Origin: a virus
IMG/VR virus record: IMGVR_UViG_3300046168_000070
Coordinates: 124,001-188,000 of that record
DNA: 64,000 bases
Reading direction: 5' to 3' (one strand)
Shown: piece by piece, positions 1-64,000 of the stretch
Position numbering within the stretch: the stretch's first letter is position 1
How the letters are laid out: the number at the start of each line of letters is the position of its first letter
The notes under the pieces: generated by a model
Databases searched by the model: none
What the model saw: only the letters and a program-made list of their open reading frames with translations
What the model was told of the DNA's origin: nothing
Translations under genes and position numbers: made by a program

Positions 1-523
1 AGCTTCCTGTGAATGATGAGCCGCTTTTGTATTGAATTGAGAAGTCGGGCCCACTAACGGTTGTCGTGGAGTTAGAAAATGGAGACCATGCGTTATTGAC
101 GTAACCTTCAAATTGACCAAGTTCTGTATTGTATCTCATTAAGCCATTTGTTGGAGTTGGTCTTTGGGCGGATGATCCTGCGGGGAATTTAATCCCATCA
201 GATGTAAAGATTCCTAATCCGTAATTTATCGGAGCAGAAAGATTTAATGGATTTATATTAATCCCTGATTTATTTACAATTGCAGGAGTAAGTCCGTCGC
301 AAGTTATCGAAGCAGTATTATCTCCAGTGTGAACGCTAAATTTGGTGTCGCCATCTAGATCTTCTATCTCTATATATTTTTTTAATTTATTTATAGATAT
401 TTTTGAAGTCCGTGCGGCGTTAGAGGTTTCAGCGCCTGATTCAGTTATGACTAAAAAATCAGTTGATTCATTTGTGAAATCATCTGAAAATGTAGGTAAA
501 CCTCTTATTTTAACATTAGCCAT
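1..523 (-). CDS. Fibre/adhesin protein, N-terminal 174 residues (runs off window)
   Basis: The frame opens at an ATG (521-523, minus strand) and stays open to the window edge, so the C-terminus is missing. The N-terminus (MANVKIRGLPTF, then TDFLVITESG) is the short module that also begins the proteins at 3127, 26512 and 58944; I take it to be the part that joins each fibre to the virion. Near the edge a stretch reads NGLMRYNTELGQFEGYVNNAW, a motif common in phage tail-fibre proteins. There is no Shine-Dalgarno sequence; a GTGTAA box lies 12 nt before the ATG. Fibre role is inferred from these motifs and from the neighbouring fibre genes. Confidence 0.7.
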   Translation of the reverse strand, partial: MANVKIRGLPTFSDDFTNESTDFLVITESGAETSNAARTSKISINKLKKYIEIEDLDGDTKFSVHTGDNTASITCDGLTPAIVNKSGININPLNLSAPINYGLGIFTSDGIKFPAGSSAQRPTPTNGLMRYNTELGQFEGYVNNAWSPFSNSTTTVSGPDFSIQYKSGSSFTGS

Positions 524-535
524 ATATAGTATATA

Positions 536-541
536 TTACAC
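536..541 (-). promoter_or_regulatory. GTGTAA box, edge fibre gene
   Basis: GTGTAATA, 12 nt before the ATG at 523; it includes the stop codon of the 77-aa gene. Confidence 0.55.
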
Positions 542-769
542 TTTTACAATTGATCCATTTTTATAATAAAGTTTTTCTTTATCATCGCTTTTATTTCGTA
601 TAATATTTTCTACATTAATATATTCAGAATCATCTACCACTATAACTTTTATTTCATCTTTATTGTGTGATTTATCTATATATTGTATGGCATCTAATCT
701 TGGCTTTTTTGATTCAGCTGGAAATGCAAAAATAATTTGATCATTTTTGTTTATGAATAAATGTATCAT
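536..769 (-). CDS. Small hypothetical protein (77 aa)
   Basis: A 77-residue protein with no family I recognise. It begins MIHLFINKNDQIIFAF and contains DAIQYIDKSHNKDEIKVIVV; it is charged, with no signal peptide or membrane segment. Its ATG overlaps the stop of the glycine-rich adhesin gene upstream (ATGA), so the two are probably translationally coupled. Its position behind a glycine-rich adhesin recalls small fibre-assembly or chaperone genes in other phages, but nothing in the sequence proves that. Its last codon and stop form part of the GTGTAA box of the next gene. Confidence 0.6.
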   Translation of the reverse strand: MIHLFINKNDQIIFAFPAESKKPRLDAIQYIDKSHNKDEIKVIVVDDSEYINVENIIRNKSDDKEKLYYKNGSIVKV

Positions 770-1773
770 CCTATTGTGCCTTTTAAGGTAGTGGAAGTAA
801 AGTTTCCATTATTCAAAGTATTTGAGTTTATTGAAAAGCCATTCTTGCGTAATAAGTGCCCCGCAGCTCCTCCACTTCCCGCATTCCCAAACCCTGCTTT
901 AGCTAAATCTCCACCAGGCATAGGGGCAAATGTATCATCAGAAAAAAGCGTTCCAGGAGCCCCGCCATTTATAGCGGTCCCATCATTTCCATTAGCGTTC
1001 CCAAAGCCGCCTTTTCCTGCAAATATGCCAGCGCCTCCACCACCCCCGCTGTAAAGAGAGCCAGACCCACCTCCTCCGCCACCAAAAATACTTCCGCCAT
1101 TATTTTCAATTTCAACATTATATTGCAAGCTAATTGCATCTCCACCATCTTTGCCATTTATGTCTGTGTTATAATTTAATGCATTTCCACCATCTCCTCC
1201 CGCTCCATAAATCAAGCCTTCATTAATAATTTTAATGTAAGAGTTATTTTCCCACCCAGAGCCTGTTTGTAAGGCGGGCAAAGAACTATCTTTGGAATAT
1301 ACTACTCCTCTATTTATAAATATAATGGCTTCAGCTTCTGTAGTGTATCCTCTAGTTTGGAATAAAATTGACCTTAGATTAACGTTAATTAATGTAGTCG
1401 CATTAATAATATGTATTGCTACAACAGACGTATTTCCATTTTCATTATCGCTAACTAAATTATCACCGTCATCTGTCTCTAACCAGCCATCATCAGAGCG
1501 CTCAAGTAATGTAGGGTAATCATCTTCTCCGTCTGCAATCAGATAATATCCAGGATTAGCATCCATAAATTCAAATTCAGAAAACTTAAAATCAGCGCCT
1601 AGCGAAAACCCGCTTAATGTTTGCCCATCATCACCTATCCTTGGGAACGATGAATTAAATGCAAAATTAGATATATCTCTGGTAGATAGAGAAGATGTGA
1701 GGTTTAATCCTCCAGCCTCACCCCTTATTCTCCCTAAGGAAATTGGTGAAGATTTGGAATTTATTTTGGTCAT
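766..1773 (-). CDS. Glycine-rich tail adhesin (335 aa)
   Basis: Residues about 185-310 are strongly glycine-rich, with runs such as GGGGGGSGSLYSGGGGGAG and GAGGDGGNA. In T4-like adhesins (gp38 of phage S16) such runs form a polyglycine-II bundle that carries receptor-binding loops. The first 80 residues share a plan with the neighbouring 191-aa protein: a short 'SPISLGRIRGEAGG' opening, then IKFSEF / FKFSEFEF and a D-rich stretch, so the two are probably paralogous at the N-terminus. The gene overlaps both neighbours by 4 nt (ATGA). Receptor binding is an inference from composition and position. Confidence 0.65.
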   Translation of the reverse strand: MTKINSKSSPISLGRIRGEAGGLNLTSSLSTRDISNFAFNSSFPRIGDDGQTLSGFSLGADFKFSEFEFMDANPGYYLIADGEDDYPTLLERSDDGWLETDDGDNLVSDNENGNTSVVAIHIINATTLINVNLRSILFQTRGYTTEAEAIIFINRGVVYSKDSSLPALQTGSGWENNSYIKIINEGLIYGAGGDGGNALNYNTDINGKDGGDAISLQYNVEIENNGGSIFGGGGGGSGSLYSGGGGGAGIFAGKGGFGNANGNDGTAINGGAPGTLFSDDTFAPMPGGDLAKAGFGNAGSGGAAGHLLRKNGFSINSNTLNNGNFTSTTLKGTIG

Positions 1774-2345
1774 AATAGTTGAGTATAGAGCCCATAATTC
1801 GAAGGGTTTGCTACCGTTCCGTTATTAATTAAAATAATTTCTGAGTTTGCGGGCCAACTTGATTCCTGCAAATATAAATTTTCAATGTCACCATTATTTG
1901 TGAACTCGTAAAAAACCCTTGCATACGGGAATCCAAAATTTCTACAAAATTCAGCAAATAAATACACTTCACCGTCGCTAGAACTTTCTGATTTATGTTT
2001 TATGATAGTTTCATTTCCTACTTTATCATCAGTTCTTAAAATTCTACCATTGTCATCTGTAATCAAAAAAGCTCCCGTATCTTTTATCCTGCTGGAGTGG
2101 GGCTGCGAGCCGTCTTCAAACTCAGAGATTAAGAAGTTATTGTCATCATATCCGTCAAAGTTATAGAATTCGGAAAATTTAATCTTTTCATCTGCAAAAT
2201 TAGGAGCATTGACATCTCCCGTTCTATATTCATCTGCCAATTTTTCTTGTATAAATTTGTCTTGCTCAGATAGCCGCCCAAAACCATAAGAACTTTCACC
2301 TATAATTTCGCTGAAAGAAATCGGCCCTGAAGACGGAAGTGTCAT
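1770..2345 (-). CDS. Fibre-associated structural protein (191 aa)
   Basis: The N-terminus (MTLPSSGPISFSEIIGES, then DEKIKFSEFYNFDG) matches the opening of the glycine-rich adhesin that follows it, but the glycine-rich tail is absent. The 'GPISFSEI' opening is frequent in phage virion proteins. Genes on both sides overlap by 4 nt, so it belongs to one translationally coupled run from 3127 to 536. It could be a shorter adhesin or an adaptor for the glycine-rich protein; the sequence does not settle which. Confidence 0.55.
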   Translation of the reverse strand: MTLPSSGPISFSEIIGESSYGFGRLSEQDKFIQEKLADEYRTGDVNAPNFADEKIKFSEFYNFDGYDDNNFLISEFEDGSQPHSSRIKDTGAFLITDDNGRILRTDDKVGNETIIKHKSESSSDGEVYLFAEFCRNFGFPYARVFYEFTNNGDIENLYLQESSWPANSEIILINNGTVANPSNYGLYTQLL

Positions 2346-3127
2346 TTTATTTGCTTGCTTAAATTTTCAATTTGTTTTTGTTGATCTTTTACAGCCTCAA
2401 TTAATAGTCCGATAATATTTTGGTATGCTACCGCTTTTTTACCTTCAGGCAAGTCTTTCACGACCTCTGGAATCACTTGTTCTACTTCTTGAGCAATTAA
2501 CCCCATATGGATTTTTTCTTGATCTTCAGAGTCTGTTCTTGTATATAGGCGACCATTAAGCCTTTTAACTTTCTGAATAGCATGAGGGATTGGCCTGATG
2601 TTATCCTTAACGGAAATGTCAGAAAATGCGACAATGTCATTAGATGCATAAATAGATGTAGTCCCTACTACATTATGAACCTCAAGAGCTGCTAGACTGT
2701 TGTTTCCGATAGATGCAGATTCCAGATCTGCGCCTCCGTTTTGACCTATAGAAATATGGTTATTAAAACCAACATTTTCATCAAAAACTTTTACCGCAGC
2801 AATATCTTGAGCATCGTTTATAGTGACAAAACTATTACCTAAATTAGTAAGAGCGTTTGTGTTGGATTCTACGCTTGAGTTTAATGTAGAGAAAATATCG
2901 CCTGTTCCGTTAGCGCTTATGTCATTAGTGATAGTTAAGTCAACTGCAGAGACGTCATTAAAGCTTGGGTTTCTATCTCCGCCTTGGTATAAGCCAACCT
3001 CTAGTTCAGCTATTTTCATGCTCTTGGTTTGATCTGCGCTTATATCAACTATAGGGAAAACATCATTAGTCGCATCTAATTCGTTAGCACTTAAAAGAGT
3101 TAAGTCTGATATTTTAGTTTCTGCCAT
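2342..3127 (-). CDS. Tail fibre with C-terminal S74 intramolecular chaperone/peptidase
   Basis: The C-terminal ~95 residues are a peptidase S74 (endosialidase-type) chaperone domain: SDISVKDNI at 169-177, then MGLIAQEVEQVIPEVV and a closing coiled coil (AVKDQQKQIENLSKQI). In this family the domain trimerises the fibre and then cuts itself off with a Ser-Lys dyad; Ser169 and Lys174 fit, although the usual Arg between them (SDxRxK) is Ser here. Cleavage would fall before Ser169. The N-terminus (MAETKISDLTLL) is the shared KISDL module. A GTGTAA box lies 8 nt before the ATG, with no Shine-Dalgarno sequence. Confidence 0.85.
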   Translation of the reverse strand: MAETKISDLTLLSANELDATNDVFPIVDISADQTKSMKIAELEVGLYQGGDRNPSFNDVSAVDLTITNDISANGTGDIFSTLNSSVESNTNALTNLGNSFVTINDAQDIAAVKVFDENVGFNNHISIGQNGGADLESASIGNNSLAALEVHNVVGTTSIYASNDIVAFSDISVKDNIRPIPHAIQKVKRLNGRLYTRTDSEDQEKIHMGLIAQEVEQVIPEVVKDLPEGKKAVAYQNIIGLLIEAVKDQQKQIENLSKQIK

Positions 3128-3135
3128 ATAAGATA

Positions 3136-3141
3136 TTACAC
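3136..3141 (-). promoter_or_regulatory. GTGTAA box, S74 fibre gene
   Basis: GTGTAATATCTTAT then ATG; box 8 nt from the start, no Shine-Dalgarno sequence. Confidence 0.65.
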
Positions 3142-3144
3142 TTT

Positions 3145-5304
3145 TTAATTATTGATTTCAAGTAAAATAAAGTCACCATTTTGCTGCACAATCGGGAATT
3201 CGTCTTGCTTTAATAAGGCTTTTGACGTAGAAAACTCAAATACTGCGGACTCACAAGAATCTCCTGATTCATTAGTAGCTATGCCCACTGCATAATATAC
3301 TCCGCCTGCTGCCAAATTACTTAGAGAGACCTGATTCGAAGTAAATTGATCGGTGAGAAATAAATTACTTAAAGCCGCATCACTATAAATGTTTAATGAA
3401 TATTCTTGGGCAGTCGTGCTAGAATTAGCTGTGTTTTGAGAAAAGGTTGGAATAAAATTCAGGGTTAATCCTGAGCCTGAAGCTGCATTACTAGTTGTAA
3501 ACGCTGGTCGAAAAGGCTTTGTTAAAACTGTTATTACGTTAGAATCTAATGATGAGCCTTCATCATTAAAAGATCTAATTCTGTAGTAATATAATGTTCC
3601 AGAAGAAAGATTTTGAACTGACAAAGAATTTGATCCTGCTCCTAGAACTTCATAAGACTCAAGATATATTTCAACTCCTGAAGAGTTTTCTGCGGTTACA
3701 AAAGATGTGAAATCGGAAGTTTCACTTACATCTACATAATAACCTGTAGCTGATCCTTGAGCGTTCCAGTTGATGGTAAAAGAAGCTGCTGTACTAGAAA
3801 ACGTATGGCCTGTTTCAGTACAATCAATATTATTATTGGTTGCAGCCGTAGCCGTCGGAGCGCTGACTACGAGCGTAGTAGTACGCACATCAGATTCACC
3901 GCATGTTTGATTTTGTGAATTGTAAGCTTTTACTTTATAATAGTAAACATTCGCAGTCAATCCATCGACTGCTATTCTGTTCGTAAAAGTTTGAACTCCG
4001 TCGTAAGTTGATACAGTGGTTGAGAAATCTGAAGCTTCTGATAAAAAGAATTCAAAATAACTAACTCCCGAAGGATAAGACCAAGTAGCTGTAAAGGAAT
4101 TTGATCTAATTTGGGAAGATAATCTTGTTGTAGGAATTTCTGGAGGTGTCTCTATCAAAAGCTCTGAAGCTTCGCTTTCGCCACAATCATTATAAGATAT
4201 GAGTTTTACATAATATTCTGTCCCTAAATCTAGATTACATATTTCATGAGTAGTATCAGTACTACTTAAATTTTTAAAACCATAATCTGCTATTGTTTGT
4301 GAGTAATTACTGTCTAATGCGACATAAAGTTTATATCCTGTTACTCCGCTAGAGCCATCCCACTCAATATTAGTGCATCCATCGCAACCCGTGCTTGTAG
4401 ATATTAAATTTTGTGCAGCAGCTGGTATCGTAATTATATTATCTGTTGAAGAGTACGCTGATTCAGCATCTTTATTTTTAGCTTTAATTCTAAAATAATA
4501 TTGAGTTCCAGCAGATAGATTTATAAATATTATAGAAGTTGAGGTGGTAGAATGAGTGGTGTCATAACCTTCTACAAAAGAAGTGAAGTTTGGGTCTGTT
4601 GATAAATTTACTTCGTATGAAGTTGCATTAGAGCTTGGCTCCCAAGACAAAGTGAAGCCATATGAGTCGTTTGAATATGTACAATTTGAAGTATTGATTC
4701 CTGAAATTGCGCTTGGGGGAGACGAGATTGTTGTGACTGATATAGGTGTGGAGAAAAGCCCAGCTCCGCAAGAGCTGTTTGATGCTTGAACCCGAATGTA
4801 GTATGTCGAATTTTGATCAATTCCAGTGGAAAAAGTTTTGGATGTTAAGGATGTTGTTTCAGATGAAATAATGGGGTTGAAATTTGCATTTCCTGCGACT
4901 TCTACAATATATTCATTGGCTGAACTAGACGCATCCCACGATGCTGAAACAGAAGAATCTGAAGAAGACGTCGAAAGATTAGACGGCGATGCGGGCTTCG
5001 TGACTATTGATAAAGGATTAGACTCTGGAGAAAGCCCAAATTCATTAGCTCCTTGAATCGTAACTTGATATTCGACTCCGCTCGATAAATTATTGAATTT
5101 TGTAGAATTTTGATATACATTTACAAATCTTTGCAACTCTCCGTCTTCATATAAATTAACCTTATAATAACTCGCATCTAGAGAGGCTGACCAATTAACC
5201 TCGAACCCTCCCTGGAAGCAATCAACTTTTGTGAGGCCTGAAACTGAACTCGCTGAAGATTGCGTTGTGAAACTTTGTCTGATGAAGCTTGGCTTGTCCC
5301 GCAT
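3145..5304 (-). CDS. Fibronectin type III repeat protein, C-terminal part of a frame-split fibre
   Basis: The 719 residues hold about seven FN3 domains, with recurring strands of the form YYxRxxxxNxxG. The frame overlaps the 3' end of the upstream FN3 gene by 127 nt in the -1 frame. If the upstream frame is followed to 5273 and then shifted by -1, the spacer between the tenth and eleventh FN3 domains has the same length as the spacer at the previous NC-type junction. I therefore read this as the continuation of the upstream protein, not an independent gene. The ATG at 5302-5304 lies inside the preceding FN3 domain and is a poor start. The C-terminal ~25 residues (DEFPIVQQNGDFILLEI) are not FN3. 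Confidence 0.8.
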   Translation of the reverse strand: MRDKPSFIRQSFTTQSSASSVSGLTKVDCFQGGFEVNWSASLDASYYKVNLYEDGELQRFVNVYQNSTKFNNLSSGVEYQVTIQGANEFGLSPESNPLSIVTKPASPSNLSTSSSDSSVSASWDASSSANEYIVEVAGNANFNPIISSETTSLTSKTFSTGIDQNSTYYIRVQASNSSCGAGLFSTPISVTTISSPPSAISGINTSNCTYSNDSYGFTLSWEPSSNATSYEVNLSTDPNFTSFVEGYDTTHSTTSTSIIFINLSAGTQYYFRIKAKNKDAESAYSSTDNIITIPAAAQNLISTSTGCDGCTNIEWDGSSGVTGYKLYVALDSNYSQTIADYGFKNLSSTDTTHEICNLDLGTEYYVKLISYNDCGESEASELLIETPPEIPTTRLSSQIRSNSFTATWSYPSGVSYFEFFLSEASDFSTTVSTYDGVQTFTNRIAVDGLTANVYYYKVKAYNSQNQTCGESDVRTTTLVVSAPTATAATNNNIDCTETGHTFSSTAASFTINWNAQGSATGYYVDVSETSDFTSFVTAENSSGVEIYLESYEVLGAGSNSLSVQNLSSGTLYYYRIRSFNDEGSSLDSNVITVLTKPFRPAFTTSNAASGSGLTLNFIPTFSQNTANSSTTAQEYSLNIYSDAALSNLFLTDQFTSNQVSLSNLAAGGVYYAVGIATNESGDSCESAVFEFSTSKALLKQDEFPIVQQNGDFILLEINN

Positions 5305-8300
5305 CCATCATTCTCTGATTTCATGTGAATCAAGTATTTTTGATTAGAATCTAAGTTGTTTATTGAGTATGATAGATCGTTAGTGGAAACCTCGGTATAG
5401 TTGCTAGCCCCTTCTTTTTTATAATATATAATATAATTATTAGCTGATAATACTCTAGCCCATGATAAATCAACAGAATCAACTCCCACGGATCTTATAT
5501 TTAAATTTGGAGCACTAGGAAAAGTTAAAAAGTCTCCAGAAGAAGAAAAGGAAGAATAACCGAAGTTGTTTTTTGCTCTTATTTTATAAAAATATTTTTT
5601 ACCTGGATCTAAATTTTCAATTACTTCAGATATCGAAGCAGTTAAAAAATCTTCATTATAGCCCTGTTCAAATGAGGAAAAATTAGGCTCCTGTGATAGT
5701 AATAAATTATATTCATCGGCGTTTAGAGAAGCTGCCCAGGACAAGGTTATACCATAGTATGTACAGTTTGATGTTGAAGGCTTACTTGGCGTCGATGGCA
5801 TTGACTCGGTTAATACATTTATAGTGGAAGAGTTTTGGCTTAACCCACATCCTAAATTTTTAGCTCTGGCTCTAATATAATATCTCGTATTGGGGGATAG
5901 CCCAATAACAGGAATAGAGGTGTCGCTTGTCTCTTTAGACCTAAAGTCTGAAATAAAGTTTGAAAAGTTTGAATTAGTTGATATATCTATTTCATATGAT
6001 ATTACCGAAGCTGGTTCGGATAGGGCGATATTAAAACTATTAGCCGTGACATTAGAGGAAGTTAAGGTTGGGGAGCTGGGAAAAGTTAAGACTAATTCTG
6101 GATCAGAATATTCTGTTGATCCATATTGATTAAAAGCTTTTATCCTATAATAGTATTTTGTTCCTGGATCTAAGTTGGTAATATTAATTGACAAAGAAGA
6201 AGTACGGAAGCTAGTATTGTAAGAACCGACAAAAGAAGAGAAATTAATATCTTCAGATAAATTAAACTCATATTGTGTAGAATTTGGATCTTTTACCCAA
6301 GATGCAGTGAACCCATAATAAGAGCAATTTGATGGAGGATTTAATCCTTTAAGTGAAGACTTTGACGGAGTAATTTGAGAAACAACATTACTATATGGAC
6401 TTTTCCCACAATCACCATCAGATGATCTAACTCTAAAATAATATTCTGTTTTTTCTTGTAAATTGTTTAATGAAATATTATTTGCTGACAACTCAACTCC
6501 CGCATAGTTACTTATTAGGGGGCTCATTGTTTCTGATTTTGATAGATCGAATATATATTTAACTCCACCGCCCACAGACCCCCAAGATGCGTTGAATGAA
6601 TTAGGGGTTGCTGAAGAAGCTGATAAATTAGTTGGTGTTGCAGGCGCCGTACAATCAGATCCAGTTTCTGAATTTTGAGATGCGCCGCAATCGTTAACAG
6701 CTCTAATTCTATAGATATAGTTTTGCCCAGCCGTTAATCCTGTCACCTTTAGAGAATTCTCTTCAACCGATTTTGAATTATAGCCTGTCAAATTGGGGTT
6801 AAAATTATTTGATTGTAGCGATACATCAACTTCATAACTTTCTGCTCCATCAGTATTATTCCATTTTAAAAGTATTGAGTCCTGTTCTGTAGAGGGCGAT
6901 TCGATAATTAGTGGAGCAGGAGGTATGGTTACTTTAAATTTATCAAAAGAATAGTCTCCTTGCCCTGTAGGATTAATTGCCCTAACTCTGTACCAATATT
7001 TTTTTCCAGCTAGCAAATTTGTTACGTCATAACTATTAATTGAAGAGGTTTTCGTTAAACTGTATACTGGAAAACCATTTGCATCAACCGCGCTAGTATA
7101 TTGTATCTCATATTCAGAAGCTCCAGTTATATTAGGCCAGGATAAAGTAAATCCATAGAAATCGCATTGAGTTGCTGATATATTGGTTACTTGTTTTGGT
7201 ATGAGGGTTACTGATTCTGGGGAAGTTCCTGAAGTTTCTCCGCAGTCATTATCTACATGTAAAACTACGGAGTATGTTTCGCCTTGCTCTAAACCAGTAA
7301 TTTCCATTGAGGTATAATGAGTTTTCTTCCTATCATATCTGATGAGCGGAGCAGAAGACCCATGTTTGAAAACTGAAACCATATAACCATTATTCAGTCT
7401 TGACGGATCCCAGTTCAGCATGAATTCAGTTTCTAAAATATTTGAGAATCTAATATTTGTGGGCTGGGGTGATCTAGTTTGGTTTTTAAATATTTCAGAA
7501 TTGAAACTTGTTCCAGAATTATTAACAGACCTTACTCTAGAATAGAAAACTTTACCTGCATCTAGCTCTTGAATTAAATAGTTATTTGTAGTAACAAGAT
7601 ACGAATCTAAAACTAGACTGGCAAAATTAGGATCGTTAGATAAATCTAATAAATAATGATTAGCTCCTTTTGAAGCTGTCCAATTCAACTTAAACCCAAA
7701 ACTAGGAGAATCTTGACAGTTCGAAAAGCTAGTAATTTCTGGATTGGCAGGAATAGTTATAGTCTCAACAACGTTAGACCATTGCGAATATTCTCCATAT
7801 TCATTTTTAGATCTTATTCTATAATAATAAACAGTACCTGGCTCAAGAGCGCATAACTCATATGAATATGTAATTTGCAGATTACCGTCTCCCTGGAAGC
7901 GCATTTTATCTAAAACTTTATTATTATTATTGAAATAAGGATCTTCTTTAGAAACATCAAGTTCGTATTCATGGTCTATAACAAAACCTTTCCAATTTAA
8001 GGTAAAGCAGGACTGAGTTTGGCTCGTAGCTAATTTAGCTTGAGGTCTATACACTTGGATAGTCGGCTCTCGACATTGCCTGTCGGGCTCGGGACCAATT
8101 TCTACGTCGTCTAACTCTGCTGAGAGGCTTCCAGAAATTATTGATTCATCGAGAAAATTATAATAACCTTGATATGATAAAGAAATCTCTAATTGTTCAT
8201 TTACTGATGCGCTTATGTTTTCACCTATGAGTCGTGCATTAGGTATATTGTAAGAACCAATAACTGATGTGTTGTCAGAGTTTTTAACTAAAATAGAAAG

Positions 8301-9158
8301 ATCTTTTTTATGCGGGCTAGTGTTTTGTATTAAGTAATCAAAAACATTTTTAGCTTCATAATCATCAATATGTAATACTATTTCAGCGTTAACCTCGTAA
8401 GGAGGTATAGCTTGCACTTCAACAGGCCTATCTTTTCCAACTACATAAATAGGCTCTCTTGGGGTAGAAAGAGTATAAGAAAAACTTTGTACGCGATTAG
8501 TTTCTGTACCGAACCCAGAAATATGTATAGATCCTTGATCTGGTATTTGAATAATTTCTCCATCTTCCTCGGGGTGCAAAATTGGAGTGGCCGACCTAGG
8601 ATGGTCTCCAGATAAACCAACCCATCCGTAATCTAACCATTCTATGGCGTCTAGCTTTACTGAATCTTGATCCCTGACTACTCCAGTAGTTAATATCCCA
8701 GTTTCGACATACTGCTTAACTAACCCAGTTTCGGTATGATGTAAAGTTGTGTTATAATTTTTAACTTTATTTTTTGCTAATGTGCGAGATCCTCCTCCTA
8801 TATTTCCGTAAACAGCAATGTCGGCAGAAACTGAAGGTATGGCTCCTACAGAACAAGAGACAGAGTAATCCTGTAAATAGCCACTAACAAAATCAAAGCT
8901 AGTTCCATTATAATAAATTCCACCGTTGAACCCTAATTCACCAGTATAATTTAATAACGGATCTCTTGTAATCAAACTTCTCTCTATGGAAAAATTACCT
9001 TGAAGAGGTTGAGTAACTAAGCTATCAAAATATCCGTGACCTAAAACATTAAGGGGCTCTTCATTTATTTGATAGCCGCCATCTATTGCTGTAACGCCAG
9101 AGACTTCATAGTTTTCTATAAAAAACTTTTGTTCGTAATTAAAATTTGCTCCGTTCAT
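5178..9158 (-). CDS. Tail-tube-like / distal tail protein fused to fibronectin III repeats
   Basis: Residues 1 to about 345 resemble the major tail tube at 22757: FSIERSLITRDPLLNYTG, then YSVSCSVGAIPSVSAD, then VQSFSYTLSTPREPI. From about residue 365 there are ten FN3 domains. They alternate between one type opening with an N-C-x-Y-Y-G motif and one ending in a CG loop (NDCGETS, NDCGASQ, LGCGLSQ). Its start overlaps the tape-measure stop (TAATG). This position, just after the tape measure, is where siphophages keep the distal tail protein. The FN3 domains probably decorate the tail tip. The last ~30 residues lose the FN3 pattern because of the frame change near 5270. Confidence 0.75.
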   Translation of the reverse strand: MNGANFNYEQKFFIENYEVSGVTAIDGGYQINEEPLNVLGHGYFDSLVTQPLQGNFSIERSLITRDPLLNYTGELGFNGGIYYNGTSFDFVSGYLQDYSVSCSVGAIPSVSADIAVYGNIGGGSRTLAKNKVKNYNTTLHHTETGLVKQYVETGILTTGVVRDQDSVKLDAIEWLDYGWVGLSGDHPRSATPILHPEEDGEIIQIPDQGSIHISGFGTETNRVQSFSYTLSTPREPIYVVGKDRPVEVQAIPPYEVNAEIVLHIDDYEAKNVFDYLIQNTSPHKKDLSILVKNSDNTSVIGSYNIPNARLIGENISASVNEQLEISLSYQGYYNFLDESIISGSLSAELDDVEIGPEPDRQCREPTIQVYRPQAKLATSQTQSCFTLNWKGFVIDHEYELDVSKEDPYFNNNNKVLDKMRFQGDGNLQITYSYELCALEPGTVYYYRIRSKNEYGEYSQWSNVVETITIPANPEITSFSNCQDSPSFGFKLNWTASKGANHYLLDLSNDPNFASLVLDSYLVTTNNYLIQELDAGKVFYSRVRSVNNSGTSFNSEIFKNQTRSPQPTNIRFSNILETEFMLNWDPSRLNNGYMVSVFKHGSSAPLIRYDRKKTHYTSMEITGLEQGETYSVVLHVDNDCGETSGTSPESVTLIPKQVTNISATQCDFYGFTLSWPNITGASEYEIQYTSAVDANGFPVYSLTKTSSINSYDVTNLLAGKKYWYRVRAINPTGQGDYSFDKFKVTIPPAPLIIESPSTEQDSILLKWNNTDGAESYEVDVSLQSNNFNPNLTGYNSKSVEENSLKVTGLTAGQNYIYRIRAVNDCGASQNSETGSDCTAPATPTNLSASSATPNSFNASWGSVGGGVKYIFDLSKSETMSPLISNYAGVELSANNISLNNLQEKTEYYFRVRSSDGDCGKSPYSNVVSQITPSKSSLKGLNPPSNCSYYGFTASWVKDPNSTQYEFNLSEDINFSSFVGSYNTSFRTSSLSINITNLDPGTKYYYRIKAFNQYGSTEYSDPELVLTFPSSPTLTSSNVTANSFNIALSEPASVISYEIDISTNSNFSNFISDFRSKETSDTSIPVIGLSPNTRYYIRARAKNLGCGLSQNSSTINVLTESMPSTPSKPSTSNCTYYGITLSWAASLNADEYNLLLSQEPNFSSFEQGYNEDFLTASISEVIENLDPGKKYFYKIRAKNNFGYSSFSSSGDFLTFPSAPNLNIRSVGVDSVDLSWARVLSANNYIIYYKKEGASNYTEVSTNDLSYSINNLDSNQKYLIHMKSENDGCGTSQASSDKVSQRNLQRVQFQASQKLIASREGSRLIGQPL

Positions 9159-12100
9159 TACTTCATTTTACTTGGATTTGGTAATACGCCGCCTAATCTC
9201 TGTTGATCTGTTAATATTTTAATAACTGACTCTTCAATTTGTTTTGCGATGTCATTGGCTTTTTGATTAACGCTAGAATTAACGCCGTTAGCACTTCCCA
9301 TGTCGCTTGATCCTCCGCCTTCATAAGAAGATTGCGAGCCGCCTTTTGAGTCTACAGTTACATTGATGTTTATGTCTCCTACGCCTCCGCCTGATCCTCC
9401 GCTAGAGGTTGAAAAGCCTCCGCTTCCTCCAGAAGGTTGAGATTGTAAAGCTAATAATATTTGAGAAAGTAAATCATTTTGTATGCTAGCTTGATCTACA
9501 AAATTAGAATTATTTGAAACATTAGATACATTAGATGAACTACGTACAGAATTAGAATTAGAGCTAGAAGAATTATTTATTTCAGTAGATTGAGATGTTT
9601 GACTTTTATCTATTACATTTTGTACGCTATTTGATATCTCTTGAGAAATAGTGGTATTTTGATTTTTAATTTCTTCTAAAATAGATTGTAATATAGTGGA
9701 TTGATCTGTGCCTGCTTCGCCTGCTTCTCCAGTTGTTATATTGTTTGTTGTTTTTGATTCTATCGTTTCTTTTAAGGTTTGAGTTTCACTGCGTGTTGAT
9801 TCTGCGGTTTCCCCTTGTATTATTAATGTATCTAAAATTTGCTGTAAAAGTTCAGACTGAGAATCCATGTTACTGCCTGCGGGCATTGATACATTTTTAC
9901 CCACAACTCCACCTCTATTTAAACGTTGAGCATTGATACTATTAAAGAAAGATAAGCCGTGTTTTTTGACAGCATCTTTATTTATTACGAATTCCCCTCC
10001 AGTTAATAAAGAAGGGACTTTCCCTTTTTGAGCGGAGTGACCCACTTTCCCTCCTAACGCGAAATTTTCAGTTAATCGTCGCTGGACATTATTAACTACT
10101 CCAGTAGACCCAGATATTGTTTTAGTTTCTGCTAAGCCAGCTGCGTTACTGGATAGAGGAGCCATGTTTTGCCCCATCATTGCTGTACCCGCCGAAGTGT
10201 TCCATGAAGTGTTTTGTAAAGAAAGAATGTCTGCCACTGATCCACCACCAATATTTTGAGAAAGATTTGGATTCTTAAAGCCTCCAAAGAAACCAGATTG
10301 CTGAGAAGCCATGCCTAGAGAATTAACTTGAAAACCAGAGCCTGCGAATCGAGCATTAGCTGCATTACCCCCTCTGGAAAATAAGTTTTTAGTGAAACTG
10401 CTAGAGCCTCTTGTCGAGCTTCCTGGATTAGCTCCTCCAGTAAATGATACGTAAGCTTGAGGATTACTAATTCCGTTCATTGCAAAGCGAGAACTGGCCT
10501 TGGCCATATTTGGCATTCCTCCTTTCATGTAAAGATCTCCAGAAGAAATATTCATATCCTTCATTACTTGCGGGGCGTGTTGTTTGAAAGTTTCTGGCCT
10601 TAAGGGCCCTGTTGGAACACCTGCTTCAGCCCTAACCCCTTGTTCTAGACCCATTGTGTTTGATGCTTTTGCTACTTGAGTACTTTGTATTGCGCTCGTT
10701 AATTGTGACACTCCAAAACTAATTGCTGCCCCTATTAAAGCCTGTTTGATGGCATTTTTAATTGCTTTCTTGCGTTGCTCTCTATATTTTCTTAACGCTT
10801 CAACATTTCTATCATAGGCGCCTACAGCATCTAAAGCTTGCTGTTTTGCAGTCATTACTTCATCCGCAACAGGTCCGCTAATTAAGCCTAACCCTGATAG
10901 CCTAGCACTCTCGTCCTCTAACTGAATATTAACACCCCCTCCTGAGCTGGAAGGCATTGCTTGGCCGTAATCATCTACTGCTCCTGTTGATTGAATTACA
11001 TCTCTTGCTCCAGAAGTTCCAGCTTGAGTTGCGAAACTCATAAGATTGTCTCTACCTGTAATTGCTCCCGCTTCCATCGTGCCCGCCTGACCAAATGAAG
11101 AAATCAAAAACCCGCCTTCTCCTGTTTGCTCTTCTAATTCTCGACTTGGGTCTGCAGGTCCAATCATACCTCCTTGATTTCTTTGCTTAACTGTACCTGA
11201 ATTGATGGATGTTAAAAAATCTTTTCCATATTTATTCACTGCAGATTTACGAATTACATATTCCCCGCTGTTTAACATCGCAGGAACGTCATCTTTTGTT
11301 CCACTGCCTCCGTAAACTTCTCCTCCATCACTCCTTCTAACTACTCCACCTTTTGAGAAAGGACTGAATCCTCCTGTCATCGACCCGATTCCTGTATTCA
11401 CTAAGCCTAAGATTTGATTTGAAAGTTTTTGTTGAATAGCTTGGTTTAATGTATCAAGAAAACCCAGAGCAACATCTTGGAGGGCGTCATCCCATGATTT
11501 AATTCCTGCGCCAGCTTCAGTTAAAGCTTTAGCCATATTGCTCGAGAATGTTCTAGGCAAGTCTTCACCTAGGGTTCTGTAAAATTCTAACTCGCTATTC
11601 TGAACGGTATTTGAGTTACTGGCTACACCTGCGAGAAAGACATCTCTATTACTCATTGGGCTCATTCCTTGTTGAGCCATTCCTTGCCTCATGGCCATTT
11701 GTTGAGCGGGGCTCGAAACATTATATTGACGCTGCAAGTCTAAAGAGGCTCGTGCCGCACCCGATATATCGCCAGATTCTTTGAGTTTCCTAATTGAATA
11801 AGAAGCTTTCTCTGTTTCGTCTGCCATTTTTCTAAGAGGGTCAAACTGAGCCTTAATTTGCTCTGAATGAGCAGCAAGGTCCTTGGCGTCTTCATCAAAA
11901 CCAGCAGAAGTTTTTCTTACATTATTATCTAATTGAGCAAAACTATTTAATATAGTATTTGAGGCTTCGCTAATTTTAGAGAAAGAACCGTCTTGAGATA
12001 AAGCTTTAATTTGATCTTCTATTTTCGCACCTTGAAGATCTTTTCTTTTTCCTAGAGCTTCTTGGAAGCCAGCATCTTTTGTTATAACTTTCAGCATCTC

Positions 12101-15100
12101 ATTTTTCATAGACTCGTTAAATTTAGTGGGGTCTTTTACGTTTGAGAACTGAGACTGAGCATCGTTAAATATTTTATTTAAATTAAAGTTTTTAACTTTA
12201 TCTTGAGATTCCTGAAGAGTATTGGTGGGGCCAGGGCTAAGTAATCCTTTGTTTCTATTTATTAATCCAATTTTATTTTGTAACTCCGCCGTTTCTTTAG
12301 TTAATGATGATAATTCACTTTCGAGAGCTTTATTACTTTTTTCAATTTCATCTGCCGTTTTTAAACTTCCTTGATTTTTTGAAATTGATTTTTGCTGGTT
12401 ATTCCAATCTGCGAACGCTAAGTTTAAATCTCCTGGTTGAGAGAAGTTTTTTTGGTTTTGTGATATAGCGCTCATTAATGGATTTTGTTGGGCAAATCTA
12501 TTACCTCCAAGACCAAAAGCTTTAATAAAATCAACTTGCGGAATTTGTCTTTGGGCCACTTCATCTTTCACTAGAGGAACTGAGGCATTTGCTTTTAGTT
12601 GCTCTTGAATGCTTGAAATTCTTGCCTGTCTTTCTTCAAGCTCTTTCGATAAACTAGAACCTCCGCTTTTTAACTTTTCTTGCTCTGCCGCTGCAGCAAA
12701 TACATCAGCATTAGCTTGTTCTACCAACGTCGCCCTTAATTCGTCTATGGCTATTATTAATTTATCATTTGAATTAATTAATGCATCCTGCACAGATGTA
12801 TCTTTAAATAACTGAGCTCCTTGAATTTGAGTTTCCTTGATTGATTCTGCACTAAATTTTTCTCTTCTTTTTGCGAGTAATTTACTCTCTGTTTCAATAT
12901 CAAAAAGTTCTTGAGCTCCGTCTCCTGTTTTTGTGAAAGGCTGATACTTTCTTTCTCTTTCAATTGCTCTTATTTCAGAATCAAACCCGAGACCTTCGTC
13001 TATTTGAATAGATCTTAGAGAGCGAATTTTTTCATCAACTGCTAGATTTAATTGCTGTCTCGAGTTAGCTTCTTTTTCTTGCAATTCTTGAATACGCATT
13101 TGAGTTGTGATCTGCTTATTCTCAATGCTCAATTTTGCGTTAATTAAAGATTCGCTTTCTTTATATCCATCAAGAACTGTTTTTATGGACTCGGATAATT
13201 GCCTACCTTGAGCCAATGTGCCAGGTTTAATGCCCAAGGCCTCTTCGAGCTTTTCTGGAGAATCTAAAAGTGTTTTAATTGTTTCTGCACTAGCGTTTTG
13301 TATTTTTTCTGAAAATGCGGATAAACCAGTAGGGGTCACTCCCTCACTTTTGAGCTGATTTAAAACGTCACCTAATAGTTTTTGCCTAGTTTCTTCAAGG
13401 CTTTCGCTTTTTTCTAGCTCTGCATTTACCCCTGCTTGAGCTTTGAGCATGTTCTCTTCCATTGCCAGCCTGTCTGACACAGAAGAATTCATTGTCATAT
13501 ACTTTAGCTTGAGTTCATCGAGCTCGTTTTTTATTTTTAAATCCCCTTTTAGGAATTCAAATGCTATTTTGCTTTTAACTGCAGCTTGCCTTATATTATC
13601 CTTGAGCGAAGAAAAATCTCTTGCCGCATTCTTCATTTCTTTAGCGACTTTTGCACTACCTTCTAGGACATCTTTGAGGTTCTTACCTGATTCCTGAACG
13701 GCTTTAAGGAAAGAGTCCCAGCCACCTTCGTCTATAATATTATCTATTTCGTCAGCTATTAAGTTAAAATTAACTTCATCTTTTTGTTTATCAAAACCTA
13801 GGATTTTAGCAACGTTTTCGCCTGACCTTTTTTCCCCTTCCGCAGCGCTTTTAAAGATAGGGCGCCCTCCCAAGCTTCTGCCTGTCATGTATCTATCTTT
13901 CTTTAAGTTGCTTAAGCTTCCAATTTGATCTTCAGTTAAACCAAACTGGCCAAAAGAGCTAGCTAGTTTTGATCTTTCTCTCTCTCCCACGCCTTTAGAT
14001 TTACCAATAAATGGATTGGCATCGTCAGCAGCTTCTCTGAAAAGTCCTAAGTTCTCTAATAATTGCGCTGAGCCTACTTGCTTTTGTGTAATTTGGGCAA
14101 AATTTTCGCGAACAGCTGCTCTTTCTTGCTCGTTGTTTGCACCTAGATATGCTTGAGCTAAAGTTTGACCCTTTTGATTTTTTAGATTAGGGTTACTTTT
14201 ATTTAATGTCTCGCTTATTTTTTTAGCTAATTCAGACTCGGATAAGCCTGATGATTTGAGCTGATCTAGCGCTCCAAAAGTATTATTTAATTCAGTTTGA
14301 ATTGAGGAGGCTTCTTGAACTACCCCAGCGAGCTCTTCCATACTTAATTCTGTATTACCCAGAGCACTTACCAAGCCTCCAGCCGCTCCAAGAGCTCCTC
14401 CGACAGCAGCTCCAACCGCAGTTCCAATAACAGGTACAGCGCTACCTATTGCACCTCCTAGCATTGCTCCTGAAGAAAGACCTGTAGTTATACTACCTGC
14501 AGCGCCGCTAGCAAATCTTTGACCCTTACTCATTTTGACTCTATCTCCGCCGAAAGCAGAAGTAAGACCTTGATCTATTATTCCTCCAGCAATAGGTAAT
14601 CCAAAGCTTGCGCCGAATCCGCCAGAAAATCTACCGAAACTCCTGAGAGCTTTTGCGCCTTTCGATTTACTATCCCTAAGCCCTCTAAGCCTGCTACCGA
14701 TGACCCCTTCTTCTCCAAGCCCTAATTTACCTGATTTATTTACGAGTTTTTCTTGATCAGATTTTTTTCTAGCTGCGTTAATTTGCTTTATACCTTCTGC
14801 AGTTTCTTGCTTTTCAAAACCCAACTGCCTTAGTGCTTCTTTAGTTTGTCCTTCACTGGCTCCTTTTTCTTTAAGTCGAAGTAGTAAGGTTTCTTTGTTT
14901 AAACCAGTTTGGTTAAGTGCGTGAGTATTATATGTTTTTACAAATGACTGCATGTCAGAGTTTAACTTGACTCCAGTTTTACTCATTTCCTTCATTGCTC
15001 CTCCCAATACTTTTAAGTCGCGAAATACACTTGAATCAAAACCAGGCAGTTTTCTACTACGAGCAGCAAAATTTGGAACATCTTGCATGCCTCTTGGTTC

Positions 15101-18007
15101 GTCTCTAGTATTTGTGACTGCGAGTCCCATTGGATTGCTGGAACTTTTTAATTTATTGCTTTGATTGATTCTAATTTTAGATACAGGTAGACCAGCGGCT
15201 TGTTCTCTTTGTATTGCTTCTATTAATGGATGATCTTTCGCAAAGCTTGGGATAAATCCTGAGGCAGCTGTCTGGCCTATTTGAGCTAAATATTTTTGCC
15301 TATTATCATTAAAGATTTTTTTAGCCATACTGTCAAATGTTGATTTATTTGCAGAAGCTTTAAAATCCATTCTATTTATCCCAGAGCTTCCGATACCAAA
15401 AAGTTTTCGAACTTTATCGAGTGTTCCAGGAGATTTGCTTGTATTGCTGATATTTACATCAAAATCTCCCTTACCTCTTTCTGCAGACATAGCGCTATCT
15501 ATCCCGTATGCTTGAGCTACCGCAGCTTCGAAAGCGGCCCCAACGGCAGCTCCCACAGCCCCTTTGCCTCCAGGAGTTGATTCGAGTTTTTTCTTTATAG
15601 TTGACGAGTTTACCCCTCGAGTCCCTTTGGGTTTAATTGCATTTGAGAATTGAGCGGATGATTTAAAAATGTTTTGAGAAACGCTACTTTCTAAATTATC
15701 TTCTTGTGGATTAGTAGCTTGATCACTAGAGGGGCTTTGCGGGCCAGCAACCAATAAATTAGACATGCTGTAAGGATAGGTTTTGCTTCCAGATTTAAAA
15801 GTGCCTACGCTTGGCTGGGCAATTCCTGGAGTTCTGTTGATTTGAGGTACGAGTACCGCATACCCAGAGCCACTAATATCCATGCGCTGACTTTTTCTTT
15901 GGGCTCTTTTTTCGTCTGCAGCTTTAGCTCTTTGGGCAGATAAGCCTCCGCCTTGAGCTTGCCGAAGCAATTCCCTCTGTTCGTCTACTCCTATACTCGA
16001 TCCAGCAAAACCGCTCCACGATGGCGGAGGTATTTTAACTGAGCCACCTTCTCTGATATGCCTCAAGGATTCATCTAAACTGTTAAATCTGCTGATTTTT
16101 TTTGCCGCGAAATTAGGAACAAAACCTCTACTTGCATACGGATCAAACCCATATATGTCTAATGTTTTTTGGCGATGACTTTTTCCAGCCTCAGAGGCTG
16201 AAGGTGGATTTATAAAGGGATCTTGAAAGCCAGGAACTTTTTTGACTTTTTCAGCTGTATTATATATAACTGTTTGTCCGCTAGGCATCTCCATGCTTTT
16301 AACTTTGCCTGGGGCGTATCCCCCTGCTATGGCCCCATTTCTTTCTCTTTGTTTCGCGTTAAAATTTGGTATGTATCCAGAAGCGCTTCTACGAGCAGCT
16401 CTTTCGGGAATTATAAGATTTTCATTAGCTCCTATATTGACAGCTGTTCTAGCAAGATGTTGAGCTAATTTGACTTGCTCTCTCTGCGCTGCTGTTTGCT
16501 TAACGATTAAGTCTAAAATGACTTGTTCTTGCTGTCGCTTTGTCTGCCCTTGACCGATTAGAGACCCTACGACTTCGTGATTACTGCGTAATAAATTTAA
16601 AATGCTTTCTTGTACCGCTTTTTGTTTCTGAGCCTCAGAGGTCATGCCCATGAAGTTTCTTATACTGGTGGAGGCAAATTTTGCTACATCAACAAATAAT
16701 TTACCAACAAGACCTAGAATCAAGACTGCTCCTGGCCCAGATATTACATTACCTATTCCTTTAAGAAAACCATTTGCAAAATTGCTGCCTATAGAGTCTC
16801 CATCTAAAACATTAGAAATTCCATCAGCTAACCCGTTTACCGCTTTTAAAATCTTTTCAATGCCTGGGCCTACTGTAATTGATCCAATCTGATCTGCTAG
16901 TTGCTGTAGGCTTAATCCTGTTTTTGTAAGTAAAGCATCTAATGTTTTATTTAATTGCTCATTCTTTTTTACAGCTTCATCTGTCGCTGATGCTGATATT
17001 TGAATTGCTCTGGCTGTAATACTATTTTCCTTACCCAAGTCCCGCATTGCTGCTTTTAACGTATTGATCTGAAACATTCCACCAACTAATTGTGCAATAT
17101 TAGATTGTTGTGACTGCGATAAAGTATCGTATGTCTTAGCTAAGTTTTCAAGAATTTTAATCGCTGGAATTACATTGCCCTGCATATCCTTGACTGCAAC
17201 CCCAAGCATTTCTAGCTGTTCAATAGTTTGAGGTCTCTGTATTCTAGTAAAAATTGTTTTAAATGAGTTACCGATAACAGCTCCACCTCTAGCAGTAATT
17301 TGTTGAGCTGCTGTGATAGCGCCTATTAATTGATCAATATTCATTCCCGCATCCTGAGCAACTGCTGATGCTCTAGATAAGCCGTCGATTAAATCTTCTG
17401 AACTAACAGCAAAAGCCATATCGACTGCAGCCAGTTTATTCATTATATTTGCAGTAGATAATCCAGCGTCTCCAAATGCATTGATTGCAGCAGTAAGACC
17501 TTTAACTGAATCTGCTGCTTTCATCCCTGTTAACCTTGTGAGTATAAGGGCATCATTAGTCCTTTTTAATGTTTGCTCCATTGTTAAACCTTGACGGGCA
17601 AATTCTGTTGCGGCTGAAGCTACAGAGTCAAAGCTTTGAGCTGTATTCTTTGCTATTTTAAATAAGCTATTACCAAATTGGTCTAAATTTTTAGCGCTAG
17701 TACCCATGACAACATTGATATCAGCTAGAGCTTTCTCTACTTTTATTGTTTGTACAACTAATTGAGAAAAAGCATTTTTAACTGATTCGATAACAGCTAC
17801 TGAGGCGCCGAATGCTACAACACGAGCATTGGAGGCTTCAATCGACTTAGTGAATTCATCCGCCGCCCCTGTAATTCTTCCTAACGGTTGAGTGAAAGAG
17901 CGATCATCAACATTTATCTTCAAAGGCTTTCTGTTGAACTGGTCCATAGCCTTTTGTATGGAGCGTTCTAAGCCTACTTGTTCTACTGGAAGTTTGAAAG
18001 TACTCAT
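9158..18007 (-). CDS. Tail tape measure protein (2949 aa)
   Basis: This is the longest gene in the window. Residues ~60-330 match the conserved tape-measure region (VVMGTSAKNLDQFG, ARQGLTMEQTLKRTNDA, ARGGAVIGNSFKTIF). GFVPNFA-type motifs stand at ~544, 628, 917 and 978. Between 628 and 917 is a PD-(D/E)XK-like segment: F826-E827, G847-D848-F849-D850 and D881-F882-K883. Hydrophobic glycine-rich segments at ~1150-1230 could insert into a membrane during DNA entry. Coiled-coil sequence follows. The C-terminal part has two copies of a VPxxLxxGEYVIxKxAV motif (~2240 and ~2670) common at tape-measure ends. At about 0.15 nm per residue the tail would be near 440 nm long. Confidence 0.95.
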   Translation of the reverse strand: MSTFKLPVEQVGLERSIQKAMDQFNRKPLKINVDDRSFTQPLGRITGAADEFTKSIEASNARVVAFGASVAVIESVKNAFSQLVVQTIKVEKALADINVVMGTSAKNLDQFGNSLFKIAKNTAQSFDSVASAATEFARQGLTMEQTLKRTNDALILTRLTGMKAADSVKGLTAAINAFGDAGLSTANIMNKLAAVDMAFAVSSEDLIDGLSRASAVAQDAGMNIDQLIGAITAAQQITARGGAVIGNSFKTIFTRIQRPQTIEQLEMLGVAVKDMQGNVIPAIKILENLAKTYDTLSQSQQSNIAQLVGGMFQINTLKAAMRDLGKENSITARAIQISASATDEAVKKNEQLNKTLDALLTKTGLSLQQLADQIGSITVGPGIEKILKAVNGLADGISNVLDGDSIGSNFANGFLKGIGNVISGPGAVLILGLVGKLFVDVAKFASTSIRNFMGMTSEAQKQKAVQESILNLLRSNHEVVGSLIGQGQTKRQQEQVILDLIVKQTAAQREQVKLAQHLARTAVNIGANENLIIPERAARRSASGYIPNFNAKQRERNGAIAGGYAPGKVKSMEMPSGQTVIYNTAEKVKKVPGFQDPFINPPSASEAGKSHRQKTLDIYGFDPYASRGFVPNFAAKKISRFNSLDESLRHIREGGSVKIPPPSWSGFAGSSIGVDEQRELLRQAQGGGLSAQRAKAADEKRAQRKSQRMDISGSGYAVLVPQINRTPGIAQPSVGTFKSGSKTYPYSMSNLLVAGPQSPSSDQATNPQEDNLESSVSQNIFKSSAQFSNAIKPKGTRGVNSSTIKKKLESTPGGKGAVGAAVGAAFEAAVAQAYGIDSAMSAERGKGDFDVNISNTSKSPGTLDKVRKLFGIGSSGINRMDFKASANKSTFDSMAKKIFNDNRQKYLAQIGQTAASGFIPSFAKDHPLIEAIQREQAAGLPVSKIRINQSNKLKSSSNPMGLAVTNTRDEPRGMQDVPNFAARSRKLPGFDSSVFRDLKVLGGAMKEMSKTGVKLNSDMQSFVKTYNTHALNQTGLNKETLLLRLKEKGASEGQTKEALRQLGFEKQETAEGIKQINAARKKSDQEKLVNKSGKLGLGEEGVIGSRLRGLRDSKSKGAKALRSFGRFSGGFGASFGLPIAGGIIDQGLTSAFGGDRVKMSKGQRFASGAAGSITTGLSSGAMLGGAIGSAVPVIGTAVGAAVGGALGAAGGLVSALGNTELSMEELAGVVQEASSIQTELNNTFGALDQLKSSGLSESELAKKISETLNKSNPNLKNQKGQTLAQAYLGANNEQERAAVRENFAQITQKQVGSAQLLENLGLFREAADDANPFIGKSKGVGERERSKLASSFGQFGLTEDQIGSLSNLKKDRYMTGRSLGGRPIFKSAAEGEKRSGENVAKILGFDKQKDEVNFNLIADEIDNIIDEGGWDSFLKAVQESGKNLKDVLEGSAKVAKEMKNAARDFSSLKDNIRQAAVKSKIAFEFLKGDLKIKNELDELKLKYMTMNSSVSDRLAMEENMLKAQAGVNAELEKSESLEETRQKLLGDVLNQLKSEGVTPTGLSAFSEKIQNASAETIKTLLDSPEKLEEALGIKPGTLAQGRQLSESIKTVLDGYKESESLINAKLSIENKQITTQMRIQELQEKEANSRQQLNLAVDEKIRSLRSIQIDEGLGFDSEIRAIERERKYQPFTKTGDGAQELFDIETESKLLAKRREKFSAESIKETQIQGAQLFKDTSVQDALINSNDKLIIAIDELRATLVEQANADVFAAAAEQEKLKSGGSSLSKELEERQARISSIQEQLKANASVPLVKDEVAQRQIPQVDFIKAFGLGGNRFAQQNPLMSAISQNQKNFSQPGDLNLAFADWNNQQKSISKNQGSLKTADEIEKSNKALESELSSLTKETAELQNKIGLINRNKGLLSPGPTNTLQESQDKVKNFNLNKIFNDAQSQFSNVKDPTKFNESMKNEMLKVITKDAGFQEALGKRKDLQGAKIEDQIKALSQDGSFSKISEASNTILNSFAQLDNNVRKTSAGFDEDAKDLAAHSEQIKAQFDPLRKMADETEKASYSIRKLKESGDISGAARASLDLQRQYNVSSPAQQMAMRQGMAQQGMSPMSNRDVFLAGVASNSNTVQNSELEFYRTLGEDLPRTFSSNMAKALTEAGAGIKSWDDALQDVALGFLDTLNQAIQQKLSNQILGLVNTGIGSMTGGFSPFSKGGVVRRSDGGEVYGGSGTKDDVPAMLNSGEYVIRKSAVNKYGKDFLTSINSGTVKQRNQGGMIGPADPSRELEEQTGEGGFLISSFGQAGTMEAGAITGRDNLMSFATQAGTSGARDVIQSTGAVDDYGQAMPSSSGGGVNIQLEDESARLSGLGLISGPVADEVMTAKQQALDAVGAYDRNVEALRKYREQRKKAIKNAIKQALIGAAISFGVSQLTSAIQSTQVAKASNTMGLEQGVRAEAGVPTGPLRPETFKQHAPQVMKDMNISSGDLYMKGGMPNMAKASSRFAMNGISNPQAYVSFTGGANPGSSTRGSSSFTKNLFSRGGNAANARFAGSGFQVNSLGMASQQSGFFGGFKNPNLSQNIGGGSVADILSLQNTSWNTSAGTAMMGQNMAPLSSNAAGLAETKTISGSTGVVNNVQRRLTENFALGGKVGHSAQKGKVPSLLTGGEFVINKDAVKKHGLSFFNSINAQRLNRGGVVGKNVSMPAGSNMDSQSELLQQILDTLIIQGETAESTRSETQTLKETIESKTTNNITTGEAGEAGTDQSTILQSILEEIKNQNTTISQEISNSVQNVIDKSQTSQSTEINNSSSSNSNSVRSSSNVSNVSNNSNFVDQASIQNDLLSQILLALQSQPSGGSGGFSTSSGGSGGGVGDININVTVDSKGGSQSSYEGGGSSDMGSANGVNSSVNQKANDIAKQIEESVIKILTDQQRLGGVLPNPSKMK

Positions 18008-18020
18008 TGTTCATGAGTAT

Positions 18021-18026
18021 TTACAC
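18021..18026 (-). promoter_or_regulatory. GTGTAA box, tape measure gene
   Basis: GTGTAAAT in the 24-nt gap before the tape measure, 13 nt from its ATG. No Shine-Dalgarno sequence is present. Confidence 0.5.
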
Positions 18027-18031
18027 TAATA

Positions 18032-19039
18032 TTATTGTTTTGGATTAGCTCCCATTAAGGCTATTAGATCATTCATATCTAAAGATCCACCCTTTTTCTT
18101 CGCTTCTTCATATAATGATACTTCTTTAGGGCCATTTTCTTTATCAACCCCCATGTATTCATAGTCTTCTTTGTTCGCTCCAAATACTGTGGTAGCACCT
18201 CTTTTATCTTCGTCTTTAGTTAATGTTTCCTTATTTTTATCAGAAGAATTTGCAAAATCTAATAAAGCTAAAGGATCTTTTTTAATATGTTCTGGTATTT
18301 TTTCGTGCTTCTCTAAAATAGATTTAAATATTCTACTATAAACTATTAGTCTGATTTGATGTTGCGTTAAAAAACAAACAGGCTTTCCATAAAATTGAGT
18401 AGAGTCTTCGCAAAACGGCATATAAGGAAAGAAAAATTCTTCTAAACAAATTTTTTGTATATTATATTCTGATATTTCATTATGCCATTTATTATGTAAA
18501 TTAATAATTTCAGTAAGCTCTGACCTAGCGATAGCATCATATTCCTCTCTGGTAAAAAGATTGTCTTCCAGTGTTTTATCTTTATAAAAACATTGTAAAA
18601 TGTAATAATCATTGACCCTTTCTTTAGCATACCTTTCTGCGGTTCTTCCTAGTAATTCTTCTTTTTCGTTTTTCTTTTCGTTTAACTGATTCTGGACCTC
18701 CATGATCCTTCTATTTTGTTCGTCTATCTGAGACTTGAGTCCTATATTCTTTTTATTAGAAACCAGGCTATCTAGATATTTTTCTTTATCTTTAATAAAA
18801 AACTCATCATCTTCAGTCCAGTCTCCGCCTTCTATTAGAAGATTCAAATTTTCTTCTTCAGAAGGAACACCTCTGGACTTTGCTTCTGATAAGTATTCAT
18901 CATGAACGTCCTCAAGATCTACTTGATCATGGGAGTTTATGTGCTTTATGTATACTTGTTGGCGCTGAAATTTATCTTGAGAATAGCCTCTGACTATATC
19001 TCTAAATATTTTTCGTAAAATATTTGAGTCATCAGCCAC
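18032..19039 (-). CDS. Putative tail assembly chaperone-position protein (335 aa)
   Basis: I do not recognise a family. The protein is soluble and charged, with a coiled coil at ~95-130 (LKSQIDEQNRRIMEVQNQL) and a C-terminal segment ending MNDLIALMGANPKQ. It starts with GTG (GTG GCT GAT) 8 nt after the upstream stop; the nearby ATG is out of frame. It lies directly before the tape measure, where tailed phages keep tail assembly chaperones, and that position is the only basis for the role. I looked for a G/GT-type frameshift joining it to the upstream gene: a TAA closes this frame before the join, so none is likely. Confidence 0.6.
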   Translation of the reverse strand: MADDSNILRKIFRDIVRGYSQDKFQRQQVYIKHINSHDQVDLEDVHDEYLSEAKSRGVPSEEENLNLLIEGGDWTEDDEFFIKDKEKYLDSLVSNKKNIGLKSQIDEQNRRIMEVQNQLNEKKNEKEELLGRTAERYAKERVNDYYILQCFYKDKTLEDNLFTREEYDAIARSELTEIINLHNKWHNEISEYNIQKICLEEFFFPYMPFCEDSTQFYGKPVCFLTQHQIRLIVYSRIFKSILEKHEKIPEHIKKDPLALLDFANSSDKNKETLTKDEDKRGATTVFGANKEDYEYMGVDKENGPKEVSLYEEAKKKGGSLDMNDLIALMGANPKQ

Positions 19040-19047
19040 CGCATTGT

Positions 19048-19956
19048 CTATTTAGTTTTTTTGGTTGGCTTTCTCGAGCTTGGTCTAGAGGTTTTTTTCG
19101 TTGCGGGCTTAGGCTTGCTAGCAGGAACCTTTTCGGCAATTTGTTCAACTTTTAATTCTTCTTCTTTTTTTGGATTTAATTCTTGATCCACTTCCTCTAC
19201 ATCTTCATTTAGATTGTCAAACTCTTCTTTGTCTGTGCTACTACTGAAGAACCAGTAGCTAATAAAAGTTGTGAGTTTATTTTTTATGTTGTTAAAAATA
19301 TCAGATTTGCCTTGCTCGTCAAAAAGGTAATATTGCTCTAACTTATCGTCGGCTGTAACACCTTCAAATAAAGGGACAAGCTCACTGTCTTCAGCTTCTT
19401 CTTCTTTAAAATAAGTTAAATTTACAACATACCACATAATAGCTTTATTTTGAGCTTTTGTATCTGCGGTATGGTTGAAAAGAGCTGAGTAGGCTGTCTC
19501 AAGATTAACAATACTTGTTCTCGTTTCAGTTAAATCTATTAATAGCTGTCGAATGACATTAAGATCTTCGGCGCTCTTTTTTTCTTTGCTTTGATATCTT
19601 TGGTATTCTGTCTGTAGTTCGCCTACTCTGGCGTAGTGTTTATTAAGTTCTAGAGCGTCATCCTCAGTCATCATACCTCCTAAGTCTGAGTATTTTTTAG
19701 AAAGCATAGCTTTAGTAAGAATTCCTTTTTTAATACAGCGACTCATTTCGATACTGTACTCCATGTCAGCCTCTTCCATTTGCCTACGGTTCGGTTGCTT
19801 AATGACAATCCTGTACCTCGTTGGCACTTCAATAGTTTTAGATACAGTTACTTTTTCAGGGTCGCCCGTTTCTTGATTAAACTCTGTTTTAGTTTCAGAT
19901 ATTTCTTTTGTTTGACTTACTTCTGTACTGAAGCTATAGATTTCTTTATTACTCAT
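19048..19956 (-). CDS. Putative tail assembly protein (302 aa), upstream of tape measure
   Basis: The N-terminal ~250 residues are mostly helical and charged. The C-terminal tail is Lys/Pro/Ser-rich (KPKPATKKTSRPSSRKPT) and probably disordered. A hydrophobic aromatic patch (FISYWFFSSS) lies near residue 237. No named domain is visible. It sits in the same minus-strand run as the tape measure, two genes ahead of it, which is the usual place for a gpG-like tail assembly chaperone. The gene ends in an A7 run, but both alternative frames stop within about 22 nt, so no fusion product is predicted. The ATG has no Shine-Dalgarno sequence. Confidence 0.55.
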   Translation of the reverse strand: MSNKEIYSFSTEVSQTKEISETKTEFNQETGDPEKVTVSKTIEVPTRYRIVIKQPNRRQMEEADMEYSIEMSRCIKKGILTKAMLSKKYSDLGGMMTEDDALELNKHYARVGELQTEYQRYQSKEKKSAEDLNVIRQLLIDLTETRTSIVNLETAYSALFNHTADTKAQNKAIMWYVVNLTYFKEEEAEDSELVPLFEGVTADDKLEQYYLFDEQGKSDIFNNIKNKLTTFISYWFFSSSTDKEEFDNLNEDVEEVDQELNPKKEEELKVEQIAEKVPASKPKPATKKTSRPSSRKPTKKTK

Positions 19957-19964
19957 AATATATT

Positions 19965-20255
19965 TTATTTTTTAAACTCAAAAATTAAATCAATTTTTTC
20001 AAATTCAGAATTATTTTTCCGAACTGATTCATTCCCCATGTCTAATACTTTCTTTCGAATAGATTGTAATTTTTCATAATCGAAGTAATCAGCCATATTA
20101 ATTAATCCTTCATGTTCTTCAGGTAAGGAATGCTTGAGTTTTAAAAATATCCTCTGATGTTCAGAGTGTAGATCTTCAACAATATTTAAAAATCTTTTAA
20201 ACAGATCTTTAGTATGTTTTTCAATATTTTCTTCTATTAATTGTTTTGGTTCCAT
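19965..20255 (-). CDS. Small helical hypothetical protein (96 aa)
   Basis: A 96-residue, highly charged, probably all-helical protein (ENIEKHTKDLFKRFLNIV, KKVLDMGNESVRK) with no recognised family. It is the first gene of the minus-strand tail operon. Unlike most starts here it has a clear purine-rich ribosome binding site (GGAAAGG about 3 nt before the ATG). A GTGTAA box lies 27 nt upstream, so this transcript would carry a true leader. The position suggests a tail or head-tail joining accessory factor; function unknown. Confidence 0.6.
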   Translation of the reverse strand: MEPKQLIEENIEKHTKDLFKRFLNIVEDLHSEHQRIFLKLKHSLPEEHEGLINMADYFDYEKLQSIRKKVLDMGNESVRKNNSEFEKIDLIFEFKK

Positions 20256-20282
20256 AAGCCTTTCCTTTTACCTTAATTAAAA

Positions 20283-20308
20283 TTACACGATTTTCTTTTA
20301 ATGTGTAA
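20283..20308. promoter_or_regulatory. Divergent GTGTAA boxes between tail and neck operons
   Basis: TTACAC (20283-20288) and GTGTAA (20303-20308) form an inverted pair 14 nt apart in the only gap between the divergent operons. The leftward box is 27 nt from the 20255 start, the rightward box 9 nt from the 20318 start. It could be two back-to-back promoters or one dyad operator. Confidence 0.65.
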
Positions 20309-20317
20309 TAAAATATA

Positions 20318-20764
20318 ATGGTAGGACTATTCTCAGAATCTGATAAAGATGAAATAAGGCAGAGCTTTAAGCTACTTCATGATACATTTGGTAGAGAGGT
20401 ATTTATATATAAAGATGCTAAAAAAATAATTGTATCTTCTGACTCTACATTTAATTCTGTTTATGGATTAGCTAATAACGGAACTCAATCAGTTGAATAT
20501 GAACCTGTTCAGCAGTCAATAAAAGCCAGAATAATATATGGTAAGCAGCAAAACGAATCAAATTTTCCTGGCACAAGCGTAAACGCAGAGTTATCCGAGG
20601 GAGAAGTAAAAATTACTGTAACGAAAGAAGATTATAATAATTTTGTTAAAGATGCTAAGCGGGCAGAAATCGATGGCGAGAAATTTATTTTTATAAGTGA
20701 TCCAAGGCCTCAAGGAATGTTTGGGCCTGATTATTATTCATTTATGCTAAGGAGAGCTCAATGA
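20318..20764 (+). CDS. Putative head-closure/neck protein (148 aa)
   Basis: This is the first gene of the plus-strand neck/tail-tube run. It opens MVGLFSESDKDEIRQSFKLL, followed by a beta-rich body. The size and order (this gene, a 199-aa gene with a GRSWxxGIExGxSGLG signature, a 424-aa gene, tail tube) match head-closure or stopper genes in other tailed phages. The sequence alone is not diagnostic. A GTGTAA box lies 9 nt before the ATG; no Shine-Dalgarno sequence is present. Its stop overlaps the next start (ATGA). Confidence 0.5.
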   Translation: MVGLFSESDKDEIRQSFKLLHDTFGREVFIYKDAKKIIVSSDSTFNSVYGLANNGTQSVEYEPVQQSIKARIIYGKQQNESNFPGTSVNAELSEGEVKITVTKEDYNNFVKDAKRAEIDGEKFIFISDPRPQGMFGPDYYSFMLRRAQ

Positions 20765-21360
20765 TCAATCAAATATTGGCCAACAAAATAATTGAACAGC
20801 AATTAATGAAGCAACCTTCCGCTCTTAAGAGCCTGAGAGTTCATGCCTTAAGGGAAGTCGAAACAGAAATAAACATAATCAAAAAAGAAATGTTGTACGA
20901 ATTTCAAAATCATCCAATCACTAGAGAAATAGAAATGGGGCCAAACGGGCAAAATATAAGCGGAACCTTGGGTGGCAAAGGTAATTTATTTACATTTATA
21001 GGTTTTGATAAAAATGATAAACCAACCCTTCCAATAAAAGAATACTTATTAAAAGTTAGTGTGGCTTATAAAAGAATGGAGAAAGGGCGTTTTATATTTG
21101 ACATAACATATCCTTCTAAGGAAGAATTATTCTCAATAACTCCAATGCCTTGGGCCTCGGGAAGAAGCTGGTTAAAGGGTATAGAGCTAGGCATGTCTGG
21201 ATTAGGAATGTATTTACATAAATCAGGAGACCCTATCAGAGTTAGTCGCTCAGGGCAGGCTATACAAGTTAAGGGCAAAATTAGTCCTGGCAAGTTTACA
21301 AATACATCATATATTTCTAAAATAATTAATAACTTTACGGCAAAAATACAAAAATTATGA
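20761..21360 (+). CDS. Neck / tail-completion protein (199 aa)
   Basis: The C-terminal half contains PMPWASGRSWLKGIELGMSG, then SRSGQAIQVKG, then FTNTSYISKIINNF. I recall this pattern from neck proteins of marine phages, encoded between the head-closure and tail-tube genes. The N-terminus is helical (LREVETEINIIKKEM). It overlaps its neighbours on both sides by 4 nt. A head-tail connector or tail-completion role is an inference from motif and position; an HK97-gp10-like fold is possible. Confidence 0.55.
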   Translation: MINQILANKIIEQQLMKQPSALKSLRVHALREVETEINIIKKEMLYEFQNHPITREIEMGPNGQNISGTLGGKGNLFTFIGFDKNDKPTLPIKEYLLKVSVAYKRMEKGRFIFDITYPSKEELFSITPMPWASGRSWLKGIELGMSGLGMYLHKSGDPIRVSRSGQAIQVKGKISPGKFTNTSYISKIINNFTAKIQKL

Positions 21361-22631
21361 AAGTAACATATCAACACGAGGTCACGACAAGCTTTGTCTT
21401 ATGGTTTGATCATTTTCTTTTATCAAAAGGACAGGCTTTTAAGAATCTTACAAGTACATTTTATCCTCAAGTTGATGCAAGACTTCCGAATAACGTAATA
21501 TATGCGTCTCCGCATAAACAGTGGGTTACTGATGCTAGCATTGCAGGTGCTACGATACCAAATGGAGTATACAATGATGGAGTCTTTGTGCCTAGAGGAA
21601 CTAGTGGATTAAAATTGGACTTCGAGAATGGTAGAGCTATACTGAACTCAGGGTTTTCAAGCTCCGCTAATATAACAGGAACATTTGCTCTTAAGGATTT
21701 TAATATATATGTCACTGATCAGAATGAAGAGGATTTAATAATTGAAAGCAACCATAAGATTAATAGTCGATTTTTTAGAGAAAACGCAGGAATACCTCCA
21801 TATGACCAAGTGGTTCCAGCTATATTTATATCAAATGATGGCTTCAAAAATGACCCTTTCGCTTTTGGCGGAGAAGATAAAACTACGACATATTTTAAAG
21901 CTGCAGTTATAGCCGAGAATCTTTATACGCTTGACGGCGTCCTTTCTATCTTTAATGATTCAAATAGGACTATATTTAGCAAGATTGATTTTGAAGACCA
22001 TCCAATGAATGAGTTTGGCGACTTTAAAAACGGCTCAAAAGTAGAAATATCTATTCCAAACTTAACTGCGAGCAGGTGGCATGGCGACCATACATACCAA
22101 TATGGAGGTACTTTTACTATAAAGAGTTACGAAATAAACTCTCAAACAAAATTCTCGATAATTTATAGCGCTGCTGGAAGTAATGCAAGTTTTAATTTTA
22201 ATAAAGAAACGAATGAAGTGACGGTATCTTACCCTAGATACGCACAAGATAGGACATTCTTTACTTGGACGCCTGGTGGCGGAAATGACTATATTAGTGT
22301 CGGCAGCGACCCTTCGCTGAGGGATATTATTAATTTTATTAATAGCCAGCCAGGGTTTACGGCATCGACTACTGCAACTGAATACAACACTTTTTATGAG
22401 ATTGCTCCTCCTGGGTTGAGTAGTGGAGAATATTATCCCGTGGATGATGTCTCTGATATTCGTACATATAATTACGAAACTTTAGCGGAAAAAACTAAAC
22501 AAGATTATTTTTTAATAGAATCTGTATCATGCTCTAGAATGTCAGATAATTTAAGAAAAGTTGTATTGGATAATTTATTTGTAGGTTTTATTGATTTCGA
22601 AGTGGCTCAAACTAGATTCCCTAGATTATAA
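21357..22631 (+). CDS. Putative tail terminator or neck protein (424 aa)
   Basis: The protein opens MKVTYQHEVTTSFVLWFDHF and is beta-rich. It ends with VLDNLFVGFIDFEVAQTRF, a hydrophobic closing strand that may mediate oligomer contacts. It lies between a neck gene and the major tail tube, where tail terminators are usually found, but it is more than twice the usual size, so it may carry extra domains or be a different neck component. No signal peptide, membrane span or enzyme motif is visible. The 4-nt overlap with the upstream gene indicates coupled translation. Confidence 0.45.
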   Translation: MKVTYQHEVTTSFVLWFDHFLLSKGQAFKNLTSTFYPQVDARLPNNVIYASPHKQWVTDASIAGATIPNGVYNDGVFVPRGTSGLKLDFENGRAILNSGFSSSANITGTFALKDFNIYVTDQNEEDLIIESNHKINSRFFRENAGIPPYDQVVPAIFISNDGFKNDPFAFGGEDKTTTYFKAAVIAENLYTLDGVLSIFNDSNRTIFSKIDFEDHPMNEFGDFKNGSKVEISIPNLTASRWHGDHTYQYGGTFTIKSYEINSQTKFSIIYSAAGSNASFNFNKETNEVTVSYPRYAQDRTFFTWTPGGGNDYISVGSDPSLRDIINFINSQPGFTASTTATEYNTFYEIAPPGLSSGEYYPVDDVSDIRTYNYETLAEKTKQDYFLIESVSCSRMSDNLRKVVLDNLFVGFIDFEVAQTRFPRL

Positions 22632-22756
22632 AAAATTTTAAATTAATAACTAATTAAATTAAATAAAATTTAAGAATCTTACAGGAAAGATAAATAAAAA
22701 TTTCCCAAAAAACAAAAAAAAATGTAATCGAGCATATCATCTAATATTTTTTTATT
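22632..22756 (+). promoter_or_regulatory. Leader of the major tail-tube gene
   Basis: A 125-nt AT-rich gap before the tail tube. It holds a weak inverted repeat (GGAAA at 22684-22688, TTTCC at 22701-22705) and a TGTAAT hexamer at 22723-22728, a relaxed form of the GTGTAAT box, 28 nt before the ATG. There is no Shine-Dalgarno sequence directly before the start. An independent promoter would fit the strong terminator placed after the same gene. Confidence 0.35.
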
Positions 22757-23944
22757 ATGGCTAGAAACAGAGTTATATACCAAAGTGAAGCGTTATTCGT
22801 CAGTCCAAATTCTACGGGCTATCATTTTTCTGGAGAAGATTCAGCAGGAATTTCGATGGCTACTGGAATCCTTGGAGTAGGAGGAACGCATGTAAGAGAT
22901 TCGGGCAATATGGTGTCCCAGTTAAGTCGGGTACAGAGTGCGAATTATAGTTTTACAATTAATAGGACCGATATCAATGAATTTGGAAGATTGGCGCGTA
23001 TCGACGCTTTGATTACCGAATCTCCAACGGTATCTTTAGACTTTACATATTATCCAATCGATGGAAAGAACGAGGCATTGCTTAAGTTCGAAACCGACGG
23101 AACGACTAACTGCATTAAAAACCACCTTAACGACACAGTTGGTTCAAACTTTTTTATCCAAACAACTGCAGAAGGTACTGATGTTGCTGGTAATACAGAA
23201 GCTGATAGCACAAAAACTACAATTGGTTTAGGAAACGGATTCTTGTCTGATTATACATTTGATGCTTCTGTCGGAAGTATTCCTACGGCCAGTGTTACAA
23301 TTGAAGGTTTCAACATGAAGGCTGATCAAGGGGTCACAGGTAATAATATTCCAGCAGTTACTCTTGAGGATGGAAGTCCTATTGATGAAATTCAGTATAG
23401 CTTACCTTCTGGTAGTACTGGAGATCATGGTCTCGCGGCACTTCGTCCTGGTGACTTAAAACTTCTTTTCCCATCAGACTCAGCTTTGATTACTAATACA
23501 TCTGGAGAAGGCGGCGGAACTGCGGCTCACGTTCAAAGTGTTAGCTTTAATATCCCAATGTCAAGAACTCCAATTGAAAGACTAGGTAGTGTATTCCCTT
23601 ATGTTCGTGTGCCTGATGTGCCATTGAATGCAAGTTTTACAATTAACGCTTTAGTGGCAGATATTGGAACTGGAAACCTTGCTATTTTAATTGACAACGA
23701 AGAAAAGCAAGAACTAACTGTAGAAATGACTAACCCAGCAGATAATAGTAAGACTATGTCATTTACTATCAAGGGAGCCTTACTAGACTCAGAGTCATTT
23801 AGTTCGGATATTGGAGGCAACAAAACTGTAGACATGACTTTCACAACTCAGGTCGGTGGTCCAGAAGATACTGAAAACGGTGTTTTCATCTCAGGTATGT
23901 ATGATACTAATTATCTCCCTGACTATAGTAACGTCACGCAATAG
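22757..23944 (+). CDS. Major tail tube protein (395 aa)
   Basis: Beta-rich protein in the tail-tube position. Landmarks shared with its two paralogues here are RVQSANYSFTINRTDI, GFLSDYTFDASVGSIPTASV and VQSVSFNIPMSRTPIERLG. The two-part layout (N-half with the SVGSIPxASV strand, C-half opening VQSxSxxIPxxR) suggests a duplicated tube fold. It is flanked by its own leader and by the best intrinsic terminator in the window, as expected for a very abundant virion protein. Its codons look more selected than those of its neighbours (more GGT, AAC and ACT). The assignment rests on position, paralogy and expression signals, not on a named family signature. Confidence 0.7.
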   Translation: MARNRVIYQSEALFVSPNSTGYHFSGEDSAGISMATGILGVGGTHVRDSGNMVSQLSRVQSANYSFTINRTDINEFGRLARIDALITESPTVSLDFTYYPIDGKNEALLKFETDGTTNCIKNHLNDTVGSNFFIQTTAEGTDVAGNTEADSTKTTIGLGNGFLSDYTFDASVGSIPTASVTIEGFNMKADQGVTGNNIPAVTLEDGSPIDEIQYSLPSGSTGDHGLAALRPGDLKLLFPSDSALITNTSGEGGGTAAHVQSVSFNIPMSRTPIERLGSVFPYVRVPDVPLNASFTINALVADIGTGNLAILIDNEEKQELTVEMTNPADNSKTMSFTIKGALLDSESFSSDIGGNKTVDMTFTTQVGGPEDTENGVFISGMYDTNYLPDYSNVTQ

Positions 23945-23975
23945 CCTTAATTTAGAGATGTAATCTCTTAACTAT

Positions 23976-24004
23976 AAAAACACCCCGAAAGGGGTGTTTT
24001 TTTA
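23976..24004 (+). terminator. Strong intrinsic terminator after the tail-tube gene
   Basis: A perfect 7-bp stem, ACACCCC (23980-23986) with GGGGTGT (23991-23997), closes a GAAA tetraloop and runs into a T7 tract. It is the clearest rho-independent terminator in the window and lies 32 nt after the major tail-tube stop. A smaller hairpin (AGAGAT/ATCTCT, 23954-23968) precedes it. Confidence 0.92.
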
Positions 24005-24006
24005 TT

Positions 24007-24012
24007 GTGTAA
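24007..24012 (+). promoter_or_regulatory. GTGTAA box, tail-tube paralogue
   Basis: GTGTAAAT directly after the terminator T-tract and 8 nt before the GTG start at 24021. Its place immediately after a terminator supports a promoter role. Confidence 0.55.
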
Positions 24013-24020
24013 ATATATGT

Positions 24021-26492
24021 GTGAAAGGTAAAATATCATATGAATCAGCTGGAATACTAATAGGTCCGTCGCCAGCCTTTTCTCCGCATACGGGAGAAGA
24101 TAGCTATTGTATGATGGATCAGGTTAATAGAGTCCAGGATGCTAATTTTAGTTTTTCTATAGAAAGACAAGACATAAAGCAAATTAATTCTTTTACGATG
24201 GCTGATAGGAAAGTAGTTTCTCAGCCAGAGGTTAATTTAAGTTTTTCTTATTTATTAACGAATTCATTTAATGAAAGAAAATTTGGATTTCATATTGGAG
24301 ACGAAGAAAACTATTCCGCAATAAAAAATTTTTATGATAAAACTGTAGAAGATAGAAATTTATTTTTTTTAATAACAAATCGAGAAGGTAGACATTTAGA
24401 GTTTGCCACTAATATACATGAAGAAGCTTATAGAGATGAGCCTTTTACAGCCTCTATTGGCGCAGCTACTCAAGAGAATGAGATTGATGCTGATGTAAAA
24501 ATGTATGATTTTAAAGATTATGATATCATTGGATTTGGAAATAGTTTCCTAACAAATTATTCCGTTTCAGCTGCTATAGGCTCTTATCCTTCAGCTAGCG
24601 TTGATTGGTCTTGTTGTAACATGAAGTTCGATAAACAAGATGAATCTGAAAATATCACAAGAGGAATATCAAGTTCGCAAACTTTTACAGGTTGCCTTTC
24701 TAATATAGTTAAGCAAGGAGGGCAGGAGATGGCGGGCCCTGAATCACTAGGCCAAGAAGTTATCATTTATAATAATGCAGTTAATGATGGAAGTCAAACA
24801 TATTTTTTTGATAAAGAAGATAGCGCTTTAGTTTTAATACATCCAGATTGCGTAAGAAAAAGAGGTAAATGTAATAATTTAATAGATCCAGAAAAGTTCT
24901 CATTCGAATATGATGTTTCTTTGCCTGTTTCTCTAAATAGGGATCAGTTTGATAGATCTGAAAAAGAAAGGCATTTTAGGGTGGAGGTAGATCTGGATAT
25001 AGGAGTATTTGATGAAGAGGGCGCTTTTATTCAAGATGCAGATTTCACTTTATCTGATGTAGAGGTTTTTTTAGTGAAAGAAAATGAGTCAGGAAAAATT
25101 AAGAAATTAATACATGAATATGGGCAAGGTTATGGATACAAAAAATTTAGGGTTAGAAACGTAGAAAATCAAATAAAAATCTTTTGGGATGATCATGACG
25201 CTGGTCATCTTGACTTGAGTGCGTTTATGGATAGTGATGTAAAAGCTACTTGGTCTTTGCATATATCTTCTTTTGCTGGCGGAAGATTAAATGAATTTAA
25301 TGTTTCAGCTGTGGTTCCAATATATCATGATATACCAGCCATCAATAGACAAACTGGCGATATTGCGAATAGGCCGAAATACAATATTATAGCTAATGAT
25401 TTTATTTATCCAGAACATATAAACGCGCTATTGCCAGGAGATGTCGTTTTAGAGTTGGAAAATCCTAATGTAGGTGGTACTAAATTATTAAATGATGATA
25501 ATAGTGTTAATATTCAGTCTTTCCAGATGGAGATACCTCTTGCTAGGGAAAATTTATTTAAATTAGGATCTAGATATGTTTGCGATAGAAAATTATTATT
25601 TCCACAATTACCAACTATCTCTATAACATTAATTGTTGATAAATTACTACAAGGAGAGTTGCATCAAATATTTAATAGAGACAAAAAATATAATTTTAAT
25701 ATTAAATTAAAGAAAAATTTTGAAAAAGCTAATGCTTTGCCAGGTAGTCCACACTATATTGAAAATGAAAAAATATACGAGTCAGATTATTCAAAAACTT
25801 TAATTGAGGGTAATTGTGACAATTCAAATAAAGCTGGAGATTGGGTGGGGACAGAAGTTACTCAAGGTAGATATTATAAAAATTTACGGCATGAAGGTGG
25901 TTGGATCTATTATTCAGAAGATGACTCTCAGAGAAGAATTTCAGTTAACTATATGGGTACAGTTTTTAAAATAGTGAATCCAGAAGATCAGATTGCCCCT
26001 TTTCTCTTAGTGACAACGAAAGATATCCCTGCAAACTATAAGATGAGAATTTTAGAGAGTGGCGAATATGCACAAACTGTATCTAAGGAAGATGGTATTT
26101 ACAAAAGGAAAAGCGGTAAATATATAGGATCAATTAAAGATGAAGCTGCTGATAAAAATGCATGCGAAGATCGAAAAGTTTATTTAGGGGTAGATCGATA
26201 TGAAGACCCAAGGTATTTTGGGAATGAAAATGAAGAATCCGTTAGGGAAGATTTTATAATATACAAAATAAGGGGAGCTAAATTAGTCTCTCAAGATTAT
26301 ACTTTAGGTTTGTCTGATATGATGGAGTGTAATTTGAGTTTTGATTTCGAAATATCACCTGAATATGGATTTCATATACAAGGAGCGGGAGAACCTATAT
26401 CTCAAGAGCATAACTTTTTAATATTTCAAGAAGATCAACCTTTTATGATTACTATGGAAGATTCCGACTTGCCTATTTCTTTAAGGAGCTAA
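24021..26492 (+). CDS. Large tail-tube paralogue (823 aa)
   Basis: I choose the GTG at 24021 because MKGKISYESAGILIGPSPAF aligns with the start of the major tail tube; the longer frame would begin inside the terminator. Shared blocks are RVQDANFSFSIERQDI, FLTNYSVSAAIGSYPSASVD and IQSFQMEIPLARENLFKLG. Two insertions double its length: one between the tube halves (about residues 290-450, predicted beta-rich) and one near the C-terminus (about 590-740). It is probably a minor tail component, such as a tube initiator, terminal ring or decorated tube variant. No enzyme motif is seen. A GTGTAA box lies 8 nt upstream. Confidence 0.65.
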   Translation: MKGKISYESAGILIGPSPAFSPHTGEDSYCMMDQVNRVQDANFSFSIERQDIKQINSFTMADRKVVSQPEVNLSFSYLLTNSFNERKFGFHIGDEENYSAIKNFYDKTVEDRNLFFLITNREGRHLEFATNIHEEAYRDEPFTASIGAATQENEIDADVKMYDFKDYDIIGFGNSFLTNYSVSAAIGSYPSASVDWSCCNMKFDKQDESENITRGISSSQTFTGCLSNIVKQGGQEMAGPESLGQEVIIYNNAVNDGSQTYFFDKEDSALVLIHPDCVRKRGKCNNLIDPEKFSFEYDVSLPVSLNRDQFDRSEKERHFRVEVDLDIGVFDEEGAFIQDADFTLSDVEVFLVKENESGKIKKLIHEYGQGYGYKKFRVRNVENQIKIFWDDHDAGHLDLSAFMDSDVKATWSLHISSFAGGRLNEFNVSAVVPIYHDIPAINRQTGDIANRPKYNIIANDFIYPEHINALLPGDVVLELENPNVGGTKLLNDDNSVNIQSFQMEIPLARENLFKLGSRYVCDRKLLFPQLPTISITLIVDKLLQGELHQIFNRDKKYNFNIKLKKNFEKANALPGSPHYIENEKIYESDYSKTLIEGNCDNSNKAGDWVGTEVTQGRYYKNLRHEGGWIYYSEDDSQRRISVNYMGTVFKIVNPEDQIAPFLLVTTKDIPANYKMRILESGEYAQTVSKEDGIYKRKSGKYIGSIKDEAADKNACEDRKVYLGVDRYEDPRYFGNENEESVREDFIIYKIRGAKLVSQDYTLGLSDMMECNLSFDFEISPEYGFHIQGAGEPISQEHNFLIFQEDQPFMITMEDSDLPISLRS

Positions 26493-26496
26493 AATA

Positions 26497-26502
26497 GTGT
26501 AA
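26497..26502 (+). promoter_or_regulatory. GTGTAA box, 2755-aa fibre gene
   Basis: GTGTAATT 9 nt before the ATG at 26512. An AGGAG at 26484-26488 lies 23 nt from the ATG, too far to act as its ribosome binding site. Confidence 0.55.
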
Positions 26503-26511
26503 TTTTAAAAA

Positions 26512-29500
26512 ATGGCAGGAAATAGAAAAATATCTCAACTATCAACATATTCTGGGTATGTTGCGCCTAAAGATTTATTTATAACTGCTACCCAGAGTAC
26601 TCCTGTAAGGAATAAGCAAATATCATTTTATGATGGTGGCCCAGATGGTCATAATTTAATATCTAGTATTCAGAAAGCAGGTAATTTTGTATCTACAACT
26701 GGAGTTGAGCAAATACATGGAGATAAATATTTTAGGAATAATATAGATGTAAGAAGAAATGTAATAATTCATGGAGAAGATGATCCAGGAGAACATTCTG
26801 AAGATGCTTTATATGTATATGGTAATATAATTAATTCTGGAATAGATGTTTTAACATATGAGTCTAGTGATAATTTATGTATTGATATTCCAGTTGGAAA
26901 TGTATCTCAGATTAATTCTAGAGGAGTTAGTAATTCATTTAATGTAGATGGTCACTTAGGAGTATATCCTGCTCGAGTTGATGATCAAAGCATATTTAAC
27001 TATTACCCTATAGAAAAAGTACAAGTATTTTTTGAAATAGCTGAATATAAAAACGATGATTTTATAAGAGTTTGGTCAGGAGTTAACCCTGTTACATTTG
27101 ATACTGATCCTATTCATTATCAAACTAAAACTCCTGGATTAATAGATTCTACCGATGGTGCCGTAGGCTATCCACAACAAGAAATAGATTTTAAAGAAAA
27201 AAGTAATGTTGACGGATTATTTATAAAAATAACTTCTCCTGAAGGTACTGAATCTGAAGTTTATAATCATTTTCAAGGGTTAGATTACCAAAGAGATCAT
27301 GCAGTGTTTAAAGATGAACAGGGAGTTGGAACTTGGAAGTTAACTTTGATAGATGAGTGTGGAGATGTTATTGATGGCCAACTTAAAAAATGGTGGATAA
27401 AAATACATAGACGACTTGGCATTACTGAATTAGGGCATAACAATGACACGACAGGTATTGATGCAATAAATATTGGTCAAAGCAACTCAAACTATGCTGA
27501 GTCGGGATCTATATATGGAAGAGAAAATATTAATTCGGGTTATAACGCTTTTGTTGTTGGAGACTCAAATAAGCATACGGCTTTGGCTAGAATCTCAGAC
27601 ACATTTGGAAGAGGGAATCATATTGATACAACTGGTGCAAGTACTTTTGGTAGTGGCAATTTTGTGACAGGAGAGTACTCTTCTACTGTAGGTTACGGCA
27701 ACGACATTACTATTTCTGGAGTAAGAGCTCATACGATTGGTATAGAAAACGTAGCCAACGCAGAAGATTCTGTGATGGTTGGTAGCGGTAATGAGAATAA
27801 CGCTGCTGACAGCATGACGGTAGGTTACGGAAACTTGAACGAGGATGATGCTGATGGTTCACATGTATTTGGTAGAATAAACACTTCGGATTCATTTAGA
27901 GCAACTACGGTTGGTAGTGGTAACTTTGTAAGCGGAGACTATGCGTCAACTGTAGGTTATGGCAATGATGTAACCACGGCTGGAGTAAGAGCTCATACGA
28001 TTGGTATGGAAAACGTAGCCAACGCAGAAGATTCTGTAATGGTTGGTAGCGGTAACGAAAACAACGCTGCTGACAGCATGACGGTAGGTTACGGAAACTT
28101 GAACGAGGATGATGCTGATGGTTCACATGTATTTGGTAGAATAAACACCTCCGATTCATTTAGAGCAACTACGGTTGGTAGTGGTAACTTTGTAAGCGGG
28201 GACTATGCGTCAACTGTAGGTTATGGCAATGATGTAACCACGGCTGGAGTAAGAGCTCATACGATTGGTATGGAAAACGTAGCCAACGCAGAAGATTCTG
28301 TGATGGTTGGTAGCGGTAATGAGAATAACGCTGCTGACAGCATGACGGTAGGTTACGGAAACTTGAACGAAGATGATGCTGATGGTTCACATGTATTTGG
28401 TAGAATAAATACCTCCGATTCATTTAGAGCAACTACGGTTGGTAGTGGTAACTTTGTAAGCGGGGACTATGCGTCAACTGTAGGTTATGGCAATGATGTA
28501 ACCACGGCTGGAGTAAGAGCTCATACGATTGGTATGGAAAACGTAGCCAACGCAGAAGATTCTGTGATGGTTGGTAGCGGTAACGAAAACAACGCTGCTG
28601 ACAGCATGACGGTAGGTTACGGAAACTTGAACGAGGATGACGCTGATGGTTCACATGTATTTGGCAGAATAAACACCTCCGATTCATTTAGAGCAACTAC
28701 GGTTGGTAGCGGTAACTTTGTAAGCGGAGACTATGCGTCAACTGTAGGTTATGGCAATGATGTAACCACGGCTGGAGTAAGAGCTCATACGATTGGTATG
28801 GAAAACGTAGCCAACGCAGAAGATTCTGTGATGGTTGGTAGCGGTAACGAAAACAACGCTGCCGATAGCATGACCGTAGGCTACGGAAACTTAAATAAAT
28901 CTGACGCAGACGGCTCTCATGTATTCGGAAGAAAAAATACTTCCGACTCTTTTAGAGCAACTACGGTTGGAAGTGGTAATATAAATAGCGGCGATTATTC
29001 AATGATTGCTGGGTATGGAAATAAAAATAATTCTGATGATTCAATTATTGTCGGTTATGGAAATTTTGTAGATCTAGATGGAGATACATCTAATGTTTTT
29101 GGAAGATCTAATGAGATTTATTCTCCTTTTTCAACTGCTGTCGGCATAGATAATATCATAAGCGGGGAAAGCGGCGCGGCTTATGGCAACTTAAATACTG
29201 TAACAGAAAAGGGAGATAACACTTTAATATTTGGTATCGGGAACACTGGTAATGCAGAAGATTGTGTTATTCTCGGTAAGGAAAATGTGATTAATTCTGC
29301 AAATTCTGTTATTGGTGGATATAGGAATTATACTGATTCTACAGCTGCCGACATAACTATATTTGGTAGAAAAAATAAAGTTGAGTCAGCTACTTCCGTA
29401 AGAACAATGGGTAGCGGTAATAGGGCTTTGGCTGATTTATCTAGTACTTTTGGTAACGCTAATTTGGCGGATACTAAAGCTACATTTGGGAATATTTTTG

Positions 29501-32500
29501 GAAACTTTAATACAGGCGACGCAATTGCTGCAGGCATATTTGGTAGTGGCAATAGAAACTACGCGAACCATTCTTATATTTTTGGTAATGATAATTTAAA
29601 TACTAGTACCGCTTTTAAGTCAAATACAATAGGTGAAGACAATATTAATAACGGCGATAGATCTATTGTCTTAGGTAGTGGGAATATTAATAGCGGAACT
29701 TTTAGTGCGATTTTTGGGTATGGCAACGATAGCACAATATTAGCTGAAAGATCTCATGTATTTGGTATCGAGAACATAAGTAATGCAGAAGATTCTGTGA
29801 TGGTTGGTAGCGGTAATGAGAATAACGCTGTCGATAGCATGACCGTAGGTTATGGAAATTTAAACGAAGACGAAGCTGATGGTTCACATGTATTTGGTAG
29901 AATAAACACCTCCGATTCATTTAGAGCAACTACGGTTGGTAGTGGTAACTTTGTAAGTGGCAACTATGCGTCAACTGTAGGTTATGGTAATGATGTAACC
30001 ACGTCTGGCGTCAGAGCTCATACGATTGGTATGGAAAACGTAGCCAACGCAGAAGATTCTGTGATGGTTGGTAGCGGTAATGAGAATAACGCTGCTGACA
30101 GCATGACGGTAGGTTACGGAAACTTGAACGAAGATGATGCTGATGGTTCACATGTATTTGGTAGAATAAACACCTCCGATTCATTTAGAGCAACTACGGT
30201 TGGTAGTGGTAACTTTGTAAGTGGCAACTATGCGTCAACTGTAGGTTATGGCAATGATGTAACCACGGCTGGAGTAAGAGCTCATACGATTGGTATGGAA
30301 AACGTAGCCAACGCAGAAGATTCTGTGATGGTTGGTAGCGGTAATGAGAATAACGCTGCTGACAGCATGACGGTAGGTTACGGAAACTTGAACGAGGATG
30401 ATGCTGATGGTTCACATGTATTTGGTAGAATAAATACCTCCGATTCATTTAGAGCAACTACGGTTGGTAGTGGTAACTTTGTAAGCGGCAACTATGCGTC
30501 AACTGTAGGTTATGGCAATGATGTAACCACGGCTGGAGTAAGAGCTCATACGATTGGTATGGAAAACGTAGCCAACGCAGAAGATTCTGTGATGGTTGGT
30601 AGCGGTAACGAAAACAACGCTGCTGACAGCATGACGGTAGGTTACGGAAACTTGAACGAGGATGATGCTGATGGTTCACATGTATTTGGTAGAATAAACA
30701 CCTCCGATTCATTTAGAGCAACTACGGTTGGTAGTGGTAATTTTGTAAGTGGCAACTATGCGTCAACTGTAGGTTATGGCAATGATGTAACCACGGCTGG
30801 AGTAAGAGCTCATACGATTGGTATGGAAAACGTAGCCAACGCAGAAGATTCTGTGATGGTTGGTAGCGGTAATGAGAATAACGCTGCTGACAGCATGACG
30901 GTAGGTTACGGAAACTTGAACGAGGATGATGCTGATGGTTCACATGTATTTGGTAGAATAAATACCTCCGATTCATTTAGAGCAACTACGGTTGGTAGTG
31001 GTAACTTTGTAAGCGGCAACTATGCGTCAACTGTAGGTTATGGCAATGATGTAACCACGGCTGGAGTAAGAGCTCATACGATTGGTATGGAAAACGTAGC
31101 CAACGCAGAAGATTCTGTGATGGTTGGTAGCGGTAATGAGAATAACGCTGCCGATAGCATGACCGTAGGTTACGGAAACTTGAACGAGGATGATGCTGAT
31201 GGTTCACATGTATTTGGTAGAATAAACACCTCCGATTCATTTAGAGCAACTACGGTTGGTAGTGGTAATTTTGTAAGTGGCAACTATGCGTCAACTGTAG
31301 GTTATGGCAATGATGTAACCACGGCTGGAGTAAGAGCTCATACGATTGGTATGGAAAACGTAGCCAACGCAGAAGATTCTGTGATGGTTGGTAGCGGTAA
31401 TGAGAATAACGCTGCTGACAGCATGACGGTAGGTTACGGAAACTTGAACGAGGATGATGCTGATGGTTCACATGTATTTGGTAGAATAAATACCTCCGAT
31501 TCATTTAGAGCAACTACGGTTGGTAGTGGTAATTTTGTAAGTGGCAACTATGCGTCAACTGTAGGTTATGGCAATGATGTAACCACGGCTGGAGTAAGAG
31601 CTCATACGATTGGTATGGAAAACGTAGCCAACGCAGAAGATTCTGTGATGGTTGGTAGCGGTAACGAAAACAACGCTGCTGACAGCATGACGGTAGGTTA
31701 CGGAAACTTGAACGAGGATGATGCTGATGGTTCACATGTATTTGGTAGAATAAACACCTCCGATTCATTTAGAGCAACTACGGTTGGTAGTGGTAACTTT
31801 GTAAGTGGCAACTATGCGTCAACTGTAGGTTATGGCAATGATGTAACCACGGCTGGAGTAAGAGCTCATACGATTGGTATGGAAAACGTAGCCAACGCAG
31901 AAGATTCTGTGATGGTTGGTAGCGGTAATGAGAATAACGCTGCTGACAGCATGACGGTAGGTTACGGAAACTTGAACGAGGATGATGCTGATGGTTCACA
32001 TGTATTTGGTAGAATAAATACCTCCGATTCATTTAGAGCAACTACGGTTGGTAGTGGTAACTTTGTAAGCGGCAACTATGCGTCAACTGTAGGTTATGGC
32101 AATGATGTAACCACGGCTGGAGTAAGAGCTCATACGATTGGTATGGAAAACGTAGCCAACGCAGAAGATTCTGTGATGGTTGGTAGCGGTAATAAAAATA
32201 ACGAAGGAGACTCTTTTATAGCTGGTTATGGCAACGAAAATCATGCGCTAAATAGCATGACCGTAGGATACGGAAACTTAAATAAGGACGGCGCTGATGG
32301 CTCACACGTATTTGGTAGAAATAATACTTCTGATTCTTTTAGGGCTACAACTGTGGGTAGTGGTAATTTTATAACAGGCGATTATGCTTCTACGATTGGT
32401 TATAGAAATCATGTTACTTTGTTAGGAGAAAGAGCTCATACCTTTGGTATGGAAAATATTGCTAACGCTAAGGATTCAATATTAATAGGTAGTGGAAACT

Positions 32501-34779
32501 TAAACGAAGGCGAAGATTCTTTAACTGTAGGTTATGGTAACATAAACGAAGGGGTACACTCTCATATTTTCGGCAGAGACAATAGAACAAGCGGAAATAG
32601 ATCTTTAACTTTTGGTATAAACAATTATGTAGGAGCAGAAACAGCTACTATTATAGGTGATGCTAATGATGTTGAAGGCAAGGATTCGAGAACTTTTGGT
32701 CTAGGTAATACATCTACTGAGTTTGGAATAAGAAGTCATATTGTTGGAAATGATAATATATCTAACTCTAAAGATTCTTTTATACTTGGTAGTGGTAATG
32801 AAAATAATTCTATTGATTCAGTTTTAATTGGTTACGATAATCAAAATTTATTAGATCCATATGTTGATGGTAGAGAATCTTTTATAGTAGGTTATTCAAA
32901 TGAAAATTGGTCTAAAAAGCATACTATTATTGGTTTCCAAAATACTGGAAGTGGAGATAATTCTTTTACAGTGGGGAGAGATAATATTAGTGACTTTTTT
33001 GGAACAGACGGTTATATTGTAGGTATAGAAAATGAAAATAATGGTGATAAGACTCACATTATAGGAAATAGAAATTATAATTGTCAATCTGAAAATGCAG
33101 CTATTTTTGGGCACGATAATATGGTAAGAGCTTGCTGTGATAATAGGCAGGATAGTTTCCCTCAAGCTCATTGGTCTCATGTTTTTGGTAGAGCTAATTA
33201 TGTATTCTCTTTTAAATCAAATGTTTTTGGTAGTGAAAATATAGCAAGTGGTCAATATTCTCATATAGGAGGCTTTGGTAATTTTAGTTTTACCGAAGCT
33301 TATAGGCCTCATATTTTTGGAATTAATAATACTGGTTGGGATGGCGATTCTATCATGATACTTGGTAGTGGTAATGAAGTCAGTGGAGATCATTCATTTA
33401 CTGCTGGGTATGGAAACTCAAACACGCAGAGCGGGAGTAGGTCGTATATACTAGGTATGGAAAATGTAGCCAACGCAGAAGATTCTGTGATGGTTGGTAG
33501 CGGTAACGAAAACAACGCTGCCGATAGCATGACCGTAGGTTACGGAAACTTAAACGAGGATGATGCTGATGGTTCACATGTATTTGGTAGAATAAACACC
33601 TCCGATTCATTTAGAGCAACTACGGTTGGTAGTGGTAATTTTGTGAGTGGAGATTATGCTAATACATTGGGTTACGGAAATAAAGTAACTGATAGTGGCG
33701 ACAGGTCTTATACTTTAGGGATGGAGAATTTTAATAATGCAGAGAATGCATTTATTATAGGTAGTGGGAATACAAACCATAAAAAAGATACAACTACAGT
33801 AGGATACGGAAATTTAAATGAAGGTAGCTTGTCGATGATTTTTGGTTATGAGAATCATATACAAGAAGATGTTGAGAGAGCTTCTATTTTTGGTAGAGGT
33901 ATTACTTTAGGCATAAATGACGCTTTTCAGTTTGGACCTAATGAAAGCGGTAAAATAACAATTTTAGAGAATGGTCATATAGGGATCGGGGCCACAGGAG
34001 AAATCCCCTTTGAAGACCCTCAAGAATTACTACATTTGTATGATGGTAACGTTTTATTTGAGTCTAAGGATAGTGGTGGCGAAGTTAGGTTTTATAATAA
34101 CTTGGAAGAGCCTGAGTTTCATAATCCATCTCAAGATGATATTAGATTTGTTGTGTCAGGAGCAAATCAAAGAATACAAGGTGATTTAATTTTATCTACA
34201 GGCATTGGCGATAAAGGGCAAACATTGCATGGTAGAATATTCCAAGAGGCATCTCATTATGAAAAAATAACTGGAATGAATTGGGGGAGAGCACCTTTTG
34301 GACCAACTGATACTTGCGACTATGATCAGCTTGTATTTCATCCTAATAAATTAGACACTATTATAGGTACAGATGGTAGCATTAATCAACACAAAGTTGG
34401 AGTACATGCTGCTGAAGATTTTTGCAATACCCTAAATAACCCTGATAGTATGATGCCTGAGCCAGGTCGCAGAATTTTATACGCACCTCGACCTGGAGAC
34501 CCTCACGGCGTCTTATATAATGTTGAGCCTACTGGCGCAATTTTTGCTAGATATACAATATATGATGTGCCAGAAATGGATATATTTAGTGCAGTATTAC
34601 CTTCTGCCGAACTAAGTAGTGGAGCTGCCTATACAGTAAAAAATGTAGGCAAAGGGAAGACTAACGTATTTGTAACTGGTGAAGATAAATTAGATATACT
34701 TTTTACAGGATTTATGATTGAGGCTAGATTTGAAAGTCATACATTTATTAGCGATGGAAACGGCTGGTTTATAGTTTAA
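26512..34779 (+). CDS. Giant beta-roll fibre protein with P/Homo B-like domain (2755 aa)
   Basis: Order of parts: N-terminal KISQL module (1-40). Then a P/Homo B-like domain (~125-298), recognisable from LFIKITSPEGTESEV and GTWKLTLIDECGDVIDGQLK, the pattern of the P domain in proprotein convertases and bacterial secreted proteases. Then about 2150 residues of short repeats built on VGSGN, VGYGN and IFGxxN, a YadA-head-like left-handed beta-roll. Then a C-terminal region beginning LLHLYDGNVLFES. The repeat zone includes nearly identical 88-aa super-repeats (about 5 units, then about 10, then one isolated). No protease motif accompanies the P-like domain, so binding or trimer stabilisation is more likely than catalysis. 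Probably a long virion fibre. Confidence 0.8.
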   Translation: MAGNRKISQLSTYSGYVAPKDLFITATQSTPVRNKQISFYDGGPDGHNLISSIQKAGNFVSTTGVEQIHGDKYFRNNIDVRRNVIIHGEDDPGEHSEDALYVYGNIINSGIDVLTYESSDNLCIDIPVGNVSQINSRGVSNSFNVDGHLGVYPARVDDQSIFNYYPIEKVQVFFEIAEYKNDDFIRVWSGVNPVTFDTDPIHYQTKTPGLIDSTDGAVGYPQQEIDFKEKSNVDGLFIKITSPEGTESEVYNHFQGLDYQRDHAVFKDEQGVGTWKLTLIDECGDVIDGQLKKWWIKIHRRLGITELGHNNDTTGIDAINIGQSNSNYAESGSIYGRENINSGYNAFVVGDSNKHTALARISDTFGRGNHIDTTGASTFGSGNFVTGEYSSTVGYGNDITISGVRAHTIGIENVANAEDSVMVGSGNENNAADSMTVGYGNLNEDDADGSHVFGRINTSDSFRATTVGSGNFVSGDYASTVGYGNDVTTAGVRAHTIGMENVANAEDSVMVGSGNENNAADSMTVGYGNLNEDDADGSHVFGRINTSDSFRATTVGSGNFVSGDYASTVGYGNDVTTAGVRAHTIGMENVANAEDSVMVGSGNENNAADSMTVGYGNLNEDDADGSHVFGRINTSDSFRATTVGSGNFVSGDYASTVGYGNDVTTAGVRAHTIGMENVANAEDSVMVGSGNENNAADSMTVGYGNLNEDDADGSHVFGRINTSDSFRATTVGSGNFVSGDYASTVGYGNDVTTAGVRAHTIGMENVANAEDSVMVGSGNENNAADSMTVGYGNLNKSDADGSHVFGRKNTSDSFRATTVGSGNINSGDYSMIAGYGNKNNSDDSIIVGYGNFVDLDGDTSNVFGRSNEIYSPFSTAVGIDNIISGESGAAYGNLNTVTEKGDNTLIFGIGNTGNAEDCVILGKENVINSANSVIGGYRNYTDSTAADITIFGRKNKVESATSVRTMGSGNRALADLSSTFGNANLADTKATFGNIFGNFNTGDAIAAGIFGSGNRNYANHSYIFGNDNLNTSTAFKSNTIGEDNINNGDRSIVLGSGNINSGTFSAIFGYGNDSTILAERSHVFGIENISNAEDSVMVGSGNENNAVDSMTVGYGNLNEDEADGSHVFGRINTSDSFRATTVGSGNFVSGNYASTVGYGNDVTTSGVRAHTIGMENVANAEDSVMVGSGNENNAADSMTVGYGNLNEDDADGSHVFGRINTSDSFRATTVGSGNFVSGNYASTVGYGNDVTTAGVRAHTIGMENVANAEDSVMVGSGNENNAADSMTVGYGNLNEDDADGSHVFGRINTSDSFRATTVGSGNFVSGNYASTVGYGNDVTTAGVRAHTIGMENVANAEDSVMVGSGNENNAADSMTVGYGNLNEDDADGSHVFGRINTSDSFRATTVGSGNFVSGNYASTVGYGNDVTTAGVRAHTIGMENVANAEDSVMVGSGNENNAADSMTVGYGNLNEDDADGSHVFGRINTSDSFRATTVGSGNFVSGNYASTVGYGNDVTTAGVRAHTIGMENVANAEDSVMVGSGNENNAADSMTVGYGNLNEDDADGSHVFGRINTSDSFRATTVGSGNFVSGNYASTVGYGNDVTTAGVRAHTIGMENVANAEDSVMVGSGNENNAADSMTVGYGNLNEDDADGSHVFGRINTSDSFRATTVGSGNFVSGNYASTVGYGNDVTTAGVRAHTIGMENVANAEDSVMVGSGNENNAADSMTVGYGNLNEDDADGSHVFGRINTSDSFRATTVGSGNFVSGNYASTVGYGNDVTTAGVRAHTIGMENVANAEDSVMVGSGNENNAADSMTVGYGNLNEDDADGSHVFGRINTSDSFRATTVGSGNFVSGNYASTVGYGNDVTTAGVRAHTIGMENVANAEDSVMVGSGNKNNEGDSFIAGYGNENHALNSMTVGYGNLNKDGADGSHVFGRNNTSDSFRATTVGSGNFITGDYASTIGYRNHVTLLGERAHTFGMENIANAKDSILIGSGNLNEGEDSLTVGYGNINEGVHSHIFGRDNRTSGNRSLTFGINNYVGAETATIIGDANDVEGKDSRTFGLGNTSTEFGIRSHIVGNDNISNSKDSFILGSGNENNSIDSVLIGYDNQNLLDPYVDGRESFIVGYSNENWSKKHTIIGFQNTGSGDNSFTVGRDNISDFFGTDGYIVGIENENNGDKTHIIGNRNYNCQSENAAIFGHDNMVRACCDNRQDSFPQAHWSHVFGRANYVFSFKSNVFGSENIASGQYSHIGGFGNFSFTEAYRPHIFGINNTGWDGDSIMILGSGNEVSGDHSFTAGYGNSNTQSGSRSYILGMENVANAEDSVMVGSGNENNAADSMTVGYGNLNEDDADGSHVFGRINTSDSFRATTVGSGNFVSGDYANTLGYGNKVTDSGDRSYTLGMENFNNAENAFIIGSGNTNHKKDTTTVGYGNLNEGSLSMIFGYENHIQEDVERASIFGRGITLGINDAFQFGPNESGKITILENGHIGIGATGEIPFEDPQELLHLYDGNVLFESKDSGGEVRFYNNLEEPEFHNPSQDDIRFVVSGANQRIQGDLILSTGIGDKGQTLHGRIFQEASHYEKITGMNWGRAPFGPTDTCDYDQLVFHPNKLDTIIGTDGSINQHKVGVHAAEDFCNTLNNPDSMMPEPGRRILYAPRPGDPHGVLYNVEPTGAIFARYTIYDVPEMDIFSAVLPSAELSSGAAYTVKNVGKGKTNVFVTGEDKLDILFTGFMIEARFESHTFISDGNGWFIV
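27645..28975 (+). repeat. 264-bp tandem repeat, block 1 (about 5 units)
   Basis: Near-identical 264-bp units (88 codons) with boundaries near 27718, 27982, 28246, 28510 and 28774; the last unit decays after about 28880. Units in this block mostly carry the codons for SGDYAST, whereas block 2 carries SGNYAST, so the blocks have homogenised separately. Confidence 0.95.
29785..32195 (+). repeat. 264-bp tandem repeat, block 2 (about 9-10 units)
   Basis: Nine consecutive SGNYAST-bearing units at 264-bp spacing, with silent differences (AACGAAAAC versus AATGAGAAT; AAACACC versus AAATACC) that largely alternate from unit to unit. This implies a 528-bp dimer as the amplified element. A further isolated unit sits at about 33460-33650. 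Confidence 0.95.
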
Positions 34780-34784
34780 ATGAA

Positions 34785-37700
34785 ATGGCTAAGAAGAATA
34801 ATGTAAGACATAAGCCTGAGTTAGCTCAACAAAAAAACATAGACAGGCACGTTGGGGAAGGCATTTCTTCAAAAGATTTTATTGTATTAAATGATGGTAA
34901 GATTGGAATAAATTTACCAGAGAATATTATCGGAGAATTAGGGAGTATAGATCCGAGAGTAGAATTAGATGTTGTAGGCGGAGCTAGATTTACTAGTGAT
35001 TTAGAAGTTAGTGGTTATGGGATTTTTGGGGGGGATATAGATGGTGGAGGCCATATTAAGGTTAGAGACGAAATAACTGGAGGTGGGTATTTAAAAATCG
35101 GAGGCGATATAGATGGAGGAGGCCATCTTAGAGTAAAAGACGAAATTACTGGCGGAGGTTACCTAAGGATCGGGGGCGATATAGACGGGGGCGGACACCT
35201 TAAAGTAAAGAATGAAATTACTGGGGGAGGCTACTTGAAGGTCGGGGGCGATATAGATGGAGGCGGACATCTTAAAGTAAAGGATGAAATTACTGGCGGA
35301 GGCTACTTGAAGGTCGGAGGTGATATAGACGGAGGCGGACATCTTAAAGTAAAGGATGAAATTACTGGCGGAGGCTACTTGAAGGTCGGGGGTGATATAG
35401 ATGGAGGCGGACATCTTAAAGTAAAAGATGAAATTACTGGCGGAGGCTACTTGAAGGTCGGAGGCGATGCAAATATTTATGGAGACGCCTGGCTTCACAA
35501 TGACTTAACTTTAGGTAATGATTTCTTAGTTAGTGGAGACTCGAGTTTTTTAGATACCGTTACAGTCGGGGATCCTTTTGAGCAGGATATAGCAACTTTT
35601 GCTGGTTCAGAAATTACATTAGGATCACAAAACTCTGGAGTATTAGCAGAGTTTGATGATGGGATTAAATTTTATGAAAGACCAACCGTAAGCGGAACTG
35701 GAGTTCTTCTAATTGGCGAAATTGATTCTAAGATATTTTCTAAAATCAAAGTAGACGGGAATGGCGAAATAACGGGAGATTTATCAGTTGGAGGAAATCT
35801 TTATGTTTCGGGAGATACGTTCGTTCAGTCTGTTACAGATGTTTCCGTGACTGGCGATATTAGTGGTTATTCGATTGAGGGCGTTAGTGGTATATTTGAG
35901 ACTGGAATTTTTCAGAGTGGATATTTTCAAAATTTATTAATTTATAAATATTTAGATGTATTAAGTGGAATAACATCAAGCGGCTACCAAGTTTTAACTG
36001 AAGCAGATACAGGTATATATGATACTTTTTATTTAAATTCAAATCCTAGTAATTTTATCAGCGAAGCTGAAGCGGTAGCTAGGTTTACGCCAACTGAGCC
36101 AGATCCATTTTGCTTTTTTTATGACGCAGAAAACCATAGAGGGAATATATTAAAAACTTATTACCCGACAGAAGTCTCTAATAGGCCAGAAACTATATTA
36201 TCTGGAATTTCTGTTTCGACCGCAAGAGATATTACTTTGAAGCTTAGATTTCATGGGCCTGATTATGCTTATGTTGGCTCTGGGTTTATAGATAGTAGTC
36301 AAATTCCAGTAAATAGGATAGAAGAGTATGGCACAGGAACTAGAGCTTTCAATGGATCATATAGATCTAATTTTAATGGAGAAACCACAATAACAGGCGA
36401 AGCTAATGGGAGGCAGGCTGTTATTACTATACACGAATTTGGAGAACCTCGAAATCCTACTGGACTTTACATTGATTTATATTCAAACTCCATACCTAAG
36501 CCTGGAGAAAACCAAGGAACTACAGCCTTAAAAAGTGGAGATAAAATTAATGTATTTGCTGAATTTGATCATAAAGAAATTGGAGCTATAACAATTTTAC
36601 AGTCTGGAATTTCTCAATACGAGCAAAAATATTACAATAAAGAATATTACCCATACGAATACGAAAATTATTTTAATTTTACAAATGATGGAGGTATTAC
36701 ATATTTATTTCAAAAAGAAATTACTGTTTCAAATGAAGTTGGGGATCAAGGTTTTGCTGTTAAAATAGAAAATCCTCCTGGGGATGAATCTAATCCAGTT
36801 ACATCAATAGATATAGGACTGTCTAGCGGCGTTAGACTTTTAAATCAAGATTACCCTTCTGTTTTAGCTGGCATAGCCACTAACAGTGGTTATTATAGCG
36901 CTGGAAATGGATTGCATAATGTAGTAGCTTTGCATTATGATTTTCTAAATAATACTGGGAGTGATTTTATTATTACGGGAGAAATATTAAATTGGGATAG
37001 TACTACCGACTCAGTAACATATACCAAAGGAATTGATGGGTCTAGGGATAGATATAATTTATATGATAATATAACTTTAAACTCTAATTCAGTTGACTTT
37101 TCTTTAGCTGAAGAAGTTTTATCTAGTACAGGCAGGTTTGGAACTAAAGCTGTTCAATATTCCACAGGGTTCCATAGTGAAGAAATACTTAGAATTTCTG
37201 GAGCAAAGGAATCAAATGGCGCTACTAATTTTTTAGATCTTATTATACCTATAGAAAATGGACCTCAAGTCTCTGGCGCTTGGCTTGATAGCGTAGCTTC
37301 TGATTCTGTGCAACCAAATATAATCGGAACAACAGAAATTAAGGGTACTGATACAATTAGTGGATTTGCATATGTCTCTACGAAGGGTATTTTAGATTTA
37401 TCTGCATCAAGTAATCCTGAGGATTTTAAATATCATGTACAGTTTAAATTAGAAGATTACGGAATCACTGAAGGTTCCGATTGGTTTTATCCTAATACGG
37501 TCGAACATTATTGCGATATAACTAAAGCTGGATCTACAGGCGAAATGGTCTTATTTGGTTTTGATATAGATGTTACAGAATTGACTAGTAGAGATACCCA
37601 AAAAACATTTAAAATTTCATCAAGAATACATACTAGCGGAAATGAAACAAACGCTGGAAGTTTATTTCAAGCAGATACGATCCAGGGAGTAAATAATTAT

Positions 37701-38786
37701 ATAAGTGGACAATATGAACCGCTTGAGTCAAATAACTCGGAAGTATATAAAGCTGGGTACGGATCAGGTATAGATTGCGATCCTTTCCCTGGTAAATTAA
37801 ATCAAGCTCCACCAGAAGTCAATAATTCAGATTATCCAGAATTTTCAATATCTTTAATTGATTACCCAATAAGTCAAAGTGGATTAAAGGGAACTGAAAC
37901 TGGTACTATATTTCATACAGCATCAAATTATGACAGTATCATATATTCTAATACAGGATTTGCAACAGGACAAATTGAATTTAATAATATAGAAGTATTT
38001 GAGCCAGCTAAATCAGTGCAGCGAACGGGCGGAGGTTATAACGTTGATCAAAATAATTTTATTATCACAGGTATAAAAACATCTAATGGAATGGTTAGGT
38101 CTATAGCTGACGTTGTTAATATAGCTGATACTGCACCAACGTATAAAGTTTGTGATTTACCAACAGGCTTAAGTTCAATCTATGGAACTCCAAAAGATTA
38201 CCATTTTTTTATTCAATCAGATCAAATCATGGTAAATGAAGTTGATTTAGCTGTAGACCCAACCCAAATTAATGCTCCTAATTTAACAAAAAGTATAGCT
38301 AATCAATTTCCGACAGAAATACCAAATAATTTCATTATTTCAGTTTTAGATGAAAATACTAGAGGTGAATTTAATTTTGAGTTTACTGGATCAGGAATTG
38401 GGGGACAGGTTTCAACAACTTTAATTAACCCAGAGTATATTATTAGCGGTTTTGAGAGTAGAGAAATATATGCACTGCCCCAAAGCTTGTCTGCAGGCTT
38501 GGCTGAGATTTCAGGAGTTAACGTTTTTGATCCTTCTGGTGTTATTTTAGAAAATACGTCGAAAGGTGGAACCGCTCCTAGTGGCGGCACTTTTTTTGAG
38601 TATCAGTATTATGCAGATGGAATTCAGATGGGGCCTGGGACTGATATAGTTGATAAATTTACAACTACAAACTCACAAGGTTTAACAACAGGATTTGGAG
38701 CCACTCACATTTTTAATTTAGATAAATTAAATAGAGCTGCAAATGCCGCGCTACCAGGAGCGAAATTTTTAATTAGAGAGGAATAA
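34785..38786 (+). CDS. Fibre protein with GGGYLKVGG repeats (1333 aa)
   Basis: N-terminal residues ~84-227 are six 24-residue repeats, each DIDGGGHLKVKDEITGGGYL plus KVGG, a regular strand-turn pattern that suggests a beta-helix. Next come GDLSVGGNLYVSGDTFVQSV and VTGDISGYSIEG, a block that recurs in the next gene. The remaining ~950 residues are beta-rich and unrecognised, without enzyme motifs. The ATG is 5 nt after the previous stop, with no clear ribosome binding site, so translation may be coupled. A virion fibre role is inferred from the repeats and neighbours. Confidence 0.75.
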   Translation: MAKKNNVRHKPELAQQKNIDRHVGEGISSKDFIVLNDGKIGINLPENIIGELGSIDPRVELDVVGGARFTSDLEVSGYGIFGGDIDGGGHIKVRDEITGGGYLKIGGDIDGGGHLRVKDEITGGGYLRIGGDIDGGGHLKVKNEITGGGYLKVGGDIDGGGHLKVKDEITGGGYLKVGGDIDGGGHLKVKDEITGGGYLKVGGDIDGGGHLKVKDEITGGGYLKVGGDANIYGDAWLHNDLTLGNDFLVSGDSSFLDTVTVGDPFEQDIATFAGSEITLGSQNSGVLAEFDDGIKFYERPTVSGTGVLLIGEIDSKIFSKIKVDGNGEITGDLSVGGNLYVSGDTFVQSVTDVSVTGDISGYSIEGVSGIFETGIFQSGYFQNLLIYKYLDVLSGITSSGYQVLTEADTGIYDTFYLNSNPSNFISEAEAVARFTPTEPDPFCFFYDAENHRGNILKTYYPTEVSNRPETILSGISVSTARDITLKLRFHGPDYAYVGSGFIDSSQIPVNRIEEYGTGTRAFNGSYRSNFNGETTITGEANGRQAVITIHEFGEPRNPTGLYIDLYSNSIPKPGENQGTTALKSGDKINVFAEFDHKEIGAITILQSGISQYEQKYYNKEYYPYEYENYFNFTNDGGITYLFQKEITVSNEVGDQGFAVKIENPPGDESNPVTSIDIGLSSGVRLLNQDYPSVLAGIATNSGYYSAGNGLHNVVALHYDFLNNTGSDFIITGEILNWDSTTDSVTYTKGIDGSRDRYNLYDNITLNSNSVDFSLAEEVLSSTGRFGTKAVQYSTGFHSEEILRISGAKESNGATNFLDLIIPIENGPQVSGAWLDSVASDSVQPNIIGTTEIKGTDTISGFAYVSTKGILDLSASSNPEDFKYHVQFKLEDYGITEGSDWFYPNTVEHYCDITKAGSTGEMVLFGFDIDVTELTSRDTQKTFKISSRIHTSGNETNAGSLFQADTIQGVNNYISGQYEPLESNNSEVYKAGYGSGIDCDPFPGKLNQAPPEVNNSDYPEFSISLIDYPISQSGLKGTETGTIFHTASNYDSIIYSNTGFATGQIEFNNIEVFEPAKSVQRTGGGYNVDQNNFIITGIKTSNGMVRSIADVVNIADTAPTYKVCDLPTGLSSIYGTPKDYHFFIQSDQIMVNEVDLAVDPTQINAPNLTKSIANQFPTEIPNNFIISVLDENTRGEFNFEFTGSGIGGQVSTTLINPEYIISGFESREIYALPQSLSAGLAEISGVNVFDPSGVILENTSKGGTAPSGGTFFEYQYYADGIQMGPGTDIVDKFTTTNSQGLTTGFGATHIFNLDKLNRAANAALPGAKFLIREE
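35034..35465 (+). repeat. 72-bp tandem repeat (6 units)
   Basis: Six in-frame 72-bp units encoding 24 residues each (DIDGGGHxKVxxEITGGGYL plus xxGG). The first two units are the most diverged and the last three nearly identical. Confidence 0.93.
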
Positions 38787-38787
38787 A

Positions 38788-41289
38788 ATGAGTAATTCTT
38801 TTGAAGATTTTGTAAATAATAATTTAGGCATAAGAATGCCTTTAATTGAGGATAATGGACATCCTCACAGTAGCTCTAAGGCTGCGGGAATATTAGGTTC
38901 TAAGTATTTAGATTTAAACAATAACTATCTATACGAAAAAACAGGAGAAGATAATTCTAGTGACTGGGTTAAAATCGCTTCTTTAGGAGAGCGCAGAGAT
39001 GTAGCAAGAGGCCCTAATTTTTCAATACAATTTAATAGTGGCGATGTATTAGCTGGTAATCAATATCTAACTTTTTTAAATAATGAATTAAGTGGCGTCA
39101 GTGGGTTTTTCGACGAGCTTAAAGTTGAGACAATTATAGCGGATAGTATGGAGGTTACTGGAGATTTAGCTGTAGGCGGAGATTTTTATGCATCAGGTGA
39201 AGCTTTCTTTGGAGAAGAAAAACCGAGTCTTAATAGGGCTGTTTTTTCTATTCAACCCAGTAGCCTTAGGGGGCATAATGATGCTGGGCAGGTTCGCGGA
39301 GGCCCGCAATCGAGTCAAGCTAATGGAAATATAACAATAGACATAACTAGCACTAGTCCTTATTTCGGGAAATACAGTAGCTTAAGAATGGATTTTAAGA
39401 AGAATGGGGGTTCTTACAGTTTTTCTACAAGCGGGAACGTCTTAACAATCAATGTTCCGATGCTAACAGGCAAGGGGCTGTCTAATGCCCGCTGGTATCC
39501 AAACGTTGGAACAGTTAGAGATTGGTTGAATACTCAAGTTGGCGTTTCCGCAGTTCTTAGTTCTGGTGTAGATCCAAACAAATCTGGGATACAGGCTGAT
39601 GGACCAGGTTACATATACCCTGAGAGAGCTATAACAAAAAGTATACAAAGCTTAGGATTCCATTATGATTTAGTATATTCTGGAGAACAACTGAGTGGTG
39701 CCAGTGGATTTTTTGATGACTTTAAAGTAAGTGGAGATTTAGCTGTAGGTGGAAACCTTTATGTTTCAGGTGAGACTTTTATTCAGTCAGTCACAGATGT
39801 TTCGGTAACTGGGGATATTAGCGGGTATAGACTTGAGGGAACTAGTGGAGTATTTGATATAACAACTGGAGCCAGCGGTATCTTTGATTTAACAAGCGGA
39901 AGTAGTGGAGACTTTGATAATCTTTTTGTCTCTGGGGTTTCAGAAATAACATCAGGGCAGTTTTCTAAACAACTTACAATCAGCGGAATGACTGTGTTGA
40001 CTGGGATTGATGACATTAGAACGAAAGCTGGAGGTCCAGATTACGCGATACAATATGGAAGTGGTACTGGTTTTTATGGAAGTTCGAATTTAATATATTC
40101 TGGAGAACAGTTGAGTGGCGCTAGTGGATTTTTTGATGACTTTAAGGTTACTGGAGATCTGGCTGTAGGTGGAAACCTTTATGTTTCAGGTGAGACTTTT
40201 ATTCAGTCAGTCACAGATGTTTCGGTAACTGGAGATATTAGCGGGTATAGACTTGAGGGAACTAGTGGAGTATTTGATATAACAACTGGAGTCAGCGGTA
40301 TCTTTGATTTAACAAGCGGAAGTAGTGGAGACTTTGATAATCTTTTTGTCTCTGGGGTTTCAGAAATAACATCAGGGCAGTTTTCTGAACAACTTACAAT
40401 CAGCGGCATGACCGTGTTGACTGGAGTTGAAACAGGGCATTTTATCACTACTGGAGAAACTGGGATCTTTGTGACTACAGGTCAAACAGGAGATTTCGTT
40501 ACTACTGGGTTGACGGGAGATTTTGTTACTACTGGGTTGACGGGAGATTTCGTAACTACTGGAGAAACTGGGATCTTTGTCACTACAGGTCAAACAGGAG
40601 ATTTCGTTACTACTGGGTTGACGGGAGATTTCGTTACTACTGGGTTGACGGGAGATTTCGTAACTACTGGAGAAACTGGGATCTTTGTCACTACAGGTCA
40701 AACAGGAGATTTCGTTACTACTGGGTTGACGGGAGATTTCGTAACTACTGGAGAAACTGGGATCTTTGTCACTACAGGTCAAACAGGAGATTTCGTTACT
40801 ACTGGGTTGACGGGGGATTTCGTAACTACTGGAGAAACTGGAATCTTTGTCACTACAGGTCAAACAGGAGATTTCGTTACTACTGGGTTGACGGGAGATT
40901 TCGTAACTACTGGAGAAACTGGAATCTTTGTCACTACAGGTCAAACAGGAGATTTCGTTACTACTGGGTTGACGGGAGATTTCGTAACTACTGGAGAAAC
41001 AGGGAGCTTTATTAATACAGGCACCGTTGTAGAATATATTGCTGAATTAAAAGGTTCAAACTCTTACTCTGAATTAGAGTATAATGCTAGTGGAGATGTA
41101 ACAGGTTTGTTCACTTGGCCTAATGATAGTCAAGATTATTTAGTAAAAACAAAAAAGTTAACATATAATCAATCTGGATTATTGACTGGTGTAATACTAA
41201 CTGAAGGTTTATTAGATGTGAAATTAATTACTGAATTAACATATGATTCGAGCGGGAATCTAGAAAGCATAAAAAAGGATTACGCATGA
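38788..41289 (+). CDS. Fibre protein with 140-aa duplication and 22 nonapeptide repeats (833 aa)
   Basis: The N-terminal ~60 residues include ILGSKYLDLNNNYLYEKTGE, a pattern usual in phage fibre openings. Two copies of a 140-aa block follow (containing GDLAVGGNLYVSGETFIQSV). Residues ~548-745 are 22 copies of a nonapeptide of form xTGxFVTTG, in E-I, Q-D, L-D order. The C-terminus (SELEYNASGDVTGLFTWPND ... LTYNQSGLLTGV) has short strand repeats. A Shine-Dalgarno sequence (AGAGG) precedes the ATG. Its stop overlaps the next start by 4 nt. Length variation of the nonapeptide array would change fibre length without breaking frame. Confidence 0.75.
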   Translation: MSNSFEDFVNNNLGIRMPLIEDNGHPHSSSKAAGILGSKYLDLNNNYLYEKTGEDNSSDWVKIASLGERRDVARGPNFSIQFNSGDVLAGNQYLTFLNNELSGVSGFFDELKVETIIADSMEVTGDLAVGGDFYASGEAFFGEEKPSLNRAVFSIQPSSLRGHNDAGQVRGGPQSSQANGNITIDITSTSPYFGKYSSLRMDFKKNGGSYSFSTSGNVLTINVPMLTGKGLSNARWYPNVGTVRDWLNTQVGVSAVLSSGVDPNKSGIQADGPGYIYPERAITKSIQSLGFHYDLVYSGEQLSGASGFFDDFKVSGDLAVGGNLYVSGETFIQSVTDVSVTGDISGYRLEGTSGVFDITTGASGIFDLTSGSSGDFDNLFVSGVSEITSGQFSKQLTISGMTVLTGIDDIRTKAGGPDYAIQYGSGTGFYGSSNLIYSGEQLSGASGFFDDFKVTGDLAVGGNLYVSGETFIQSVTDVSVTGDISGYRLEGTSGVFDITTGVSGIFDLTSGSSGDFDNLFVSGVSEITSGQFSEQLTISGMTVLTGVETGHFITTGETGIFVTTGQTGDFVTTGLTGDFVTTGLTGDFVTTGETGIFVTTGQTGDFVTTGLTGDFVTTGLTGDFVTTGETGIFVTTGQTGDFVTTGLTGDFVTTGETGIFVTTGQTGDFVTTGLTGDFVTTGETGIFVTTGQTGDFVTTGLTGDFVTTGETGIFVTTGQTGDFVTTGLTGDFVTTGETGSFINTGTVVEYIAELKGSNSYSELEYNASGDVTGLFTWPNDSQDYLVKTKKLTYNQSGLLTGVILTEGLLDVKLITELTYDSSGNLESIKKDYA
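39679..40430 (+). repeat. 420-bp direct duplication
   Basis: Two copies, nearly identical over about 330-340 bp, are offset by exactly 420 bp (compare 39781 onward with 40201 onward). A related block occurs in the previous gene around 35820, which points to module copying between fibre genes. Confidence 0.9.
40429..41022 (+). repeat. 27-bp tandem repeat (22 units)
   Basis: Twenty-two 27-bp units, each one nonapeptide. Unit types E, Q and L recur as E-Q-L-L twice and then E-Q-L four times, so the amplified elements were probably 108-bp and 81-bp multimers. Confidence 0.95.
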
Positions 41290-43580
41290 GTTTTTCTGAA
41301 GAAAGTAACAAGATTACGCAAACAGGGACTGACACCGATCTTACTGGGTTAAATGCAGTGACAGGAGTAACTACTACAACTCGTGGAAATCACACTACTT
41401 ATACAATTGCTTCCACTCATTTCCTAGAGGTTCAAGGAACTCTTAGCATTGATCCTGCCTATGAGACCTTGCAATTGATGAAGCAAGCAATCAATGCAAA
41501 TAGTGGACATCCACTCACAGTAACAGGCACACTGAATCTAGGTGTGAAAACTTCTGCCAATGGAAAAGATAAATACTCAGTCGGAGTGGGTATTGATTTA
41601 CCAAATGAGAATTTGACTGGTCAGATGTATCGTTTCTTTGGAATTTCGTTTGGTAGCAATTCTACATTCTTGTGGAATGGTGGAATAATTCGTACTACTG
41701 CAACTTTGCGAACTGCAAATGGGGCAACTGTCACAGTCAATAGTGGGATCTTTTACAACCTTGCAGTCCAAGGATTATCTAACACAAACACATCTCAGTT
41801 CAGAATCGAGTCCTCTAATTCTACGAATGATGCTAAAATAAACATTTACGATTTAACTTTTGATGGTGAAACTTTGGAGTCTAGGATTTTCACCAAGAGT
41901 GGATGGAATGTTGGAATCTTTAAATTTAAAAAAGGTGGATTTCAGAGTTATAATTCGCCATTTCCACCACTGACTTTTGATAACTTTGATACTAGTCCAA
42001 ACTTGCATGGCTTTGACATTATCAATGTTACGAGGACACAAGCAGATGGAGAAACAATTACGATTAAAGGGTTCTCTGACAGACTAAGAGTCGAGCTTGA
42101 TACTGGCAGAGATAATTTCATGTATCTCAAATGCGTCAGACCTATAAGTTTAGTAGTCGAAGATTTAAATGGTAACCCATTAACCTATTCGTATTACGCT
42201 AAAGATTTAGATAGTAGCAACAGAGCATTGGGGCCAAAAAAACAAGATGATAGATCTGATAAGATTTACAATGGAGTCAACCAGACTAGCAATCTAGATG
42301 AAGATGTTTTGGTCGAGGTAATTAATTACATTAATAGGACCATCACCACTGATTCTCGCACCAACTCAAATTCAGAAATTCCATTCTCTATTATTGCATA
42401 CAACCAAACTATCACTGGATTTGCAGAGGATTTAGTTGGACTCGACACTTTGCAAAGCACAGTTAAAATGACACCAGATCTGGTAGTATCCGAAGCAACA
42501 AAATCAGTTGTGGATGCGTATTCTTCAATAGACACACCGCAAAAATTTTACGACATAGCAAAATCTTATCTCGTTGATAATTATGCAGGTGAAGCATCAC
42601 CATTAGTATCAAGAAGTGGAAATACTATAAATGCTGGTTCATATAATGTAGTAATTGATAATTCATCTATGAACGCTTTTTCTTTGAGTGGAAACACTAT
42701 TACAATCAAGTCACCTTCTTTTACTGGAAATATTATAACATTAGGTATCGTTACCCTTATTGGTTCTATTAGTTACGTCGGGACAATTACTGATGTAAAT
42801 GGAGTCAGGTCATTTGGTGCTTATGAGGTTAATAATTTAATTAGCGGAAGTAGGGTTCAGGTATATAATACAACTACAGGCACCGAAATTTATAATCAAA
42901 TAGTTAATTCGACAAGTTTTTCAGAAGGTTTTGATACCTCAATCATGAATGATGGAGATGACCTTAGGATAAGAGTTGTTTATCAAAATGGAGCTACAGC
43001 AAAAGAGCCTCAAGAACTCTTGGCTACTTGTAGATATCCATCATGGGGGGTAACCGCAAATCAAGAAGACGCAACTCAATACAATAATTATTCAGTAGAC
43101 GGCTCTATAGTTTCTGAGTTTTTATTAGATTTAAAATTTTGTAGTTTATTTAAAGAATCAGGAGGAACAATTGATAGTGAAGGCGGAAGCTTTCTAGAGC
43201 TAGAGACCTGCCCAACAAATGCTATTATAGAGGTTGATATATCTGATGCGGATAATGCAACAAACATTCAAAGAGTAGGTTCTTGGTATTATGCTGAGCT
43301 AATGACTGGAGATGGTATAGCTTATTTATTCGGAGCTATAGATTGGATCGAGGCAAATCAAATTGCAATTGACCAGTCTAAAGTAGATTTAAAAATAGAT
43401 AACATAAAACAAGTTCCTTTAATTCTAAAAGGGGGTAGATTATATAGATTAGATGGGCAGACTATTATTGCTGATAATAGTAATTCGATTCAGGTAGATT
43501 ATGATCCTGTCTATATAACCAATGCTCCTTTAATAGAAAAGATTGATAAAAACACAAAATTAATACCAGCTCTTCTTTAA
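41286..43580 (+). CDS. Structural/fibre protein (764 aa), unrecognised
   Basis: A beta-rich protein without the GDLxVSG repeats of its neighbours. N-terminal ~150 residues: LTGLNAVTGVTTTTRGNHTT, then FLEVQGTLSIDPAYETL. The C-terminal third contains VSEFLLDLKFCSLFKESGG and VPLILKGGRLYRLDG. The first ~1300 nt look less A/T-biased at third positions than the rest of the gene and the neighbours, so the N-terminal part may have a separate origin; this is an impression, not a computed value. Translation is coupled to the previous gene (ATGA overlap). A tail fibre or receptor-binding role is plausible by context only. Confidence 0.6.
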   Translation: MSFSEESNKITQTGTDTDLTGLNAVTGVTTTTRGNHTTYTIASTHFLEVQGTLSIDPAYETLQLMKQAINANSGHPLTVTGTLNLGVKTSANGKDKYSVGVGIDLPNENLTGQMYRFFGISFGSNSTFLWNGGIIRTTATLRTANGATVTVNSGIFYNLAVQGLSNTNTSQFRIESSNSTNDAKINIYDLTFDGETLESRIFTKSGWNVGIFKFKKGGFQSYNSPFPPLTFDNFDTSPNLHGFDIINVTRTQADGETITIKGFSDRLRVELDTGRDNFMYLKCVRPISLVVEDLNGNPLTYSYYAKDLDSSNRALGPKKQDDRSDKIYNGVNQTSNLDEDVLVEVINYINRTITTDSRTNSNSEIPFSIIAYNQTITGFAEDLVGLDTLQSTVKMTPDLVVSEATKSVVDAYSSIDTPQKFYDIAKSYLVDNYAGEASPLVSRSGNTINAGSYNVVIDNSSMNAFSLSGNTITIKSPSFTGNIITLGIVTLIGSISYVGTITDVNGVRSFGAYEVNNLISGSRVQVYNTTTGTEIYNQIVNSTSFSEGFDTSIMNDGDDLRIRVVYQNGATAKEPQELLATCRYPSWGVTANQEDATQYNNYSVDGSIVSEFLLDLKFCSLFKESGGTIDSEGGSFLELETCPTNAIIEVDISDADNATNIQRVGSWYYAELMTGDGIAYLFGAIDWIEANQIAIDQSKVDLKIDNIKQVPLILKGGRLYRLDGQTIIADNSNSIQVDYDPVYITNAPLIEKIDKNTKLIPALL

Positions 43581-43582
43581 TT

Positions 43583-43780
43583 GTGTCACTAAGTTTTAAA
43601 AAAAAATATTTCAATAAATTAAGGTATAAATCTAAATATATTCATTTAGAATACGAAGAATCATTAGAAATATATAAAAAAGCCAAATTTGAATTTTTAA
43701 AATCAGTATCTGAATATGCTGATAAAAATAAAAAAAATAATCCATTCTTGATCGATTGTCCAAAAGCAAGACGAGGGTAA
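43583..43780 (+). CDS. J-domain protein, N-terminal part (frame-split)
   Basis: A GTG start 2 nt after the previous stop gives a basic helical 65-residue product (SLSFKKKYFNKLRYKSKYIH, then YEESLEIYKKAKFEFL) that stops at 43778-43780. The +1 frame is open from 43752 and continues into a J-domain-like sequence. Dropping one A from the AAAA run at 43762-43765 joins both parts into a single 184-residue protein, so this is probably the first third of one gene. Confidence 0.6.
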   Translation: MSLSFKKKYFNKLRYKSKYIHLEYEESLEIYKKAKFEFLKSVSEYADKNKKNNPFLIDCPKARRG

Positions 43781-44138
43781 GGTTAAGGTAAATAAAGATG
43801 GAAAAAAAGTTTATAGAGAAATAGTTAATAAGACACATCCAGACAAATTGATAAATTCGACAGAGAGTGAGCGCGAAAACCTTAAGGAATTATATAATGA
43901 GGCCTCTATAGCTAAAAATAAAAATGATTTAGACTCTTTATTTCGTATTGCATCTAAATTAAATATTGAAAATGAGGATATAACAATTGACTCTATAAAT
44001 AGAATAGAAGAGCTAATAAAAGAAAAGGAAGACTATGTAGAAAAAATACATAAAGATGTAGCCTGGATATGGTATTACGCCAATAAAAAAGAAAGGGATA
44101 TAATATTGGAGAATATTTTTTCAAAAATGTGTAACTAA
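43752..44138 (+). CDS. J-domain-like co-chaperone, C-terminal part (frame-split)
   Basis: The open frame starts after a stop at 43749 and has no ATG; a TTG at 43848 is the only internal start candidate and would cut off the key motif. The sequence VYREIVNKTHPDKLINSTES carries the HPD tripeptide that J-domain proteins use to stimulate Hsp70 ATPase. It is followed by LKELYNEASIAKNKNDLDSL, a pattern seen in phage J-domain proteins. Placed among fibre genes, it might recruit host DnaK to fibre folding; that is an inference. I treat 43583-44138 as one gene with either a +1 frameshift or a one-base insertion. Confidence 0.65.
   Translation, partial: SIVQKQDEGKVKVNKDGKKVYREIVNKTHPDKLINSTESERENLKELYNEASIAKNKNDLDSLFRIASKLNIENEDITIDSINRIEELIKEKEDYVEKIHKDVAWIWYYANKKERDIILENIFSKMCN
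44130..44135 (+). promoter_or_regulatory. GTGTAA box, 341-aa fibre gene
   Basis: GTGTAACT 12 nt before the ATG at 44147, overlapping the last codons of the J-domain gene; there is no Shine-Dalgarno sequence. This is the weakest match, because the flank after GTGTAA differs from the others. Confidence 0.4.
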
Positions 44139-44146
44139 TAATAGCT

Positions 44147-45172
44147 ATGAGTTACATTCCAGAATATCACGAGAATTATTATAATGTAGAAGGTACTGCA
44201 TATAATCAAGGAAAAATAGGTATCGGTACATTTAAACCTATAGAATTACTCCATGTTAGTGGTGGAAATATACGTGTTGACGGTACGGGTTATATTGATG
44301 GAGACTTGAACGTAACTGGTAATTTAAATGTTTACGGAGAATCAACCATTGGTTATACTGAGACTGTGGCAGCTGAGGATAAGAATATTGAATTAAATGT
44401 TAAGACTGGCGCTATTGGATCTAATTCTCATGCGGGAGCACTAACTGATGATGTAGGCGCTCATGAAGGAGGATTAACAATCAAGAGTACGGATGGGGAT
44501 CATACGTGGAATTGGCTTAATGACAATACGGGAGAAATTGTAAAAGCTTGGTCTTCTAATGAAAATATAATAGCTACGGGAGATAATAAAATATTTTTTA
44601 GAGATACTGGGTTATTTATACATAGCCCTTCAGATGGATTACTTAGGCTGCATTCTGATAGAGATGTAGATGTTGTAGGCGACTTAAGAGCCCATAATAA
44701 TGTACACGTAGGAGAAAATTTGTATGTAAGTGGAAGCGGTTACATAAAAGATAATTTTTATATTTCTGGAAGCGGTTACGTCGAGAATAATCTTTATGTA
44801 TCTGGAAATAGTTACGTAGAAAATAATTTTTATCTAACTGGATCTGGATTTATAGAAGATGATTTATATATTTCAGGAAGCGGATTTATAGAAGACGAAC
44901 TACATGTTACTGGAAAAGGATTTTTTAATAATAGAATTGATATTAGCGGAAACTTAAATTTCACTGGAGAATTATCAGATCCTAATGATCCTGACTATAT
45001 ATTAAGCGGATTGAGATTTAATGATGTGCCTTGGCGACAAGCTATATGGGTGGATGCTCCAGCTACTCCATTATCGCAAGGAACTTCTGGAGAGATTGCT
45101 AACGATGATGATTATTTTTACGTTTGCGTTGGTGAAAATAATTGGAAAAGGTCTGCCTTAACAACTTGGTAA
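44147..45172 (+). CDS. Short tail fibre-like protein (341 aa)
   Basis: Starts with GKIGIGTFKPIELLHVSGG, the 'IGIGTxxPxxxLHV' block common in phage fibre proteins. It continues with GDLNVTGNLNVYGESTIG and a run of ~12-residue strands (LYVSGSGYIKDNFYISGSGY). The C-terminus, ANDDDYFYVCVGENNWKR, matches a cap sequence frequently found at phage fibre ends. The gene is compact and looks complete, a small version of the 1391-aa protein that follows. Confidence 0.75.
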   Translation: MSYIPEYHENYYNVEGTAYNQGKIGIGTFKPIELLHVSGGNIRVDGTGYIDGDLNVTGNLNVYGESTIGYTETVAAEDKNIELNVKTGAIGSNSHAGALTDDVGAHEGGLTIKSTDGDHTWNWLNDNTGEIVKAWSSNENIIATGDNKIFFRDTGLFIHSPSDGLLRLHSDRDVDVVGDLRAHNNVHVGENLYVSGSGYIKDNFYISGSGYVENNLYVSGNSYVENNFYLTGSGFIEDDLYISGSGFIEDELHVTGKGFFNNRIDISGNLNFTGELSDPNDPDYILSGLRFNDVPWRQAIWVDAPATPLSQGTSGEIANDDDYFYVCVGENNWKRSALTTW

Positions 45173-45181
45173 GAAAAAGAG

Positions 45182-48100
45182 ATGAGTATCCAAAGGGCAA
45201 TATTCATCAAGCTATCTGGGGCCGAGCCTTATGAAGGTGGAGACTGGAATGAATACCATGAATCGCCTGTATTTATAGACACCAGTAAAACTGGTATAAT
45301 TATTAGAGATGATTTCAATGTCAGTGGAGATGCATATTTTGATGCAGGATCATATTTTAGCGGGCATTTATATCAGCATGAAGATTATAATTCTTACCTA
45401 TCTGGCAAGCTTTATGTAAACAAAACTGGTTACGTTTCGGGGGACTTGAATGTATTAAGAAACTTAGATGTTTCTGGAGGCTTGGATGTATTGGGTGAGG
45501 TTTCTATTACTGGAGCTACTAGAATTGAGAATGATTTAAACGTAAGTGGTGATCTTGATATCACTGGGGATTCTTATTTACAGAGCAATTTATATTTAAA
45601 TAAAACAGGCTACATCACTGGCGACTTAAATATATTAGAAAAACTTCATGTATCTGGCGAGGGTAATTTTTATTCTGCCCCTAAGGTACATGATGATTTT
45701 TACGTAAGCGGAGACTCTATTTTATCGGGCAGTAAATACATTAGCGGACAATTAAATGTTTTAAATAAGGCTCATATATCTGGAGATTTAGTTGTAGAAC
45801 AAACTGGGTATATTGAAAAAGATTTGTTCGTTGGAGGAGATTTATTTGTTTCTGGTGAGAGAACTATCGTTAATACTTCTGAATTAGTTATAGAAGATAA
45901 GAATATACAGTTAGCCTGGTCTTCGGGGGATATAGGCAAATTTTCAAGAACTCAGTTAGATGGAGCAGGCATAACTATAGTTGCTACTGGAATTGATGGG
46001 GCGACTGAAGATATTTTATTCACTTATAATGAAGATTATGATGCTTTAGATAGTAATATAAATGTATTCATAGACAAAGATTTATTTGTAGAAAAAACAG
46101 GTCATCTAAATAATTTAATATCTTCTGGATATGCCTTATTTAAAGAAAATCTAAGGTTAGAGCAAACTGGTTATTTTGAAAATGATGTTTTTCTATCAAC
46201 TGGTTATGCTAAAGATATTGTTGTTTCTGGTACAGGTCATAATCAAGAGTTAATTGTTAGCGGCAATTCTACATTTAGAGATGATGTATTTCTGGAGACA
46301 ACAGGGTATGTCAGTGGAGATTTAGAGGTCACGGGAGATATTAGAGTGACTGGAGATGTTTATATTAGTGGTAATTTAGAGTTCAATCATGTGACTGTAC
46401 CAGGTAATTTTTATGTAAAAGATAAATTATATACAGAAGGTGGAGTAGTCTCTTCGGGAGATTTTATATTATCTAAAACTGGTTATGTTACTGGAGATTT
46501 TAATGTTCAAGACATACTAAGAGTTTCTGGTTCTGGTGACATACAAGAGCTTTTTGTAAATACAGGAAAAATTAATGACTTAGAGGTTTCTGGCGATGTT
46601 GATTTACAAGACATTGTAAAGATACACAGAACTGGATACGTAGGCGAATTACTAGAAGTTAGTGGAGCTTCTATACTTAAAGATAATTTGTATGTAGAAA
46701 AAACTGGATACATTGATGGAGATATTGATATTTCTGGAACAGGTTATATTACTGGGGATTTAAATGTAACGGGTGATGTAAGAATCACAGGCGATGTAAC
46801 TGTGGGGGGTACGTTTATTCCGCTTACTCACCAAAGTGTTCCTGGTGATTTTTATGTTGGTGATAAATTTTATGCTAAAAATGCTATCACCTCATCTGGC
46901 TACTTACTCTCTGAAGGTCAAATAACGGGGCAGCAAGGTTTAGTTGTCAGTGGATATAGTTATCTTTCAAATGTTGATTTAACTGGTGATTTAAATATTA
47001 GTGGAAGCGTAGATGTAACTGGAGATATAAGCTCCTCTGGAGATATAAAACATGTCGGTAATCTAGAATTATTAGGCGATGTAAATATTAGCGGAAATAT
47101 AGAAGAAACTGGGAATACTAATAAAACTGGAATAACTAACCATAAGGGAGATTTTAATTTAGATGGAAATCTGGATATTACAGGAGATCTTTTTGTAAAT
47201 GGAGATATATATAATACTGGAAATAATTTTATATTAGACACTACAACATTAAGAGTTTACGATAAAAATATTGAATTAGCTACTGGTAGTGGTTATATAG
47301 GATTAAGGAGAAATGAGTTAGAAGGCGCAGGCATTACAATTAAAGCTTCTGGAGAAAATAATGATATTACATTATTATATAAAAATTCTGATGTAGCATT
47401 ACATTCTAATGTATCTTTATTGACTTCAGGAAACCTAACATCAAGTAAAACAGGCTATATAGTAGGCGATCTAAATATAGGTAGAAATTTAGATGTTTCA
47501 GGTGATTCAAATTTAGAAAAAGATTTGTTTTTAGATCAAACAGGTTATATTTTAGGCGACCTTAATGTACTTAAAGACCTCGACATTTCTGGTAATGTAG
47601 ACATTTCTGGACAGACTACAATTACTGGAAAAACATTTTTACGTAGTGATACTCAATTAGATCAAACAGGTTATATACTTGGCGATCTTAATATACTCAA
47701 AGATCTTGACGTTTCTGGTAATGTAGATATCTCAGGACAAACTACGATCACTGGAGCAACTAGGATCGAGGATAAACTTGATGTCAGCGGTACTCTTGAT
47801 GTCACTGGAAAAACATTTTTACGTAGTGATACTCAATTAGATCAAACAGGTTATATACTTGGCGATCTCAATATACTCAAAGATCTTGACGTTTCTGGTA
47901 ATGTAGATATCTCAGGACAAACTACGATCACTGGAGCAACTAGGATCGAGGATAAACTTGATGTCAGCGGTACTCTTGATGTCACTGGAAAAACATTTTT
48001 ACGTAGTGATACTCAATTAGATCAAACAGGTTATATACTTGGCGATCTCAATATACTCAAAGATCTTGACGTTTCTGGTAATGTAGATATCTCAGGACAA

Positions 48101-49357
48101 ACTACGATCACTGGAGCAACTAGGATCGAGGATAAACTTGATGTCAGCGGTACTCTTGATGTCACTGGAAAAACATTTTTACGTAGTGATACTCAATTAG
48201 ATCAAACAGGTTATATACTTGGCGATCTCAATATACTCAAAGATCTTGACGTTTCTGGTAATGTAGATATCTCAGGACAAACTACGATCACTGGAGCAAC
48301 TAGGATCGAGGATAAACTTGATGTCAGCGGTACTCTTGATGTCACTGGAGAAACATTTTTACGTAGTGATACTCAATTAGATCAAACAGGTTATATACTT
48401 GGCGATCTCAATATACTCAAAGATCTTGACGTTTCTGGTAATGTAGATATCTCAGGACAAACTACGATCACTGGAGCAACTAGGATCGAGGATAAACTTG
48501 ATGTCAGCGGTACTCTTGATGTCACTGGAAAAACATTTTTACGTAGTGATACTCAATTAGATCAAACAGGTTATATACTTGGCGATCTTAATATACTCAA
48601 AGATCTTGACGTTTCTGGTAATGTAGATATCTCAGGACAAACTACGATCACTGGAGCAACTAGGATCGAGGATAAACTTGATGTCAGCGGTACTCTTGAT
48701 GTCACTGGAAAAACATTTTTACGTAGTGATACTCAATTAGATCAAACAGGTTATATACTTGGCGATCTCAATATACTCAAAGATCTTGACGTTTCTGGTA
48801 ATGTAGATATCTCAGGACAAACTACGATCACTGGAGCAACTAGAATCGAGGATAAACTTGATGTTAGCGGTACTCTTGATGTCACTGGAGAAACATTTTT
48901 ACAAAGCGATCTCTACGTTGGTCAAACTGGCTATATAACTGGAGACTTAAATGTCAGTGGCGCTGGTAGATATGGAGATGATGTCTTACTGGAAAATAGT
49001 CAAAGCGGGCTCGCTATAGCAGCAATAAACGGAGTCGGCACAGGTATAAGGATTAATGATTGGATTATTGAGCACGATATCATACAGCCAGATACTGTTA
49101 ATAAATCATTTAGCGAATTATTGGTAAATGGTCCAAACGCTAGTGATATTATATCAATGAATGCAAGCGTATATAGAAATGCAGATAGTATAGCGTATTC
49201 TGTTTACTCTGTAGCTAATCCTTCTCAGTCTCCTGATGGCCCAGGATACAATTTTGAGATATCTTATAGTGGTACAACTGTTAAAGTAGTGGATCTAGAC
49301 GATGCTTTAGAAATATCTGATAAAGTTTATGTAGATATAAAATATAAAGTTATTTAG
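45182..49357 (+). CDS. Giant GDLNVSG-repeat fibre protein (1391 aa)
   Basis: Almost the whole protein is built from ~12-residue beta-helix units of the type TGYITGDLNVSGDLDVTG. Two longer blocks containing EDKNIQLAWSSGDIG and DKNIELATGSGYIG interrupt the helix; the same block occurs in the 341-aa neighbour (EDKNIELNVKTGAIG). Residues ~821-1240 are seven almost identical 60-aa units (LDQTGYILGDLNILKDLDVS ... ITGATRIEDKLDVSGTLDVT). The C-terminal ~110 residues form a different, non-repetitive domain (GTGIRINDWIIEHDIIQPDT). A purine-rich AAAAAGAG precedes the ATG. Its 3' end overlaps the convergent gene by 4 nt. Confidence 0.8.
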   Translation: MSIQRAIFIKLSGAEPYEGGDWNEYHESPVFIDTSKTGIIIRDDFNVSGDAYFDAGSYFSGHLYQHEDYNSYLSGKLYVNKTGYVSGDLNVLRNLDVSGGLDVLGEVSITGATRIENDLNVSGDLDITGDSYLQSNLYLNKTGYITGDLNILEKLHVSGEGNFYSAPKVHDDFYVSGDSILSGSKYISGQLNVLNKAHISGDLVVEQTGYIEKDLFVGGDLFVSGERTIVNTSELVIEDKNIQLAWSSGDIGKFSRTQLDGAGITIVATGIDGATEDILFTYNEDYDALDSNINVFIDKDLFVEKTGHLNNLISSGYALFKENLRLEQTGYFENDVFLSTGYAKDIVVSGTGHNQELIVSGNSTFRDDVFLETTGYVSGDLEVTGDIRVTGDVYISGNLEFNHVTVPGNFYVKDKLYTEGGVVSSGDFILSKTGYVTGDFNVQDILRVSGSGDIQELFVNTGKINDLEVSGDVDLQDIVKIHRTGYVGELLEVSGASILKDNLYVEKTGYIDGDIDISGTGYITGDLNVTGDVRITGDVTVGGTFIPLTHQSVPGDFYVGDKFYAKNAITSSGYLLSEGQITGQQGLVVSGYSYLSNVDLTGDLNISGSVDVTGDISSSGDIKHVGNLELLGDVNISGNIEETGNTNKTGITNHKGDFNLDGNLDITGDLFVNGDIYNTGNNFILDTTTLRVYDKNIELATGSGYIGLRRNELEGAGITIKASGENNDITLLYKNSDVALHSNVSLLTSGNLTSSKTGYIVGDLNIGRNLDVSGDSNLEKDLFLDQTGYILGDLNVLKDLDISGNVDISGQTTITGKTFLRSDTQLDQTGYILGDLNILKDLDVSGNVDISGQTTITGATRIEDKLDVSGTLDVTGKTFLRSDTQLDQTGYILGDLNILKDLDVSGNVDISGQTTITGATRIEDKLDVSGTLDVTGKTFLRSDTQLDQTGYILGDLNILKDLDVSGNVDISGQTTITGATRIEDKLDVSGTLDVTGKTFLRSDTQLDQTGYILGDLNILKDLDVSGNVDISGQTTITGATRIEDKLDVSGTLDVTGETFLRSDTQLDQTGYILGDLNILKDLDVSGNVDISGQTTITGATRIEDKLDVSGTLDVTGKTFLRSDTQLDQTGYILGDLNILKDLDVSGNVDISGQTTITGATRIEDKLDVSGTLDVTGKTFLRSDTQLDQTGYILGDLNILKDLDVSGNVDISGQTTITGATRIEDKLDVSGTLDVTGETFLQSDLYVGQTGYITGDLNVSGAGRYGDDVLLENSQSGLAIAAINGVGTGIRINDWIIEHDIIQPDTVNKSFSELLVNGPNASDIISMNASVYRNADSIAYSVYSVANPSQSPDGPGYNFEISYSGTTVKVVDLDDALEISDKVYVDIKYKVI
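47641..48900 (+). repeat. 180-bp tandem repeat (7 units)
   Basis: Seven near-identical 180-bp units starting at 47641, 47821, 48001, 48181, 48361, 48541 and 48721, differing at only a few positions (for example GGAAAAACA versus GGAGAAACA). A partial unit precedes them at about 47540-47640. The frame is kept, 60 codons per unit. Confidence 0.97.
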
Positions 49358-49731
49358 AAATCAATTTTAAAGTTTTTAGTATCTATTGTTTTTTTATCTA
49401 AGTGATGTTTTGTGCCGTTTCGTTTTTTTGCATAATCCTTGAAGTATTTCTGCTTAACTGGATCAACTCCTCCGTTTTGATCTGCTCTTTTTGCTGAAAG
49501 TTCTGCACTAGCATCCATCATATCTCCGATAGTGCCTTTTTTGTTTTTTGTTTTATTTACAAAATCATTATTGTCCCAAGGGTTTATGGGTGCCTCAGTA
49601 TTTAAGTTCGGAGAGTGGTATACTCGCTGCCATTTAACGCCGTCAATTTCTAACATTTTTTCTTCGTCCATATGAAAAAAGGCTTCTTTGTACTTTTCTT
49701 TTTTAGGGTGCTTGAATAAGTAAATGGGCAT
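49354..49731 (-). CDS. Small FmdB-like phage protein lacking zinc-ribbon cysteines (125 aa)
   Basis: The opening (MPIYLFKHPKKEKYKEAFFH) and the segment MLEIDGVKWQRVYHSPN resemble small phage proteins related to the FmdB family, but there are no cysteines, so no zinc ribbon can form. The rest is polar, with GTIGDMMDASAELSAKRADQ as a possible helix. The start overlaps the glycosyltransferase stop (TAATG). It is the last gene of the minus-strand metabolism operon. Function unknown. Confidence 0.5.
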   Translation of the reverse strand: MPIYLFKHPKKEKYKEAFFHMDEEKMLEIDGVKWQRVYHSPNLNTEAPINPWDNNDFVNKTKNKKGTIGDMMDASAELSAKRADQNGGVDPVKQKYFKDYAKKRNGTKHHLDKKTIDTKNFKIDF

Positions 49732-50807
49732 TACATTATAGAATTAAGTAAAATGTCAACTGTATTTGAGTATGTAAATTTATTCGCTGTATCTAAGCCC
49801 TTTTCATTTTTTTGTTTAGCAAGCGACTCAGCCTTCTCGAAAGCTTCATTTATAGCATCCTGTTCAAAAAGATTTATTGAGCCTTGATTATATGGGGCTC
49901 CTTTGTTAAAGAATTGCCCATCATGAGCGAGAGCTTTATTGGACGGCTCGACAATAATTGCGTTTTCTGAGTTAGCCCAATCCTTGTGACTAGTGTGATT
50001 TAAAACTAAACTCCACTTTCCTAGACATGTAGAATTAAACGCAGGAAGATTCCATCCTTCTGCTCCACTCATCCCTGATAAATCTACATCAATTGCATTG
50101 AGGAAATCATTAACTTCTGAATTAGTTTTTAATCTAGGTAAAAAAGAAATGTTTGAAAAAGTTTTCCCGCCAAAAAGAATATTCAATCTTTGATTAAGTT
50201 CGCCCTTCTTGAAGAATGGATTTTCGATTACACAAGTTAGTCTGAATTTATTATTATCTCCATATTTATCTGCCCAAGCTTTCAATATTAAATCGTGATT
50301 TTTTCTTTTTTCATATTTACCCATTAATCCAAAATGAATTATATCATCAGATAGATATTGTTTATCTGTTACGCAAAAGTCTTCATCGAAGCCCATTGGG
50401 CAAAAAGATATGTTTTTACATGAATCTTTAAAACAATCAACAGCGTGAGAAGAACTAAAAAACACATGGTCTTGAAAATTTACCAAGGTTTTTTCTTGCT
50501 CTGTAGGCTCATCTGTTTCATAAAAAGTTAATAAATTTTGATTTTTGGAGATTCTGTTTTCAGAGCCGTTAATATGCCAAAGTGATAATGTAGGTAAATC
50601 TTTATCTAGCTTTGAGTATCTATTATTAATGGACTCCTGCACCCAATTTTTAAGTTCCTCCTCCATTTTATCGAAAGCAGAGATATCTACATTACCATGC
50701 GGGAATATTTTAGTATCAATATTTTTTTTATGCAATTGCCTTATTATATTGTAGGCTACATTTCCAAATGAAAGTGAATTAATTGGGCATTTTAAAATTA
50801 AACTCAT
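49731..50807 (-). CDS. GT-B glycosyltransferase (358 aa)
   Basis: Glycosyltransferase family 4-like layout. The C-terminal nucleotide-sugar domain has GLMGKYEKRKNHDLILKAW (160-178) and an SGAEGWNLPAFNSTCLG stretch (247-263) with the E250 typical of the donor-binding ExxxxxP/E region. The N-terminal half contains LWHINGSENRI and TFYETDEPTEQEK. Phages use such enzymes to modify their own DNA or host surface sugars; nothing here says which. It is the second-last gene of the operon, 28 nt after the SNase-like gene. Confidence 0.8.
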   Translation of the reverse strand: MSLILKCPINSLSFGNVAYNIIRQLHKKNIDTKIFPHGNVDISAFDKMEEELKNWVQESINNRYSKLDKDLPTLSLWHINGSENRISKNQNLLTFYETDEPTEQEKTLVNFQDHVFFSSSHAVDCFKDSCKNISFCPMGFDEDFCVTDKQYLSDDIIHFGLMGKYEKRKNHDLILKAWADKYGDNNKFRLTCVIENPFFKKGELNQRLNILFGGKTFSNISFLPRLKTNSEVNDFLNAIDVDLSGMSGAEGWNLPAFNSTCLGKWSLVLNHTSHKDWANSENAIIVEPSNKALAHDGQFFNKGAPYNQGSINLFEQDAINEAFEKAESLAKQKNEKGLDTANKFTYSNTVDILLNSIM

Positions 50808-50835
50808 ATTTATTATAAACTATCTATTACATTAT

Positions 50836-51180
50836 TCAATAGCTTTTTTTATGTAAATGACCTTTTGCTAACATAATTTCATTTATGCTATTATTTTTAT
50901 TTTTATCTGTATAGAGAATTCCAAGGACTCTGCCAAATTTACCACAGCCAAAAGATTCTAGGTAAATTTCATTATTCAATGAAATGATATTTTTTAAAAA
51001 ATCTTTAGATTTTAAACCTAGCTCTTTTTCTTCTTTATTCCTAGTTCTTGTTTCTGGTGCATTCACTCCAAAAAAGCGAATTCTTTTTTCTACGAAAGTA
51101 TTAAATCCTAGGTCTATTACCGCATCTACAGTGTCTCCGTCAAGAACTTTAATTATTGATTTTATTTTATAGTAATACAT
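50836..51180 (-). CDS. Staphylococcal nuclease-like (SNase) protein (114 aa)
   Basis: SNase fold landmarks are VLDGDTVDAV (calcium-site Asp), RIRFFGVNAPET (catalytic Arg and Glu) and GKFGRVLGILY (second Arg). The usual Asp before the A/TPE motif is Asn here (VNAPET), a change also known in active relatives. I start at the ATG that overlaps the SSB stop by 1 nt; a TTG one codon upstream is the alternative. No signal peptide, so it acts in the host cytoplasm, perhaps in DNA degradation or processing. At about 114 aa it is close to a minimal SNase domain. Confidence 0.8.
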   Translation of the reverse strand: MYYYKIKSIIKVLDGDTVDAVIDLGFNTFVEKRIRFFGVNAPETRTRNKEEKELGLKSKDFLKNIISLNNEIYLESFGCGKFGRVLGILYTDKNKNNSINEIMLAKGHLHKKSY

Positions 51181-51593
51181 CAAAAAGGTATATCTTCCAT
51201 TTGAGCATAATCTTCTGCGTCATCTTCAATAAATACTGATTCATCTTTAGGTTTTTCTACTTTTAATGTACTAGGTTTAGCTTGTGTATTGTCAGCTAAT
51301 TCGTATTTAAGTAATTTTATATAATCTACTAAGCAGTATAATCTTGAGCGAGTTTGATTATCTTTAGTTTTCCAAGAGTTGTATCTCATTTTACCATCAA
51401 TTAATACAGGCTTACCTTTCTTGAGTTGAGGAAAGCAGTATTCCGCTTTCTTGCCCCAAACTTCAGCATCTATATATGTAACGGTATCCATTTCGTTAAC
51501 CGCAAGAGTAAAATTTACTACTAACATATCATTTTTAACTTTCTTAGCTACGGCATCTTTTGTCAAATTACCCATTCCTGTATATCTATTCAT
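51180..51593 (-). CDS. ssb: Single-stranded DNA-binding protein
   Basis: OB-fold SSB: MNRYTGMGNLTKDAV opening, VVNFTLAVNE, a GKKAEYCFPQLKKGKPVLID segment, a low-complexity linker, and a C-terminal acidic tip ending MEDIPF. That tip is the docking site by which bacterial SSBs recruit replication and repair partners. It overlaps the sigma-factor gene by 8 nt and the SNase-like gene by 1 nt, as part of one tightly packed minus-strand operon. At 137 aa it is slightly shorter than typical bacterial SSB. Confidence 0.92.
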   Translation of the reverse strand: MNRYTGMGNLTKDAVAKKVKNDMLVVNFTLAVNEMDTVTYIDAEVWGKKAEYCFPQLKKGKPVLIDGKMRYNSWKTKDNQTRSRLYCLVDYIKLLKYELADNTQAKPSTLKVEKPKDESVFIEDDAEDYAQMEDIPF

Positions 51594-52182
51594 TTACTTT
51601 TACTATTCTCCTTAATTCTTTAATTGTTTTTTTATGAAGGTTAATGCAACCTTGTATTGACATTCCTATTTCTTTATGTATCAATCGCCATGGTTTTATT
51701 TTATTATCTTTATAGGAAAAGTATCTTAGATCAAAAATTTTCTTAACTCTTTGATCTTTATGATTTTCTAAGTATTCATTAATTCTTTTAAATAACTCCT
51801 TGCTATCAGATTTAATTATATTTGACACATGCTCTTCTTCGCTCAAGAATGAAATCCAATCTAATTTCATTTCTTCACAATTTACTTCAGGTTTCTTTTT
51901 GTTTTTGTTGTATGTGTTTAAGCATAAATATTTAGCTTGATTACCTAAGTGTGTTACAAATTTTACGTTTTTTGAGAAATCGAAACTCTTAATAGCTTTA
52001 TAAATTTGATAGTTTTTTTCCGAAAGTAAATCATCCCTGTTTGAGTATTCACTATTCTCTGGTACGTAATGCTTAACCATTTCTATAAAGATTCCAGAGT
52101 GCTTATCTATTATTTTAGATAGGTTTGATTCTACGTTTTTCTCTTCTTGTATTTCTTTAATAACTGAATCTTCTTCAATCAT
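51586..52182 (-). CDS. Phage RNA polymerase sigma factor (198 aa)
   Basis: A region-2-like segment runs through NRDDLLSEKNYQIYKAIKSF and DFSKNVKFVTHLGNQAKYL, matching the DDLxQEGxxGLxxAIxxFDxxKGxKFxTY pattern. A C-terminal region-4-like helix-turn-helix (LIHKEIGMSIQGCINLHKKT) ends the protein. Its length is close to that of the T4 late sigma factor gp55 (185 aa). It is a good candidate to read the recurring GTGTAA box in front of the structural genes; this link is my inference. ATGA overlap with dUTPase. Confidence 0.75.
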   Translation of the reverse strand: MIEEDSVIKEIQEEKNVESNLSKIIDKHSGIFIEMVKHYVPENSEYSNRDDLLSEKNYQIYKAIKSFDFSKNVKFVTHLGNQAKYLCLNTYNKNKKKPEVNCEEMKLDWISFLSEEEHVSNIIKSDSKELFKRINEYLENHKDQRVKKIFDLRYFSYKDNKIKPWRLIHKEIGMSIQGCINLHKKTIKELRRIVKVNE

Positions 52183-52706
52183 AATCCTGTACTACCAAAA
52201 CCCCCCATGTTTCTTTCTGTTTTTTTCTTATTATCATTCATACCTTCAATTTTTATTAAATTATGTTTCGAGAATATTACTTGCCCTATCTTGTCGCCCT
52301 TTTGGTATATTTTTTCTTCGTTTATACTTGTTAAACTAACTAAAACACCATCATCATTTTTTATTGTATGAATGTCTTCTGGTTGATATATGTATTTAAA
52401 TCTTAATTTAATTGAGTCTCTATAACCAGAGTCTATTACTCCAACACTATTACATAATAATAGATTATACCTACTGACACTAGACCTAGGGAATACATTG
52501 GCGTAGAACTCATACTCTCCCCATGCATCTTGAAAGTCAAATTCTACTGCAGTATCATATTCTATATAAGATATGCTTTTATATAGATTTGCCATCCATA
52601 GGTCTCCTGTTATTTTAGGTTGGCTCGCTGCGATTATATCATATCCAGCATCTCCATGATTTTGGGGAGCTACAATATTGTGAGAATTGTTGATTTTAAG
52701 ATTCAT
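52179..52706 (-). CDS. dut: dUTP diphosphatase (dUTPase)
   Basis: Hydrolyses dUTP to dUMP, keeping uracil out of DNA and feeding dTMP synthesis. All five trimeric dUTPase motifs are present in order: DAGYDI (19-24), PRSSVS (73-78), GVIDSGYRD (89-97, catalytic Asp92), KGDKIGQVIF (136-145) and GGFGSTG (168-174). A ~25-residue insertion between motifs 1 and 2 (DLWMANLYKSISYIEYD region) makes it longer than the ~150-aa bacterial enzyme. It overlaps neighbours by 4 and 11 nt. It pairs functionally with the ribonucleotide reductase across the divergent region. Confidence 0.93.
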   Translation of the reverse strand: MNLKINNSHNIVAPQNHGDAGYDIIAASQPKITGDLWMANLYKSISYIEYDTAVEFDFQDAWGEYEFYANVFPRSSVSRYNLLLCNSVGVIDSGYRDSIKLRFKYIYQPEDIHTIKNDDGVLVSLTSINEEKIYQKGDKIGQVIFSKHNLIKIEGMNDNKKKTERNMGGFGSTGL

Positions 52707-53013
52707 TTTGAATTTGATTTATGATTTGGTCAAGATCCTTAGATAGATCATGAAGACCTGCGTTTGATAAAATTTTAGGAGAATAACAAAATGAACATAT
52801 ATCCATATTTTGATCACTTTTTGAAAATTCTGATAAATTTGTAACCATAATTGTTGGAGATATTTTCATGTCCAAATCTTTATTATATATTTCAGTTACA
52901 GCTTTAGTTGCAGCCTCCACTTCACTTTCTGACTTAACTACAGACTCCCAGTTTGCCGAACTTACTAAATATAGTTTTTTGCGTTTTTCTTTTTCTGAAT
53001 TTCTAAATGTCAT
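52696..53013 (-). CDS. Small hypothetical protein, first gene of the metabolism operon (105 aa)
   Basis: I use the ATG at 53011-53013 because the -10 element lies immediately upstream (53020-53025); a longer TTG start would overlap the promoter. The product begins MTFRNSEKEKRKKLYLVSSA and has one CxxC pair (DICSFCYSPK), not enough for a zinc ribbon alone. No family is recognised. With the start this close to the -10, the mRNA leader would be only a few nt. Confidence 0.55.
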   Translation of the reverse strand: MTFRNSEKEKRKKLYLVSSANWESVVKSESEVEAATKAVTEIYNKDLDMKISPTIMVTNLSEFSKSDQNMDICSFCYSPKILSNAGLHDLSKDLDQIINQIQNES

Positions 53014-53019
53014 GATTAA

Positions 53020-53048
53020 ATCATATACGAAAATTAACTCCAAGTCAA
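53020..53048 (-). promoter_or_regulatory. Sigma70-like promoter of the 53013-49354 operon
   Basis: On the minus strand, TTGACT (53048-53043), a 17-nt spacer and TATGAT (53025-53020). Both hexamers differ from consensus at one position and the spacing is ideal. Transcription would start only a few nt before, or at, the ATG at 53013. Confidence 0.75.
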
Positions 53049-53069
53049 TACTAAATAATTTTATATATA

Positions 53070-53097
53070 TTGGTTATTCGAAGTTATGCAATACAAT
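53070..53097 (+). promoter_or_regulatory. Possible promoter of the spermidine synthase gene
   Basis: TTGGTT (53070-53075), 16-nt spacer, TACAAT (53092-53097), about 108 nt before the start. The whole 53014-53204 gap is extremely AT-rich, so chance matches are likely. No other gene is seen in this gap. Confidence 0.35.
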
Positions 53098-53204
53098 ATA
53101 TTATTTATATTATATACTACGGTATAGATTATATATAGTCATTATAAAAAATCAAGAAAAAAAATAAATTTGAAAAAATAATAAAGAATTACAAAATATA
53201 TTGT

Positions 53205-54107
53205 ATGAACTACAAAAGATTATCCTCGCAGAATCACCCAATAGACATTTCATTTCAAACAGTTAAAACAGTATATTCGAGCAATAATACTCCTAAAATA
53301 GAAATTTTAAAAATCAAAGATAATGGTTTATGCTTGACAATGGAAGACGATATTCAATTCTTGGAATCTCAGCATGAAACTTACCACGAAGTTTTTGCTC
53401 ACACACCTTGCAGGTATTCGGAAAAGATCGAAGACATACTAATTCTTGGAGGTGGAGATGGAGGGGTCGCTACAGAAATATTAAAATACCCATCAGTTCA
53501 AACGATTACCATTGTAGACTTATCGAAAGATGTGGTCGATTTATGCTTGAAATATTTTCCTGAAATTTCAAATGGCTTACTAGATTCCAGAACGGAAATA
53601 ATTTACGATAATGCTTGTTCATGGATTAAGGATCAAAAAAAACAATATGACTTAATTTATATAGATACGACGGATTTTAACTTTAAGCACGAAAATGAAA
53701 ATACAATACTAGATCCGTCTTGTGCTGAGTCAAAGAAGATGAACTTAAGAGATTCCAATAATGTATTCAGCTGTATTAAAAACTTAAAAGAGAACGGTGT
53801 ATTGACATTCAATCATGATTTCTGTGGTCTGGATGCTCACTCAATTTATGTAAAAGAAAACTTCCTCAGGCAAAAGTTTAAAGACACGTTACCATTTACC
53901 TCAAATATACCATACTTCCCAGGGAACCAATACTGCTTCATAATGTGCAGTTTAAAAGAACTCAAAAAATTCAACCAATTAGATTTTTCAATAAACGACA
54001 TAGATACAAGGATTTATAATCGAAATTCGCATCTAGCATCTCTTTTCATTAGTAAAGAGTACGAAGATTTATTCCCTGGCTTACAGATGAATATAGAAAA
54101 ATGTTAA
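53205..54107 (+). CDS. speE: Spermidine synthase-like aminopropyltransferase (300 aa)
   Basis: Family landmarks in order: TMEDDIQFLESQHETYHEVF (45-64), corresponding to the DGxxQxxxxDExxYHExL signature; ILGGGDGGVATEILKY (80-95), the nucleotide-binding loop; VDLSKDVVDLC with acidic Asp105; YDLIYIDTTD (148-157) with catalytic-site Asp154; and PYFPGNQYCFIMCSL near the C-terminus. Length is normal for the family. It would transfer aminopropyl from decarboxylated SAM to putrescine; no SAM decarboxylase gene is in the window. Polyamines neutralise packaged DNA, a plausible benefit to the phage. It stands alone between two AT-rich gaps. Confidence 0.82.
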   Translation: MNYKRLSSQNHPIDISFQTVKTVYSSNNTPKIEILKIKDNGLCLTMEDDIQFLESQHETYHEVFAHTPCRYSEKIEDILILGGGDGGVATEILKYPSVQTITIVDLSKDVVDLCLKYFPEISNGLLDSRTEIIYDNACSWIKDQKKQYDLIYIDTTDFNFKHENENTILDPSCAESKKMNLRDSNNVFSCIKNLKENGVLTFNHDFCGLDAHSIYVKENFLRQKFKDTLPFTSNIPYFPGNQYCFIMCSLKELKKFNQLDFSINDIDTRIYNRNSHLASLFISKEYEDLFPGLQMNIEKC

Positions 54108-54126
54108 CAACTTCTTAACTTATTTA

Positions 54127-54155
54127 TTGACTTAAGCAGAATTAGCTGTTAGAAT
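54127..54155 (+). promoter_or_regulatory. Sigma70-like promoter of nrdA
   Basis: TTGACT (54127-54132), exactly 17 nt, TAGAAT (54150-54155), 51 nt before the nrdA ATG. The -35 hexamer is identical to that of the divergent metabolism operon. Confidence 0.75.
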
Positions 54156-54190
54156 TATTTCTAATTTGAAAAGAAAAATCGAAAACAATC

Positions 54191-54196
54191 GTGTAA
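54191..54196 (+). promoter_or_regulatory. GTGTAA box, nrdA
   Basis: GTGTAAAA 10 nt before the nrdA ATG, downstream of a separate sigma70-like promoter. If the box is a late promoter, nrdA would be transcribed both early and late. Confidence 0.5.
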
Positions 54197-54206
54197 AATA
54201 ATATTC

Positions 54207-56657
54207 ATGGAAATAAAGGTTAAGAAAAGAAACGGAAGACTTGAAAATTTTGAAGTAGAAAAAATTAATGCAAGCGCAGAGAGAGCATGTAAAGATATAT
54301 CAGATGTATCTCCTAGCGAAATCATACTAGATGCACAATTGCAATTATATGATAAAATTACAACAAAAGAGATAGATCAAGCTTTAATTCTATCCGCTAG
54401 AGAGAAGATAGAGAAAGAGCCTAATTACTCATTCGCAGCCGCACAACTACTATTAAACAATGTGTACAAAGAAGTCTTCAAAGAGGGCGTGGATTCAGAC
54501 ACCTTTAAACTCCAATACAGGAAAAACTTTATACAAAATATTAAAAAATTAGTCAAGCTTGATAGGTTGGATAAAAGATTGTTAGATTTTGACTTAATCA
54601 AACTATCAGAAGCTATTAAAATAAGTAGAGATAAAAAATTCAAATACTTAGGGATTCAAATACTGACCGACAGATATTTCATTAGAGAGGATAAGAAAAT
54701 AATGGAAGCTCCTCAAAGTTTTTGGATGAGAGTTTCAATGGGTCTAGCTATAAATGAACAAGATAAAAACGAAAAAGCTATTGAGTTCTATAATTTAATC
54801 AGCAGCATGCTGTATACCCCCTCAACCCCAACTTTATTCAACAGTGGCACAACTCACTCCCAACTTAGCTCTTGTTATCTTAATACTTTTGATGACAGTA
54901 TTGACGGTATTTTTGACGGCGCTTGGCAAGAAGCTCGTAAGTCAAAATACGCTGGTGGTCTTGGTCTTGATGTTACCCCTTTTCGTTCTACAGGCTCTCA
55001 TATTCAGGGAACTAACGGTATCTCTAGTGGGCTTGTGCCTTGGCTTAAAATATATAACGATCTTCTAGTCGCTGTCAACCAAGGAGGCAAGAGGCCAGGT
55101 GCAGGATGTGCTTACCTAGAGCCTTGGCACCTAGACTTCGAAGATTTTCTAAATTTAAGAAGGAATACTGGAGATGATAGATTGCGTTGCCATGATATGA
55201 ATACAGCATCCTGGGTTCCTGATGAATTTATGCGTAGAGTCCAAAATGAAAAATCTTGGTACTTTTTTGACCCCAGAGACACAGTCGATGAAGAAGGTAA
55301 AACTTTACACGATCACTTTGGCCGAGGCTTCGATGATCGCTATAATAAACTATGCAAACAAGCGGATGAAGGCTTGATTAAAAATTATAGAGTTATCCCC
55401 GCAAAAGAATTATGGAAAAAAATGCTTAAAGTTTTATTTGAAACATCTCATCCATGGAATACATTTAAAGACCCATGCAACATTCGGTATACAAATCAGC
55501 ATGAAGGAGCAGTAAGAAGTTCTAACTTATGTACTGAAATTACCTTGCACACCAAATCCTCGAAATACAAAAGTGGGCAAAAAACTGAAGTCGGTGAAAC
55601 TGCAGTTTGTAATTTAGGCTCAGTTAATTTAACCAACCACTTAATTGAGAAAACAAACCACGGTTCTTCAAGTTACACAATTGATTACAAAAAGCTGGAA
55701 TCGACTATTCATACCGCGATTAGAATTTTAGATAATGTAATTGATATAAACTTTTATCCCACTAAAGAAGCAGAGAACTCTAATCTCAGACATCGGCCAA
55801 TCGGATTAGGCATGATGGGATTACATGATATACTCCACGCCCTTAACATTCAAATTGACAGTGATGAAGCTGTTAAATTTAACGATAAATTATTCGAGTT
55901 CTACTCCTGCCATGCTATTTATGCTAGCTCAAAATTAGCAAAAGAAAAAGGTTCCTATAAAACTTATGAAGGTTCATTATGGAGTCAAAATATTCTGCCG
56001 ATAGATTCTTTTAATAATTTAATGGAATACAGGAAGAGTAGCAAAAAGGGCTCTGAAACAATTAAGGATTGGGAAAAAGTTAGGAAGCATATCGCTGAAT
56101 TTGGAATGAGAAATTCAAACGTTATGGCTATAGCTCCAACAGCAACAATTGGTTATATTAATGGAATTGAGCAAAGTATCGAACCTAATTTTTCAGTACT
56201 CTTTGTTTATGAAAATAAAAGTGGAAACTTTTATATAACTAATCCTCATTTTGTTAAAGACATGAAGGATAGAGATCTCTGGTCTCCAGAAATATCTACG
56301 TTAGTTAAAAATGTAGATGGCGATCTTTCCTTATTAAACGGATCAATTCCCGAAGATCTAAAAGATAAATACAAAACCGCCTTCGATAGAGATATGATTA
56401 AATTAATCGACTGTAATTCTGTTCGTCAAAAATGGATAGATCAAGCAGTAAGCTTTAATTTATACAATAAAACTACATCCCTTAAGTATTTAAATGATAT
56501 ATATATGGCTTCTTGGGAAGCTGGACTTAAAACAACATATTACTTAAGAAATAGGGCCGCAAGTAAAGTTGAAAAATCAACAGAGGAATCGAAAGAAGCA
56601 TCAGCATGTAGTATTGAAGCAATGAAAAATGGTGAAGCTTGTGAAAGCTGCCAATAA
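54207..56657 (+). CDS. nrdA: Class Ia ribonucleoside-diphosphate reductase, large subunit (816 aa)
   Basis: Reduces ribonucleoside diphosphates to deoxy forms. An ATP-cone regulatory domain fills residues 1-90 (KKRNGRLENFEVEKI). Active-site residues are complete: Cys223 and Cys468 redox pair, Asn440-Cys442-Glu444 (SNLCTEI), the radical-relay tyrosines Tyr778-Tyr779 (TTYYLRNRA), and the C-terminal swinging cysteines Cys812 and Cys815 (ACESCQ). The paired tyrosines mark class I, so it needs an NrdB partner; none is encoded in this window. It is followed directly by a Nudix gene (TAATG overlap). Confidence 0.95.
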   Translation: MEIKVKKRNGRLENFEVEKINASAERACKDISDVSPSEIILDAQLQLYDKITTKEIDQALILSAREKIEKEPNYSFAAAQLLLNNVYKEVFKEGVDSDTFKLQYRKNFIQNIKKLVKLDRLDKRLLDFDLIKLSEAIKISRDKKFKYLGIQILTDRYFIREDKKIMEAPQSFWMRVSMGLAINEQDKNEKAIEFYNLISSMLYTPSTPTLFNSGTTHSQLSSCYLNTFDDSIDGIFDGAWQEARKSKYAGGLGLDVTPFRSTGSHIQGTNGISSGLVPWLKIYNDLLVAVNQGGKRPGAGCAYLEPWHLDFEDFLNLRRNTGDDRLRCHDMNTASWVPDEFMRRVQNEKSWYFFDPRDTVDEEGKTLHDHFGRGFDDRYNKLCKQADEGLIKNYRVIPAKELWKKMLKVLFETSHPWNTFKDPCNIRYTNQHEGAVRSSNLCTEITLHTKSSKYKSGQKTEVGETAVCNLGSVNLTNHLIEKTNHGSSSYTIDYKKLESTIHTAIRILDNVIDINFYPTKEAENSNLRHRPIGLGMMGLHDILHALNIQIDSDEAVKFNDKLFEFYSCHAIYASSKLAKEKGSYKTYEGSLWSQNILPIDSFNNLMEYRKSSKKGSETIKDWEKVRKHIAEFGMRNSNVMAIAPTATIGYINGIEQSIEPNFSVLFVYENKSGNFYITNPHFVKDMKDRDLWSPEISTLVKNVDGDLSLLNGSIPEDLKDKYKTAFDRDMIKLIDCNSVRQKWIDQAVSFNLYNKTTSLKYLNDIYMASWEAGLKTTYYLRNRAASKVEKSTEESKEASACSIEAMKNGEACESCQ

Positions 56658-57070
56658 TGATTCGTCGCAAAGCTGCAGGAGTTGGCATAACTCACAATGG
56701 AAATGTTCTTTTAGCTAAAAGAATAAAGTACTATGAAGGGCAAAAAGTTTCTTTCGGTGGTTATTGGTCTATATTTAGTGGCAGCATAGAAGGCTCAGAG
56801 AAGCCAAGTGAGTGTGCTGCCAGAGAATTATGGGAAGAGGCTCAGATTAAGGTTCGCGCAAAAGATTTAAATTTTGTTAATACAATTAAAAGAAAAAATT
56901 TAGACTTAGATGTTTTCTTTATTGAATCTAATGATATGATTTTTCCCACATTAAACGAAGAACATACGGAGTTTGGGTGGTTTGTCATCGAAGACTTAAA
57001 GAGCTTCCCCTATAAATTAGATAAAGAAATGCTTTATTCAATTAATTATTGGCATAGTAAATGCAAATAG
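56657..57070 (+). CDS. Nudix hydrolase (137 aa)
   Basis: A Nudix box is present at residues 42-64: G, five residues, E, seven residues, then RELWEEAQI, matching Gx5Ex7REUXEEXGU except that the last Gly is Gln. Nudix enzymes cleave nucleoside diphosphates linked to another group. Here it could clean damaged dNTPs or act on capped RNA; the substrate is not predictable. The start overlaps the nrdA stop by one base, suggesting co-expression with nucleotide metabolism. Confidence 0.85.
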   Translation: MIRRKAAGVGITHNGNVLLAKRIKYYEGQKVSFGGYWSIFSGSIEGSEKPSECAARELWEEAQIKVRAKDLNFVNTIKRKNLDLDVFFIESNDMIFPTLNEEHTEFGWFVIEDLKSFPYKLDKEMLYSINYWHSKCK

Positions 57071-57098
57071 TATATTAGGTTGCTCAATTAAGAGGGCC

Positions 57099-57119
57099 TC
57101 GAGTGCCAAAAGGTCTCGA
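57099..57119 (+). promoter_or_regulatory. Hairpin in the hsp20 leader
   Basis: TCGAG (57099-57103) pairs with CTCGA (57115-57119); inside, GCC pairs with GGT around an AAAA loop, with one bulged T. There is no T-tract, so it is not a standard terminator. It lies 22 nt before the hsp20 start and leaves the AAAAGGA ribosome binding site free. Confidence 0.35.
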
Positions 57120-57140
57120 ATAATAAAAGGAATAAAAAAT

Positions 57141-57617
57141 ATGTCACAGTTAAATAAAGGAATGGGTAGCTCCTTAACGAACCCGATAACTAGAGAAGAA
57201 ATATTCAGTCCGATAGAGTCTTTCTTGGATTCTTTCTTTAATGATTCGCTTTCAGCTCTATCAACTTCGTCAGGTATTTCTGTATACGATAAATACAGTT
57301 ACCCTAAAGTTGATATTATACAGAATGAAAAAGATATGTTAATCGAAGCAGAAATCCCTGGGTTATCTAAAGAAGATGTATCGGTTGAGTTAGAGAAGAA
57401 TATCCTAACGATATCAGGCGTATCCAGAAAAGATAAGTCCTCAGATAAATCAAACTACATACGTAGAGAGATAAAACGTTCTTCTTTTAAAAGATCATTC
57501 ACAATATCCGACTCTTTAAATAAAGAAAAAATTAAAGCTGATTTTAAAGATGGAATATTAAATATTACTATACCTAAAAATAAACCAGATTCTGTAAAAA
57601 AATTAAAAATATTATAA
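57141..57617 (+). CDS. hsp20: Hsp20 / alpha-crystallin small heat shock protein (158 aa)
   Basis: An alpha-crystallin domain spans residues ~50-150: PKVDIIQNEKDMLIEAEIPG, LSKEDVSVELEKNILTISG, then the signature ADFKDGILNITIPK. The N-terminal arm is Phe/Ser-rich (SFLDSFFNDSLSALS). The C-terminus VKKLKIL may serve as the IxI-type anchor. Such ATP-independent holdases keep unfolding proteins soluble and are well known in marine phages, where they are linked to virion assembly. It has a normal ribosome binding site (AAAAGGAAT), unlike most genes here. Confidence 0.92.
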   Translation: MSQLNKGMGSSLTNPITREEIFSPIESFLDSFFNDSLSALSTSSGISVYDKYSYPKVDIIQNEKDMLIEAEIPGLSKEDVSVELEKNILTISGVSRKDKSSDKSNYIRREIKRSSFKRSFTISDSLNKEKIKADFKDGILNITIPKNKPDSVKKLKIL

Positions 57618-57659
57618 ATTTAAATTGACTTTTTATTACCTTCATGTTACTCTTATAAT

Positions 57660-58775
57660 ATGAAGTTAATTAATATATTATTATTTTTTCTTACAGCTCA
57701 GCTAGTATTTAGCTTCGCTCCTGAATCATTAAATGGGTCTAAATTTCAAGTTAAAGGTGCTTATACCTTTATGCATATTTTACATCCAGATTATTATGAT
57801 GTAATGACAGAAGGTGTAGATTTTGAATACTCAGTAAAATTTGATGATAAAAAATTATCCCTAATAATACCAAATTCATTAACTTATACATATGATTATA
57901 ATTATGAAAAACAAAGTAATACGTCCGCCTCCATTACCATTCACACCACTTATGACACACTAATTGAAGGGGTATTTGCCTTTAGCAGTAAAACAGAAGG
58001 CTCTTTTTCTTATACAGAATTTTTTATATCAAGAGAAGTCGCGGCTAGTTCTGACTCTCAGTTTACTTTTTCGCAACCATTAGACACAAACAACCCCAAT
58101 AACTGGTATCTCTTAGGAAATTACTGGCATCAACCTTCATCCAATAAGTATGTACATAAAAATACATTTTTAAATGGAGATGGATATGTAGAGCCAAATG
58201 AAAGAAAAATAATAAATGACACTACTGTCCCCGCAGATCATTTAAGATGGTATAAGTTTGCCAATAAATACTACTGGCAACAAGCAAATGATATATACCT
58301 AACAATAGAGGATTACACTCAAGGTAACTTTGATAATGTATTTAAAATGTCTCATGAAGAAGTGAATGCCATTTTAAATAAAGATAGCTCTTGGTATAAA
58401 TTTGGGAACGAATATTATAATCCAAAATTAAATGTAAGAGTATATCAAAATGAAGTTGATTCTTCTGATTATGCAGACTCTATTAAGACATACTTCAGTA
58501 ATGAAATACGATCACCATACTACGGGTATAAGTCGCAAAACAAAAATCAAGAAGTAATTGCTGACCCAAAGTATACTCCAGTAGAAAAAAAACTAGGATT
58601 TTTCTTGAGCGACGGATGGATTTATTCCCCTAAGCATGGTTGGATTTTTACTAATTCTCAAATTTACCCATACTTTTGGTTAAATAAGACTCAATCATGG
58701 TATTGCTATAAGACTGGAGAAGGATCTTCAATGGTTTACGACTACAAACTGAATAATTGGATTCTAGATTTTTAA
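57660..58775 (+). CDS. Secreted protein with aromatic repeats and GWIYSPKHGW C-terminal motif (371 aa)
   Basis: A Sec signal peptide (MKLINILLFFLTAQLVFS, cleavage near residue 18) shows that it leaves the cytoplasm. A beta-rich N-terminal half is followed by three repeats opening NWYLLGNYW, RWYKFANKYY and SWYKFGNEYY. The end reads FFLSDGWIYSPKHGWIFTNS, then YPYFWLNKTQSWYCY. I associate this GW...HGW...YP...W pattern with secreted proteins of Verrucomicrobiota. The phage may have taken the gene from its host. Function unknown. TTGACT (57625-57630) and TATAAT (57654-57659) are upstream but 23 nt apart, too far for one promoter. Confidence 0.65.
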   Translation: MKLINILLFFLTAQLVFSFAPESLNGSKFQVKGAYTFMHILHPDYYDVMTEGVDFEYSVKFDDKKLSLIIPNSLTYTYDYNYEKQSNTSASITIHTTYDTLIEGVFAFSSKTEGSFSYTEFFISREVAASSDSQFTFSQPLDTNNPNNWYLLGNYWHQPSSNKYVHKNTFLNGDGYVEPNERKIINDTTVPADHLRWYKFANKYYWQQANDIYLTIEDYTQGNFDNVFKMSHEEVNAILNKDSSWYKFGNEYYNPKLNVRVYQNEVDSSDYADSIKTYFSNEIRSPYYGYKSQNKNQEVIADPKYTPVEKKLGFFLSDGWIYSPKHGWIFTNSQIYPYFWLNKTQSWYCYKTGEGSSMVYDYKLNNWILDF

Positions 58776-58784
58776 GTGTATAAT
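58757..58784 (+). promoter_or_regulatory. Possible promoter ahead of the lysis/fibre run
   Basis: TTGGAT (58757-58762), 16-nt spacer, TATAAT (58779-58784), a perfect -10 preceded by GTG. The -35 lies inside the preceding coding region. Confidence 0.4.
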
Positions 58785-58804
58785 TAACCACCGAGGTTAA
58801 TTAT
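58780..58804 (+). promoter_or_regulatory. Perfect 10-bp inverted repeat over the ribosome binding site of the 40-aa ORF
   Basis: ATAATTAACC (58780-58789) and GGTTAATTAT (58795-58804) form a perfect 10-bp stem with a 5-nt ACCGA loop. The only ribosome binding site (GAGG, 58793-58796) lies in the loop and the first stem pairs, 2 nt after the stem ends comes the GTG start. It could limit translation of the small ORF or act as a weak terminator without a T-tract. Confidence 0.55.
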
Positions 58805-58805
58805 T

Positions 58806-58928
58806 GTGAAAGAATGGGGAACACTTATATTTAATTTATCAATTTTTTTAATATCTTTATTAATTTATTACATTCTTATTATAGGTATTTGTATTTTAGT
58901 AAAAGAAATCAACAGTCTCTTCTCATAA
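58806..58928 (+). CDS. Small single-span membrane peptide (40 aa)
   Basis: GTG start, 40 residues: a polar MKEWGTL end, one long hydrophobic segment (SIFLISLLIYYILIIGICIL) and a short charged tail (VKEINSLFS). It resembles tiny phage membrane effectors such as holin-like or lysis-regulating peptides, but no family match is claimed. A GAGG ribosome binding site 9 nt before the GTG and the inverted repeat over it support a real, regulated gene. The holin-like gene is two genes downstream. Confidence 0.55.
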   Translation: MKEWGTLIFNLSIFLISLLIYYILIIGICILVKEINSLFS

Positions 58929-58929
58929 A

Positions 58930-58935
58930 GTGTAA
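58930..58935 (+). promoter_or_regulatory. GTGTAA box, lamin-tail fibre gene
   Basis: GTGTAATATTCTAT then ATG: box 8 nt from the start, no Shine-Dalgarno sequence. Nearly the same string (GTGTAATATCTTAT) precedes the S74 fibre gene on the other strand at 3128-3141. Confidence 0.65.
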
Positions 58936-58943
58936 TATTCTAT

Positions 58944-60095
58944 ATGAGTATTGTGAGATTTAGCGACTTACCACAAAAAAATAATCCAGATACAGGGGAT
59001 TTTATAGTTGGTCACGAAAATACATCTTTTGTTGATGAAAAAAAATATTCTATAAAAGATATTTTTTCTTTATACTCTGCCTTAGATCAGGAAGTCTCTG
59101 GCAAAAGAATTTTTCACGACATAGAGTATGCAGGAGGATTAACAATTGATGATATTTCTGGGATAGATAAACAAGTTTCATCAGTAATTAAAAGAAACCC
59201 TATAGAATTTATAGGCAGCCCTGGAGACCACTCCACTCCCAGAGCATGGATAAACGAGATACACTACGACAATAGATGTATAGATGTCAAGGAGTTCGTT
59301 GAAGTTTGTGGTCACACAGGAGTAGATCCAAAAAGGCTTACAATTATACATTATAACTCCGATGGATATATGCATCGGTTACCTGATTTTTGCGAAAAAG
59401 ATGGTTGTCTAGAACCACAACCTTTAACGTATACATTAACAGGGGACGTATTTTCAAATCAAGTAGGCGATTTTGGTTTCGAAATAGCTCCAATGATCGG
59501 CCTATCAAATGACAAGGATTACGGATTTGCATTAGTATATGACTATGAACAGTCTGGAGAAAAAGTCATACAACTAATTAGTTACGAAGGTAGTGGGCAC
59601 CAATTATCATTTGTAGGAAAAGAAGGTCCAGCCTCAGGATTAAGATCGCATGATATAATTGTAAATCAAGATCCAGACATGCAAGAAATTTTGTGTGAAG
59701 ATTTAAGGACACTACAATTATTTGGAACAGGTAACAGATATTCTGACTTCGAATGGAGATTCCCTACTTTAGATCAAACTGAAACTAGTGGCTACTTAAA
59801 CCATGACCAAGGATTTAAATTTGTGGATGGCGATGTAGATAAAACTCCTTTAGAATCAAGATTAGGAGTAAACACAAAACATCCACTAGATACACTACAT
59901 GTAAAAGGAGGTATAACTGCAGAAGGTAATTTATTAATTTACGGTCCAGACTCTGGTCATTATGGAGAGCATAGAAATACAATCGTTCGAATAGAAAATC
60001 TTCCATCTGAATTAGACTTTCATGATATACCGCCAAATACTTTATACCGAAGCGGGCACCATTTAATGGTAAAACCAACAGACTTAAGAGATTAA
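58944..60095 (+). CDS. Virion fibre protein with lamin-tail-like domain (383 aa)
   Basis: N-terminal shared module (VRFSDLPQK ... DFIVGHENTS). Residues ~100-270 match the bacterial lamin-tail domain found in secreted nucleases and surface proteins: AWINEIHYDNRCIDVKEFVE, then QLISYEGSGHQL, GPASGLRSHDIIVNQD and TGNRYSDFEWRFP. The C-terminus has LGVNTKHPLDTLHVKGGITA, a fibre-type block. No nuclease motif accompanies the domain, so it is probably a binding module on the virion. It is followed 2 nt later by the holin-like gene. Confidence 0.7.
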   Translation: MSIVRFSDLPQKNNPDTGDFIVGHENTSFVDEKKYSIKDIFSLYSALDQEVSGKRIFHDIEYAGGLTIDDISGIDKQVSSVIKRNPIEFIGSPGDHSTPRAWINEIHYDNRCIDVKEFVEVCGHTGVDPKRLTIIHYNSDGYMHRLPDFCEKDGCLEPQPLTYTLTGDVFSNQVGDFGFEIAPMIGLSNDKDYGFALVYDYEQSGEKVIQLISYEGSGHQLSFVGKEGPASGLRSHDIIVNQDPDMQEILCEDLRTLQLFGTGNRYSDFEWRFPTLDQTETSGYLNHDQGFKFVDGDVDKTPLESRLGVNTKHPLDTLHVKGGITAEGNLLIYGPDSGHYGEHRNTIVRIENLPSELDFHDIPPNTLYRSGHHLMVKPTDLRD

Positions 60096-60097
60096 TT

Positions 60098-60532
60098 ATG
60101 GGCCCAATATTAAATACTATATTAGGAGCAGGAATTAAACTGGGAGTCAACCTAATTAATGCGTGGTTAATGCAAAAACAACAAGCTCAGTTATTAATGG
60201 CGGCTAGAGACAAATCAATGATAGACGCTTTATTAAAAAATCAATCAGAACAAGCTAAAGACCCTTTTGTAAAAATAACCCGAAGAATATTATTCATGAG
60301 TATTACTTTTACAATGTGCTTCTTAATGATATATTATGCATTTAATCCAGACATATCATATGATGTAATTGTGCCAAAAGGCGAAGGTGCTAGATGGGGA
60401 ATATTTTCGTGGATATTTGGAGGCAAAGAGTGGGAATTGGTTGAGATGACAGGAGGCCTACTATTAAGCTCTTTCTTTGATCTTTGTTTTATGGTGGTCG
60501 GTTTTTATGCAGTACCTAGTAAAATGAGATGA
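60098..60532 (+). CDS. Holin-like membrane protein (144 aa)
   Basis: An amphipathic N-terminus (MGPILNTILGAGIKLGVNLI), a charged middle (DPFVKITRRI) and two clear membrane spans, ILFMSITFTMCFLMIYYAF (~67-85) and GGLLLSSFFDLCFMVVGFYAV (~119-139), separated by a WGIFSWIFGGKEW loop. Size and layout fit a phage holin or a related membrane protein, and the next gene is a small lipoprotein, as in lysis cassettes. No endolysin is visible in the window, which keeps the call tentative. Confidence 0.55.
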   Translation: MGPILNTILGAGIKLGVNLINAWLMQKQQAQLLMAARDKSMIDALLKNQSEQAKDPFVKITRRILFMSITFTMCFLMIYYAFNPDISYDVIVPKGEGARWGIFSWIFGGKEWELVEMTGGLLLSSFFDLCFMVVGFYAVPSKMR

Positions 60533-60837
60533 AGTATTTACTAACAATAACTTTACTATTATCATCTTGTTTTTCTGCTAATATAAAAAACAGTAAAAAA
60601 TACATTCAAGATCAAAATATAGCTATAGATACAATTGATACAAATAGAGACGGCAATATATCTATATCAGAAATAAATTCATTTAAATCAAATTCAAATA
60701 AAACAGAAACAAAAAAAACGACACCATTTAAAATTTTTATTATCTTAATAAGTTCAGTACTACTTATATCAACAAGCCCCTATTTACTAAATATAATTCA
60801 AAATAAAAATGTCTCTAAGAATAAACAGAAGGAATAA
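60529..60837 (+). CDS. Small EF-hand lipoprotein with C-terminal membrane span (102 aa)
   Basis: A lipoprotein signal (MKYLLTITLLLSSC) has the lipobox LSSC and acylated Cys14. A canonical EF-hand calcium loop follows, DTNRDGNISISE (37-48), with all ligand positions filled. A second hydrophobic segment (IFIILISSVLLISTSPYLL) spans ~71-90, and the C-terminus is Lys-rich. A lipid anchor plus a membrane span could bridge two membranes, as spanins do, but no coiled coil or proline-rich spacer is evident. It overlaps the holin-like gene by 4 nt and the next gene by 29 nt. Confidence 0.65.
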   Translation: MKYLLTITLLLSSCFSANIKNSKKYIQDQNIAIDTIDTNRDGNISISEINSFKSNSNKTETKKTTPFKIFIILISSVLLISTSPYLLNIIQNKNVSKNKQKE

Positions 60838-63800
60838 TTTTTTAGAGATTAAAGAAGGCTCTAATTTAAAAATATTTAAAGCTCTACCTAAATATTTAAA
60901 AAGTGAAATACCTGATCATGACTTCCCTTACCACTTAGGTTATTGCGGCGACACAAACTATGGGCTATACTCAGAACCATCACTTCACCATAATCAAGAC
61001 ACATCCTTTTTAACAAGTTCAGCTGTAAAATTTGACGGCAATGAGTTCCTGGAAACTAATGAGATTAGCTTAACTAATAAAAATAATTTTTCAATTTCTA
61101 CCTGGATAAAAACAAGCTCAAATCTCGAAGAAGTTTTAATTACGGATATGAGTTACCAGAATAGCGGCTCCTTTCAATTAAAATCCAATAATCAAAATAA
61201 TAGACCAGAATTTTCTGTATTTGATGGTGTTAGCTTTATCTCCGTTACAGGTCATTCAGGCATAAATGATAATGACTGGCACTTTTTAAACGTAAATTTT
61301 TCATGCGATCAGGCTACTAAAAATTCTAGCATAGAAATGTATATCGACTCAGAACTTCAAAATTCAAAAAGTATAACGGGGTTTATAGATTTAGAAAACA
61401 TAACAGCTAGCGGGTCTTTTAGCTCGAGAGAAAATGAGCTATATAAACTTTTTGACAAAAATAATTCGACTTATATAGAAATGTCTGGAAGCCAAGAAGA
61501 ATCTGATTTTTATTTTGCAAACCCAATAACAGGCGGGATAGATAAAATTAGATACAGAGCTATAAATGATAGCGCTGCTTATGGCGAAGTTAAAGCCTCA
61601 CTAATACTAAAAGATAAAATAACAGAAGAAGTATCAACGTTTGATTTTCAATCTTTTATATCTTCAAATTTTGATAGTAACAAAGGAGTTAGTAACTCAA
61701 GTACAATAGCTAAAACGCAAACCCCAGTTCCCAATGCTATACCAGAATCTGGAATTTCTTATGGTCCAGTTGATTCTATTTTTTCCACGGGATGCCCCAC
61801 GGATTGCAGTTATTTTGATCTGCGAGGTAAAAAATGGTTTCCATTGCAAGAATATGACATAAACTATAATCACGAAAGTTTATACAATAGAGGTTTTTAC
61901 CCGTTAAGGCCCCAAGACGAAATAGATTACGAAACTGATTCAGCTGGAAATATTATTGAGCATGAACCTAAATATACTTATGCTAATTTCAACACATGGC
62001 AGACAGATACTCCTTTTTTATATGGCAGAGACTGGGACGCTCCTCAGTTCTTAGATAAAGATATAATAGGCTTTCGTTATAAATATTCTCCAAGCACGAC
62101 CGAGAATCAAACTTTTGGAATGGACTTTTCTAGAATAATAGAATTTGGTCTATACTTAAGAGGCAATGAATACAGCTTACTAGAAACCTTACCATTAAAT
62201 AGTTTTGAAGGACTTACATCTAATCACAACGAATCTTTTAATCTTACAATAGGCTCAACCGCCTCAAGCAATAAAACAAATTTTTTCAACGGTAGCGTAG
62301 ATCAGATACTACTTTTAGATAAAACTTTAACACAAGATGATATAAATTCTTTTTACTCAGAAAGAGATTCAATTGAGTACAGTGCTCAACTAGCAGATGA
62401 ATTAAAAGTTATCTCGTGGTACGATTTTTCTAATACCAATATAATCGGATGGGACAGGCACAACAAAGTCACAACTCAAGAATTAGTTAGGCTTTACAAT
62501 TTTAACAATACAAGAAACGACTCAAGTTCTTATTCAGTAAATCCTGAACTTTTTGGCAGCTTAAACTTTTCCACGGAAACAGTTAACTTTCCAGGGTATG
62601 CTGCGTTCTTCAATGGGTCAAGTTACTTATTTGACCCAGGTGGGAGAGAAATGGATTTTCAATCTAATTTGACAATAGAATGTTTTTTAAATTTTTCAAC
62701 TATCCCAGAGGACGATCAACAAACTATACTGTCTTCCAAAAACTTTCAAGTATCAAACACGTCCTTTGAATATTATTTTAAAAATGATAAAATGTATTTT
62801 GACATCTATCAATTGGACCAAAAAATAATAACCGTAGAAAGTGAAACGCTTAACATATCGACTGATAAATATTACCATATAGCAGTATGTAGAAACAGAA
62901 ATACCATTAATTTATTTTTTAATCAATCTTTATGCGGCACAGCAGAACTTCCATTTTACGTACCAATTTCTGATCCAGAAAACGGAATTTATATTTTAAA
63001 TGGTTTTCACGGGTATGTTCAAGATTTAAGAATAATTCAAGACTCTGCTATATATGAGCCTAATCTATATATAGATGACTTCTATAAAAGGCTCGACAAT
63101 CAATTTGTCGAAAGGCATAATTTATACACGACCTCTCACTATCCATTACAGGAATCAGTTACCATGAGTGATAGTCGGGGAATATATATACCACAAGGGC
63201 ATTATCTAGAAACAGCGCACGAGCATAAAGCTTTTAATTTTCATAAAAATAGCTTCTCCATTTGCCTTTGGTTTCGATTAGAAAACTTGAACAAATCAGG
63301 CTTCATATTAGGCTCCTGGAACGACGAGGGAGGCTACAGTCATAGTTACGCACTAAGGTATGTTAAAAATTTTAGAAATCAAGTTAATACTTTGGTTTTC
63401 TTAGCCTCCGAAGATGGCACCAACTTTAGGTCTGTTAAAACCGCCAAATTAGAAAACAATATAATCTCTCCAGAAAGCTGGTACTTTGTTTCTATAACAT
63501 ATAATGGAAACGACAAATCTCTAAACATGTATTTGTATAGCGATTCAGAGTTTATAGACTCAACAAGCATGAAAGTTAATTCATTCTTCACGATTCCAAG
63601 AAGAGATGATTTTCAAATAAATGGAGTCAAACATACAGAATCTAGTAATACTTTTCTTGATCTATCATTAAGTCAATTATTTTTCTCTTATAGGACTTTC
63701 TCCTTTATAGATGTTCAGAAATTCTGGAATTCGGGAGTAGGTATAACATACGATGAAAATGATATAAACTTTAATAGAGATTTAATTGCTTGGTTTGATT

Positions 63801-64000
63801 TTAGCGAAGGCTCTATAAACGATATTAACGGCAACAAACATCTCTCTTCATCGACGACCTTCTCTATCGTCGAAGGTAGAAAAAAATTAGAATTAATAGA
63901 TGATGGATCTGAAATATTCTTAGGTAAAATGCCTGGAGGAAGTAACTTACTTTTCAATATGTCTGGTAATAGAGCTATATACAAAACCTCAGGAATAAAT
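60809..64000 (+). CDS. LamG/concanavalin-like repeat protein, 1064 residues visible (runs off window)
   Basis: Opens at an ATG inside the lipoprotein gene and is open to the last base. At least three LamG/concanavalin A-like domains are visible through paired signatures: AVKFDGNEFLETN with FSISTWIKTS (~70-100); AAFFNGSSYLFDPGG with LTIECFLNFS (~598-630); and FSICLWFRLENLN with SWYFVSITYNG (~815-905). A fourth may begin at LIAWFDFSEGSINDINGN (~992). Between them lie irregular beta-rich stretches, one with CPTDCSYFDLRGKKW. LamG folds commonly bind glycans, so a host-surface adhesin is the best guess. No signal peptide, hence probably virion-borne. Confidence 0.75.
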   Translation, partial: MSLRINRRNNFLEIKEGSNLKIFKALPKYLKSEIPDHDFPYHLGYCGDTNYGLYSEPSLHHNQDTSFLTSSAVKFDGNEFLETNEISLTNKNNFSISTWIKTSSNLEEVLITDMSYQNSGSFQLKSNNQNNRPEFSVFDGVSFISVTGHSGINDNDWHFLNVNFSCDQATKNSSIEMYIDSELQNSKSITGFIDLENITASGSFSSRENELYKLFDKNNSTYIEMSGSQEESDFYFANPITGGIDKIRYRAINDSAAYGEVKASLILKDKITEEVSTFDFQSFISSNFDSNKGVSNSSTIAKTQTPVPNAIPESGISYGPVDSIFSTGCPTDCSYFDLRGKKWFPLQEYDINYNHESLYNRGFYPLRPQDEIDYETDSAGNIIEHEPKYTYANFNTWQTDTPFLYGRDWDAPQFLDKDIIGFRYKYSPSTTENQTFGMDFSRIIEFGLYLRGNEYSLLETLPLNSFEGLTSNHNESFNLTIGSTASSNKTNFFNGSVDQILLLDKTLTQDDINSFYSERDSIEYSAQLADELKVISWYDFSNTNIIGWDRHNKVTTQELVRLYNFNNTRNDSSSYSVNPELFGSLNFSTETVNFPGYAAFFNGSSYLFDPGGREMDFQSNLTIECFLNFSTIPEDDQQTILSSKNFQVSNTSFEYYFKNDKMYFDIYQLDQKIITVESETLNISTDKYYHIAVCRNRNTINLFFNQSLCGTAELPFYVPISDPENGIYILNGFHGYVQDLRIIQDSAIYEPNLYIDDFYKRLDNQFVERHNLYTTSHYPLQESVTMSDSRGIYIPQGHYLETAHEHKAFNFHKNSFSICLWFRLENLNKSGFILGSWNDEGGYSHSYALRYVKNFRNQVNTLVFLASEDGTNFRSVKTAKLENNIISPESWYFVSITYNGNDKSLNMYLYSDSEFIDSTSMKVNSFFTIPRRDDFQINGVKHTESSNTFLDLSLSQLFFSYRTFSFIDVQKFWNSGVGITYDENDINFNRDLIAWFDFSEGSINDINGNKHLSSSTTFSIVEGRKKLELIDDGSEIFLGKMPGGSNLLFNMSGNRAIYKTSGIN

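Follow-up and report, generated by a model that had tools for sequence, protein, structure and literature searches.

A sigma70-family protein and a GTGTA(A/T) box as candidate components of a late-transcription system in large uncultured phages

Introduction

A large, uncultured phage of apparently mostly marine provenance encodes a sigma70-family protein, sigma1, and carries a short element, GTGTA(A/T), at a preferred distance upstream of the start codons of genes whose recognisable members are mostly virion genes. Protein and element appear to represent a new sigma family and a new late box, which would work much like T4 gp55 and its promoters but have no detectable kinship with them. It is highly probable that some phage sigma factor reads the box; that sigma1 is its main reader is a tentative assignment, to which we give slightly less than an even chance, and a second sigma-like protein of the same phage, sigma2, has to be weighed against it.

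The window is a stretch of 64,000 nucleotides, bases 124001-188000 of a 193,844-bp IMG/VR virus record (G000). We compared this phage with a related phage of 203 kb (G001), with a distant relative of 205 kb (G008) and with G018 and G022, which complete our set of five long genomes (194-205 kb). The features under discussion are collected in Table 1.

Results

Identity and domain structure of sigma1

The first-pass annotation of the window described a 198-aa sigma-like protein with regions 2 and 4, similar in length to T4 gp55 (185 aa), and this description is borne out by profile and structure comparisons. The NCBIfam model TIGR02937 (sigma70-ECF) covers residues 21-192 of sigma1 (E 5.2e-9) and is matched by 37 of the 47 family members; the Pfam model Sigma70_r2 gives a weak match to the single sequence (E 7e-4; 19.8 bits, below the cut-off of 24 bits). 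In PDB profile searches FliA was matched at E 1.2e-5, over region 2, with a 12-sequence sigma1 profile, and at E 4e-4 with a 47-sequence profile. The AlphaFold model consists of two confident helical domains, the helices spanning residues 144-195 being predicted with high confidence, and Foldseek ranks sigma factors first among its matches (sigma32, E 5e-5, probability 1.00), with two-domain sigma factors matched. Because TIGR02937, the PDB profiles, AlphaFold and Foldseek agree, we assign sigma1 to the sigma70 family as a protein having both region 2 (residues ~46-97) and region 4 (~141-195), joined by a low-confidence linker (~99-124). Region 2 homology is seen in the TIGR02937 and FliA matches, and the region 4 helix-turn-helix in the extension of the TIGR02937 match to residue 192, in the predicted helices and in the Foldseek result.

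Relatives of sigma1 are encoded on at least 134 IMG/VR stretches. The G001 protein is 81% identical to the G000 copy and the G008 protein ~30% identical. Conservation was scored on the best 80 of the at least 134 relatives, which at 85% identity gave a non-redundant set of 43. Strict or almost strict conservation is seen, among other positions, at K74-F75-x-T77, N81, C87-L88, D143, R145, R153-Y154 and W165, as well as in a region 4 helix of the form S-x-Q-G-C-I-N-x-H. Two conserved motifs doubled as search seeds, and one of them sufficed for a locus to be taken, yet the members possess both. A tblastn search of phage records with sigma1 yielded no convincing homologue (the best match was a faecal contig lacking annotation, E 3e-3), and neither did searches of phage records with two distant family members. 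On contig L110 (5995-6551) the sigma1 homologue is broken after 62 codons, with similarity going on beyond the break, an interruption that we read as a frameshift or an assembly error. Homologues also occur in MAG-binned contigs (L217-L221; Flavobacteriaceae, Flavobacteriales, Halobacteriovorax, Lokiarchaeota), which are probably phage contigs of doubtful binning; since these relatives are scattered over bacterial and archaeal bins, we claim no host.

With FliA, sigma32 and the ECF factors sigma1 has in common the architecture of regions 2 and 4, the KF[SV]T motif in region 2.3 and the fold. It differs from them in having no tryptophan pair in region 2.3, in its distinct region 4 helix, and in being phage-borne and adjoining genes for a single-strand DNA-binding protein (SSB) and a dUTPase. 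The N-terminal half of sigma1 weakly matches phage sigma factors of phrog_351 (E 0.0094 for the window protein, 0.00089 for that of G001), a family that includes the 'FliA' of Bacillus phage Goe20; that protein is, however, much longer (343 aa) and belongs to another phage group, and tblastn gave no significant similarity (E 0.8).

The operon that encodes sigma1

The operon runs from a 106-aa protein through dUTPase, sigma1 and SSB to a nuclease-like protein, a glycosyltransferase-like protein and a 125-aa protein. The gene order is identical in G001, and in G008 sigma1 still lies immediately upstream of ssb. The operon had been said to use an ordinary TTGACT/TATGAT promoter and no GTGTAA box, which is confirmed in the window and holds across a family of very diverged members: of 41 non-redundant loci, 28 have a TTGAC-type promoter ahead of the operon (shuffles: mean 3.3, maximum 8) and none has a GTGTAA box there (shuffles: mean 3.5). 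In the window no GTGTAA stands at a promoter position within the operon, and the lone copy, at 50228-50233 on the minus strand, falls inside the glycosyltransferase coding sequence; the latter gene has a TTGAAT-N16-TATAAT of its own (50839-50812). From the 28 promoters and the complete want of boxes we conclude that sigma1 belongs to the early genes and not to the box regulon. Beside the operon lie a spermidine-synthase-like gene (53205-54107), nrdA and an Hsp20 gene (57141-57617).

Table 1. Features of the window and of the sigma2 locus. Positions are those of the window unless prefixed by the record.
Feature	Position	Strand	Remarks
GTGTAA box	536-541	-	Upstream of a gene continuing past the window edge
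GTGTAA box	3136-3141	-	8 nt before tail-fibre gene 2342-3127
GTGTAA box	18021-18026	-	Precedes 2949-aa ORF 9158-18007
GTGTAA box	20283-20288	-	27 nt before ORF 19965-20255; back to back with 20303-20308
GTGTAA box	20303-20308	+	Precedes ORF 20318-20764
GTGTAA box	24007-24012	+	After a terminator-like hairpin; precedes likely true start of ORF 23994-26492
GTGTAA box	26497-26502	+	Precedes 2755-aa ORF 26512-34779
GTGTAA box	44129-44134	+	Precedes tail-like ORF 44147-45172
GTGTAA box	54191-54196	+	Precedes nrdA 54207-56657; kept in G001
GTGTAA box	58930-58935	+	8 nt before ORF 58944-60095
125-aa protein, function unknown	49354-49731	-	Final operon gene
Glycosyltransferase-like protein	49731-50807	-	phrog_2170, 1e-17
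Staphylococcal-nuclease-like protein	50836-51183	-	Pfam SNase, 4e-11
SSB	51180-51593	-	Pfam SSB, 8e-19; directly 3' of sigma1
sigma1	51586-52182	-	198 aa, ATG start; sigma70-family protein
dUTPase	52179-52706	-	Pfam dUTPase, 4e-13; phrog_135
First operon gene, function unknown	52696-53013	-	~106 aa from ATG 53013; ORF tool starts it at TTG 53043
Host-type promoter of sigma1 operon	53020-53048	-	TTGACT (53048-53043), N17, TATGAT (53025-53020), 6 nt, first-gene ATG (53013)
sigma2	G000:C1:108553-109338		Outside the window, near phoH and terminase; ~240-260 aa, Zn-binding insert

A positioned GTGTA(A/T) box

The raw number of GTGTAA copies in the window (17, with 28 expected by chance) is under expectation and was dropped as evidence for a box; the signal therefore lies in position rather than in number. 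Ten of the 17 sit no more than ~30 nt ahead of a start codon, and when the 35 nt preceding each gene were compared over 132 kb of G000, GTGTAA came out as the 6-mer with the highest enrichment (25 genes against 1.4 expected). In 12 of these 25 it lies exactly 8 nt from the start codon, and in none is it nearer. Across genomes the spacing is likewise one-sided, with a mode of 8 nt and only rarely a shorter distance, and it is similarly fixed in G008, in G012 and, judged from a small number of sites, in G022, which is richer in GC.

An unconstrained EM motif refinement drifted away from the box in four genomes; counts of fixed patterns with shifted controls were used instead. The box pattern (N4-14) outnumbers its reversed counterpart by 30 to 10 in G000 and by 41 to 16 in G001; with N8 the counts over sixteen contigs are 48 and 5, and in 28 contigs picked solely for the presence of sigma1, GTGTAA-N8/9-ATG occurs 106 times and its reverse 18 times. 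Control stretches from T4, S-PM2 and SPO1 have no enrichment of the pattern. Around sigma2 loci both GTGTAA (40 against 3.3 expected) and GTGTAT (22 against 2.3) are enriched, and the core is therefore GTGTA(A/T). G018 is a natural variant: it carries sigma1, has few exact boxes, and upstream of its genes (L114-L118) often uses GTGTAT or GTGTAC. A literature search for GTGTAA as a phage promoter returned nothing relevant.

Two of the genes in the region contain repeats. The 2755-aa ORF has a 264-bp periodicity, visible as antisense ORFs of 84 aa each that recur every 264 bp, and is a long tandem-repeat structural gene. A tail-fibre-like gene of 1391 aa at 45182-49357 contains near-identical ~180-bp repeats; its counterpart in G001 (L003 10831-13905) encodes 1024 aa, and the repeat number therefore appears to vary.

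Two probable promoter classes

Genes of the early type are preceded by TTGAC-N17-TATAAT, and the distance from TATAAT to the ATG is often 3-8 nt. Promoters of this kind stand in front of the genes for DnaB and dNMP kinase, a DNA-polymerase-like gene and the UvsX operon; DnaB, primase, UvsX, dNMP kinase and RIIA are genes with a host-type promoter or members of operons that have one. Where a boxed gene has recognisable relatives, it is a virion or tail gene, with the exception of nrdA, a nucleotide-metabolism gene that is boxed in both G000 and G001. The earlier observation that structural genes carry the box is confirmed, with 10 of 17 GTGTAA upstream of starts, and is qualified by the under-chance count and by nrdA.

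At 66 non-redundant sites no second conserved element resembling a -35 partner was found 16-18 nt upstream of the box. None of the 52 boxed genes has a Shine-Dalgarno-like motif, against 4 of 68 genes with TTGAC promoters and 66 of 294 operon-internal genes. Apart from TTGAC and a weak Shine-Dalgarno signal, no further upstream motif class emerged from the five genomes or the wider loci. TTGAW promoters, with just 0-3 such genes per genome, are not supported as a 'middle' class in their own right. Since the early TATAAT occupies nearly the same place, the box seems to stand in for the -10 element, and the one-sided spacing of 8 nt upward, with rare exceptions, is the pattern expected of near-leaderless transcripts. 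The placement of the box is thus in keeping with a -10 element in late promoters that yield near-leaderless transcripts.

A multisubunit RNA polymerase encoded by the phage was considered as box reader and dropped, as the genome contains no match under a search that detected its positive controls; a search for a T7-type polymerase gave no match either, but its controls also went undetected.

A second sigma-like protein

The phage also encodes, beyond the window, sigma2, which has a recognisable sigma region 2 (Pfam 24.4 bits; phrog_1740) and a predicted ECF-like fold of two domains with a conserved four-cysteine insert. Its relatives occur on no fewer than 96 IMG/VR stretches. A search of 50,697 phage records gave no match to sigma2 and none to the portal protein. 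A small Zn-ribbon gene overlaps the sigma2 start (G000:C1:108285-109338; L011 6285-7338), and this pair, retained in nearly all sigma2 loci, has a promoter of the TTGA[AT] type and never of the TTGAC type. Upstream of the pair, often right behind a GTGTA box, lies a conserved 195-aa protein of unknown function (phrog_14038; G000:C1:107664-108251, L011 5664-6251). The nearby terminase region (G000:C1:110946-113740; L011 8946-11740) contains overlapping ORFs of 309 and 662 aa in different frames, which could reflect a frameshift, the insertion of a gene or an error in the sequence.

All five long genomes carry both sigmas together with the box. The sigma2 operon has a GTGTA box at most loci; counting its second gene alone, GTGTA[ATC]-N7-10 stands upstream at 18 of 32 (shuffles 0.15). 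A strict TTGAC scan had suggested that sigma2 has the box only and no host-type promoter; a looser scan overturned this, with TTGA[AT]-N16/17-TATAAT preceding the Zn-ribbon-sigma2 pair at 20 of 31 loci (shuffles 1.5). The argument from operon layout is therefore weakened. Over region 2.3-2.4 the G000 and G008 proteins, which face the same box, are 73% identical for sigma2 and 34% identical for sigma1.

Discussion

The first-pass annotation proposed sigma1 as a candidate reader of the box, with the layout expected of an early-expressed late sigma factor. Its membership of the sigma70 family, its host-type promoter and its co-occurrence with the box agree with that proposal, but sigma1 is not the sole candidate, because sigma2 co-occurs with the box equally well and is better conserved in the region that would read a -10 element. 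Operon layout speaks for sigma1 as the earlier of the two to act, and conservation of region 2.3-2.4 for sigma2 as the reader. Further points count against sigma1: it retains an invariant region 4 helix where the box lacks a -35 element, exact boxes are few in the sigma1-bearing G018, and nrdA, a non-virion gene, is boxed too.

The strongest competitor, somewhat less likely in our estimation although sigma2 is almost as good a candidate as sigma1, is that sigma2 reads the box. The boxed operon of sigma2 would then provide positive feedback and its host-like promoter a basal supply, with sigma1 employed otherwise. The presence of sigma2 alongside the box in every long genome, the box and promoter in its operon and the conservation of its putative box-reading region all argue for this arrangement, which on the other hand leaves no promoter class over for sigma1 and relies on a protein with weaker sequence evidence as a sigma factor (PDB profile E 0.26; model pLDDT 68). 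Rather improbable in our estimation is a requirement for both, either sequentially on one box, with sigma1 starting and sigma2 amplifying, or as a pair like SPO1 gp33-gp34: the joint presence of the two, a single non-host promoter class to share between them and the boxed sigma2 operon would all suit it, but each protein has a separate region-2-like domain, so that neither resembles a mere accessory. That GTGTAA is instead a signal for translation or RNA processing is very unlikely, for although it occupies the Shine-Dalgarno site of genes that have no Shine-Dalgarno motif, its spacing is one-sided, as if the start codon had to follow the transcription start, divergent gene pairs have one on each strand, the early TATAAT takes much the same place, and box and TTGAC mark different functional classes.

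With sigma1 as the main reader, we suggest the following scheme, in which core binding, box reading, the flap contact and the transcription start site are all inferred from sequence. Early and replication genes would be transcribed from host-type TTGAC-N17-TATAAT promoters, and sigma1 would be among the early products. Its region 2 would bind host core RNA polymerase, the region 2.3-2.4 helix would read GTGTA, and region 4 would touch the beta flap rather than a -35 sequence. Polymerase would thereby be redirected to the late, mostly virion genes, where the -35-less GTGTA(A/T) box would act as -10 element and transcripts would start at the start codon or 1-2 nt before it, giving near-leaderless mRNAs. 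The operon holding sigma2 would be among these targets, and sigma2 may then amplify or sustain the late switch.

The closest functional parallel is T4 gp55, which acts with gp33 and gp45: in both cases a phage-encoded sigma70-type factor would serve late genes that are mostly virion genes. Late promoters in T4 consist of a single -10-type box with no -35 element (PMC2988020), as at the sites described here. The parallel drawn in the first-pass annotation holds for length and proposed role and does not extend to detectable homology: the genome has no match to phrog_234 (T4 gp55) at E<=1, and hhalign of sigma1 with gp55 gives a probability below 1%. The box is GTGTA(A/T) rather than the TATAAATA of T4 and lies far nearer the start codon, and sigma1 has a region 4, whereas gp55 has no domain 4 and the flap-binding part comes from gp33.

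SPO1, with gp28 and gp33/gp34, offers another likeness, in that one large phage has two phage sigma-type proteins and expresses its early sigma from host-type promoters. SPO1 gp34 (197 aa) aligns weakly with sigma1 over 45 region-2 columns (hhalign probability 16%, E 0.0016 for the single pair), a similarity that we take as a lead only, and gp28 has no similarity to sigma1 by hhalign. The middle and late promoters of SPO1 possess both -35 and -10 elements, whereas no -35 element lies upstream of the box here.

The proposal supplies an uncultured phage lineage with a late-transcription system that is specific enough to be tested, and the box can serve directly to annotate late genes in such contigs. 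The broadest form of the proposal is that widespread large aquatic phages have a single-chain, two-domain sigma factor, a -35-less GTGTA box and near-leaderless late mRNAs, apparently evolved independently of T4, with a Zn-insert sigma2 under box feedback; taken as a whole, we think it unlikely to hold in every part. If true, sigma1 would be a natural 'fused' late sigma, of the kind that a review reports as not found in the T4 family (PMC2988020), and would bear on the question raised there of why T4-type late sigmas comprise two proteins. Two phage sigmas and one box would also provide a ready case in which to set a cascade against amplification.
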